From positions 1-40,226 of the forward strand of contig JAOAAJ010000038.1 of NCBI GenBank assembly GCA_026418935.1: DNA of 40,226 bases, given 5' to 3'. Positions 1 to 40,226 of the stretch are shown in pieces. Within the stretch, counting starts at the first letter, position 1; every line of letters begins with the position of its first letter. This DNA is from Caloramator sp. Lineage in GTDB: Bacteria; Bacillota; Clostridia; Clostridiales; Caloramatoraceae. A program made the translations under genes and the position numbers. The notes beneath the pieces were generated by a model. It saw only the letters and a list, made by a program, of their open reading frames with translations. It was not told the DNA's origin and did not search any database.

Positions 1-2
1 AA

Positions 3-44
3 AAGGTGCTACCTAAAGATATAGCTTTAAAAATTTTTAAATAA
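3..44 (+). CDS. C-terminal tail of an upstream gene (partial)
   Basis: The third frame is open from the window edge and reads VLPKDIALKIFK before a TAA stop at 42-44. It ends 11 bases before the next start, and the AAGGGGG ribosome-binding site of that next gene follows directly. This spacing is typical of an operon, so I read it as the end of a real gene. Too little is visible to name a family. Confidence 0.4.
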   Translation, partial: KVLPKDIALKIFK

Positions 45-55
45 GGGGGATTAAA

Positions 56-2485
56 ATGAAAAAACGAATAATATCTTTTATTTTAACTATTATAATGGTT
101 ATGTCGATGTTTAATGGTGTTTTTGCTGCTGTAGATAGGAGCCCATATTATGAGGATATTAGAGTTGGGCTATCTAGTATGATAAAGGAGAATGTATCTA
201 TTAAATTAAATGGGGTTTATCTTTTAGATGGACAAACAGTAGAGAATACAGAATTCATATTAAAGATAAGGGAAAATAAAATAGATTTAAACGGTAATTT
301 GATGGATTCTATAACATTAGAGCCTCAGAATAAGGATAATTTAGTTACAATTACTCTACTTGATGCAAATCTTCAACCTTTAAAGGATAGTTATGGGAAT
401 GTAATTAAAAGAAGTTATTTTGGAAAATTCATATTTAAAGCAAAGGATGCAAAGGTGTTTGCAATAAATATATTAGATATTGAAAGGTATGTCCTTGGAG
501 TAATACCATATGAAATGGGTGATGCCTTTAATATAGAGGCTTTAAAGGCACAGGCAATTGCCTCAAGAAGTTATGGATTGTATTATCATATAAATGCTAA
601 AATTGGTAGTGAGTATGATTTAATAGATTCAACATCTAATCAAGTGTATAGAGGATATAGTTCTTCCTCTTTAAAATGTAAACAAGCTGTAGAGGAAACA
701 AAGGGTCAAGTTTTAATATATTATGATACAATCAAAGATAAGGAGTATATTATACCTGCTTATTTCCATTCAAGCAATGGTGGATATACAGAAGCTTCCC
801 AAAATGTTTGGCTTCAGAGTTTTCCTTATTTTATAAGTAGAGTAGATGAGTATAGTGTTACCGATTGGCCAAGTATAACTGTAGATGGAGTGAAAACAAC
901 AAAGAGAACATTTACAGTACAAAAAATTGATGAACTATTAAAGAAGGCAGGTTATGTACCAGCAGATGGGTCTTTTTTAAGATTGGACATTGAAAATATT
1001 GAACGATTTGAGAGTGGAAGAGTAAAGAAGATAAATATAGTATATAAAGATTTGGCAGGAAATGAAATAACTGTAGGACTTGAAAAGCAAAGGTTTAAGG
1101 ATGCATTATCTCTTCCAAGTAATATGTATGCAGTTGAATTTAATGAGGCAGATAACACCTATATTTTTTCTGGTAAAGGATATGGACACGGTATAGGTCT
1201 TAGCCAATGGGGGGCAGAATACAGGGCAAGAGCAGGCCAAAATTATATAGATATATTAAATTTCTATTATCCAGGAACTCAGTTATATTCCCTAACTTCA
1301 TACATAAATAGACTTTCATTATCAAGACCTGTAGTATTTGTAAATGATAATGTAGTAGTAGATGTAGCAGCAGAAGAAGGTGCGGTATTTCGGTATGAAG
1401 TTATTAGAGATGGGAAGATAGTATATGTTGATGATGAAAAGAGTGACAGGCAGTTTACCTATAAACCAAATGTTGCAGGAGATTATATAGTTAGAGTTTC
1501 TGCAAAACCTATATCAGCAAATGGGTATAGTGATACAAAGGAGATTGGTTTTAAGGCTACACTACCACAAGTTTCAAGAGGTGGAGAGCAAGTTGCAGTA
1601 AATACATTTAGAATATATGGTAATGATAGAATAAAAACAGCAGTTGCAGTCAGCCAAACTGGATGGGATGAGTCAGAATATGCTATTATTGCAAGGGCAG
1701 ATGAATTCCCTGATGCACTTTCAGCAGGTCCCCTTGCTAAAAAGTATGACGCTCCAATTCTCTTGACAAACAAAAATAGTTTAAACCAAGATGTTGAACT
1801 TGAACTTTTAAGGCTTGGAGTAAAAAATGTTTTTATAATTGGAAGTGAAGGGGCAGTTTCTAAGGCTGTTGAAGATAAGATAAAGTCAATTAATATAAAT
1901 GTAGAAAGAATAGGTGGAGATGATAGATATGAAACTGCAATCAAAATTGCAGAGAAATTAGGAACATCAAGTGAGGTGTTTATAGCAACAGGACTAAATT
2001 ATCCAGATGCACTTTCTGTATCCTCTGTTGCGGCAATAAAGGGAGCACCTATTATATTAACACCAAAAAACAAACAAAATGAAAAGGTTAAACAATATTT
2101 AGAGAATTTAAACTTAGATAAGATATATGTAATAGGAGGAGAAGAGGTAATTCCAAATAGTGTACTACAAGGATTTAATGATAAGATAGAAAGAGTTAGT
2201 GGGAAGGATAGGTATTTAACAAATATAGAAATTGCAAAAAAGTTTAATGATATAATATCCCACAACAAGGTTTATGTTGCGACGGGTACAAACTTTCCTG
2301 ATGCACTTGCAGGTTCATCCTTGGCTGCTAAAAATAATGGTATGATTATTTTGGCATCGGATAAAGTAAAGGATGAGACGAAGAATTATTTAAATATAAA
2401 ATATACAAATTATACTGTTAAGTTTGTATTAGGTGGCAAGGATGTAGTAAAAATAGATAGTATAAAAAGTATGTTTAGTTACTAA
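56..2485 (+). CDS. Secreted SpoIID/LytB-domain protein with three CWB2 cell-wall-binding repeats
   Basis: The protein has 809 residues and a signal peptide (about 1-25, cleavage near GVFAA). Residues about 135-410 form a SpoIID/LytB domain, with VIPYEMGD (Glu153, the position of the lytic transglycosylase glutamate in SpoIID), HSSNGGYTE at 238-246 and GYGHGIGLSQWGA at 375-387. Residues about 420-500 look like an Ig-like spacer. Residues about 517-809 carry three CWB2 (cell wall binding repeat 2) modules, each opening with a motif such as RIYGNDR, RIGGDDR or RVSGKDR. Proteins of this family cleave or modify peptidoglycan outside the membrane, and CWB2 modules bind anionic secondary wall polymers non-covalently. 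The start follows AAGGGGG with good spacing. A strong terminator follows. Family assignment is firm; the exact substrate is inferred. Confidence 0.93.
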   Translation: MKKRIISFILTIIMVMSMFNGVFAAVDRSPYYEDIRVGLSSMIKENVSIKLNGVYLLDGQTVENTEFILKIRENKIDLNGNLMDSITLEPQNKDNLVTITLLDANLQPLKDSYGNVIKRSYFGKFIFKAKDAKVFAINILDIERYVLGVIPYEMGDAFNIEALKAQAIASRSYGLYYHINAKIGSEYDLIDSTSNQVYRGYSSSSLKCKQAVEETKGQVLIYYDTIKDKEYIIPAYFHSSNGGYTEASQNVWLQSFPYFISRVDEYSVTDWPSITVDGVKTTKRTFTVQKIDELLKKAGYVPADGSFLRLDIENIERFESGRVKKINIVYKDLAGNEITVGLEKQRFKDALSLPSNMYAVEFNEADNTYIFSGKGYGHGIGLSQWGAEYRARAGQNYIDILNFYYPGTQLYSLTSYINRLSLSRPVVFVNDNVVVDVAAEEGAVFRYEVIRDGKIVYVDDEKSDRQFTYKPNVAGDYIVRVSAKPISANGYSDTKEIGFKATLPQVSRGGEQVAVNTFRIYGNDRIKTAVAVSQTGWDESEYAIIARADEFPDALSAGPLAKKYDAPILLTNKNSLNQDVELELLRLGVKNVFIIGSEGAVSKAVEDKIKSININVERIGGDDRYETAIKIAEKLGTSSEVFIATGLNYPDALSVSSVAAIKGAPIILTPKNKQNEKVKQYLENLNLDKIYVIGGEEVIPNSVLQGFNDKIERVSGKDRYLTNIEIAKKFNDIISHNKVYVATGTNFPDALAGSSLAAKNNGMIILASDKVKDETKNYLNIKYTNYTVKFVLGGKDVVKIDSIKSMFSY

Positions 2486-2509
2486 AATTATTATTTAAAG
2501 TATTTATAT

Positions 2510-2556
2510 AGCCTCCAAAATTTTGAGTTATTTAAAGTTTTTGGAGGCTTTTTTTA
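2510..2556 (+). terminator. Intrinsic terminator after the SpoIID/CWB2 gene
   Basis: An 11-bp perfect stem (AGCCTCCAAAA at 2510-2520 with TTTTGGAGGCT at 2539-2549) is followed by an uninterrupted T run. It separates the SpoIID/CWB2 gene from the polysaccharide operon. Confidence 0.9.
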
Positions 2557-2607
2557 TTTTATCGTTAAAATTAATATTTTGTTTTAAATTATTATGGGTT
2601 GTTTTTA

Positions 2608-2636
2608 TTAACTTTTTTTTCTTAATATGTTATAAT
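2608..2636 (+). promoter_or_regulatory. Sigma-A-type promoter of the polysaccharide operon
   Basis: TTAACT at 2608-2613 and a perfect TATAAT at 2631-2636 are 17 bases apart, with an extended -10 TGT directly upstream. It lies about 37 bases before the first gene of the cluster and just after a terminator. Confidence 0.75.
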
Positions 2637-2672
2637 ATTTGAGATTGATTTAGACTTATGGAGGGATGGTAG

Positions 2673-3917
2673 ATGCTTGAAACGAAAGAAGACAAAGGAC
2701 TATCTTTAATTATTTATTTACTGATTTTGAATCCAATATTAGATTTATTAACGGGCTTGTATTTGAACATTTTTCAATTAAATTCAAAATTTACACCAGG
2801 AATCATAGTTAGAAATTTTATTTTGTTATATATGATTTATTATGTTTGGAAAAATAAAATTAAAATTAAATATTTAATATTGCTGGCAATGTCTTTTATA
2901 TTAACTAATGTCGCTCAAATTTATAGTGGTGTTAGCACAAGGTTATTTTTAGAAATTCAATATTTTATAAAGTTTTTATATAATCTTTTGATTTTATTTA
3001 TAGGCTATGAAATTATTAAGAAGCAAAATAATAATTATTTAGAAAAATTGTTTTATTATTTTACTATTTCTGGTGTTATGTATTCTCTTGTTATTTTAAT
3101 TTCATTTTTAACTGGAACAGATTTTAAGACATATTCTCATGGTTTATCAAGTAAGGGATTATTTTTTGCAGGAAATGATCTTGCTGCTATATTAGCAGTT
3201 ATTTACCCGATAAGTGTTTATTTATACTTTAAATCAAGAGATTTAAATATTAAATGGGTTTTGTTTTATAATATAACAATTATGCTTGGACTTATAGTAG
3301 TAGGTACAAGGGTTGCATTTTTAGCAGTTTTTTTAACTTTTATAGTTTACTTTATTTTTATTACATTTAATAAAGATAAAAATATGCTAAAAAAATATGT
3401 TATTTTTTTAATTATATCTTACCTATCATTTTTTGTATTTTCATATGTAGCTGAGGTTACTAAAGGTATTGATATTATTGATAATAGTATACAAAGACAA
3501 CAGATGAATTTAGAAAAAACAAAATATGATTCAACAACATATGTTTTAAGCTCAAGAAATATAAAATTCAAATGGGCTTATAGTGATTACAAAAATTCAA
3601 ATATAGTTAGAAAAATATTTGGAATAGGTAGAGGAACACAAGAACAAACAGTTGAGATGGATTTTGTTGAAGTTTGGTTGTATTATGGTGTTGTGGGACT
3701 TATTATAATGACGTATTATATCTTTAAATATGGATTTATGTTTTTATTTAAAATATCAAATATAAAGGATGACATGTTGTACCTTGTACTGTTTACATCT
3801 TTATTTTTAGGTTTTGGTTCCTCATTTTTAGCGGGCCATGTATTATTTAGTGTATCTGCTGGGACTTATTCTTTCTTACTTCTAGCCCTTTCAACAAAAA
3901 TATACGCAAAAGAATAA
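2673..3917 (+). CDS. O-antigen ligase/polymerase-like polytopic membrane protein
   Basis: The protein has 414 residues and is almost entirely hydrophobic, with roughly ten or more membrane segments and one large hydrophilic loop (about residues 270-325). That loop lies near the C-terminal third, which is the layout of the Wzy/O-antigen ligase superfamily. Short motifs such as GTRVAFLAVF resemble that family's loop-flanking helix. GGAGGG at 2660-2665 precedes the ATG by 7 bases. It is the first gene of the operon with the TagO/WecA initiator 18 bases downstream, so a role in polymerising or ligating a lipid-linked glycan at the outer membrane face is the natural inference. Polymerase and ligase cannot be told apart from sequence. 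Confidence 0.75.
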   Translation: MLETKEDKGLSLIIYLLILNPILDLLTGLYLNIFQLNSKFTPGIIVRNFILLYMIYYVWKNKIKIKYLILLAMSFILTNVAQIYSGVSTRLFLEIQYFIKFLYNLLILFIGYEIIKKQNNNYLEKLFYYFTISGVMYSLVILISFLTGTDFKTYSHGLSSKGLFFAGNDLAAILAVIYPISVYLYFKSRDLNIKWVLFYNITIMLGLIVVGTRVAFLAVFLTFIVYFIFITFNKDKNMLKKYVIFLIISYLSFFVFSYVAEVTKGIDIIDNSIQRQQMNLEKTKYDSTTYVLSSRNIKFKWAYSDYKNSNIVRKIFGIGRGTQEQTVEMDFVEVWLYYGVVGLIIMTYYIFKYGFMFLFKISNIKDDMLYLVLFTSLFLGFGSSFLAGHVLFSVSAGTYSFLLLALSTKIYAKE

Positions 3918-3935
3918 AAAAACTGAGGTGAAAAT

Positions 3936-4943
3936 ATGGGCTATTATTTTATAGTTTTTTTAATATCAGGTTTTATTAGTTTTATATTAACCCCATATGT
4001 AATTAAGCTAGCAAACAAAATTGGAGCTATAGATGTTCCTAAGGATGATAGAAGAGTTCATAAAAAACCTATACCAAGGATGGGAGGACTTTCAATATAT
4101 ATATCTTGCCTTGTTATTTCTCTTTTTACTCTTAAGATGAATTATAGAATGTTTGGACTTTTATTTGGTGCTACCTTTATAGTGTTTATGGGAATTATAG
4201 ACGATATAAAGCCCCTAAAGCCACTTACAAAGCTTTTAGTACAAATAGCAGCAGCCTGTATTTTGATGCTTTTTGATATTAGGATAAAAACACTATCATT
4301 ACCTTTTTTTGGATATGATAGATACTTTGACATAGGATATTTTGGAATGATATTAACAATACTTTGGGTAGTTGGTGTTACAAATGCAATGAATTTAATA
4401 GATGGACTTGATGGATTAGCATGTGGTACAGGAATTATTGCATCTATAACATTATTTATTGTTTCATTAATTTCTGGTAGATATTTATCAGCAATTATGA
4501 CTATTACTTTGGCGGGGGCGTCATTAGGATTTTTATATTATAACTTTAATCCAGCAAAGATATTCTTAGGGGATACTGGTTCACAATTTATTGGTTATAT
4601 GCTTGCCAGTATATCTATATTATCAGCAATTAAATACTATACAGCCTTTTCTATCTTTGTTCCAATACTTGCCTTTGGAGTTCCAATTTATGATACGTTG
4701 TCATCTATCATAAGAAGAAAGATGAATGGGAAACCAATTATGGAGGCAGATAGGGGACATTTACATCACAGGCTTTTGGACAAAGGATTTTCACATAGAC
4801 AAACGGTTTTAATTATGTATGTTTTTTCTGTAATTCTTGGTATAATATCAATTGTGGCATTGATGTTGCCAAGTAGCATATCAATAGCTGTTGTTTGCAT
4901 TTTATTTATGTTTTTACTAATATATAGAAAAATTAATAAGTAA
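3936..4943 (+). CDS. tagO: Undecaprenyl-phosphate N-acetylglucosaminyl-1-phosphate transferase (TagO/WecA type)
   Basis: The 335-residue membrane enzyme belongs to the MraY/WecA family, which moves HexNAc-1-phosphate from a UDP-sugar to undecaprenyl phosphate and so starts wall teichoic acid or capsule-type glycans. The family signatures are present in order: DDRRVHKKPIPRMGG near the N-terminus, GIIDDIKPLKP, the magnesium-binding NLIDGLDGLACG, FLGDTGSQFIGY, and the HLHHRL motif (in EADRGHLHHRLLDKG) typical of TagO/WecA rather than MraY. About ten membrane segments are visible. GAGGTG sits upstream of the ATG. Its neighbours are a polymerase-like gene and a nucleotide-sugar dehydrogenase, supporting a secondary-polymer role. 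The sugar donor (GlcNAc expected) is inferred. Confidence 0.9.
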   Translation: MGYYFIVFLISGFISFILTPYVIKLANKIGAIDVPKDDRRVHKKPIPRMGGLSIYISCLVISLFTLKMNYRMFGLLFGATFIVFMGIIDDIKPLKPLTKLLVQIAAACILMLFDIRIKTLSLPFFGYDRYFDIGYFGMILTILWVVGVTNAMNLIDGLDGLACGTGIIASITLFIVSLISGRYLSAIMTITLAGASLGFLYYNFNPAKIFLGDTGSQFIGYMLASISILSAIKYYTAFSIFVPILAFGVPIYDTLSSIIRRKMNGKPIMEADRGHLHHRLLDKGFSHRQTVLIMYVFSVILGIISIVALMLPSSISIAVVCILFMFLLIYRKINK

Positions 4944-4958
4944 GGAAAGGTGATTAAA

Positions 4959-6275
4959 ATGGTTAAGGAATCTTTAAAAAATGTTGCTGTATTTGGACAA
5001 GGTTTTGTTGGTCTTCCACTTGCACTAAGCTTTGCTATGCGTGGATGTAATGTATATGGTGTAGATGTTGTAGAACCACTTGTAGAGGATATAAATAATG
5101 GAATAACACATCACACTGAAGAATTTGAAGGAAAAGGTATAAGAGAAATATTAAAAGAACAACTTGAGGCAGGAAGGTATAGAGCAACAACTAATATGGA
5201 GGAAGCTTTAAAAAATTGCAACAATATAGTTGTAACTGTAGGTATTCCTATAAGAAATGGTGAACATGATTTAAGTGACCTTTTAGGATGCGTTACTGTA
5301 ATAGGTAAAAATCTTAAAAAAGGTGATTTAGTTGTTATAAGAAGTACAGTTATACCTGGAACAACAGAAGAGAAGCTTTTACCAATACTTGAAAAGGAAT
5401 CTGGAATGAAGGCTGGAGTAGATTTCTATCTTGCTTATTCTTCAGAAAGAATAGCAGAGGGAAAGGCTTTCTATGAGTTTGCATATATGCCAACAATCGT
5501 TGCAGGTATAAATGAAGAAAGTGCATTGAGAGGAAAGGAACTTTTAGAGGTTGTATGTAAAACCGATGTTATAGTTGCAAGTGATATGAAGATTGTTGAA
5601 ACATCAAAGGTATTTGAAAATGTACAAAGAGATGTAAATATAGCAATGGTTCAAGAATTTGCTAGATTTACAGAGGCACTTGGAATAGATATTTATGAGG
5701 TAATTAAAGTTGCAAACACTCATAAAAGAGTTAATCTTTTAACTCCAGGACCAGGAGTTGGAGGATATTGTATACCAAATGCATACCACTACTTAGAGCC
5801 AAAGGCAAGGGAACTTAACGTTGATTTAGATCTATTAAAGCTTGCAAGAATGAAAAACAGTAACCTTCCAAATATAATGGTACATATGCTTGAGTCAATG
5901 CTATTAAAGGAAGGAAAGACTCTTGAGGGTGCAAAGGTTGGTGTACTTGGTCTTGCAATGAAGGATTTTTCAAATGATGATAGAATAAGTCCCCCTATTG
6001 AAATTGTTAAGATACTTGAAAGAAGAGGAGCAGTAGTTTCTGCATACGACAGTGCAGTTCCAACTGAGTATGAATTTAAGGTTGATGATATTGTAGATGC
6101 ACTAAAGGATAAGGATGCTATAATGGTACTTGCAAAACAAGCAGATTATGACAATTTCGATGAAAAGTATTTTGAGGTTATAAATAGAGGAACTGTAATT
6201 TTAGATACTAGAAATTTATTTGATGGAAAAGAAGAAAAATTAAATCAATATGGTATTAAACTTATGAAGATATGA
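4959..6275 (+). CDS. wecC: UDP-N-acetyl-D-mannosaminuronate-type nucleotide-sugar dehydrogenase
   Basis: The 438-residue protein belongs to the UDP-glucose/GDP-mannose dehydrogenase family, which oxidises C6 of a nucleotide sugar to the uronic acid with two NAD+. An N-terminal Rossmann motif (VAVFGQGFVGLPLALS), STVIPGTTEE, the SSERIAEG segment and GPGVGGYCIP with the catalytic cysteine (Cys271) are all present. The C-terminal UDP-binding domain is complete. Best resemblance is to WecC-type UDP-ManNAc dehydrogenases, fitting the GT26 (WecG/TagA) domain encoded next door. I chose the ATG at 4959 because AAGGAAAGGTG is well spaced for it; an in-frame GTG at 4950 lies inside that ribosome-binding site. 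Its stop overlaps a possible upstream ATG of the next gene. Confidence 0.82.
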   Translation: MVKESLKNVAVFGQGFVGLPLALSFAMRGCNVYGVDVVEPLVEDINNGITHHTEEFEGKGIREILKEQLEAGRYRATTNMEEALKNCNNIVVTVGIPIRNGEHDLSDLLGCVTVIGKNLKKGDLVVIRSTVIPGTTEEKLLPILEKESGMKAGVDFYLAYSSERIAEGKAFYEFAYMPTIVAGINEESALRGKELLEVVCKTDVIVASDMKIVETSKVFENVQRDVNIAMVQEFARFTEALGIDIYEVIKVANTHKRVNLLTPGPGVGGYCIPNAYHYLEPKARELNVDLDLLKLARMKNSNLPNIMVHMLESMLLKEGKTLEGAKVGVLGLAMKDFSNDDRISPPIEIVKILERRGAVVSAYDSAVPTEYEFKVDDIVDALKDKDAIMVLAKQADYDNFDEKYFEVINRGTVILDTRNLFDGKEEKLNQYGIKLMKI

Positions 6276-6286
6276 TGGAGGTTACT

Positions 6287-8149
6287 ATGAAGGTACTTCA
6301 TGTTATAAGTGGTGGTGAAAAGGGAGGGTCAAAAGTTCATCTTTTGACCCTTTCCTTAGAGTTTAAGCGAAGAGGGATTGAAAATACGATAGTTTGTTTT
6401 ATTGAGGGAGATTTATATAAAGAGGCTAAAAGTTTAGGTTTAGATGTTGTTTTAATCAAGCAAAATAAGAGGTTTGATTTGACGGCTGTAGATAAGGTAA
6501 AGACCCTTTGTGAAGAGAGGGGAATTGACGTGATAAATTGTCATGGAGGAAGAGCAAACTTTATAGGGTACTTTTTAAAGAAGAAGTATAATGCAAAATA
6601 CCTTACAACCATTCATAGTGATTATTTGTTGGATTATAAAGGAAATAAATACAAAACTCTTGTTTATAGCAACATAAATAAATGGGTTCTTAATGTTTTT
6701 GATGGATATATAGCTGTTTCTAATAGTTTCAAGGATATGCTCATAGGAAGAGGATTTGATAAAAATAAGGTACAAGTTGTATATAATGGTATTGATTTTA
6801 AGAGTAAAGATGAGTTTGATAAAAATGATGTGCTAAATAAGTATGGAATACATGGATATGATGCATACATAACAATGGTTGCAAGGATGCATCCAATAAA
6901 GGGGCATGAAACATTATTGTCTGCTGCAAAAAAGGTTATAGAGGATGGACTTAATCCACTTTTTATTTTAGTTGGCGATGGGCCAATAATGGAGGATGTA
7001 AAGAATAGGGTAAGTGAGCTTGGACTTAAAAACAATGTTTATTTTGCTGGGTTTACAAAGCCAGATGAGTTTTTAAGTATCTCAGATTTTACGGTGCTTA
7101 CATCCTATTCAGAAAGTTTCCCACTTGTTGTTTTGGAGTCTGCAAAGTATATGAAGACGGTTGTGGCTTCAAATGTTGGTGGAGTAAAGGAGATAGTTCA
7201 AGATAGAGAAAATGGGCTTTTATTTAATGCTGGAGATGTAGATGAGCTCTATAAAGACATTAAGTATCTAATTGAAAACAAGGATATTGCAAAAATTTTG
7301 GGTGAAAAGTTATTTAGACAAGCATCAAATAATTATTCTATTGAAAATATGGCACAACAATATATAAAAGCATACGAAGCAACTAATACAGAGGAGAGAG
7401 ACAAGATGAATATTGAGAAGTATTTTGGAGTTGAAGTTTGTGCAACTGATATGGATGGGGCGATGGAAGAGGTTGATAGAATAATAGAAGAGAGACAACC
7501 AAGTTTTGTGGTGGCAATAAACCCAGAAAAGATAATGAAGGCAAAAGAAGATGAAAATTTAAGGGTACTTTTAAATAGTGCAAGGTTAAAAATACCAGAT
7601 GGTGTTGGAGTCTTAATAGCATCGAGACTAAAGGGAGGAAAAATAAGAAAAAGGGTAACAGGAATAGACCTGATGAACAATATATGCAAAAGAGCAGCAC
7701 AGAAGGGTTATAGGGTATTTTTACTTGGTGCAAAACCAGGGGTTGCAGAAAAGGCAGCAGAAATTTTGAAGGAGAAATATAGTGGACTTAATATTGTGGG
7801 TGTTAGAGATGGATATTTTGAGAGTGAGGATGAAGTGATTGAGTATGTAAAATCAAAAAATCCAGATGTATTGTTTGTTGCTATGGGAAGCCCTAAGCAG
7901 GAGCTATTTATAACACGAAATATGGAAAGGCTTGGCGTACCACTTTTAATGGGTGTTGGAGGAAGTTATGATGTTATTTGTGGAAATATAAAGAGGGCAC
8001 CTGTATGGATGCAAAGGATGGGACTTGAGTGGTTGTATAGGCTTATTAAGGAACCTTGGAGATATAAGAGAATGATGGTGCTTCCGAAGTTTTTGTTTGA
8101 AGTTATATTTAAGGAAAAGAAAGGAGAAGACAATGGCAAGGCACAATAA
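6287..8149 (+). CDS. Fused glycosyltransferase: GT4 domain joined to a WecG/TagA/CpsF (GT26) domain
   Basis: This 620-residue protein carries two glycosyltransferases. Residues about 1-365 are a GT-B fold GT4 enzyme, with HVISGGEKGG at the N-terminus and a C-terminal nucleotide-sugar site with GDGPIMEDV, SYSESFPLVVLE and ASNVGGVKEI. Residues about 374-620 are a full GT26 domain, with INPEKIM, PDGVGVLIASRL, the TGIDLM segment, FLLGAKPGVAEKA, MGSPKQE and GVGGSYDVICG. GT26 enzymes add ManNAc or ManNAcA as the second sugar on lipid-linked GlcNAc, which matches the neighbouring dehydrogenase and TagO. I chose ATG 6287, 5 bases after GGAGG at 6277-6281; an in-frame ATG at 6272 is possible. The junction contains a credible internal start. 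The 3' end overlaps murJ by 17 bases. Confidence 0.88.
   Translation: MKVLHVISGGEKGGSKVHLLTLSLEFKRRGIENTIVCFIEGDLYKEAKSLGLDVVLIKQNKRFDLTAVDKVKTLCEERGIDVINCHGGRANFIGYFLKKKYNAKYLTTIHSDYLLDYKGNKYKTLVYSNINKWVLNVFDGYIAVSNSFKDMLIGRGFDKNKVQVVYNGIDFKSKDEFDKNDVLNKYGIHGYDAYITMVARMHPIKGHETLLSAAKKVIEDGLNPLFILVGDGPIMEDVKNRVSELGLKNNVYFAGFTKPDEFLSISDFTVLTSYSESFPLVVLESAKYMKTVVASNVGGVKEIVQDRENGLLFNAGDVDELYKDIKYLIENKDIAKILGEKLFRQASNNYSIENMAQQYIKAYEATNTEERDKMNIEKYFGVEVCATDMDGAMEEVDRIIEERQPSFVVAINPEKIMKAKEDENLRVLLNSARLKIPDGVGVLIASRLKGGKIRKRVTGIDLMNNICKRAAQKGYRVFLLGAKPGVAEKAAEILKEKYSGLNIVGVRDGYFESEDEVIEYVKSKNPDVLFVAMGSPKQELFITRNMERLGVPLLMGVGGSYDVICGNIKRAPVWMQRMGLEWLYRLIKEPWRYKRMMVLPKFLFEVIFKEKKGEDNGKAQ
7391..7408 (+). 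promoter_or_regulatory. Possible internal ribosome-binding site and start for the GT26 half
   Basis: GAGGAGAG at 7391-7398 precedes an in-frame ATG at 7406 exactly where the GT26 domain begins (MNIEKYFGVE). In unfused relatives this is where a separate gene would start. It may be a relic of the fusion or an active start giving a free GT26 protein. Confidence 0.4.
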
Positions 8150-9698
8150 TATTAAAAAGACAACATTTCTTTTGATGATAATAAATCTTTTATCAAGATT
8201 TTTAGGATTTATTAGAGAGATGATTATTGCAAAGGTGTTTGGAAGAAACTCTGTAACAGATGCCTTCTTTGCGGCCTTTACAATTCCTGATGTAATGTAT
8301 GATCTTTTGGTTGTTGGTGCATTAAGTTCAGGATTTATGCCTGTATTTAATCAGCATCTTGCAAAGGATGATGAAGAAGGGGCATGGAAGGCTGCAAATA
8401 CTTTTATTACAGTTGCTCTTATTTTTATAGTTATATTTAACATTTTATACTATGCCTTTGCAAAGTATCTAATTCCTCTTGTTGCAATTGGAAATGCAAA
8501 GGACCCAGCAACCTATGCACTAACAGTTAAACTTACTCGTTTTATGACAATTTCTGTTAGCTTTGCTGTTTGTGCAGGACTTTCGATGGGAGTTTTAAAT
8601 TCATATAAGATATTTACAGCACCTGCACTTGGTCCTGTTATGTATAACGTTGGTATAATACTTGGTGCAATACTTCTTGGTGGTAAGTTTGGAATATATG
8701 GGCTTGCGGCTGGAGTTATATTTGGTGCGTTTTTAAATTTTGGTATTCAAATTCCTAACTTTATAAAGGTAGGAAAGAGATTTAGACTTGAGCTTGATAC
8801 TAAAAATGAAAGTTATAAGAGAATGATTAGGTTAATGGGACCTGCTATATTAGGGCTTGCAATACTTAGAATAAATCTTGTAGTAAATCAAAATATTGCT
8901 TCTATATTAGACCAAGGAAGTATAACGGGATTAAGATATGCACAGAGAATAATGATGCTTCCTGTTGGTATATTTGGTGCAAGTGTGTCAACAGCAGTAT
9001 TTCCAATTCTTAATGCTCATATTGCAAGAAAAGAGTTTGAAGAGTATAAGGCGGTAATATCACAAGGTTTAAGAACACTTATATTCATTACAATTCCTGC
9101 ATCTGTTGGGCTTATGGTTTTAAATAAACCAATAGTAAGACTTTTATTTAAAACAGGAAAGTTTACAGAACAGGACGTTTTAGTTACTGCCTTTGCACTT
9201 GTTTTCTATGCAATAGGTATTTTAGGACAATGTGCAGTTCCAGTTTTAATAAGATCCTTTTATTCAATGCAGGATACTAAAACTCCTGTCAAGATTGGGG
9301 CAGGTATAGTATTATTTAATATTACTTTAAATCTGTTATTTGTTAAGTTTAGTAGTCTTGCAATTGGAGGAATTGCACTTTCAAATTCACTTGCTGCAGT
9401 ACTTCAAATGATAATTCTATATAGAATACTTGGGAAGAAGGTAAATGGACTAAAAACAAGGGAAGTTTTAGTATCACTATCTAAGTCAATATTATCTTCA
9501 GTTGCGATGGGAATAGTTGTATATGTTACAAGTTTTGGTATAGATAGGGTATTAGGTAGTGTGTCAAAGCTTGCACAGCTAATTAATGTTGCTGTATCTG
9601 TTGGACTTGGTGTAATTGTTTATGTTGTTTGTGCATATTTATTAAAGATGGAAGAACTTCAAGATGCAATTAAGATGATAAAAAAGAGACGTAAATAA
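8133..9698 (+). CDS. murJ: Lipid II flippase MurJ (MviN family)
   Basis: The 521-residue protein has about 14 membrane segments and the MviN/MurJ signatures: LLSRFLGFIREMIIAKVFG near the N-terminus, DAFFAAFTIPD, and PVLIRSFYSMQDTKTPVKIG with the conserved Arg/Asp pair. MurJ moves lipid-linked peptidoglycan precursors across the membrane; members inside polysaccharide clusters may instead flip the cluster's own lipid-linked glycan. I chose ATG 8133 because AAGGAGA lies 5 bases upstream; this start overlaps the preceding gene by 17 bases, suggesting translational coupling. A longer in-frame start at 8097 has no ribosome-binding site and would read deep into the upstream gene. The stop is followed at once by an inverted repeat pair. 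Confidence 0.92.
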   Translation: MARHNNIKKTTFLLMIINLLSRFLGFIREMIIAKVFGRNSVTDAFFAAFTIPDVMYDLLVVGALSSGFMPVFNQHLAKDDEEGAWKAANTFITVALIFIVIFNILYYAFAKYLIPLVAIGNAKDPATYALTVKLTRFMTISVSFAVCAGLSMGVLNSYKIFTAPALGPVMYNVGIILGAILLGGKFGIYGLAAGVIFGAFLNFGIQIPNFIKVGKRFRLELDTKNESYKRMIRLMGPAILGLAILRINLVVNQNIASILDQGSITGLRYAQRIMMLPVGIFGASVSTAVFPILNAHIARKEFEEYKAVISQGLRTLIFITIPASVGLMVLNKPIVRLLFKTGKFTEQDVLVTAFALVFYAIGILGQCAVPVLIRSFYSMQDTKTPVKIGAGIVLFNITLNLLFVKFSSLAIGGIALSNSLAAVLQMIILYRILGKKVNGLKTREVLVSLSKSILSSVAMGIVVYVTSFGIDRVLGSVSKLAQLINVAVSVGLGVIVYVVCAYLLKMEELQDAIKMIKKRRK

Positions 9699-9707
9699 AG
9701 TGATTTT

Positions 9708-9770
9708 AAGCCACTTAGGTGAGTGAATACCAAAATATGGTTCCATTCACTTTTCACCTGGGTGGCACTT
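9708..9770. repeat. Dispersed 26-bp repeat, inverted pair between murJ and pepV
   Basis: The right arm, 9745-9770, is a full copy in reverse orientation (contains TTCACTTTTCACCTGGGTGG). The left arm, 9708-9728, is a shortened sense copy (CCACTTAGGTG then AGTGAAT). They can fold into a hairpin with a small inner stem (ACCA with TGGT) in the loop. The right arm and its next 8 bases match the copy at 34717-34750 at 33 of 34 positions. It may act as the 3' stem-loop of murJ, but the T run is weak. Confidence 0.8.
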
Positions 9771-9787
9771 ATATAGGAGGTGTTTTT

Positions 9788-11194
9788 ATGGAAAAGCTTT
9801 TTAACAAAATCGATGAGTTAAGGGACGAGATAGTAAAGAGCACGCAGGAGATATGTAGGATAAGAAGTGTAGAGGGGGAACCAAAGGAGGGGATGCCCTT
9901 TGGTGAAGGTGTTGCAACGGCACTTAATTATGCATTAGACCTATCTAAACGACTTGGCTTTAAAACGGTAAACCTTGATGGCCATGTTGGATATGCTGAG
10001 TATGGTGAAGGTGAGGATTATGTTGCGGTTCTTGGACACCTTGATGTAGTTCCAGAGGGAGATGGATGGAAGTACCCACCATACGGAGCAGAGATACACG
10101 ATGGTAAGATATATGCAAGAGGAACAATGGATGATAAGGGACCAATAATCGCTTCACTTTATGGTCTATATGCTATTAAAGAATTAGGACTTAAGCTTGA
10201 TAGAAGAGTTAGGATAATATTTGGAACAAATGAAGAGACAGGCTCAAAGGATATTGAATATTATAACAGATTTGAAAAGCCACCTGTTTTAGGCTTTACT
10301 CCAGATGCAGAGTTTCCTCTTATTTTTGGTGAAAAGGGACTTACTGTATTTAAGATTGCAAAGGATTTTAGTAGGGAGCCTAAGAATATAAAGATAGAGT
10401 ACATAAAAGGTGGACAGAGGACAAATATGGTGCCTGACTATTGTGAGGCAAAGCTTGTTGGAGATGCTCACTATATTCAGTCTGTTATTTTAAAACATAT
10501 GGAGGAGACAGAGGATAAGGTTGAGTTTGAAGTAGATGAAAGTGGTATAGTTATAAAGATGTATGGTGTTTCTGCACACGGAAGTACACCTGAACTTGGT
10601 GAAAATGCTATTATGAAGATGATGAATCTATTAGGAAAGATGAATTTAGATGATAGTGATGTAGGTGATTTTATTGATTTTATGAATAGATATATCGGAT
10701 TTGAGACAGATGGAAGAAGCTTTGGAGTTTATTTGGAGGATGAGCCATCAGGAAAGCTTTCATTTAATGTTGGAACAATCCATTTAAATGAAAAGGGAGT
10801 AAGGGTTGGATTGAATTTAAGATATCCCGTTACTTATAGCTTATCTGATATGATGAATCCATTTAATGAAAGAATAAAGGAATGTGGAATTAGAATTGAA
10901 AACTTTGAACATCAGGCACCACTTTATTTTTCAAAGGAACATGAACTTATAAAAAAGCTTATGAAGGTATATGAGGATTTTTTAGGACAAAGGTGTGAAC
11001 CTATTGCAATAGGTGGAGGAACCTATGCAAAGGAGATGGCAAACACAGTAGCCTTTGGACCACTTTTCCCAGGACGTGAGGACGTTGTTCATCAAGCAAA
11101 TGAGTACATTTCTATAGAAGACCTGATAGCTTGTGCAAAAATATATGCTAATGCAATTTATCACTTAAGTGCCACTCAGGTGAAAAGTGAATAG
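9788..11194 (+). CDS. pepV: Dipeptidase PepV (M20 family metallopeptidase)
   Basis: The 468-residue cytosolic enzyme hydrolyses dipeptides with a di-zinc centre. Visible signatures are GHLDVVPEGDGW (first His ligand), ARGTMDDKGP (bridging Asp), GTNEETGSKD (catalytic Glu), TPDAEFP and, near the C-terminus, GREDVVHQANEYI with the last His. AHGSTPE belongs to the lid domain. Length matches PepV. I chose ATG 9788 because TAGGAGG lies just upstream; a longer frame from GTG 9719 would translate the repeat hairpin. The last codons (SATQVKSE then stop) are encoded by a copy of the dispersed repeat, so the natural C-terminus was probably replaced. Confidence 0.9.
   Translation: MEKLFNKIDELRDEIVKSTQEICRIRSVEGEPKEGMPFGEGVATALNYALDLSKRLGFKTVNLDGHVGYAEYGEGEDYVAVLGHLDVVPEGDGWKYPPYGAEIHDGKIYARGTMDDKGPIIASLYGLYAIKELGLKLDRRVRIIFGTNEETGSKDIEYYNRFEKPPVLGFTPDAEFPLIFGEKGLTVFKIAKDFSREPKNIKIEYIKGGQRTNMVPDYCEAKLVGDAHYIQSVILKHMEETEDKVEFEVDESGIVIKMYGVSAHGSTPELGENAIMKMMNLLGKMNLDDSDVGDFIDFMNRYIGFETDGRSFGVYLEDEPSGKLSFNVGTIHLNEKGVRVGLNLRYPVTYSLSDMMNPFNERIKECGIRIENFEHQAPLYFSKEHELIKKLMKVYEDFLGQRCEPIAIGGGTYAKEMANTVAFGPLFPGREDVVHQANEYISIEDLIACAKIYANAIYHLSATQVKSE
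11167..11192 (+). repeat. Dispersed 26-bp repeat, single copy forming the 3' end of pepV
   Basis: The copy differs from the consensus at one core position (CCACTCAGG instead of CCACCCAGG). It is in sense orientation, starts inside the pepV reading frame, and the stop codon TAG at 11192-11194 is formed at its last base. No clear matching inverted arm lies close by, unless the degenerate pair at 11384-11444 belongs to it. Confidence 0.8.
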
Positions 11195-11226
11195 AAACAA
11201 ATAATGTAAAAACAGTTGTGTTGATA

Positions 11227-11276
11227 TGCTCCCCTAATGTAGATAGTTTAAATAGAACTATCTGCAAAGGGGAGCA
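11227..11276 (+). terminator. Two-part stem-loop after pepV, probable terminator
   Basis: TGCTCCCCT at 11227-11235 pairs with AGGGGAGCA at 11268-11276, and inside it AGATAGTT at 11241-11248 pairs with AACTATCT at 11256-11263, leaving a 7-base loop. The long nested stem is in the right place to end pepV transcription, but no T run follows immediately, so processing or a structured-RNA role is also possible. Confidence 0.55.
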
Positions 11277-11348
11277 TTAAATTATATATTTTTTATAAAT
11301 TAATATTAATTTTAAAAATACATAATATACTATGTTATAAATTAATGG

Positions 11349-11354
11349 TATAAT
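11349..11354 (+). promoter_or_regulatory. Extended -10 promoter upstream of the phosphodiester glycosidase gene
   Basis: A perfect TATAAT is preceded by TGG, giving an extended -10 element. I see no good -35. It would produce a leader of about 100 bases that includes the inverted repeat at 11384-11444. Confidence 0.5.
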
Positions 11355-11383
11355 AACAATTTAGAGAGTGTATTTTAGAACTT

Positions 11384-11444
11384 TACCACCCAAGTGAAAG
11401 TTATAATATCCTAAAGATGGATATATATTTTAGCTTGGGTGGTA
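11384..11444. repeat. Degenerate inverted repeat pair in a 5' leader
   Basis: TACCACCCAAG at 11384-11394 and CTTGGGTGGTA at 11434-11444 are perfect 11-bp inverted arms and resemble the start of the dispersed 26-bp repeat. A smaller inverted repeat (ATATCC with GGATAT) lies between them, as in the nested form at 9708-9770. It falls between a probable promoter and the ribosome-binding site of the next gene. Confidence 0.6.
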
Positions 11445-11463
11445 TTTGATGTGAGGTGATTTA

Positions 11464-12408
11464 ATGAGGGTTTTAAAGGAAACACTTTTATTTACATTGT
11501 TTCAAATAGTGTTTTGTCCTATTTTAGCTATTTATTTAGTTTTTTATGGTCCATTTACTAATATAAAAGAGACATTTGTTACATCTGCGATGACAACTTT
11601 AAAACATCAATATTTGGCCAAGCTGTTTTTATCTGAAGAAGAAATAAACAAAATTCTTGAAAAAAATAGAGCAGGATTAGAAATTGAAGAGCAGCATGAT
11701 GGAGAAGTTGTTGTATCAAAGAGAGATAATAATATTGAGTTTGTAATGCTTGAGACAAATAAGTTTAGAGGATATCTATTGATAATAGATAACCCAAGCA
11801 GAATTTCAGTTGGTACAACAGATGGATTAGGAGATAGAGGTATGACTTTAAGTCAAATTATAAAAAAATATGGTGCTGTAGCGGGTGTAAATGCTGGTGG
11901 ATTTGTAGATAAGAATTTTACTGGAACAGGTGGACATCCAACAGGAATTATTATAGAAAATGGGAAAATAGTTTATAAAGATGAAAAAACTAAATTTAGT
12001 ATTGTGGGATTTGATGAAAATGATGTTCTTGTTGTAGGAACATATACTTTAAAGGAGATAAAAAGAAAAAAAATAAGGGATGCAATAAGTTTTGGTCCAC
12101 CACTAATTGTTAATGGTAAGCCAACTATTAAAAAAGGCGACGGTGGATGGGGAATAGCACCAAGAACTGCTATAGGACAAAGGAAGGATGGAACTGTATT
12201 GTTATTAACTATTGATGGAAGACAAAAGGATAGTATTGGTGCAACTTTAAAGGAGGTTCAAGATATACTTTTAAAATATGATGCATATAATGCATCTAAC
12301 TTAGATGGTGGTTCATCAACTACCATGTATTATGATGGAAGGGTTGTAAACAAGCCTTCTGATATTTTAGGTGAAAGGGCAATTCCTTCAGCTTTTATTG
12401 TAAAATAG
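11464..12408 (+). CDS. Phosphodiester glycosidase (NAGPA-domain) envelope protein
   Basis: The 314-residue protein has an N-terminal membrane anchor (about residues 5-30) and a NAGPA domain from about 95 to the end, so the domain lies outside the cell. Motifs are GVNAGGFVD, GGHPTGIIIENGK, SFGPPLIVNGKP, APRTAIGQRKDG and NLDGGSSTTMYYDG, with the C-terminal RAIPSAFIVK. Members of this family cleave sugar-1-phosphodiester bonds, such as those in capped or phosphodiester-linked glycans, and occur in Firmicutes exopolysaccharide and wall contexts. GAGGTG sits 6 bases before the ATG. An unknown gene follows after 12 bases, so the two are probably co-transcribed. The precise substrate is not visible. 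Confidence 0.85.
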   Translation: MRVLKETLLFTLFQIVFCPILAIYLVFYGPFTNIKETFVTSAMTTLKHQYLAKLFLSEEEINKILEKNRAGLEIEEQHDGEVVVSKRDNNIEFVMLETNKFRGYLLIIDNPSRISVGTTDGLGDRGMTLSQIIKKYGAVAGVNAGGFVDKNFTGTGGHPTGIIIENGKIVYKDEKTKFSIVGFDENDVLVVGTYTLKEIKRKKIRDAISFGPPLIVNGKPTIKKGDGGWGIAPRTAIGQRKDGTVLLLTIDGRQKDSIGATLKEVQDILLKYDAYNASNLDGGSSTTMYYDGRVVNKPSDILGERAIPSAFIVK

Positions 12409-12420
12409 GAGTGATGATTT

Positions 12421-13425
12421 ATGAGGTTTTTGAAAAAGATATTGATATATTCAATAATTGGAATAGTATTAACAGTTTTACCTCTATATTATGTTAATAA
12501 TATTCTTTTGGCAGAAGCTTCAGCTGATGAGATAAAGGAAGTAACTCTAACAAAGGTTAAGACTGTATTTAAAAAGGATGGAGCAAATATACCAGATGGG
12601 GCAGAATTAATTTCATTGACTAATAAGGAAAATGTTATTGCATTTCTTTTAGATGGACAAGTTATATTAAAAGATATAAATACAGATAGTGAGTTTGATA
12701 GAATACAAGAGTATAATGATATTGTATATTTTAAGCCTCTATATGATAGAAATATACTTTTATATTTTATATATGATGATGGCAAGATAGAGATTAAGAC
12801 ATATAATATTGATACAAAGGAAAAGATGGAACATGAATCATTTAAAGCTGAGGGCTTTGTAAGGATAAAAGATGTAAAATATTCAAGTTTGACAAATGTT
12901 ATTTATATTTTAGCTGAATCAATAAGAGATAATAATATTGTAGATAAGGTTTATAGAATAGACATAATGAAAAATGTTAGCCTTTATTTAAAAAATCAAA
13001 ATGGAATAAAGGATATAGAATTATTAAATAAAGATGATAGGTTAATATATCAGGATTTTAATGGGGCAGTTTATGATAAAGGTAAAAGGGTTGTATTAAA
13101 GGTAAAGAAGACACTATTTAAGGAATTTAATATTTTAGGAATAGATGAATTAGATAATTTATATTTGTATGAGAAAGAACAAAAATCAATTTTTGTATAT
13201 CAAGATTCAAAATTTGTAGATGGTAAAGTAATATCAGATTTTGATTATGATAAAGTAATAAGTAAAAATAATAGGATTTATTTGATTAAGGGTAATAGGG
13301 TATATGATGTTATTAATTTTAAGGAATTTACAATAGATAAGGCAGAAGAAATATTGGATATAATGAATGGTAGAGTACTCTACAAAATAAGCACCACCCA
13401 GGTGAAAAGTGAATTAATCAAGTAA
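12421..13425 (+). CDS. Membrane-anchored protein of unknown function ending in a dispersed repeat
   Basis: I do not recognise a family. The 334-residue protein has one N-terminal hydrophobic segment (about residues 5-30), then an extracellular region rich in short beta-strand-like stretches with recurring patterns (for example NIVYILAES, NDRIYLIKGN-like segments), which would fit a beta-propeller, though I cannot show blades. GGAGTG precedes the ATG. It lies 12 bases after the NAGPA-domain gene and probably works with it at the cell surface. Its final residues STTQVKSELIK are encoded by a copy of the dispersed 26-bp repeat, so the original C-terminus may have been lost or extended. Confidence 0.7.
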   Translation: MRFLKKILIYSIIGIVLTVLPLYYVNNILLAEASADEIKEVTLTKVKTVFKKDGANIPDGAELISLTNKENVIAFLLDGQVILKDINTDSEFDRIQEYNDIVYFKPLYDRNILLYFIYDDGKIEIKTYNIDTKEKMEHESFKAEGFVRIKDVKYSSLTNVIYILAESIRDNNIVDKVYRIDIMKNVSLYLKNQNGIKDIELLNKDDRLIYQDFNGAVYDKGKRVVLKVKKTLFKEFNILGIDELDNLYLYEKEQKSIFVYQDSKFVDGKVISDFDYDKVISKNNRIYLIKGNRVYDVINFKEFTIDKAEEILDIMNGRVLYKISTTQVKSELIK

Positions 13426-13711
13426 ATGTAAAATATTTTTTGTAAGATGTATAAACAAAATATAACTTGTCAATAATTAAAATAAAAGCTACCAATGCTT
13501 GGCTAGATAAGAGGATGCATAAAAAATTAATTGTTATGTCAACACCTCTTAATTTGTATCTAGCTAAATAAGGTATAATATTCATAACAAACACCAAAAC
13601 CAACTTCAGAAGTTATAATTTAGTAAGAACCCTCTGTAATTATGCAGAGGGTTCTTACTTTTATCAAAATTATTTTACATATATTATTCACATTTCACCT
13701 AAGTGGCACTT
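13389..13711. repeat. 323-bp segment bounded by inverted copies of the 26-bp repeat (MITE-like)
   Basis: The left arm at 13389-13414 is in sense orientation and codes for the end of the upstream protein. The right arm at 13686-13711 is in reverse orientation, with TTCACCTAAGTGGCACTT. The interior holds a strong terminator hairpin and no convincing gene; the short minus-strand frame at 13418-13603 has no good ribosome-binding site. Together with the terminator and the hut promoter this accounts for the 376-base gap before hutH. Inverted ends around a non-coding core resemble a miniature inverted-repeat element, but no target-site duplication is obvious. Confidence 0.55.
13623..13662 (+). terminator. 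Strong intrinsic terminator before the hut operon
   Basis: GTAAGAACCCTCTG at 13623-13636 and CAGAGGGTTCTTAC at 13645-13658 form a perfect 14-bp stem with an 8-base loop, followed by TTTT. It insulates the hut operon from the upstream genes. Confidence 0.88.
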
Positions 13712-13756
13712 TAGTGTGTTAAAAATATTCAGAAAATTTCAAGAAGATTTTAATGT

Positions 13757-13762
13757 TATAAT
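13757..13762 (+). promoter_or_regulatory. Extended -10 promoter of the hut operon
   Basis: A perfect TATAAT preceded by TGT lies about 40 bases upstream of hutH. No good -35 is present, suggesting either an extended -10 promoter or activator dependence. Just downstream, two AATATT half-sites separated by TTG form a small AT-rich palindrome that could be an operator, although AT-rich palindromes arise by chance here. Confidence 0.5.
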
Positions 13763-13801
13763 GTTATTAGAATATTTTGAATATTTAAGGTGGTGGTGGG
13801 T

Positions 13802-15322
13802 TTGCATAAAATTATAATTGATGGGGAGAATTTGACAATTGATGATGTTATAAAAGTTGCAAGATATGGGTATAGGGTGGAGATAGCTGAGGAGGCAAAA
13901 AGAAAGGTAATGGCAGCAAGAGAGGTTGTAGATAGGTTTGTTGATGAGGGAAAGGTTGTATATGGAATTACAACTGGATTTGGCAAGTTTTCGGATGTTG
14001 TAATTTCAAAGGAGGAGACAAAAAAGCTTCAAAGAAATTTAATTGTGTCCCACGCCTGTGGAGTAGGAGAGGAGCTCCCACAGGAGGTTGTAAGGGCGAT
14101 AATGCTTCTTCGTGCAAATGCACTATCTAAAGGTTATTCTGGCGTTAGGCTTCAAACTTTAGAAACCCTTGTTGAAATGATAAATAAAGGTGTTCACCCT
14201 GTTATATATGAAAAGGGTTCCCTTGGTGCAAGTGGAGATTTAGCACCTCTTTCACATATGGTTCTTGTTATGATAGGTGAAGGGGAGGCCTATTATAATG
14301 GTGAAAGATTATCAGGCAGGAAAGCTATGGAGATGGCAGGCATAAAGGAAATAGAACTTGTAGAAAAGGAAGGGCTTGCACTTATAAATGGAACGCAGGT
14401 TATGACAGCAGTTGGAACTCTTGCATTATATGATGCAATTATGCTGTCAAAGGCTGCAGATATAGTTGCATCTTTAACGGTTGAAGCATTAAGGGGAATT
14501 ACAGATGCATATTATTATAAGGTACATAATGTCCGTCCACAGGTAGGGCAGCAAAAATGTGCACAGAACTTAAATAGACTTCTTGAGGGAAGTACACTTA
14601 CAACAAAGCAAGGAGAACTTAGAGTACAGGATGCCTATACATTAAGATGTATTCCACAGGTACACGGTGCAAGTAAAGATGCTATAGAATATGTAAAGAA
14701 GGTTGTTGAAATAGAAATAAACTCAGCAACCGATAACCCACTTATATTCTCAGATGAGAATAGGGTTATTTCAGGGGGTAACTTTCACGGACAGCCAATG
14801 GCACTTGCGATGGACTTTTTAGGTATTGCAGTTTCAGAGCTTGCAAATATTTCAGAGAGAAGGATAGAAAGGCTTGTAAATTATCAGCTAAATGACCTTC
14901 CAGCCTTTTTAACAAAGAGGGGTGGTTTAAACTCAGGTTTTATGATAGCACAGTACACAGCGGCATCACTTGTTTCAGAAAATAAAGTACTTTCACATCC
15001 AGCATCAGTTGATTCAATACCATCATCAGCAAATCAAGAGGACCACGTCAGTATGGGAACAATAGCAGCAAGGAAGGCAAGAAGTATTATATATAATGCA
15101 ATGAAGGTACTTGGAATTGAATATCTTGCAGCTTGCCAGGCGATTGATTTAAGGGGAATGAAGGGACTTGCAAAGGGGACTTTAGCAGGTTATGAGCTTT
15201 TAAGGCAGCATATACCTACTTTAGATGAGGACAGAATTATGTATAGGGACATAAACAGAGCAACAGCTCTATTAGAGGAGCTTGTTATAAAGGTTGAAGA
15301 AAAAATAGGAGAACTTATGTAA
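13802..15322 (+). CDS. hutH: Histidine ammonia-lyase
   Basis: HutH removes ammonia from L-histidine to give urocanate, the first step of histidine degradation. The 506-residue protein has YGITTGFG, the GSLGASGDLAPLSHM segment whose Ala-Ser-Gly (about 143-145) cyclises into the MIO cofactor, and the family's ATDNPL and GNFHGQP motifs. I chose the TTG at 13802, 7 bases after AAGGTGG, because it gives the usual N-terminus (HKIIIDGENLTIDD); in-frame GTG codons at 13790, 13793 and 13796 lie inside the ribosome-binding site. It is the first gene of a five-gene operon with gaps of only 10-12 bases. Confidence 0.93.
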   Translation: MHKIIIDGENLTIDDVIKVARYGYRVEIAEEAKRKVMAAREVVDRFVDEGKVVYGITTGFGKFSDVVISKEETKKLQRNLIVSHACGVGEELPQEVVRAIMLLRANALSKGYSGVRLQTLETLVEMINKGVHPVIYEKGSLGASGDLAPLSHMVLVMIGEGEAYYNGERLSGRKAMEMAGIKEIELVEKEGLALINGTQVMTAVGTLALYDAIMLSKAADIVASLTVEALRGITDAYYYKVHNVRPQVGQQKCAQNLNRLLEGSTLTTKQGELRVQDAYTLRCIPQVHGASKDAIEYVKKVVEIEINSATDNPLIFSDENRVISGGNFHGQPMALAMDFLGIAVSELANISERRIERLVNYQLNDLPAFLTKRGGLNSGFMIAQYTAASLVSENKVLSHPASVDSIPSSANQEDHVSMGTIAARKARSIIYNAMKVLGIEYLAACQAIDLRGMKGLAKGTLAGYELLRQHIPTLDEDRIMYRDINRATALLEELVIKVEEKIGELM

Positions 15323-15334
15323 GGGGGTTAATCT

Positions 15335-16981
15335 ATGAGAGAGATTAGGGCACCAAGAGGGAACCAACTAAACTGCAAGGGATGGCAGCAGGAGGCAGTA
15401 TTAAGAATGCTAATGAACAACCTTGATCCAGAGGTTGCAGAAAAACCAGAAGAATTAATAGTTTATGGTGGTAGAGGAAAGGCAGCAAGAAACTGGGAAT
15501 GTTTTGATGCTATTGTAAATTCACTAAAGAACTTAGAGGATGATGAAACACTTCTTGTTCAATCAGGAAAGCCAGTTGGTATTTTTAAGAGTCACAAGTG
15601 GGCACCAAGAGTGTTAATTTCAAACTCAATGCTTGTTCCACACTGGGCAAATTGGGAGTATTTCTGGGAACTTGAACAAAAAGGTCTTACAATGTATGGT
15701 CAGATGACAGCAGGTTCTTGGATATACATAGGAACACAAGGAATTTTACAGGGAACCTATGAAACGCTTGCTGCAGTTGCAGAAAAGCACTTTGGAGGAA
15801 GCCTAAAGGGAACAATTACATTAACAGCAGGTCTTGGAGGAATGGGTGGTGCTCAGCCACTTGCAGTTACAATGAATGAAGGTGTAGCACTCTGTATTGA
15901 AGTTGACAGAGAGAGAATAGAAAAGAGAATTAATACAAAGTATCTTGATGTATATTATGAAGATATAAATGAAGCATTAAATAGAGCAATTGAGGCAAAG
16001 GAGAAGGGTGAGGCTATCTCTATTGGTGTATTAGGAAATGCGTCAGATATTCTTCCAGAGCTTGTGAAAAAAGGATTTGTTCCAGATGTTTTAACAGACC
16101 AAACATCAGCCCACGACCCACTTAATGGATATGTTCCAGGTGGAATGAAGTATGAAGAGGCACTTGAACTTAGAAAGAAGCATCCAAAGGAATATATAAG
16201 ACTTGCAAAGAAGAGTATGGCTCGCCACGTTGAGGCAATGCTTGAGATGCAAAGACGTGGTGCGGTTACCTTTGATTATGGTAACAATATAAGACAGATG
16301 GCATATGATGAAGGTGTAAAGGATGCCTTTAACTTCCCAGGATTTGTTCCAGCATATATAAGACCACTCTTTTGTGAAGGCAAGGGACCATTTAGATGGG
16401 CAGCATTATCAGGTGATCCAGAGGATATTTATAGAACTGATGAGCTTGTACTTGAGTTATTCCCAGAAAATAAACATCTTGCAAGATGGATTAAAATGGC
16501 AAGAGAAAGGGTTAAATTCCAAGGGCTACCATCAAGAATATGCTGGTTAGGATATGGAGAAAGAGCAAGATTTGGACTTGCATTAAATGAACTTGTAAGA
16601 AAGGGAGAACTTAAGGCACCTATTGTTATAGGACGCGACCACTTAGACTGTGGTTCAGTTGCATCTCCAAGACGTGAAACAGAGGCAATGAAGGATGGTT
16701 CTGATGCAATTGCTGATTGGCCAATATTAAATGCCCTAATTAATGCTGTAAATGGTGCAACATGGGTATCAGTTCACCACGGTGGAGGCGTTGGAATAGG
16801 ATATTCAATCCATGCTGGTATGGTTGTTTGTGCTGATGGAAGTGAAGAGATGGATGTAAGGCTACAAAGAGTATTAACAAGCGACCCAGGTATGGGAATA
16901 CTAAGGCATGCTGATGCGGGATATGATGAAGCAATTGAATTTGCAAAAGAAAAGGGCGTAAAGATACCAATGCTTAAATAG
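15335..16981 (+). CDS. hutU: Urocanate hydratase
   Basis: HutU uses tightly bound NAD+ to hydrate urocanate to 4-imidazolone-5-propionate. The 548-residue length is normal. The urocanase signature [16 protein letters not shown] with its conserved cysteine is present, along with the NAD-binding [41 protein letters not shown] and [19 protein letters not shown] precedes the ATG. It lies 12 bases after hutH and 11 bases before ftcD. Confidence 0.96.
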
Positions 16982-16992
16982 GAGGTTGTAGG

Positions 16993-17889
16993 ATGGCTAA
17001 AATAATTGAGTGTGTTCCAAATTTTTCAGAGGGAAGAGATAAGGAAAAGATTGAAATGATTGTGGAGGAGGTAAGAAGGGTAAGGGGAGTTAAGCTTCTT
17101 GATTATTCTTCAGATGCTGACCACAATAGAACAGTTGTAACCTTTGTTGGAGATGTTGAGGGAGTTTTAGAGGCAGCCTTTAATATTACAAAAAAGGCCT
17201 GTGAGCTTATTGATATGAGAAACCATAGTGGTGGACATCCAAGAATGGGGGCAATGGATGTTATACCATTTATTCCAGTTAGAGAGGTTACAATGGAGGA
17301 ATGTATAGAAATTGCAAAGGCTGTTGGAAAAAGAATTGGTGAGGAGCTAAAGGTTCCTGTGTATTTATATGAAGAGGCAGCAACAAGACCAGAGAGAAAG
17401 AATTTAGCAGACGTAAGAAAGGGACAATATGAAGGCTTTTTTGAAAAGATTAAAAATCCAGATTGGGCACCAGATTTTGGACCAAGTGAGATGAATGAAA
17501 AGAGCGGATGTACTGCAGTTGGTGCAAGAGTTCCACTTGTTGCATTTAATGTAAATCTAAATACACCAAATATTGAGATTGCAGATAAAATTGCAAAGAC
17601 AGTAAGGTTTATAGGTGGAGGATTGAGGTTTGTAAAGGCGATGGGGGTAAAGCTTGAGGATAGGAATATAACTCAGGTTTCAATGAACCTTGTAAACTAT
17701 GAAAAGACTGCAATATATAGAGCCTTTGAAATGGTTAGGATGGAGGCAAGAAGATATGGTGTTGAGGTTGTTGGAAGTGAGATAGTTGGGCTTGTTCCAA
17801 TGAAGGCACTTGTTGATTCTTTAGAGTACTACCTACAGCTTGAAAACTTCAGTATTGAGCAGGTTTTAGAGCATAGGATAGCTGAATAG
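16993..17889 (+). CDS. ftcD: Glutamate formimidoyltransferase
   Basis: The enzyme transfers the formimino group from N-formimino-L-glutamate to tetrahydrofolate, releasing glutamate. The 298-residue protein consists only of the formiminotransferase domain (N and C subdomains); its start, KIIECVPNFSEGRD, and RNHSGGHPRMGAMDVIPF are family signatures. In animals this is fused to the cyclodeaminase, which here is the separate fchA. TAGGAGG precedes the ATG. Confidence 0.95.
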   Translation: MAKIIECVPNFSEGRDKEKIEMIVEEVRRVRGVKLLDYSSDADHNRTVVTFVGDVEGVLEAAFNITKKACELIDMRNHSGGHPRMGAMDVIPFIPVREVTMEECIEIAKAVGKRIGEELKVPVYLYEEAATRPERKNLADVRKGQYEGFFEKIKNPDWAPDFGPSEMNEKSGCTAVGARVPLVAFNVNLNTPNIEIADKIAKTVRFIGGGLRFVKAMGVKLEDRNITQVSMNLVNYEKTAIYRAFEMVRMEARRYGVEVVGSEIVGLVPMKALVDSLEYYLQLENFSIEQVLEHRIAE

Positions 17890-17899
17890 GGGTGGTACT

Positions 17900-19150
17900 T
17901 TGGATAGAATATTATTGAAAAATGGGAGGATTGCAACGGTAAAATCCAATGGCCCAAAATTTGGGGGGGAAATGGCGGACATTGGGATAATTGAGAGAGG
18001 TTATGTGCTTGTTGAGAACGGTATTATTTTAGATGTAGGAAGTGGGGAAGGATTGGAATATTTAGATGAAGGGACGGAGGTTATTGATTTAGAGGGAAGA
18101 CTTGTTCTTCCTGGATTTGTTGACAGCCATACGCACCTTGTTCACTATGGTTCAAGGGAGAATGAGTTAAAATTAAAGCTTGAGGGAGCAAGCTATTTAG
18201 ATATATTAAAACAAGGCGGGGGAATTTTGAGTACGGTTAGAGCTACAAGGTCGGCAAGCTATGAAAATCTTTATAAAAAGGCATTGAAGAGTCTTGATTT
18301 GATGCTTCTTTGGGGAACAACAACCGTAGAGGCCAAGTCAGGATACGGATTGAATTTTGAAGATGAAATAAAGTGTCTAAAGGTTGCAAAAAAGATAGAG
18401 CATCCAATAGATATTGTAAGCACATATCTTGGTGCACATGCAGTTCCTGAAGAGTATAGAGGGGATGTTGATGGATATATAGACCTTATGGTTGAAAAGG
18501 TAATTCCCTATGTAAAAAAAGAGGGACTTGCAGAATATGTGGATGCCTTTTGTGAAGAGGGATTTTTTAATATAGAGCAGACAAGAAGAGTTTTGAAGGC
18601 GGCAAAGGACTTAGGATTCCAAGTGAAGTTGCATGCAGATGAGATAGAACCTATGGGGGGTGCACAGCTTGCAGCAGAGCTTGGGGCTATTTCGGCAGAG
18701 CATTTAGTAGCTGTATCGGATGAGGGGATTGATGCAATGAAGGAGGCAGGAGTAATACCTATTCTGCTTCCTGGAACCTCCTTTTATTTAAGGCTAAAAA
18801 AATATGCACCAGCAAGGGAAATGATAAGAAAAGGCCTTGCAGTAGCTGTTGCGTCAGATTATAACCCAGGTACGTGTCCAACTGAGTCGCTACAGAGCAT
18901 AATGGTATTTGCATCTTTAGGTATGGGACTTACTCCACAGGAGGTAATATCGGCAGTTACAATTAATGCAGCCTATTCAATAGGACGTGGAAGCGAGGTA
19001 GGAAGTATAGAAAAGGGCAAGAAGGCCGATTTGGTTGTTATGAACGCCCTAAATGAGAACTACATCATTTACCATTTTGGAATAAATCATATTGATATGG
19101 TAATAAAAAATGGTAAAATAGTAGTTAGAGATGGAAAATTAATATACTAA
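17900..19150 (+). CDS. hutI: Imidazolonepropionase
   Basis: HutI opens the ring of 4-imidazolone-5-propionate to N-formimino-L-glutamate. The 416-residue amidohydrolase has the metal-binding DSHTHLVHYGSRENE, the LGAHAVPEEYRGD segment, KLHADEIEPMGGAQLA, SAEHL, and VASDYNPGTCPTESL. A TTG start at 17900, 4 bases after AGGGGTGG, gives the expected N-terminus and leaves a 10-base gap to ftcD. No downstream ATG fits the family N-terminus. Confidence 0.95.
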   Translation: MDRILLKNGRIATVKSNGPKFGGEMADIGIIERGYVLVENGIILDVGSGEGLEYLDEGTEVIDLEGRLVLPGFVDSHTHLVHYGSRENELKLKLEGASYLDILKQGGGILSTVRATRSASYENLYKKALKSLDLMLLWGTTTVEAKSGYGLNFEDEIKCLKVAKKIEHPIDIVSTYLGAHAVPEEYRGDVDGYIDLMVEKVIPYVKKEGLAEYVDAFCEEGFFNIEQTRRVLKAAKDLGFQVKLHADEIEPMGGAQLAAELGAISAEHLVAVSDEGIDAMKEAGVIPILLPGTSFYLRLKKYAPAREMIRKGLAVAVASDYNPGTCPTESLQSIMVFASLGMGLTPQEVISAVTINAAYSIGRGSEVGSIEKGKKADLVVMNALNENYIIYHFGINHIDMVIKNGKIVVRDGKLIY

Positions 19151-19161
19151 GGAGGATTGTG

Positions 19162-19800
19162 ATGAAGGTATATGAAAATACAATAGAAAAATTTTTAGAG
19201 GACCTTGCTTCAAGCTCTCCTGCACCAGGAGGAGGGGCAGTTGCGGCATTATCTGGTGCACTTTCTGCAAGCCTTTCATCAATGGTAATGAATTTAACAG
19301 TAAATAAGAAGAAGTTTATGGAATATAGTGATGATGTTAAGAATAAGTTCAATGATTATTTAATAAAGTGTGAAGAACTACGAAAAGAGTTTATGGGATA
19401 TATTGAAAAGGATGTTGAGGCCTTTAATTTAGTTATGCAGGCCTATAAGATGCCAAAGGAAACAGAAGATGAGAAGAAAGAGAGAAACAGGGCAATACAA
19501 AGGGCTCTAATTGAAGCATATAGCGTACCTTATTCTGTTGCAGATACAGCCTTTTCAATGTTTGATATGGTGGATTTTATCTCTGAATATGGCAATAAAA
19601 ATGCTATAACTGATGCAGGGGTTGCGGCAATACAAATATTTGCAGCAATAGAAGCAGCAGTTTTAAATGTAAGGATTAATTTAGCAGGAATAGAGGATAT
19701 TGATTTAGTTAGTGATGTGGATATGAACTGCAAGAGGTTTTTAATTGAAGCAGCACAGAAAAAAGAGGAGATACTAAAGAAGGTAATGGCAGCCATTTAA
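19162..19800 (+). CDS. fchA: Formimidoyltetrahydrofolate cyclodeaminase
   Basis: The 212-residue protein belongs to the FTCD_C family and converts 5-formimino-THF to 5,10-methenyl-THF plus ammonia, returning the one-carbon unit to folate metabolism. The N-terminal APGGGAVAALSGALSASL region is characteristic, and the protein is predicted to be an all-helical oligomer. GGAGG sits 6 bases before the ATG at 19162; an adjacent in-frame GTG at 19159 is possible. It completes the hut operon, which ends in a terminator. Confidence 0.93.
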   Translation: MKVYENTIEKFLEDLASSSPAPGGGAVAALSGALSASLSSMVMNLTVNKKKFMEYSDDVKNKFNDYLIKCEELRKEFMGYIEKDVEAFNLVMQAYKMPKETEDEKKERNRAIQRALIEAYSVPYSVADTAFSMFDMVDFISEYGNKNAITDAGVAAIQIFAAIEAAVLNVRINLAGIEDIDLVSDVDMNCKRFLIEAAQKKEEILKKVMAAI

Positions 19801-19815
19801 CTTATTGAAAGATTT

Positions 19816-19850
19816 AACCTTAGGTTTTACTCACCTAAGGTTTTTTATTT
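19816..19850 (+). terminator. Intrinsic terminator of the hut operon
   Basis: AACCTTAGGT at 19816-19825 pairs perfectly with ACCTAAGGTT at 19833-19842, followed by TTTTATTT. Confidence 0.9.
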
Positions 19851-19927
19851 ATGGAATAAATTTTAAACTTAAAAAATATACTGTATTGTAGTCCAAAAGA
19901 AATAAAATTGGTGTTGGGGGGATTAGT

Positions 19928-20164
19928 ATGTTTTATTGTACAAGCTGTAAAAGAATAGTTAAAGATGGAGGGGTTTGCGAATTTTGTTCTAATGTAGATT
20001 TAAGGGAACTTAAACTTGATGCTCCTGTTAATGTACTTGGAACAAAGCTTAAGGGAAGAGTTCTAAAGATAACAGACGATAAGGTAAGGTTACTCATAAG
20101 GGACGATGCAAATAATAAGTTTATAAAGGAATACAGTTATAAAGAATTAAAGAAGGTATTATAA
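19928..20164 (+). CDS. Small zinc-ribbon protein of unknown function
   Basis: The 78-residue protein opens with a treble-clef or ribbon-like metal site: YCTSCK and CEFCSN give two CxxC pairs at residues 4-7 and about 17-20. The rest is a compact basic beta-rich region (LGTKLKGRVLKITDDKVRLL) that could be an OB- or SH3-like fold. GGGGGG precedes the ATG. It sits alone between the hut terminator and a convergent operon. Nucleic-acid binding is plausible but not shown. Confidence 0.75.
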   Translation: MFYCTSCKRIVKDGGVCEFCSNVDLRELKLDAPVNVLGTKLKGRVLKITDDKVRLLIRDDANNKFIKEYSYKELKKVL

Positions 20165-20184
20165 AAGGGTGCATTTGCACCCTT
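20165..20184. terminator. Bidirectional terminator between convergent genes
   Basis: AAGGGTGC at 20165-20172 pairs with GCACCCTT at 20177-20184 across a 4-base loop. T-rich sequence follows on the plus strand (TTATTTTAA) and on the minus strand (TTTTATAAT), so it can end both the zinc-ribbon gene and the pdaA operon. Confidence 0.75.
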
Positions 20185-21139
20185 ATTTTAACTCTGTTAA
20201 AGATTTAAACTCATACCCCATTTCACGAAGTTTATCTATTATTGTTGGTAGTGCTTCGGTGTTGCTTTTTGATACTGCATGTAGAAGCATTATCTCACCG
20301 TTATGGCTTCTATCTATCACCCTTTGTATTGTTGTTTCAACAGGAGGCTGGTCATCTACAATCCAATCCTTATGTGCAAAGCTCCAAAAGATTGTTTTGT
20401 ATCCAAGCTTTTGGGTGTAATATAGGGAAAGTTCACTGTATTTACCCATTGGAGGTCTAAAGAATTTTGTCATATCTTGATCGGTTACCTCCTTAAAGGC
20501 AGCCTCTGTATCCTCAAATTCCTTTTTAAATTTCTCAAAATCCGTAGCCTTCTGTGGCATTGAAGGATGTGTTGAGCTGTGGTTTACAACAATGTGGCCT
20601 TCCTCAACCATTCTCTTTATAAGTTCTTTGTTTTGTTTTATATATGGTCTTGTTACAAAAAAGGCAGCCTTTACGTTTTTCTCCTTTAAAACATCAAGTA
20701 TCTTTGCTGTATATCCATTTTCATAACCCTCATCAAAGGTTAGATATATTTCCTTTTTTGTTTTATCCCCTAAATAGTAAGCGTCATACTTTTTAAAAAG
20801 TTCCATTGTTTGTTTTGGCATATACTGAGACTCGTTATTTTTTATAGGAGGCGGACCAAAATCTATCTCTTTATTGCTAAGGGATGAAACATCTGCATCT
20901 ATTATTAAAACATCTTCGTTGTTTATATTGTCTTCATTATTGGATGTTTCTTTGTTATCTTCCTCTTTATTTTCATCTTTAGTTTCTGAAGTCTTATCTT
21001 CTGAAGGCTTTTGTTCATTGCTATGATTTTCATTTGTTGGTGGTTTTGTATTTATATCATTATTACTGCTTGTTTGTTTTTTGCCACAGGATGAAAAAAG
21101 TAATATTACTGCAAGTAAAACAGGAATTATCTTTTTCAT
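20183..21139 (-). CDS. pdaA: PdaA-type polysaccharide deacetylase lipoprotein
   Basis: PdaA removes the N-acetyl group from muramic acid on the way to muramic-delta-lactam in the spore cortex. The 318-residue protein has a lipobox (LLFSSC, Cys18), a low-complexity Asn/Glu/Lys linker to about residue 80, then a NodB domain from about 130. The PdaA form of motif 1, TFDEGYENGYT (134-144), replaces the usual TFDDGP. NHSSTH supplies the metal histidines (187 and 191), and FFRPPMGKYSE, FWSFAHKDW and LLHAVS follow in family order. AAGGAGG precedes the ATG. It is 22 bases downstream of the flavodoxin-like gene, so it may be read from the same operon. In Bacillus pdaA is sporulation-controlled; I see no clear forespore promoter here. 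Confidence 0.87.
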   Translation of the reverse strand: MKKIIPVLLAVILLFSSCGKKQTSSNNDINTKPPTNENHSNEQKPSEDKTSETKDENKEEDNKETSNNEDNINNEDVLIIDADVSSLSNKEIDFGPPPIKNNESQYMPKQTMELFKKYDAYYLGDKTKKEIYLTFDEGYENGYTAKILDVLKEKNVKAAFFVTRPYIKQNKELIKRMVEEGHIVVNHSSTHPSMPQKATDFEKFKKEFEDTEAAFKEVTDQDMTKFFRPPMGKYSELSLYYTQKLGYKTIFWSFAHKDWIVDDQPPVETTIQRVIDRSHNGEIMLLHAVSKSNTEALPTIIDKLREMGYEFKSLTELK

Positions 21140-21161
21140 TTTAGTGCCTCCTTTAATACTA

Positions 21162-22211
21162 TTAGTTTAACATCATATTTTTAACAATATTTTGTGCAAA
21201 TTCCTGTGCTTTATTTTCTATATTTTCAACTTTTTTTATCTCTCCCATATCATTTGCTATTTCCATTATAGCAAAATAGGGTGGTAGTATAAAACCCTTA
21301 TTAATATTTAGTGAACCTATTAGCTGTTTTGCAACAGAATCTCCTCCAGAATTGCCAGATACTATTACAGAAAAGAGCATCTTATCGTAGAAGGGATTCC
21401 TTCTATATAGGGCAGTTATTCTGTTTATAACAGCACTTAAGTTGGCAGATACTGCATCGTTGTAGTTTGGACATATAAATACAACAGCATCTGCCTCTTC
21501 TATTGCAGGGAAAATCTCCTTCACAATAGAACCACCATAAAAGCAGCTTTTTTGTTTTGCAAAGTAAAGACAGGTTTTAAATGGACATCCTATGCAATCT
21601 TGTATGGTTCCATTTTCAACGTGGTGTTCTAATATACATATTCCCTCTATATATTTTCTTATCATATACCAAAGGGTTAATGTATTAGATGTATCTCTAT
21701 AGCTTGCGTGTAGTACAGAGAGCTTAGGATTTTGTTTTTTTTCAATTTTAAAGTTAAAAAATCTATCCGATAGTCCTTCACATAAATGGTAGCATATATC
21801 TTCAAGGGGCATATTAAGAGTTTTTTGCCACGTTCTAAAGTTTAGAAAACCCTCTACAACTTCTACCACAGGATGTCCTATGAAGGTACATCCAAGGCTG
21901 TTTGCTATAAATATAATCTGCTGTGAAAAGCTCTTTGTGTAGTTTATTGAAGGACTTTTTATCAGTATGCAGGCAGTTGAATTAGATAGTGCATCCCGTC
22001 CCATCAGGGAAATGCTATTTAACACATCAAGTACATAAGGGCATACACCAATACTGTTTAGCTCAACTGCAAAAACAATCCTCCTATTTTGAAGATTTTT
22101 ATGCCTTTGAGGATTATATTCCTCAAAGGCATTATACTTCATAAAAGCCTTTATCATATTATTTAAGACATCAGATCTATTTATAGATGCAATAAGTATA
22201 GTATCATACAT
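21162..22211 (-). CDS. Tandem flavodoxin-fold protein, NADPH-dependent FMN reductase-like
   Basis: The 349-residue protein appears to contain two flavodoxin-like alpha/beta halves. The second (about 165-345) is closest to the NADPH-dependent FMN reductase family: KLSVLHASYRD at its start, ADAVVFICPNYNDAVSANLS (flavin-contacting loop in relatives) and SVIVSGNSGGDSVAKQ. A cysteine group (Cys206, 209, 214, 223 in DCIGCPFKTC and KSC) precedes it. The first half (1-150) is degenerate. The ATG at 22211 overlaps the stop of the upstream dehydrogenase-like gene by 8 bases, implying translational coupling and joint function. A TTG at 22214 is an alternative start. Electron transfer for the operon's pathway is inferred. 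Confidence 0.7.
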   Translation of the reverse strand: MYDTILIASINRSDVLNNMIKAFMKYNAFEEYNPQRHKNLQNRRIVFAVELNSIGVCPYVLDVLNSISLMGRDALSNSTACILIKSPSINYTKSFSQQIIFIANSLGCTFIGHPVVEVVEGFLNFRTWQKTLNMPLEDICYHLCEGLSDRFFNFKIEKKQNPKLSVLHASYRDTSNTLTLWYMIRKYIEGICILEHHVENGTIQDCIGCPFKTCLYFAKQKSCFYGGSIVKEIFPAIEEADAVVFICPNYNDAVSANLSAVINRITALYRRNPFYDKMLFSVIVSGNSGGDSVAKQLIGSLNINKGFILPPYFAIMEIANDMGEIKKVENIENKAQEFAQNIVKNMMLN

Positions 22212-23400
22212 CAAACTCTACCAGCCTTTCATAGCTCTTTTTAATTCTTTCAAAAAGCCTTTCATCTATATTTTTATAGGTTTCTATTTCAACCCCATAA
22301 TCTGTAATTCTATTTTTTATACCTAAAAAGGCATTTCCGATTGCTACTGTACTGTAGTGCCATTCACCCTTAAGACAGGATAGAATGGATAGGGCACCAG
22401 ATGAAAGGGCTGGGGCAATATAGGGCTTAAATCCAGTCCTTCTAACCTCTATATTTGCTTTTGTAGTGAGCTCTGTTAGTTTAAGTGACAGTTCGTGGTT
22501 GTAGTTTTCTATATTATCTGCTACAACAAGGTCTGCACCGTGGGGGCCAAAGGCTCTTCCCTTATCTTTAAAATAGTCTATATTCATATTTTGAGCAAAG
22601 TAGAGTGCCCTTGCATACATAACTCCAAGTCCAAATCCCTTAACATTATCCGAAGGGAAGGTGTAGTCTTTATTTAGCTCACTAAAGGCCTTTTTGCAGA
22701 GGTGGTCAACAGGGTCAGAAACCACAAAGAAATACCCTTTATAGTTTGCCTTTTTTGCAGCCTCTGCATACATAGATATAATTTCTGCATTGCTTTTATA
22801 CTGAACAATTCTAACATCAACGTCCTGTATAGATACATCAGGAACCTGTCTTGTTATGCAGAATATAAATACATCGCAGTCAAAGACCTCATCAAAAGAA
22901 ACAGGTTTAACAAGAGGTAAAGAAATATTACTTGGATAGTTTATCTGGTTTAGTTCATATTCCCATCTTTTTACTTTATTTTCATCAAGGTCAAAAATTC
23001 TAATTTGTGAAATTAAATCACTACCTAAAAGTCTAAGTCCAATAGACAGGGTCCCACCAACGTCTCCAAGCCCTGCAACTGTAACTTTATATTTTTTCTT
23101 TAGTGGATTAATTTTATATATATCCTCCCATTCTTCAAAGGATGTATTTATTGAGGATAATCTGCCACAGTCTATTAATTCATCTAATAAGCTCTCTTCT
23201 TTTTTTAATATATAGTCTAAGCTCTCTCTATCCTCAACTTGAGCTATAGAATTTATTACCTGTCTAAACTTATTATGTTTTCCTCCCTTTTTTAAAAGGT
23301 ATATATGCTTAGAAGTTTTTAGATCCTCTTCAGTTCCTTTATCAAGATTAAAGTTGTGGTTTGATATAAATACGTCTCCATTTTTCTTGTATATATTCAT
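22204..23400 (-). CDS. LDH/MDH-like NAD-dependent dehydrogenase with altered active site
   Basis: The 398-residue protein has an unfamiliar N-terminal region (1-103) followed by a lactate/malate dehydrogenase-like fold. VTVAGLGDVGGT (107-117) is the NAD-binding loop. By family comparison, the substrate-loop Arg-Gln (ITRQVPDV, Arg184), the carboxylate Arg (VMYAR, Arg264) and the catalytic His (FGPHGAD, His287) are kept. However, the usual Asn of VVSNPVD is Asp (Asp229), and the Asp of the DxxR dyad is Met (261). This suggests a changed substrate or altered chemistry rather than ordinary lactate or malate oxidation. It lies 10 bases after the giant multidomain gene and overlaps the flavodoxin-like gene. 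Confidence 0.72.
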   Translation of the reverse strand: MNIYKKNGDVFISNHNFNLDKGTEEDLKTSKHIYLLKKGGKHNKFRQVINSIAQVEDRESLDYILKKEESLLDELIDCGRLSSINTSFEEWEDIYKINPLKKKYKVTVAGLGDVGGTLSIGLRLLGSDLISQIRIFDLDENKVKRWEYELNQINYPSNISLPLVKPVSFDEVFDCDVFIFCITRQVPDVSIQDVDVRIVQYKSNAEIISMYAEAAKKANYKGYFFVVSDPVDHLCKKAFSELNKDYTFPSDNVKGFGLGVMYARALYFAQNMNIDYFKDKGRAFGPHGADLVVADNIENYNHELSLKLTELTTKANIEVRRTGFKPYIAPALSSGALSILSCLKGEWHYSTVAIGNAFLGIKNRITDYGVEIETYKNIDERLFERIKKSYERLVEFDV

Positions 23401-23410
23401 CTTATTCCTC

Positions 23411-26400
23411 CTATGTCAAAATTGGTTCAAGTTTTTCAAGTTGTTCAAGGTCATTTTTTAAATAAACAGAAGGAGATAGGGTTAGGTCGTAGTACATAAA
23501 CTTTCCGTGCTCTGGATATCTTGGGTAGACAAGTGCATCACCAATATTTTGTAAAGTTAAGCTCCTTTCATTAATTGCTTCATATTCTTGCTCTATTGCT
23601 TCAAGAAGTATTTTAGCATTTTCTATGCATACCTTTGAGAGATTAAATATATCCTTTGCTGATGCTCCCTTTAGGAAGGTTGGAACCGCATAGGGGAGTA
23701 TCAGGTTTACAGATGGTATTAGGTTTCTTTGAGGATAGCTTCCCCTAAATAATGTATCTCCACCTATGAAGGGGTAGAGGGCATCTTCATAGAACCAAGC
23801 CCTAAGCTTTGGTATAAAATATGCACAGTCAACCTCGCGATTTTGTATATCCATAATCTCCTTTCCTTGACCTGATAATATTCCAACAATTATCTTATGC
23901 ACATCAATCTTTTCAGCCTTTAAAATAGGATCAAGAGCCTTTATCCTGTATCCCTTATGGAGTATATCATCAACAAGAATAATAGGTCTGTCAAAGCTTG
24001 CAATTGTTTTAATTTGAAGTTCAAGGCTAAGATAATTTGGATATGGACCTATTTTAAAGTTTTTTAGGTTGGGGTTAAATAGTTTTTCTGTATGCAGTGC
24101 CTTTGTTACTGTATTTGGTACAATATTTCTTCTTAATATATTTCCATAGGGGACGCATATTAAAGGACCGAGTGTTCTTGGTGTCATTTGGTAGGTTGGA
24201 ACTCCATTTTCCCTACAAATCTTTTGAACAAGCCTCTTATATATAACATCCCTTTCAAATATCAAAACAAGATGTCCAGGATAGAGTTTAATTAGGGCTC
24301 TTTTTAAATTTTCTCTTGTTTTATTAATTGCATTTTTTACAGTTTCGGTATTTCTATAGGGCTCCTTAATAATTGTTTCAATATCAAGAAGCAGTGATAT
24401 AGGGTAGTTCATATTTACAGCATAGCATTTATTATATATATCCTCAGTTTTAACTTCAATAAAACCGTTTGTTAAAAGTAGATTTTGTATTTCAAAGTTT
24501 TCCTTTATATCAAGAAGGTTTTTATATATAGCATAGTCATAGTCCTTACTTATGCAAAAGGACACCGTCTCTGTTAGAATAAGCTGTGGTAGTTCCTTTA
24601 TTTTTGAGTTTTTATCTATATACATACCATCTATGCATATTATTCTTCCTACAGCATTTTCCCTTAAAAAGTTAGAAATAATTGTGTCATTTAGCTCAAC
24701 ATAAAAGGAGTTTGAACGTAGCCAGTGGAAGGCAGAAAAACCAGCTATGCTGTCATTTTCTTTGTCAATTGCAATGAGAAGTCTTGCAGATGGTTTTGCA
24801 AAGAACTTCATCATCTTTTCTTTAACTATATAAAAATTTAATCTTAAAAGATGAGACAGTTTTTCAACAACAGCCTCCTTATATTCCTCAACAACTTCAA
24901 ACTCTAAGGGCCAATCTGTAAGTAGGGATTTATATTGGGGTTCTCTTCTATAAAAACCATTTTCATATATATACTTCTGCACAAGAGGATCAACTAAATT
25001 TGATATATCTCTATTTTCATCTATGCTGTCTCTTATCTGAGTTGAGCTTATGTCTTCGTATTGTGGAGGAAGATTTAATTTAATAACATCTCCCTCTAAA
25101 TTTTTAACAGCCTCCTCAAACATTTCTTGACTGTATTCATTTTTGCTTCGTCTTTCAAATATTAGGTGATTTAGTGTGTGTATGGAGTCTTGTTCTTTGG
25201 GTTTTTTATAGGCAGATGCATTTATTACAACATCACTTCCAACAACAATATATACATCAAAATCCTTAAATATATCCTTAAGCCTTCTTATGTCCTTTGG
25301 ATTTGAAATATTTATAGGCTGTGTTTCAGGAAAGAGGAATATGTTGTTTTCATCTGCAATAGATAAGGCAGCAATTGTTCTTCTAATTAGGTTTGGCAGA
25401 GTCTTTTTAGACCAAGAAAACTCATCTATTGCAATATACACCTCAAAACCTAAATCCCTAATTGCCTTTGCAATTTCCTTGTGGCTTAAGGAAAATGGGT
25501 CAAAGGTTCCTGGCATAAAGGCAATTCTCTTAGGAATATCTAATTTTATCTTAGATATAATGTTTTGTTCAGATATAAATCTATAAATATGGTTTAATGC
25601 TGCAGAATTAACTAAAAATAAAAGTTCATCCTCCTCAAACTGTCCAATAATTGATAAAAATTTCTTTGCAATAATATTAAATATTTCATTCTTATCCTCT
25701 AAGGATAGAGTTTTTGAGCCAAAAACCTGAACACCAATGCAGTTAAGAGCAAATTGTTTTATTTGGTTGTTGTAGTTTATAAGTCCACTCAATAATATAG
25801 AGATTAGTTTGTTTAAAATTTTAATATATTCCTCCTCTTTGTTAACTTGAGTTTTATATATATTTATGTTTGAAAGTGCAACGGAGGAGGTTTTTAGTAT
25901 AAGTGATGAAACCCTTGTATTTGAGGTTTTTATCTTTTCATAGGAGTCATCTAAAAATTCATTAAGTTCTACAAAAGGAAGGTAGAGTATTATTTTACCA
26001 AGATAGTTTGGAATGTATTTGGTAAATCTATAGCCTTCCATTTCAAGGGCACGAACAAGCTCTACTGCAATTTCGTTTCTTTGATCCATTGGTAGAAACT
26101 TAATTATATTTAATATAGATTCTCCAGCTTTATTTCTTACAGCTTCAACAGCACTAACCTTAAGAAGATTACAGAAGTGTAGTGCTGTTTGAAGTCCCCT
26201 CTCCTTTGGATTTTTAAGAGCATAATCTAAAAGAATATCAATCTGTATTTTTTTAGTTATCCAGCTTGTTGCAGTTTTAAGGTTGCTTAAGAATATATCT
26301 GTTATATTTTCAAGGTTTTTAATGTAGAAGGAAAGATATTCATTTACAACAATAGTCTCAATGCCCAGTTTTTCAGCTATGTTCAATTTTAAAAAGTTTT

Positions 26401-28231
26401 CAGGTGCAGTTGCACTGTATTTTATTTCATTCATAAATAGTTGCTTTATCTTTTCTAATATATTTGTTGATGGAGTATGTTTTTTAAGCTGCACATAAAG
26501 GGTATCAAGGGCCATAATTCTAATGTGGTGTCTTTCTGATAACAGCCTTTTTATTAAAAAATCATAAAAGAGGCTGTCTTCATCCTTAAGGGGAATGTAT
26601 TTTGCAGCATCTAAAAGGTATAGTTCTATCTCCTTTGAAAGATTGTCTCTATTGTAAAACTCCTGTAGAGCAAATTTATATTCTAACTTTTGATTTTCGC
26701 TAATTTTGTCGAATATAGATTTAATAAAAACAGAAAGGCTGTATCCTATCCATTCCTTGTAGGTATCTATTATTTTATGGTCTGGTGTGAGCATAAGTGA
26801 AACATATCTTTTAAAAAGGTAAATTGAATTTATATCATCTTTATCTATCTTTGCATTTTCAGGCAGTTCCTTTCTATATTCTTCATCAAAGGAGGCAATT
26901 AGAAGTCCCAAAAGTTCAGCAGCCTGTCTTCTTATGTCCTCTTCATTGTGCATTAGCTGTTCATATAAAAAACCAAGGGTTATGATTTTTTGCTTTTGTG
27001 TAAGGTATGTTGAATATTCTTCAATAATATCAAGATATGCACGAAGGGATTGAGAGTCCTGTGCATTTCTTGCATTCTCAAGTATTTCATTAAGTGAAAA
27101 TTCGCTTCTTAATTTGTGCATAAGATTAATATTATGGCTTATTGCTTGGTATTTGATGTTTTCAACTACATCTTCACCAAACATAAGTGAATAACACTTA
27201 TCCTTATATGTAGTTACTTTAAGGTCATCTAAGGATACATTTATTCCTAAATCCAAAAGATAGTTTTCAAAATCCTTAAGCTTTGAATACACCTTCTTAT
27301 ACCTTAAAATTTTTTTCTCATCAACGTTGTCAAGCTTATTTAGTATAACGTCAAAGGACTCATCAAGGCTGTATATGTACATTTGCTCTTTGTTATCTAT
27401 TTTTTTGTTTTTGACTCTAAAGTCGCTGTATATTAATATTAATGATTCAATTGATAGGTTTTCAAGCTCTAAATCCCAAGTAGAGTGGTTTATTGCAATG
27501 TTTCTTATGTAGTTTATGTTGTGCTTTTTAAACCATACATCTGTGTAGTAGTAGTGTAGATAGGGAACTCTTTTTAGTTCAACTCCTTTACAGCCAAATT
27601 TACCAATGTCGTGGCCTGCAGCAGCCCCAGAAATTCTTCCAAGGTCAATGGGTAGGTTTTTAACCTTTGCCTGTCTTGCTATATATAGGGATAGATAGTG
27701 TACACCACAGACGTGATCAAGGGTGTTATATCCTATTATTTCTTGGTTTAATTTCATCATTTCATATACATAATCGCCCTCAAAGGCCTCAACAAATCTT
27801 TTATATTCTGTAGGGTCTTCAAGGATTCTTTCTTCATCAAGCCCTAAGAAAAATAGAGGATATCTACTTTGAAAACTGTCGTCATTGGATAGTTTTTGGA
27901 ATTTTGAAAAAACTTTAAGCAGTATTAGGTAGGTTTCATATATTGCAAAATCCTCCTCATCAAGTTCTAAAGTAACTGCTTCTTTGAAGGATTTTGAAAG
28001 GGCATACTGGTAGACTGCAAATAAAAAGTCGTCGTCTTTTTTATAAAAGGTCTTAATTATCTCCTCAAGGCAAATGTAGCACCTTTTGCAACTATAGTCT
28101 CTATTTACAGAAGCCTCATTTAGGTTGTTTTTAAAGTCCTGAGTATTTAACATATCAATTAGTTTTTTATATATGCTTGATGATGTTATTATTCTTGATT
28201 TTAGTATTAGGTCTATAAATTCTCCAAACAT
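23411..28231 (-). CDS. Giant multidomain protein: HD, helical repeats, NadD-like nucleotidyltransferase, GNAT-like, phosphoribosyltransferase
   Basis: This 1606-residue protein joins several enzyme types. Residues about 165-280 hold an HD phosphohydrolase (His173, AAGHDIGKFG with His207-Asp208, INHSTW, YSD270). Residues about 380-890 are helical and look like HEAT/ARM-type repeats. Residues about 900-1095 are NadD/cytidylyltransferase-like, with GTFDPFSLSHKE at 908-919, VVGSDV and SSTQIRDSI at 1062-1070. Residues about 1105-1265 resemble a GNAT acyltransferase. Residues about 1315-1480 are phosphoribosyltransferase-like, with the PRPP motif IILVDDILHKG at 1417-1427. AGGAGG precedes the ATG, and a good promoter lies upstream. 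In many Firmicutes nadD is followed by the HD-domain gene yqeK, so an HD-NadD fusion echoes a known pairing. Overall function is unknown to me. Confidence 0.8.
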   Translation of the reverse strand: MFGEFIDLILKSRIITSSSIYKKLIDMLNTQDFKNNLNEASVNRDYSCKRCYICLEEIIKTFYKKDDDFLFAVYQYALSKSFKEAVTLELDEEDFAIYETYLILLKVFSKFQKLSNDDSFQSRYPLFFLGLDEERILEDPTEYKRFVEAFEGDYVYEMMKLNQEIIGYNTLDHVCGVHYLSLYIARQAKVKNLPIDLGRISGAAAGHDIGKFGCKGVELKRVPYLHYYYTDVWFKKHNINYIRNIAINHSTWDLELENLSIESLILIYSDFRVKNKKIDNKEQMYIYSLDESFDVILNKLDNVDEKKILRYKKVYSKLKDFENYLLDLGINVSLDDLKVTTYKDKCYSLMFGEDVVENIKYQAISHNINLMHKLRSEFSLNEILENARNAQDSQSLRAYLDIIEEYSTYLTQKQKIITLGFLYEQLMHNEEDIRRQAAELLGLLIASFDEEYRKELPENAKIDKDDINSIYLFKRYVSLMLTPDHKIIDTYKEWIGYSLSVFIKSIFDKISENQKLEYKFALQEFYNRDNLSKEIELYLLDAAKYIPLKDEDSLFYDFLIKRLLSERHHIRIMALDTLYVQLKKHTPSTNILEKIKQLFMNEIKYSATAPENFLKLNIAEKLGIETIVVNEYLSFYIKNLENITDIFLSNLKTATSWITKKIQIDILLDYALKNPKERGLQTALHFCNLLKVSAVEAVRNKAGESILNIIKFLPMDQRNEIAVELVRALEMEGYRFTKYIPNYLGKIILYLPFVELNEFLDDSYEKIKTSNTRVSSLILKTSSVALSNINIYKTQVNKEEEYIKILNKLISILLSGLINYNNQIKQFALNCIGVQVFGSKTLSLEDKNEIFNIIAKKFLSIIGQFEEDELLFLVNSAALNHIYRFISEQNIISKIKLDIPKRIAFMPGTFDPFSLSHKEIAKAIRDLGFEVYIAIDEFSWSKKTLPNLIRRTIAALSIADENNIFLFPETQPINISNPKDIRRLKDIFKDFDVYIVVGSDVVINASAYKKPKEQDSIHTLNHLIFERRSKNEYSQEMFEEAVKNLEGDVIKLNLPPQYEDISSTQIRDSIDENRDISNLVDPLVQKYIYENGFYRREPQYKSLLTDWPLEFEVVEEYKEAVVEKLSHLLRLNFYIVKEKMMKFFAKPSARLLIAIDKENDSIAGFSAFHWLRSNSFYVELNDTIISNFLRENAVGRIICIDGMYIDKNSKIKELPQLILTETVSFCISKDYDYAIYKNLLDIKENFEIQNLLLTNGFIEVKTEDIYNKCYAVNMNYPISLLLDIETIIKEPYRNTETVKNAINKTRENLKRALIKLYPGHLVLIFERDVIYKRLVQKICRENGVPTYQMTPRTLGPLICVPYGNILRRNIVPNTVTKALHTEKLFNPNLKNFKIGPYPNYLSLELQIKTIASFDRPIILVDDILHKGYRIKALDPILKAEKIDVHKIIVGILSGQGKEIMDIQNREVDCAYFIPKLRAWFYEDALYPFIGGDTLFRGSYPQRNLIPSVNLILPYAVPTFLKGASAKDIFNLSKVCIENAKILLEAIEQEYEAINERSLTLQNIGDALVYPRYPEHGKFMYYDLTLSPSVYLKNDLEQLEKLEPILT

Positions 28232-28264
28232 AAAATCCTCCTAAACTATAGATTATATATTTTA

Positions 28265-28294
28265 ATATTACAAAAAATAAGGTTGTATAGTCAA
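28265..28294 (-). promoter_or_regulatory. Sigma-A-type promoter of the giant-protein operon
   Basis: On the minus strand TTGACT (28294-28289) and TAATAT (28270-28265) are 18 bases apart, about 34 bases upstream of the ATG at 28231. Confidence 0.7.
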
Positions 28295-28370
28295 ATTAAT
28301 CTTTCCAATATGAATTGTATATGGAAATAATTTATAAAATGTGCAATAATTAAGTTAGGGAGGTGTTAAG

Positions 28371-30158
28371 ATGGATTACAGTCTAATTGAAAGAAAGGAT
28401 ATCCCTAATGAGTTTAAATGGGATATAGATACAATTTATGGAGATGAAGAGAGCCTCTTAAAGGATGTTGAAGCATTAAGAGGAATGATTGAGGAGATTA
28501 AAAAGTTTAAGGGAAGTTTTAAAAATGGTGCAAAATTTTTATATGAGTGTTTATCTTTAAGGGACGAGGCTGGAAGGCTATGCGATAAGATAACAGTTTA
28601 CTGTTTTATGAAAAGAGATGAGGATAACAACAATACAAAGGGACAGGAGCTTGCGGATTTAGGAGAGAGGGTATCTGTTGAATATAATAGTGCAACAGCC
28701 TTTATATATCCTGAAATTTTAGAGCTTGAGGATGGAACAATAGATAGATATTTTAAAGAAGTAGAGGAATTAAAGCTATATGAGCATGAGCTTGAGGATT
28801 TAATAAGACAAAAGAAGCACGTTTTATCAGATAAAGAGGAAGAACTTCTCTCAAAGACAGCAGAGATGTCACAGGGGTTTGAAAATATATTTAAGATGCT
28901 AAGCTTTGCTGATTTAAAATTTGATAAGATAAAGGATACAAAGGGAGAGGAATATGAGCTTACAATAAACAATTTTTCACAGTTTATAGTAGCAAAGGAT
29001 AGGGAACTTAGAAAAAATGCCTTTAAGAGCCTACATAATGGCTTTATGAAGTACAAAAATACATATGGTGCAATGCTCTCATCAAAGATTAAGTCGGATG
29101 TTTTTTATGCAACTGTGAGAGGTTTTAAATCTGCATTAGAGGGAGCATTGTTTTCAGACAACATTGATGTTAGTTTATATAACAGATTAATAGAGATAGT
29201 ATCTGAGAATATTCCTTCCCTTGACGAACTTATGAGGCTTAAAAAGAGGGAGCTTAAGGTGGATGAGCTTCATCTGTATGACCTTTATGTGCCAATTGTA
29301 GAGAGTGTTGATATGGAAGTTAAGTATGAAGAAGGAAAAGAAATGGTAAAGGAAGGCCTAAAGGTTCTTGGAGATGAGTATTTAAGTATTCTTGACGAGG
29401 CCTTTAATAATAAATGGATAGATGTCTACAGCAATAAAAGTAAGTATTCTGGGGCGTATTCTTGGGGAGCCTTTGATACAAAGCCATATATTCTGCTCAA
29501 TTATAATGAAAGGTTAGATGATGTTTTAACCTTATCCCACGAGCTTGGACATTCAATACATTCATATTTCTCAAGAAAAACACAGCCCTATGTGTATTCA
29601 AACTATACAATATTCTGTGCAGAAGTTGCGTCAACAACCAATGAAGTATTAATGTACTTCTATCTAATGGATAAGCTAAAGGGAGATGCAAGAAGGTATA
29701 TTATTAGCGAGTTTATGGAACTTATAAGAACAACCTACTTTAGACAGGTTCTATTTGCAGAGTTTGAATTTATAACCCATACTATGGCTGAAAAGGGAGA
29801 ACCATTAAATGGTGAAAGGCTGTCGGAGATTTGGAGAAACCTATATGAAAAGTACTATGGAAGAGAATGTGTTATAGATGATGAAATAAGTATAGAGTGG
29901 GCAAGAATACCTCATTTCTATGATGGATACTATGTATATAAGTATGCAACAGGATTAAGTGCTGGAATTAGCATTGCAAAATCAATATTAGAGGATAGAA
30001 AAAATGTAGATAGATATTTAAACTTCTTAAAATCAGGTGGAAGTAGGTATTCACTCGATTTACTAAAGGATGCAGGAGTGGATATGTTATCAGGAAAGCC
30101 AATTAGCGATACTGCAGAGGTGTTAAGATACCTTATTAAAGAGTGCCACATAGGTTAA
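28371..30158 (+). CDS. pepF: Oligoendopeptidase F (M3 family)
   Basis: The 595-residue cytosolic zinc peptidase cleaves medium-length peptides. The HExxH motif is in LSHELGHSIHSYFS (about 389-402), with the third ligand Glu in the following FCAEVASTTNE helix, and the C-terminal substrate motif PHFYDGYYVYKYATG is present. Length and start (RKDIPNEFKWDIDTIYGD) match PepF. AGGGAGGTG precedes the ATG. It stands alone, divergent from the giant-protein operon, across a 139-base region. Confidence 0.94.
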   Translation: MDYSLIERKDIPNEFKWDIDTIYGDEESLLKDVEALRGMIEEIKKFKGSFKNGAKFLYECLSLRDEAGRLCDKITVYCFMKRDEDNNNTKGQELADLGERVSVEYNSATAFIYPEILELEDGTIDRYFKEVEELKLYEHELEDLIRQKKHVLSDKEEELLSKTAEMSQGFENIFKMLSFADLKFDKIKDTKGEEYELTINNFSQFIVAKDRELRKNAFKSLHNGFMKYKNTYGAMLSSKIKSDVFYATVRGFKSALEGALFSDNIDVSLYNRLIEIVSENIPSLDELMRLKKRELKVDELHLYDLYVPIVESVDMEVKYEEGKEMVKEGLKVLGDEYLSILDEAFNNKWIDVYSNKSKYSGAYSWGAFDTKPYILLNYNERLDDVLTLSHELGHSIHSYFSRKTQPYVYSNYTIFCAEVASTTNEVLMYFYLMDKLKGDARRYIISEFMELIRTTYFRQVLFAEFEFITHTMAEKGEPLNGERLSEIWRNLYEKYYGRECVIDDEISIEWARIPHFYDGYYVYKYATGLSAGISIAKSILEDRKNVDRYLNFLKSGGSRYSLDLLKDAGVDMLSGKPISDTAEVLRYLIKECHIG

Positions 30159-30246
30159 AGTTGAAAAGATAAGATAGCTTGAGATTAAATGCTTTTATAA
30201 TTTCTAAAAATAATAGTATTTTGTTTTTAAAAAAGTTTTTGTTGAT

Positions 30247-30275
30247 GTATAAAAAGATGTAGAATGGTTAAAATT
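30247..30275 (+). promoter_or_regulatory. Sigma-F-type (forespore) promoter
   Basis: GTATA at 30247-30251 and GGTTAAAATT at 30266-30275 match the Bacillus sigma-F elements (GTATA and GGnnAnAnT) with a 14-base spacer, slightly short of the usual 15-16. It lies about 7 bases before a structured RNA. I find no good sigma-A match at this position. Confidence 0.5.
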
Positions 30276-30281
30276 AATAAT

Positions 30282-30376
30282 GAAAGCTCAAGGAAACCAC
30301 CTTGAGATGGAAACAGTAGTTTCCATAAACAGAACCCCCCATCCCCCTTAGGGCCGAGAAGCGGCCCATTTTTTTT
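30282..30376 (+). ncRNA. csfG: Structured C-rich small RNA, candidate CsfG sporulation sRNA
   Basis: An RNA of about 95 bases is suggested by three consecutive hairpins: CTCAAGG (30287-30293) with CCTTGAG (30300-30306); ATGGAAAC (30307-30314) with GTTTCCAT (30319-30326); and a GC-rich terminator, GGGCCG (30351-30356) with CGGCCC (30362-30367), followed by eight Ts. Between the second and third lies an unpaired run, CCCCCCATCCCCC at 30335-30347, suited to pairing with G-rich ribosome-binding sites. The upstream sequence resembles a sigma-F promoter. CsfG is described as a conserved sRNA of endospore formers made in the forespore under sigma-F and sigma-G with a conserved pyrimidine-rich motif; the identification rests on that likeness and needs an Rfam covariance search. 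No reading frame of note is present. Confidence 0.55.
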
Positions 30377-30548
30377 GCTTATTTTCATTAAATAGATTAA
30401 ATAATGCAATCAGTTTGAATCTTAATTTAGTATATAATCCAGTAAAGCATTGATGTAATAAACTTCTTTTAAAAAAATTTTATAAAAATAAAATATTAAG
30501 TTTTATAAGGAAATTTCTAGAATACAAGATAATTATTGAATTTGTTGT
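30377..30548. other. AT-rich intergenic stretch with no feature seen
   Basis: Between the sRNA terminator and the long AT hairpin I see no reading frame with a ribosome-binding site, no stable stem and no convincing promoter. With the neighbouring features it makes up the 577-base gap between pepF and the amidase. Confidence 0.5.
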
Positions 30549-30591
30549 AAAATGTACTAATATATTTATATGAAATATATTAGTACATTTT
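30549..30591. terminator. Perfect 19-bp AT-rich stem-loop, terminator-like
   Basis: AAAATGTACTAATATATTT at 30549-30567 pairs perfectly with AAATATATTAGTACATTTT at 30573-30591 around the loop ATATG; one more T follows before a G. It could terminate in either direction, but there is no gene directly upstream on the plus strand, so its role is unclear. Confidence 0.5.
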
Positions 30592-30672
30592 TGTGTTTTG
30601 TTGTTTAAAAGATTAAAAAATGCAGAATTTATTAAAAAATAGTATAAAAGCGTTGAAAATAATGTTAAATTA

Positions 30673-30701
30673 TTGAAGATTGTGGTTATTTAATGTATAA
30701 T
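30673..30701 (+). promoter_or_regulatory. Sigma-A-type promoter of the amidase gene
   Basis: TTGAAG at 30673-30678 and a perfect TATAAT at 30696-30701 are 17 bases apart, about 34 bases before the start codon. Confidence 0.75.
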
Positions 30702-30735
30702 TTAATTAGATTTAATTAATATTTTGGGGGTGGAC

Positions 30736-33039
30736 ATGTTGAAATTTTTTAAAAAAGTTACATGTCTGCTTATAGCTATGTTGATGTCAACAAACATAGT
30801 ATTTGCAGGGATGCTAGATGGAAAAAAGATAGTCCTTGATGCTGGACATGGTGGAAATCCACTTATAACTTATAGTAATGGTAAAAAAGGAGATCCAGGT
30901 GCTTGTGTTGATAATATAAAAGAAAAAGATATAAATATAGCTATAGTAGAGAAATTATCAAATATTCTTAAGAATTTTGGAGCAGAAATTATTTTCACAC
31001 GAGAACCAAATAATGATGTATCTGTTAGCCTTGAGGAAAGAGTAAAAATAGCAAATTCTAATTCAGCTGATATGTTTATAAGTGTACACAATAACATAGC
31101 CTCAACTACTCAGAATGGAAAAACAGTTCTTAATACATCAGCCAGTGGAACAGAAGCTTTTTATTCTAAATATGCTGAATATGAGGGCAAACGTTATATT
31201 TATAAAGGTGATGTAAAAGAAGGTAATATAGTTTATGCAAATATTCAAGATGTAGATGGAAATAAATTAAAAGTGGAAAAGACTAAAGTTAAAATATTAG
31301 AAGAAGATAGAAAAATACTTGCCCAACTGGTAGTTGATAGTATATCTTCGTTAGGTTTTAAAAATAGAGGAGCAAAACCATCAGAATACTATGTAACAAG
31401 GTATACTGTTATGCCTTCAATATTAATAGAAGCTGGTTTTATGTCAAATCCAGAAGAATTAAAAAAATTAACTGATCCGGATATGCAACAAAAAATAGCT
31501 TTTAAAATAGCAGATGCAGTATATAGGTATTGTGAGGATGTAGAAAAAAATAATAGGATAATAAATGGATTTATAAAAACTTTAAATCTAAATATGTCGA
31601 ATCGATTTGTTTTTTTAGGTCAATCAATACTTTTAAAACTTGATGGAATAGAGAATGTTGATGAGTTTGTTTATAAAGTTCAAATTAAGAAGGATGGAGA
31701 AATAGTATTTGAAAATGATTATGGAAGTGATTTGAGTTTTGAATATAATCCAAATACTATAGGTTTTTATGATGTAAATTATTTTATTAAAAAGAAAGAT
31801 TCACAAAATGAGTATGATGATAAAATAGGTGCAAACTTTATAGTTTTTAAAGCACCTTCAATAAAATCAATAACGCTTGATAATGAAAAAGTTTATGTAG
31901 ATAAACCTATAACAATAAAGACAGATGTTGAAGGTGGAAGTTACGATATAATGAACTATAAGTTTGATGTTTATTTAGGGGGAAATTTAGTTACAACAGT
32001 TACAAATGATAGTGGTTTATTACAATATATACCAAAGGCTGAAGGAGAGTATAAAGTAGTTTGCTATATAAAGGATAAATTAAATAACAACGATTTTAAT
32101 GATAAAAAAGAAATGACTTTTATAGTAGAAAGACAGCAGGAAGTATCAAGAGGAGGAACTATTACTGAAGGTGATATAACAAGTCTTGTTTATACTAGAG
32201 ATTTAAGCTTGGGTGTACAAGGAACGGATGTGACTGCACTTCAGATAGCATTAAAAAAATTAGGTTATTATAATGCAGCTATGACATCATTAGTATTTGA
32301 TAATACAACTTCTATGGCAGTAGAAGAATTTCAAAGAGCTAATGCGTTGACAGTAAATGGTATAGCTGAAATACAAACAATAAATAAAATAAATGAATTA
32401 TTAAAGAGTTTGGGAACAAAAAATACAACAACATCTACAAATACACAAACAAATACAACAACTAATAATCAAGGGCAAAATACAAGTATTTCAAATAGCA
32501 GTATTCAACTGGCTTATGCAAGGATATTAAAGTATGGAATGAGTGGACAAGATGTTAAAAAACTTCAAGATGCACTAAAAAAATTAGGTTATTTAAAGGC
32601 TACAACAACTACAACGTTTTTTGGGACATCCACTAAAGCATCAGTAGTAGCATTTCAAAAAGCCAATAAATTGACTGCAGATGGTGTAGTGGGTAAAACA
32701 ACAATAAATAAGATAAACGAGGCGTTAAAAAAACAGACAGTACAAACCACGGCAAGTACAACAACTCCAAGCAGGGGTAATACAGAACAATTTTCATCAA
32801 ATAACATAACACAGTTAGTTTATACCAGAACATTAAAATTAGGCTTAAGCGGACAAGATGTTAAAAATTTACAGGATGCACTAAAGAAATTAGGTTATTT
32901 AAAGGTTACAACAACTACAACATTTTTTGGTACAACAACTCAAGCAGCAGTTAAGGAGTTCCAAAAGGCAAATAATTTAACAGTAGATGGAATAGTTGGG
33001 CCAAATACAATAAAGATAATTAATCAAAAATTAAAATAA
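30736..33039 (+). CDS. Secreted N-acetylmuramoyl-L-alanine amidase with three peptidoglycan-binding modules
   Basis: The 767-residue protein has a signal peptide (about 1-25). Residues about 30-270 are an Amidase_3 zinc domain that cuts the bond between MurNAc and L-Ala; ligands are His38 (LDAGHGG), Glu63 (IKEKDIN) and His118 (ISVHNN), with catalytic Glu232 (ILIEAGFMSN). An insertion of roughly 50 residues after the second His is longer than in small amidases. Residues about 275-470 look like two Ig-like domains. Three PG_binding_1 modules (about 486-560, 600-675 and 695-767) carry VxxLQxALKKLGYL and xEFQxANxLTxDG motifs and are joined by Thr/Asn-rich linkers. The ATG at 30736 follows GGGGGTGG; an upstream TTG at 30724 is unlikely. 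Confidence 0.92.
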   Translation: MLKFFKKVTCLLIAMLMSTNIVFAGMLDGKKIVLDAGHGGNPLITYSNGKKGDPGACVDNIKEKDINIAIVEKLSNILKNFGAEIIFTREPNNDVSVSLEERVKIANSNSADMFISVHNNIASTTQNGKTVLNTSASGTEAFYSKYAEYEGKRYIYKGDVKEGNIVYANIQDVDGNKLKVEKTKVKILEEDRKILAQLVVDSISSLGFKNRGAKPSEYYVTRYTVMPSILIEAGFMSNPEELKKLTDPDMQQKIAFKIADAVYRYCEDVEKNNRIINGFIKTLNLNMSNRFVFLGQSILLKLDGIENVDEFVYKVQIKKDGEIVFENDYGSDLSFEYNPNTIGFYDVNYFIKKKDSQNEYDDKIGANFIVFKAPSIKSITLDNEKVYVDKPITIKTDVEGGSYDIMNYKFDVYLGGNLVTTVTNDSGLLQYIPKAEGEYKVVCYIKDKLNNNDFNDKKEMTFIVERQQEVSRGGTITEGDITSLVYTRDLSLGVQGTDVTALQIALKKLGYYNAAMTSLVFDNTTSMAVEEFQRANALTVNGIAEIQTINKINELLKSLGTKNTTTSTNTQTNTTTNNQGQNTSISNSSIQLAYARILKYGMSGQDVKKLQDALKKLGYLKATTTTTFFGTSTKASVVAFQKANKLTADGVVGKTTINKINEALKKQTVQTTASTTTPSRGNTEQFSSNNITQLVYTRTLKLGLSGQDVKNLQDALKKLGYLKVTTTTTFFGTTTQAAVKEFQKANNLTVDGIVGPNTIKIINQKLK

Positions 33040-33040
33040 A

Positions 33041-33102
33041 AAGTGCCACCCAGGTGAAATGTGAATTAAGCTTAAAAAATGTAAATTTTCACCTGGGTTT
33101 TT
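33041..33102 (+). terminator. Dispersed repeat pair forming the amidase terminator
   Basis: A full sense copy of the 26-bp repeat (33041-33066) begins one base after the amidase stop region. Its CCCAGGTGAAA (33049-33059) pairs with TTTCACCTGGG (33087-33097), and TTTTT follows. This is the clearest case where the repeat can act as an intrinsic terminator. Confidence 0.75.
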
Positions 33103-33137
33103 GTGCAAGTTGTTATGGTTTATTAAATAAATTAACA

Positions 33138-33166
33138 TTGAAAATTGTTAAAATTCTTTCTATAAT
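33138..33166 (+). promoter_or_regulatory. Sigma-A-type promoter of the ROK gene
   Basis: TTGAAA at 33138-33143 and TATAAT at 33161-33166 are 17 bases apart, leaving a leader of only about 15 bases before the ATG at 33188. Confidence 0.8.
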
Positions 33167-33187
33167 GGTAAAAGGGGGGGAGTATTT

Positions 33188-34351
33188 ATGGATAATATTG
33201 TACCAGGAAGCTTTCAGCTTATGAAAAAAATAAACACAGGCCTTATTATAGATGTAATTAGATTAAAGGGTCCTATTTCAAGGGCAGAGATAGCAAAGAT
33301 ATTAAATTTAACACCTGCTACAGTTACAAATATAACGGCAGAACTGCTTAATAAAAATATAATTATAGAGAGTGATCTTGGACAATCAACAGGTGGGAGA
33401 AAACCAATTCTTCTTAAAATAAATGCTGATTCATATTATATTTTATCTGTACATATAGGTTCTACAAGGATAAGAACTGCAGTTTTAAATATGGAATCAA
33501 ATATAATAGACAAAATATCAGTTAAAACAACTCCAAACACAACCTATGAAAAGGCATTGGATATTATTAAAGAGGGTATAGAACGATTAACTAAGGAAAA
33601 TGGGATTAATAAAGAAAAACTGCTTGGAATTGGTATTGCAGCACACGGTATAGTAGATGCTGCTAAGGGTAAGATTGTTTATTCGCCAAATTATGGTTGG
33701 AAGAATAAAGATATAAGAACGGATATGGAAAGAATATTTGATGTACCTGCTTTTTTAGATAGAGATGTTAGAGCTATGGCACTTAGTGAAAGCTGGTATG
33801 GTGCAGGTAAATATGTAGACCAATTTATTAGTGTCAAGATTGGCTATGGAGTAGGTGTGTCTTTAATAAGTAATAAACAGCAAATGAGAGGATACACTGA
33901 TGGATTTGGAGAGTTTGGGCATACAAAGGTTTCTTTTGATGGACCACTCTGTAGTTGTGGAAATAGAGGGTGTATAGAAACGTTTAGCTCTGAGAAGGCA
34001 GTAGAGAGGTATGCTTCAGAACTTGGACTTGAAAAGGATTGTATGACGATACACGAGTTATCCTTAAATGGTGATGAAAGGGCAATTTCTGCAATAAATA
34101 GAGCATCAGAATATTTAGGTCTTGCTGTTGCTAATTTAATTAATACTTTTAATCCACAACTTATTGTATTAGGTGGAGATTTAATAGACGTAAATGACTA
34201 TTATTTAAATGGTACAATTGAAAATGCAAAGAAGTATGCACTACCGGACCTTTTTGAAAGCTGTGAAATAAAGAGGGCAGATACAAAGGGAGATGCAATT
34301 ATAAAGGGTGCAGCAGTTTTAGTGCTTGATAATTTATTTGATAATATTTAA
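33188..34351 (+). CDS. ROK-family regulator (NagC/XylR type) with sugar-kinase fold
   Basis: The 387-residue protein has an N-terminal winged helix-turn-helix (about 15-70, with SRAEIAKILNLTPATVTNIT) and a ROK domain to about 380. The ROK zinc motif is intact: GHTKVSFDGPLCSCGNRGCIE with His245, Cys255, Cys257 and Cys262. The Asp that serves as catalytic base in ROK kinases is present (Asp193), but the residue before it is Arg, where kinases usually have Asn, so a regulatory sensor role is more likely than catalysis. GGGGGG precedes the ATG. No sugar operon lies next to it; the nearest candidate target is the orphan solute-binding gene at 36475. Confidence 0.88.
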   Translation: MDNIVPGSFQLMKKINTGLIIDVIRLKGPISRAEIAKILNLTPATVTNITAELLNKNIIIESDLGQSTGGRKPILLKINADSYYILSVHIGSTRIRTAVLNMESNIIDKISVKTTPNTTYEKALDIIKEGIERLTKENGINKEKLLGIGIAAHGIVDAAKGKIVYSPNYGWKNKDIRTDMERIFDVPAFLDRDVRAMALSESWYGAGKYVDQFISVKIGYGVGVSLISNKQQMRGYTDGFGEFGHTKVSFDGPLCSCGNRGCIETFSSEKAVERYASELGLEKDCMTIHELSLNGDERAISAINRASEYLGLAVANLINTFNPQLIVLGGDLIDVNDYYLNGTIENAKKYALPDLFESCEIKRADTKGDAIIKGAAVLVLDNLFDNI

Positions 34352-34494
34352 TAATTGCTCGAAACTTAATTTTAAAGGCTCTTTGTTAAGGTTCTTTGTC
34401 AATAGTTGGGGCGGGTACTCGATTAGAATGCCTGTCCTTTCTTATTTGAGAAGGATTTTAGAAAGATAGATTGGTTTTGAGGGAGATTATTTAA
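34352..34494. other. Intergenic sequence after the ROK gene, no feature seen
   Basis: No terminator-like hairpin or coding frame with a start is apparent. The segment contains a G-rich patch (GTTGGGGCGGG near 34407) unlike the surrounding AT-rich sequence, which may belong to the decayed element whose coding remnant follows. Confidence 0.4.
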
Positions 34495-34677
34495 AAGTTT
34501 GCATCACAAAAAGACAAACGGCAGTTGGGTTATTTTAAATATAATATTTTACAAAATTTAGTTACAGCAATGAAGTATTCTATTCCTAAACCTATCAAAC
34601 TTTTTAAAGCCGAAGGCATTTCTTTTAATAACTTTGACATAAAACCTATTCAGTTAAGTAAAAGAGAGAACATATAA
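34495..34677 (+). pseudogene. Decayed coding remnant of unknown, possibly mobile, origin
   Basis: A frame of 60 codons lies between stop codons, with no start codon at its beginning and no ribosome-binding site; the only ATG is internal. It reads QLGYFKYNILQNLV then IPKPIKLFKAEGIS near the middle, then stops. The composition looks protein-like, and codons such as CGG, GCC and GGC are uncommon in the neighbouring genes. I read it as the C-terminal remnant of a transferred gene, perhaps a transposase, but recognise no family. Confidence 0.4.
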
Positions 34678-34716
34678 AATCCTTTCGTGATTTTTTAATA
34701 ATTTATATGGTAAAAA

Positions 34717-34750
34717 ATGGTTCGATTCACTTTTCACCTGGGTGGCACTT
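34717..34750 (-). repeat. Dispersed 26-bp repeat, copy forming the 3' end of a lipoprotein gene
   Basis: The repeat proper is 34725-34750, in sense for the minus-strand gene it terminates. With the next 8 bases it matches 9737-9770 at 33 of 34 positions (G instead of C at one site). Here it is read in a different frame from the other genes, giving CHPGEK and a stop. Confidence 0.8.
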
Positions 34751-35371
34751 TATGTCAAGAAAGTTTAATTTGCCGAGACTGTTTATTTTATATGTTATAG
34801 ATAAAGTATAGCGTGGTTGGTTGTCTTTATTTACAAGGATACCTTCTGTTATAATTGATTTTCCGTATTCGGTATATTCTGTTGTTGAATAAAGAAGCTT
34901 TAAGTTTAAATCTTCATTGGATTTGATTTGACTTTTATAGTTTCCACAGGATACTGTATAAATACTTCCTTTTTTTATAAAGTTTATTTGGTTATTTATG
35001 ATATGAGGTGATAATATCTCTTTTATAGCATCTTTAAAGGTAAATATATATATATTTTCAACATCATCTTCGATTGTATTAATAATAAAATCATCGCATT
35101 TGTCATCGTTAATATCTTCTACACTACAATAGAAGTTATTTATATTTAATTTTATCTTTTGAGTTTTTGTCATTCTTTTGCTTTTAAATACAATTTTTAT
35201 TATATCCTTTTCCTTTACAAGATAGATTGTGTCAGCTCTTGAGTCGCCGTCAAAATCCCCAATACAGGAATAGAGTATGTTGTCGTTATAAATATTATTT
35301 TTCTTAAAGGTTGGTATTGTACATGAAGATAAAAAAAGGAAAATTAAAAGGACTGCAAATACTTTTTTCAT
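34727..35371 (-). CDS. Lipoprotein with calcium-loop (FG-GAP/VCBS-like) repeats
   Basis: The 214-residue protein has a lipoprotein signal (LFLSSC lipobox, Cys near residue 17). Two loops of the DxDxDG type are visible, GDFDGDSRADTIYLV and EDINDDKCDDFIIN, as in FG-GAP/VCBS beta-propeller blades that bind calcium. I chose the ATG at 35371 because the first in-frame ATG (35386) is part of the ATGGAGG ribosome-binding site. Its last residues (CHPGEK) are encoded by the dispersed repeat. It follows a related gene by about 40 bases. Function unknown; surface ligand binding is possible. Confidence 0.75.
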   Translation of the reverse strand: MKKVFAVLLIFLFLSSCTIPTFKKNNIYNDNILYSCIGDFDGDSRADTIYLVKEKDIIKIVFKSKRMTKTQKIKLNINNFYCSVEDINDDKCDDFIINTIEDDVENIYIFTFKDAIKEILSPHIINNQINFIKKGSIYTVSCGNYKSQIKSNEDLNLKLLYSTTEYTEYGKSIITEGILVNKDNQPRYTLSITYKINSLGKLNFLDIKCHPGEK

Positions 35372-35413
35372 ATATCTTACCTCCATAGATAGTATTTGCA
35401 GTCTTTACAAATA

Positions 35414-36313
35414 TTATTTAACTATATTTAAATCTGTAATAGTATATTTTGGTAATTTTTCTTCAACCTTTGATAAGGACAATCTAACCTTATAAACAAG
35501 AGCTTCATTGCCTACCTTTGATTGAACACTTGTTCTTACAAGGTATGTTATCTCTGTTGGCATTCCATCTTTGTTATACTTAACTTCTGATAGTTTTGCA
35601 TCTTCAAAGTTTCCACTTTGAATGGTTGAAGTTAGTTTATTGTCTATTATTTGATTGAATGCTTCTACCTCCTTCTTTTCTACATATTCTATAAAGGATG
35701 CTATTGTGTCTTTTCCGAGTGTTAGATTGTTTAGTGTGCTAAGTACAGGAGTTAGTTTTCCTTCCTTTGCTATAAATAAATTATAATTCATACCATTATT
35801 ATTTCTTGAACCTAAGAGTACAAAATTGTTGGAAGAAGCAGGATGCTTTATTAATCCATATATTTGATATCTTCCTGAAGCCATCTTTTCAAATTTGTCA
35901 TTATTAAATTTATACATTCCTAAGATTGAGCCTGTCTTATCCTTAGATTGAATTACTATCTCTTTAATCTTGTCATTATCTATATCGTCTACAGTTACAT
36001 GCATTGGCCATTCTTCAGAATAGTATCCAAGTGTCTTTATAGTTTTGTCGGCCTCAATTACATAACCTTTTCCATCACTCATTGCGACACTTACGTTATA
36101 TTCATTTGTCTTTTTATCAACATTTATTATAATGCTGTCGATTTTTCCGTCGTTATTTATATCGTCTTTAATTGTATATTGTGAACCGATGTTATTTAAA
36201 GTTTCATTAGTACCTTTTGATGCAATTATAATTGCTGCTATTATTATTACAGCCAGTATAATTGCAGCCCAGATTAAATGCTTTCTTTTTATAACGTAGA
36301 TTCTTAGTTTCAT
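35414..36313 (-). CDS. Membrane-anchored protein with calcium-loop (FG-GAP/VCBS-like) repeats
   Basis: The 299-residue protein has one N-terminal membrane helix (about 12-33), then an extracellular region with KDDINNDGKIDSIIINV and VDDIDNDKIKEIVIQ loops of the same type as its downstream neighbour. The C-terminal part (about 200-299) is not recognised. I chose ATG 36313, which follows GGGAGGTGA; an upstream GTG (36328) lies within that site. With the downstream lipoprotein it forms a two-gene operon of similar proteins, probably an old duplication. Confidence 0.75.
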   Translation of the reverse strand: MKLRIYVIKRKHLIWAAIILAVIIIAAIIIASKGTNETLNNIGSQYTIKDDINNDGKIDSIIINVDKKTNEYNVSVAMSDGKGYVIEADKTIKTLGYYSEEWPMHVTVDDIDNDKIKEIVIQSKDKTGSILGMYKFNNDKFEKMASGRYQIYGLIKHPASSNNFVLLGSRNNNGMNYNLFIAKEGKLTPVLSTLNNLTLGKDTIASFIEYVEKKEVEAFNQIIDNKLTSTIQSGNFEDAKLSEVKYNKDGMPTEITYLVRTSVQSKVGNEALVYKVRLSLSKVEEKLPKYTITDLNIVK

Positions 36314-36474
36314 ATAATCACCTCCCACTAATATATATGTTGTAATATTAAAAAATATTTGTGGTAAAATACTAATAATAATAATTTTGTTTTTGTGGAA
36401 ATCTAATACAAATAGTTGTATAATTTATGTTGTGTTGACTAAAATTTAATCATATATAAGTAGGAGGCGAAAGG

Positions 36475-37734
36475 ATGAAAAAATTAATATCGCTTATTTT
36501 AGGTATTTTAATACTATTTTCAACCTCAAGTTGTGGCCTTATGGGAAAAGAAAAAAAGGAAGATAAAACTACTATAAAATTTGCAACATTTTATGGTGCA
36601 AAGAGCGAGGAAAAAATAATTGAAGTTTATAAAAAAATAATAGAGGAATATCAAAAGAAAAACGATAAGGTTAAGATAGAGCTTATTACAGACTATGGAG
36701 ATGAGAACAAAATAAAAAATGATATTTCAAAGGGTGAAGTTGATTTAATAGGATTAAAAAGACAACAGATAATTGACTTTGCAAAGGCTGGAATGCTTAC
36801 AGATTTAACCCAGTTTTTAACTGAAAAAGAATTAGATAAGAAGATATATGAAGTATCTTTAGCATACGGTTTATATAATGATAAGATATATGGCTATAAT
36901 GATATGCCACTTACTATAGAGTTTTTCTATAATGTTGATATGTTTAAAAAATACAAATTACAAGAACCTAAGACATTAAAGGAACTATTTGATGTATGTA
37001 AAAAGTTAAAATCAATAGGATTGACACCAATGGAGGTTGGTGCCCTTGATAACTGGACACTTGCTATATTGTTTAGCCAAATTAACGCCCAAACTACAGG
37101 TTCTATAGAGGCAACATCAAAATACAATGCAGATAAAAATGGATACCTTGCTCTAAAGGGAATAGATAAATCCTTTGAGGTATTTGAAAAACTAAATATA
37201 AATGCATTATCAAAGGGAAGTGTAGATATAAACTACAGACAAAGTGTTGATGATTTTATTAAAGGAAAGGTGGCAATTTTACCTGCAGGTGCTTGGGCAG
37301 CAAAACTTATAGATGAAATAAAACCAACAAATTTCAATTATTCAGTATTTACAGAACCATTAAAATTTGTAGATGAACCTATTTCAATGTTTGCAGGTGC
37401 AGGAGGCCAAACTATAGCAGTTCCTCAAAAGAGCAAAAATGCGAAGGAAGCTCAGGCATTTATGAAATATTTACTTTCCGAGGAGGCACAAAAGAAGTTT
37501 GTTGAAGCAAATTATATATCACCATTAAAAAGTGCAAATAGCAACGACAACGAACTTAAGGATAAGCTTTTAAATCACCTTAATGCAACTGATAAGAATA
37601 GTGTTGTATTTATGGATAACATACCGACCAATATGTTAGATGTACTATCAAAGGTTTTATATGATATGCTTGAGGGAAGAGTGAAATATAATGAGGCTTG
37701 GGAAAAGATATTAAAACTTGTATATCAGCAATAG
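36475..37734 (+). CDS. Extracellular solute-binding lipoprotein, sugar ABC transporter type
   Basis: The 419-residue protein has a lipobox (FSTSSC, Cys at about 20) and a family 1 solute-binding fold: KIKNDISKGEVDLIG, GYNDMPLTIEFFYNVDMFKKY, FIKGKVAILPAGAWA and a C-terminal EAQAFMKYLLSEEAQKKF segment, all typical of carbohydrate-binding proteins of ABC importers. GGAGGCG precedes the ATG. No permease or ATPase genes are present on either side, so it must either work with a transporter encoded elsewhere or act as a sensor subunit. Confidence 0.87.
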   Translation: MKKLISLILGILILFSTSSCGLMGKEKKEDKTTIKFATFYGAKSEEKIIEVYKKIIEEYQKKNDKVKIELITDYGDENKIKNDISKGEVDLIGLKRQQIIDFAKAGMLTDLTQFLTEKELDKKIYEVSLAYGLYNDKIYGYNDMPLTIEFFYNVDMFKKYKLQEPKTLKELFDVCKKLKSIGLTPMEVGALDNWTLAILFSQINAQTTGSIEATSKYNADKNGYLALKGIDKSFEVFEKLNINALSKGSVDINYRQSVDDFIKGKVAILPAGAWAAKLIDEIKPTNFNYSVFTEPLKFVDEPISMFAGAGGQTIAVPQKSKNAKEAQAFMKYLLSEEAQKKFVEANYISPLKSANSNDNELKDKLLNHLNATDKNSVVFMDNIPTNMLDVLSKVLYDMLEGRVKYNEAWEKILKLVYQQ

Positions 37735-37895
37735 TAGAGTTTAAATAATACTTCCTGCTTTGTTATAAAGATATATGATAGTTTTAGAAAGTTCCATAAA
37801 GCATTTCTTGAGTATTAGTTTATTTTACAAACCTAATGAAATATGCCATTTAAAAATTTTTTTATGGGCTATCTTTATAAAACTTTTTAATAATT

Positions 37896-37923
37896 AAGGA
37901 GAGCAATTAATTTTGCTCTCCTT
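37896..37923 (-). terminator. Terminator overlapping the perR stop codon
   Basis: AAGGAGAGCA at 37896-37905 pairs with TGCTCTCCTT at 37914-37923 around an 8-base loop. The stop codon of the minus-strand perR gene lies in this loop. A T-rich stretch follows on the minus strand; the plus strand also has Ts, so it may serve the convergent solute-binding gene too. Confidence 0.7.
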
Positions 37924-38326
37924 GACATTTTGGACAAACTCCATAAAAGTAAAGTTTATGAGTTTTTATTTTAAAATTTGTATAGTTTTCAACTTCCTTA
38001 TTTAAATGCTCAAATACAGCATCCTCTATATCGTCAACCCTACCACAATCTGTGCATACGATGTGGGGATGATTTTCTACATTAGCATCAAATCTAAAAT
38101 TATCTTCTCCTACATTTAATTCCTGAACCACTCCAAGTTCAATTAAAGTTTTTACTGTTTTATATACTGTAGCAAGACTCATTGTAGGAAAATCAGGTCT
38201 TAACGCCTCATATATCATTTCAGCAGATGGATGTGCTTTGGTTGACTTAAGGTACTTGTAAATGGCATATCTTTGTGGTGTCAGTTTTAAATTTTTTTCT
38301 TTAAATAATGCAGCTAAATTCTCCAT
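37907..38326 (-). CDS. perR: Fur-family metalloregulator, PerR-like
   Basis: The 139-residue protein has a winged helix with the SLATVYKTVKTLIELGVV recognition region, and structural-zinc cysteines CTDC (91, 94) and CPKC (131, 134). The regulatory-metal residues fit PerR: His32 (KAHPS), Asp80 (RFD), His86 and His88 (ENHPHIV) and Asp98. PerR represses peroxide-defence genes until iron-catalysed oxidation of its histidines releases it. I chose ATG 38326 because AGAAGG is 9 bases upstream; the ATG at 38335 abuts that site. It lies about 60 bases after the M28-like gene on the same strand. Fur or Zur cannot be fully excluded. Confidence 0.8.
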   Translation of the reverse strand: MENLAALFKEKNLKLTPQRYAIYKYLKSTKAHPSAEMIYEALRPDFPTMSLATVYKTVKTLIELGVVQELNVGEDNFRFDANVENHPHIVCTDCGRVDDIEDAVFEHLNKEVENYTNFKIKTHKLYFYGVCPKCQGEQN

Positions 38327-38349
38327 CTTCACCATCCTTCTTTTATGGA

Positions 38350-38372
38350 AAAATATTATCTATAAATATTTT
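38350..38372. promoter_or_regulatory. AT-rich inverted repeat upstream of perR, possible operator
   Basis: AAAATATT at 38350-38357 and AATATTTT at 38365-38372 are perfect inverted arms separated by 7 bases, 25 bases upstream of perR. Autoregulation is common for PerR, but the spacing does not match the usual 7-1-7 PerR box, and such repeats occur by chance in AT-rich DNA. Confidence 0.25.
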
Positions 38373-38387
38373 ACATCTAAAAACATT

Positions 38388-39797
38388 CTACGTCAAAGGT
38401 TTTTGACGTTTAAATATTGTGTAAATTAGTAAACATAGTGTAATTAATGAAAGAATTGCCGAATATTCACGTATAAAATTTTTAAAGAGTCTAAACTTAT
38501 AGAAGTTGCCTGTTAAAAAATCAAGATTATAGCAGGTATTTCCTATTAAATCTAATATAAATTTTCCCCACTTTGTTACGTATTGTGTATTAATTTGGCT
38601 TTGATTTGAAATAGTTGTAATATTAGTGTATTTCTTTAGAGAACTTAAGTCAATATTTTTTGACAAAATATTTATTTGATTTTTTTTGAGATAGTATTCG
38701 GCTGTTGCTGTTAAGTCTCTTTGGTTTTTTGAGTAATTTATTACCGAGTTTAGAGAATTTCCTGCTTCCTCAAGAAGAACCAAATCAAAATCTTCTAAAC
38801 TTCCCTGCATTATATTTAAACCAATTTTATTTTGATTATATCCTGACAAAAAGGCAAAAATTATAGTTCTGTCAGGTTTTATTAGTTTTTGATATTGAAC
38901 TGCACGAATTACTTCAAGCATTAAGCTTGTTGTTATCAAATTATTGATGTCTATGTTGTGGATTTTATCGTCAATTTTATATTCGCCATCGTAGAATACA
39001 GCAAATACTATAGGCTTATATAGTTTATTTTTTCCTTCTATAACACCGTATATGTTTTGAAGGGTTGTTTCTTTTATTTCTGCACCTGATTTAATCCTAA
39101 TTTCATAGCCTTTACTTGTAAAATATTTTAATTCATCATAAACAGTGTGAGATACTAACAGTTTAGTTAAACCATCTTGATAATTATAGTAGGTACCATT
39201 ATATAGATTAGAAGGAGATATTAAGTCACCTTCTTGAATAGGGCTTATGACTGCTGATATTCCAATTTTTTTTAGTTTTATATCTATATTGAATATTTCA
39301 TATAGGTTTTTATCTTTATATATATTAGTTAGGGCAATTGAGGATTTATATTTAACACTGTTTAAATCCACTGACTCTATAATTTGTGGAACGTCTCTAA
39401 AAATACCAGGGGATATAGCCCCTCTATAGTCTTCAAAATAATCTGTTATATATTCATATTTTTTTACGACTTTACCATACTTTGAGATTACTTCAAGAGT
39501 TGATGCATGCTTTTTATTTGGCAAAAGGGTTGAGTACTTGTGTATATAGGATTTTTCAATAGATTTTAACCCGTTTGACTTTAAAAATTTTTCTATGTAA
39601 TTAGAAGAGCTTTTTATATATTCTTCATAGCTTTTAGAATTATTGCATCTTGTGTATAGTGCATTGTAATTTGTAAGAGAAAAGGATGTTGAAAATCCAT
39701 CGGTCTTAAAGTTTTGACCAAGGTTTGAAAGAAGTATAATCATTACTAATATAGTAATAAGAAGGAAATATACCCTTTTACCCCTAAGATCATCCAT
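38388..39797 (-). CDS. Membrane-anchored M28-peptidase-like protein lacking the metal site
   Basis: The 469-residue protein has membrane helices at both ends (about 10-28 and 440-462). The middle resembles an M28 aminopeptidase in order: NIYGVIEGK and VFAVFYDGEY where M28 enzymes have the first His/Asp ligands, SLMLEVIRA in place of the usual small-residue helix, RTIIFAFLSGYNQNKIGL where GEE would supply the catalytic Glu, then LVLLEEAGN. The His-x-Asp and Glu-Glu motifs are missing, so it is probably a pseudoenzyme. GGGAGG precedes the ATG. The remote homology is my own reading and needs a profile search. Confidence 0.6.
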   Translation of the reverse strand: MDDLRGKRVYFLLITILVMIILLSNLGQNFKTDGFSTSFSLTNYNALYTRCNNSKSYEEYIKSSSNYIEKFLKSNGLKSIEKSYIHKYSTLLPNKKHASTLEVISKYGKVVKKYEYITDYFEDYRGAISPGIFRDVPQIIESVDLNSVKYKSSIALTNIYKDKNLYEIFNIDIKLKKIGISAVISPIQEGDLISPSNLYNGTYYNYQDGLTKLLVSHTVYDELKYFTSKGYEIRIKSGAEIKETTLQNIYGVIEGKNKLYKPIVFAVFYDGEYKIDDKIHNIDINNLITTSLMLEVIRAVQYQKLIKPDRTIIFAFLSGYNQNKIGLNIMQGSLEDFDLVLLEEAGNSLNSVINYSKNQRDLTATAEYYLKKNQINILSKNIDLSSLKKYTNITTISNQSQINTQYVTKWGKFILDLIGNTCYNLDFLTGNFYKFRLFKNFIREYSAILSLITLCLLIYTIFKRQKPLT

Positions 39798-39825
39798 AAA
39801 ATAACCTCCCTAAAAATTTTGAAAA

Positions 39826-39854
39826 TTGTAAATTTTATTAAAATATGATACAAT
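39826..39854 (+). promoter_or_regulatory. Sigma-A-type promoter of the small membrane peptide gene
   Basis: TTGTAA at 39826-39831 and TACAAT at 39849-39854 are 17 bases apart, with an extended -10 TGA. It diverges from the M28-like gene. Confidence 0.65.
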
Positions 39855-39884
39855 TAAGGTAAGATAAAGAAAGTGGTGATGTAT

Positions 39885-40025
39885 ATGTTTGTTTATTTTT
39901 TTACTTTTATTTTAATGGGTTTTAATATACTTATATGTTGTCATTTTATATTAAATTCACTACTAAAGTCAAACTATTCTTTAGTTTTAAGAATTGATAA
40001 ATCAAATATACAGGATAATATGTAA
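39885..40025 (+). CDS. Small membrane protein of 46 residues
   Basis: The frame starts at ATG 39885, 4 bases after GTGGTGAT (an in-frame ATG at 39879 is an alternative), and ends in TAA. It reads as one hydrophobic segment (MFVYFFTFILMGFNILICC) and a short basic tail with two Lys and one Arg. A good promoter lies upstream and a terminator directly downstream, so it forms a complete single-gene unit. No family is recognised. Confidence 0.5.
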   Translation: MFVYFFTFILMGFNILICCHFILNSLLKSNYSLVLRIDKSNIQDNM

Positions 40026-40041
40026 TATAATTATTATTTAA

Positions 40042-40067
40042 ACCGCCATATAGGCGGTATTATTTTG
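40042..40067 (+). terminator. Intrinsic terminator after the small peptide gene
   Basis: ACCGCC at 40042-40047 and GGCGGT at 40053-40058 form a GC-rich stem with loop ATATA, followed by ATTATTTT. Confidence 0.8.
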
Positions 40068-40111
40068 GTAAAATATTAACAATAGATATAAAAAATGTAA
40101 TAAAAATTTAT

Positions 40112-40139
40112 TTGAAAAATGTTGAGTTTTTGATAAAAT
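40112..40139 (+). promoter_or_regulatory. Sigma-A-type promoter of the alarmone synthetase gene
   Basis: TTGAAA at 40112-40117 and TAAAAT at 40134-40139 are 16 bases apart, with an extended -10 TGA. Confidence 0.65.
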
Positions 40140-40164
40140 TATTATGGAAAGGAGCGTGGGGATA

Positions 40165-40226
40165 ATGCTTGTGAATGACTGGAAAGAATTTTTGATTCCC
40201 TACGAGCAGGCAGTTGAGGAACTAAA
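40165..40226 (+). CDS. relQ: Small alarmone synthetase RelQ/YjbM, N-terminal part only
   Basis: The frame starts at ATG 40165 after AAAGGAG and runs off the window end. The visible sequence NDWKEFLIPYEQAVEEL closely resembles the N-terminus of YjbM/RelQ (SAS1) proteins, which synthesise (p)ppGpp from ATP and GTP or GDP. Only about 20 residues can be seen, so the catalytic domain is not confirmed. Confidence 0.65.
   Translation, partial: MLVNDWKEFLIPYEQAVEEL

Follow-up and report, generated by a model that had tools for sequence, protein, structure and literature searches.

A three-gene cluster of anaerobic bacteria pairs a 1606-residue NadD-fold protein with two redox partners and may serve an NAD-like dinucleotide

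Enzymes of the NadD type are recognised by two motifs, GxFDP...H and ISSTxIR, and iron-sulfur flavoproteins carry a compact group of four cysteine residues. A fusion of NadD with the HD protein YqeK (JCVISYN3A_0380) has, according to PMC9426524, a proofreading role in NAD synthesis. PMC8177086 gives the YqeK motif as six residues of a dinuclear type, H...HD...H...H...D, which is shared by HD oxygenases, and places an arginine common to HD phosphatases about three residues before the first histidine. The NadD-YqeK fusion is the nearest known system to the large protein described below, which likewise carries a NadD fold and a dinuclear-type HD motif in one polypeptide, and a common make-and-edit logic is possible. 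The large protein differs from it by the reversed domain order, by its 1606 residues with added solenoid, GNAT-like and PRTase-like domains, by scores below the curated NadD cut-offs, by the missing HD phosphatase arginine and by its pairing with redox genes. Its distribution is patchy, whereas YqeK was present in 20/20 relatives searched. The host genome has its own separate NadD-YqeK fusion of 388 aa (L178:871-2037), and the large protein is therefore not the housekeeping copy.

The window, that is the whole stretch of 40,226 nucleotides analysed from Caloramator sp., contains this protein (gene 1, hereafter the giant), a lactate/malate dehydrogenase (LDH/MDH)-like protein (gene 2) and a flavoprotein (gene 3) as a cluster at 21162-28231 on the minus strand; gene 2 follows gene 1 after 10 bases, and pdaA follows gene 3 after 22 (Table 1). 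With the TTG start chosen by the ORF caller, genes 2 and 3 share 11 bases, and with the ATG one codon later 8; the latter is the count given in a preliminary description of this DNA, whose ORF positions and spacings were reproduced. Comparison with Caloramator proteoclasticus gave dN/dS values of 0.05-0.15, indicating purifying selection, and in 80 public loci the dehydrogenase gene was found near the giant gene in 72 and the flavoprotein gene in 66, so that the cluster is more than a chance arrangement. Loci without a partner gene were mostly contig ends; the flavoprotein was absent despite enough room in three (L101, L117 and L134), and two others (L146 and L158) hold paralogous giant copies without redox genes. 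The same gene order was seen in many amino-acid-fermenting anaerobic bacteria, and the distances of the dehydrogenase and the flavoprotein paralleled those of the giant itself (correlations of 0.70-0.75, with 0/1000 permutations as high). The gene set first noticed is thus real, as judged from ORFs, domain matches, purifying selection and co-conservation across the public loci, and the neighbourhood comparison found the giant, dehydrogenase and flavoprotein kept together across many families. Beside these three, no fourth conserved neighbour family was found, the next commonest occurring in 8/80 loci.

Table 1. Positions in the window of the genes, domains and cysteine group
Feature	Position	Strand	Basis
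Giant multidomain protein, gene 1, 1606 aa	23411..28231	-	ORF call; alignment of 70
HD domain, residues 130-345	27197..27844	-	Pfam HD in 28/36 members; invariant residues
All-helical HEAT/ARM-like solenoid, residues about 353-892	25556..27175	-	AF2, VIA
NadD-type nucleotidyltransferase domain, residues about 900-1100	24932..25534	-	Pfam, Foldseek, VIA, motifs
GNAT-like domain, residues about 1109-1282	24386..24907	-	Fold topology only
Type I PRTase-like domain, residues 1286-1606	23414..24376	-	Pribosyltran in 15/36, hhalign, residue counts
LDH/MDH-like NAD-binding dehydrogenase, gene 2, 398 aa	22204..23400	-	Ldh_1_N match
Flavoprotein, C-terminal FMN_red domain, gene 3, 350 aa	21162..22214	-	FMN_red match
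C207-x2-C210-x4-C215-x8-C224 of gene 3	21543..21596	-	Invariant in 38 aligned rows
pdaA, delta-lactam-biosynthetic de-N-acetylase, 318 aa	20183..21139	-	TIGR02884 above cut-off

Two details of the preliminary description had to be dropped. The pdaA gene (TIGR02884, 330.4 bits for a cut-off of 298), which had been counted in the set, lies outside the conserved unit, being the next gene in only 1/80 public loci (L091) besides the window. The "one good promoter" placed before all the genes belongs to matches at chance level, with 45 promoter-like sites in 20000-28600 compared to 40.6 ± 6.8 in shuffled sequences. The adjoining pdaA and the patchy occurrence of the cluster (25/291 Clostridia genomes) could point to a sporulation, defence or mobile-element function, which we regard as extremely improbable. 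Spo0A (Spo0A_C) was not enriched in carriers (19/25, versus 210/266 non-carriers, by hand count), and the pdaA adjacency is local. The three window proteins gave no PADLOC match at E ≤0.01, and a search with the HD-solenoid region returned none of 50,697 phage records and a single plasmid record, which is chromosome-like (2.63 Mb) and unannotated in the matching stretch.

Relatives of the giant were found by tblastn (E ≤1e-3) in at least 529 contig stretches of a one-genome-per-species collection. Among 60 genomes, the host's own included, 19 contained a full-length giant and three more (G001, G004 and G008) a partial or broken copy. No single Pfam or NCBIfam model spanned the whole protein. 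Structure prediction, suggested in the preliminary description, gave confident AlphaFold models of both halves, with the domain order HD, HEAT-like solenoid, NadD fold, GNAT-like fold and PRTase-like domain.

The NadD fold of the giant is certain, and the region first noticed as NadD-like is not spurious: the best Foldseek E-value was 1.2e-8 and VIA gave a Z of 19.6 (rmsd 2.6, 186 residues aligned to 4rpi_B). The Pfam family CTP_transf_like was present in 36/36 sampled members, with an E-value of 1e-11 in the window protein. In the alignment of 70 giants, residues G908, F910, D911, P912, H917, S1063 and R1067 of the two NadD motifs were invariant (70/70), and S1062, I1066 and I1061 were kept in 69, 68 and 65 sequences. 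The HxGH-type motif has Ser (46) or Gly (23) before the last histidine and Ser (47) or Thr (23) at the first position. The invariant aromatic residue Y1008 sits where NadD has its base-stacking tryptophan. Curated NadD cut-offs were missed by far (NF000840, 49.5 bits versus 150; TIGR00482, 47.1 versus 112.45).

The 50 fold matches listed for the C-terminal half were NadD/NMNAT and phosphopantetheine adenylyltransferase chains and those listed for the N-terminal half were solenoid-type chains; as such chains fill the matches listed, no PRTase, GNAT or HD chain stands among them, which is no evidence against those folds. That the nucleotidyltransferase domain is structurally closest, among these matches, to NadD/NMNAT speaks against a macromolecule-modifying enzyme, in which the solenoid would bind RNA or protein, the transferase domains would adenylylate, ribosylate or acylate this target and the redox partners would finish the modification. 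The length of the HEAT/ARM-like solenoid would suit such an enzyme, and HIGH-type nucleotidyltransferases modifying tRNA are known, but the lack of a further conserved neighbour family adds to the case against it, and we consider it very unlikely.

The C-terminal domain is likely a phosphoribosyltransferase (PRTase), as judged by sequence comparison. Pribosyltran matched 15/36 sampled members at E ≤0.1, with a best value of 0.0016 and no match in the window member, and hhalign of the region with adenine PRTase across the PRPP loop gave a P of 0.0014 but a probability of 17.7 only (P of 0.21 and 0.43 for unrelated controls). As in type I PRTases such as the adenine enzyme, the PRPP-loop aspartates and the surrounding strand-loop-helix appear to be present, D1421 being invariant (70/70) and D1422 kept in 57/70, with Asn in the other 13. 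Unlike adenine PRTase, the giant has weak family scores, a domain fused at its C-terminal end and a loop mostly of the form ILVDD-x-L-[HN]-K-G-Y-R (1418-1429), where the usual PRPP loop has small or hydroxyl residues at the [HN]-K-G-Y-R positions. The PRTase module of the preliminary description thus kept its aspartates, but with a changed loop and no Pfam match in the window member. For its GNAT module, a GNAT-like topology is predicted from the strand and helix order read from the confident model, but no GNAT family match occurred among the hits of 36 members.

The HD assignment across the giant family is well supported by residue and family comparison. The Pfam HD model matched 28/36 sampled members at E ≤0.1 (best 4.6e-7), the window member giving an E-value of 0.039 and 14.7 bits, below the cut-off of 22. 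Residues H173, H207, D208, H226, H249 and D270 were invariant (70/70) and correspond to the six-residue dinuclear motif of YqeK type. The phosphatase arginine is absent, position 170 being Thr in 65/70, Ser in 4 and Ile in 1. The hhalign comparison with YqeK over the HD motif gave a probability of 4.6 and a P of 0.0087, and TIGR00488 was absent from the NCBIfam matches of the window proteins at E ≤1. A dinuclear motif without this arginine would also fit an HD oxygenase, according to PMC8177086; this reading was set aside because the carriers are anaerobes. The solenoid was modelled with an AF2 pLDDT of 91.2. Its best VIA Z to HEAT/ARM chains, 13.4, is near the non-specific level of the tool for helical repeats, and by sequence HEAT matched weakly (E 0.11, 13.2 bits versus a cut-off of 23.5).

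This large solenoid, the tight operon with two redox proteins, and a GNAT-like domain without family match and an altered PRPP loop, both of which fit non-catalytic binding, would agree with a metabolic sensor or regulatory scaffold. The NadD, PRTase, GNAT and HD folds would then read the levels of NAD(P), PRPP, acyl-CoA or alarmones, and this state would reach the dehydrogenase and the flavoprotein through the solenoid, balancing redox flow in Stickland-type fermentation; the association with glycine-type reductases given below also fits. The invariance of the HD metal ligands and of the main nucleotidyltransferase residues in 70/70 giants goes beyond the needs of mere binding, and such a sensor seems to us rather doubtful.

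The two redox partners contain, respectively, the LDH-type and flavodoxin-type modules first ascribed to them, with Ldh_1_N at E ≤0.001 in 35/37 members of the gene 2 family and FMN_red at E ≤0.001 in 38/38 members of the gene 3 family. Gene 2 (Ldh_1_N, 30.1 bits for a cut-off of 27) resembles the LDH/MDH family by its Rossmann N-domain, where the window protein has GLGDVGG, and by the invariant GPHG histidine H287 and R264, which presumably have catalytic roles. It differs from this family by an N-terminal extension of about 100 aa and by scores far under the lactate/malate dehydrogenase cut-offs (36.2 bits versus 283 and 26.3 versus 339). The FMN_red domain of gene 3 (E 6.7e-21, 74.9 bits for a cut-off of 24) is that of NADPH-dependent FMN reductases and iron-sulfur flavoproteins, and four invariant cysteine residues form a compact group like that of the latter, which is likely an iron-sulfur site and may bind a [4Fe-4S] cluster. 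Unlike these proteins, gene 3 has an N-terminal part of ~160 aa without Pfam match, a 2-4-8 cysteine spacing and no NCBIfam match. In the 80 loci, the stretches matched by tblastn for genes 2 and 3 contained no stop codon, and there is therefore no sign of selenoproteins.

We tentatively propose, well short of even confidence, that the giant builds and edits an NAD-like dinucleotide on which the two redox partners act. The PRTase-like domain would use PRPP to attach ribose-5-phosphate to a base, the nucleotide so formed would be coupled with AMP or another NMP by the NadD-type domain, and the HD domain would hydrolyse wrong or spent product, like YqeK for NadD. The HEAT-like solenoid may be a scaffold for domains or partners, and the dehydrogenase and the cysteine-rich flavoprotein would reduce, load or use the product; the single reactions, their order, the dinucleotide and its link to physiology are all part of this proposal. 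The preliminary description had the set making, repairing or recycling a nucleotide-like cofactor or signal for the redox partners, and this gains weight because HD and NadD in one polypeptide mirror the NadD-YqeK fusion. In favour of the dinucleotide we count the NadD fold with its kept motifs and Y1008, the HD motif, D1421, the adenine PRTase alignment, the NadD-YqeK precedent, partner conservation with parallel distances, and the glycine-reductase carriers. Against it stand the missed NadD cut-offs, the absent HD arginine, Asn for D1422 in some giants, the altered PRPP loop, the modest best Pribosyltran value, a GNAT-like domain without role in the scheme, the loci lacking one or both redox genes, and a glycine reductase that is not strictly required.

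The NadD fold, the YqeK-like HD motif and the PRTase-like domain sharing one chain would also suit a megaenzyme specialised in the salvage or repair of NAD. It would convert nicotinate or nicotinamide with PRPP to (Na)MN, which would be adenylated and proofread, and damaged NAD(P)H would be repaired or recycled by the redox partners. We think this unlikely, since known nicotinate PRTases have another fold (type II), a NadD-YqeK fusion is already encoded in the genome and the curated NadD scores are not reached. NadD-YqeK editing, as published in PMC9426524, remains a point in its favour.

Glycine/sarcosine/betaine reductase was present in 23/25 carriers of the cluster compared to 14/266 non-carriers, an association that is new and had not been foreseen in the preliminary description. 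It was weaker among the 60 close relatives, where 3/22 carriers were without the reductase (one of these genomes is 78% complete) and 11/38 non-carriers had it; glycine reductase is thus not strictly required for the cluster. In a bolder version, which we judge quite unlikely, the operon would make a new NAD-like redox cofactor or nucleotide-tethered substrate carrier on a single 1600-residue assembly line, with the dehydrogenase and the cysteine-rich flavoprotein as its reductases, to serve glycine-reductase-type amino-acid fermentation in anaerobes. No description of the three-gene operon was found in searches of the open-access literature. Of six enzyme terms looked for in the Clostridium sticklandii genome paper (PMC3091704), five were absent and 'flavoprotein' occurred once, in the reference list. 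Invariant catalytic-type motifs, fixed partners and the reductase tie make it testable which nucleotide is made or destroyed and what need fermenters have for it, and a new cofactor or NAD-type cofactor editing system would, if true, genuinely extend what is known of anaerobic metabolism. Selenium in general was considered as a correlate, SelD being present in 24/25 carriers and 42/266 non-carriers. Within the SelD-positive genomes the cluster occurred in 23/36 GRDB-positive and 1/30 GRDB-negative ones, and GRDB is therefore the better correlate. Proline reductase PrdA was a weaker one, found in 8/25 carriers and 7/266 non-carriers (hand count).

ORF calling placed the four genes where the preliminary description had put them, with pdaA starting 22 bases past gene 3; the overlap of genes 2 and 3 is 8 bases, as described, when counted from an ATG, but 11 bases from a TTG start one codon earlier. 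The host draft genome comprises 134 contigs (2.0 Mb), and the giant protein of gene 1 is 94% identical to that of Caloramator proteoclasticus DSM 10124.

Genes of the three-gene operon and of the adjoining cluster (positions in the window)
Feature	Position	Strand	Description
Gene 1 (giant)	23411-28231	-	1606 aa
Gene 2	22204-23400	-	398 aa; starts 10 bases past gene 1
Gene 3	21162-22214	-	350 aa
hutH, hutU, ftcD, hutI and FchA-like cyclohydrolase gene	13790-19800	+	histidine-degradation cluster, convergent with pdaA

That genes 1 to 3 belong together was borne out by the neighbourhoods of the best 80 of at least 529 giant-gene relatives in the genome contig collection: gene 2 was present in 72 of these loci (tblastn) and gene 3 in 66, two of them cut by a contig end, and, counting the window too, genes 1 and 2 are a median 13 bases apart while the gap from gene 2 to gene 3 has a median of -4. 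In six of the eight loci without gene 2 the contig stops no more than about 300 bases from the giant gene; the other two, L146 and L158, truly lack it, and gene 3 as well. Nine of the 14 loci without gene 3 end at, or up to about 520 bases past, the last set gene present in them, and three (L101, L117 and L134) lack it despite enough sequence to hold it. The partners stand apart from the giant gene in L096 (by about 5.6 kb) and L104 (by about 5.4 kb); the intervals (L096:7711-13363 and L104:14776-20145) hold ammonium-transporter and glutamate-synthase-type genes, as found by Pfam for L104, whose gene clusters L096 shares. The next commonest neighbour family occurred in only 8 of these best 80 loci; its single scanned member is a DUF4883 protein, and such genes, mostly from Clostridium and relatives, immediately precede the giant gene in the same orientation (e.g. 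L117:9388-9876).

Among 60 related genomes, all 21 with a strong gene 2 match also carry the giant gene, and the sole carrier without gene 2 (G001) is 64% complete, its contig ending there. In a genome of the same genus (G004:C1:2564906-2571952) all three genes are in pieces in different frames, through decay or poor sequence; in the single-contig genome G009 (C1:358930-360158) gene 2 runs over two overlapping frames, probably through a frameshift.

No Pfam or NCBIfam model spans the whole giant. The window protein matched CTP_transf_like (E 1e-11); it also matched several NadD models, with scores below cut-off. In a sampled alignment of 36 members, CTP_transf_like was matched in all, HD in 28 (E up to 0.1, best 4.6e-7; window member 0.039, under cut-off) and Pribosyltran in 15 (best 0.0016; window member without match), with no GNAT family match in the GNAT-like region. 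AlphaFold models of residues 1-900 (pLDDT 91.2, pTM 0.87) and 888-1606 (pLDDT 90.4, pTM 0.88) were both confident. The NadD-like region of the preliminary description proved a genuine NadD fold, clear at the N-end of the second model (Foldseek E 1.2e-8; VIA Z 19.6, rmsd 2.6, 186 aligned), and the middle of this model shows what we read as the strand-helix order of GNAT. The first model is nearly all helical, its region 360-900 resembling HEAT/ARM solenoids (VIA, best Z 13.4).

Across 70 full-length members (identity of the other members to the window protein 44-94%), invariant residues were H173, H207, D208, K211, H226, H249 and D270 in HD; G908, F910, D911, P912, H917, K942, R950, G998, D1000, Y1008, S1063 and R1067 in NadD; and P1372, N1373, T1374, K1377, D1421, G1427 and R1429 in the PRTase-like part. 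The HD set contains the six-residue dinuclear motif ascribed to YqeK and also to HD oxygenases in PMC8177086; the arginine given there for HD phosphatases is missing (T in 65, S in 4 and I in 1 of 70). With hhalign, P was 0.0014 for the PRTase-like loop aligned with adenine PRTase and 0.0087 for the HD motif aligned with YqeK, against 0.21 and 0.43 for unrelated control pairs; since the probabilities are low (17.7 and 4.6), these matches are supportive, not proof.

Gene 2 encodes a predicted LDH/MDH-like dehydrogenase (Ldh_1_N in 35 of 37 members) with an N-terminal extension of roughly 100 residues and invariant LGD (111-113), R264 and GPHG (H287), scoring far under the cut-offs of lactate and malate dehydrogenase models. 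FMN_red was matched in all 38 gene 3 members, which share four invariant cysteines spaced 2-4-8; the product is probably an iron-sulfur flavoprotein.

The host has a separate NadD-YqeK fusion of 388 residues (L178:871-2037; YqeK part by TIGR00488, NadD part from motifs as read), so the giant is not this housekeeping enzyme. PMC9426524 reports an editing role in NAD synthesis for a YqeK joined to NadD. Like that fusion, the giant pairs a NadD fold with a dinuclear HD motif; unlike it, it adds a PRTase-like domain, which could supply the nucleotide, and two redox partners. For these reasons we favour, tentatively and as a possibility rather than a likelihood, a system that would make and edit an NAD-type dinucleotide. 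Three features weigh against so simple a reading: the HD arginine is missing, the PRPP loop is altered and the GNAT-like domain is left without an explanation. A sensor or scaffold role for the giant, and one in specialised NAD salvage, are close rivals. The recognised parts fall into known fold classes, and the pairing of HD with NadD has precedent; searches of open-access papers found no description of the gene set, and the system as a whole matches no described one found there.

Against C. proteoclasticus, dN/dS was 0.049, 0.152 and 0.086 for genes 1, 2 and 3. Pairwise distances of the three proteins in 66 complete sets correlate at 0.70-0.75, values inflated by shared ancestry (0 of 1000 permutations as high). 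In a quick, arbitrarily rooted tree of 81 rows, the nine Atribacterota rows lie to one side of a branch with support 100, next to Tepidibacter and Alkalithermobacter rows, a placement suggestive of inter-phylum transfer. L146 and L158 make up a clade of their own; McD2.5, one of the two MAGs behind them, also holds a standard copy (L118). In these Marinisporobacter MAGs (L146:8900-18200, L158:8977-14737) the giant gene, without redox partners, has an APH-type kinase gene immediately upstream, with EamA-transporter and radical-SAM genes on the opposite strand.

The HD-solenoid region of the giant was found in 25 of 291 sampled genomes of class Clostridia (E up to 1e-10), in some only partially. 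Because many named carriers are amino-acid fermenters, we chose the glycine/sarcosine/betaine reductase selenoprotein B family (GRDB, E up to 1e-30), a targeted choice rather than an unbiased scan. GRDB was present in 23 of 25 carriers and 14 of 266 others (Fisher p 2e-22, inflated at genome level by shared ancestry), in 17 of 18 carrier genera, and in 8 of 9 carrier families among 12 GRDB families (p about 2e-7, assuming 75-80 families in the sample); the carriers without it were G153 (99% complete) and G271 (80% complete). Controls gave 24/25 against 42/266 for SelD, 8/25 against 7/266 for PrdA and 19/25 against 210/266 for Spo0A. Among the 60 relatives a hand count showed a weaker excess (19 of 22 carriers, 11 of 38 others), with broken matches in G004 and G050 and exceptions both ways, G007 and G032 having the cluster without GRDB.

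The hut cluster, whose FchA-like gene falls below the curated cut-off, is another amino-acid-fermentation locus adjoining the operon. On the plus strand, 30724-33039 encodes a 771-aa protein; parts of it resemble the SleB and CwlD models (spore cortex-lytic), with scores under the cut-offs. A giant-gene relative also lies on a 2.63 Mb Acetoanaerobium noterae record (L172, NZ_CP154629.1) that is listed as a plasmid and looks like a chromosome.
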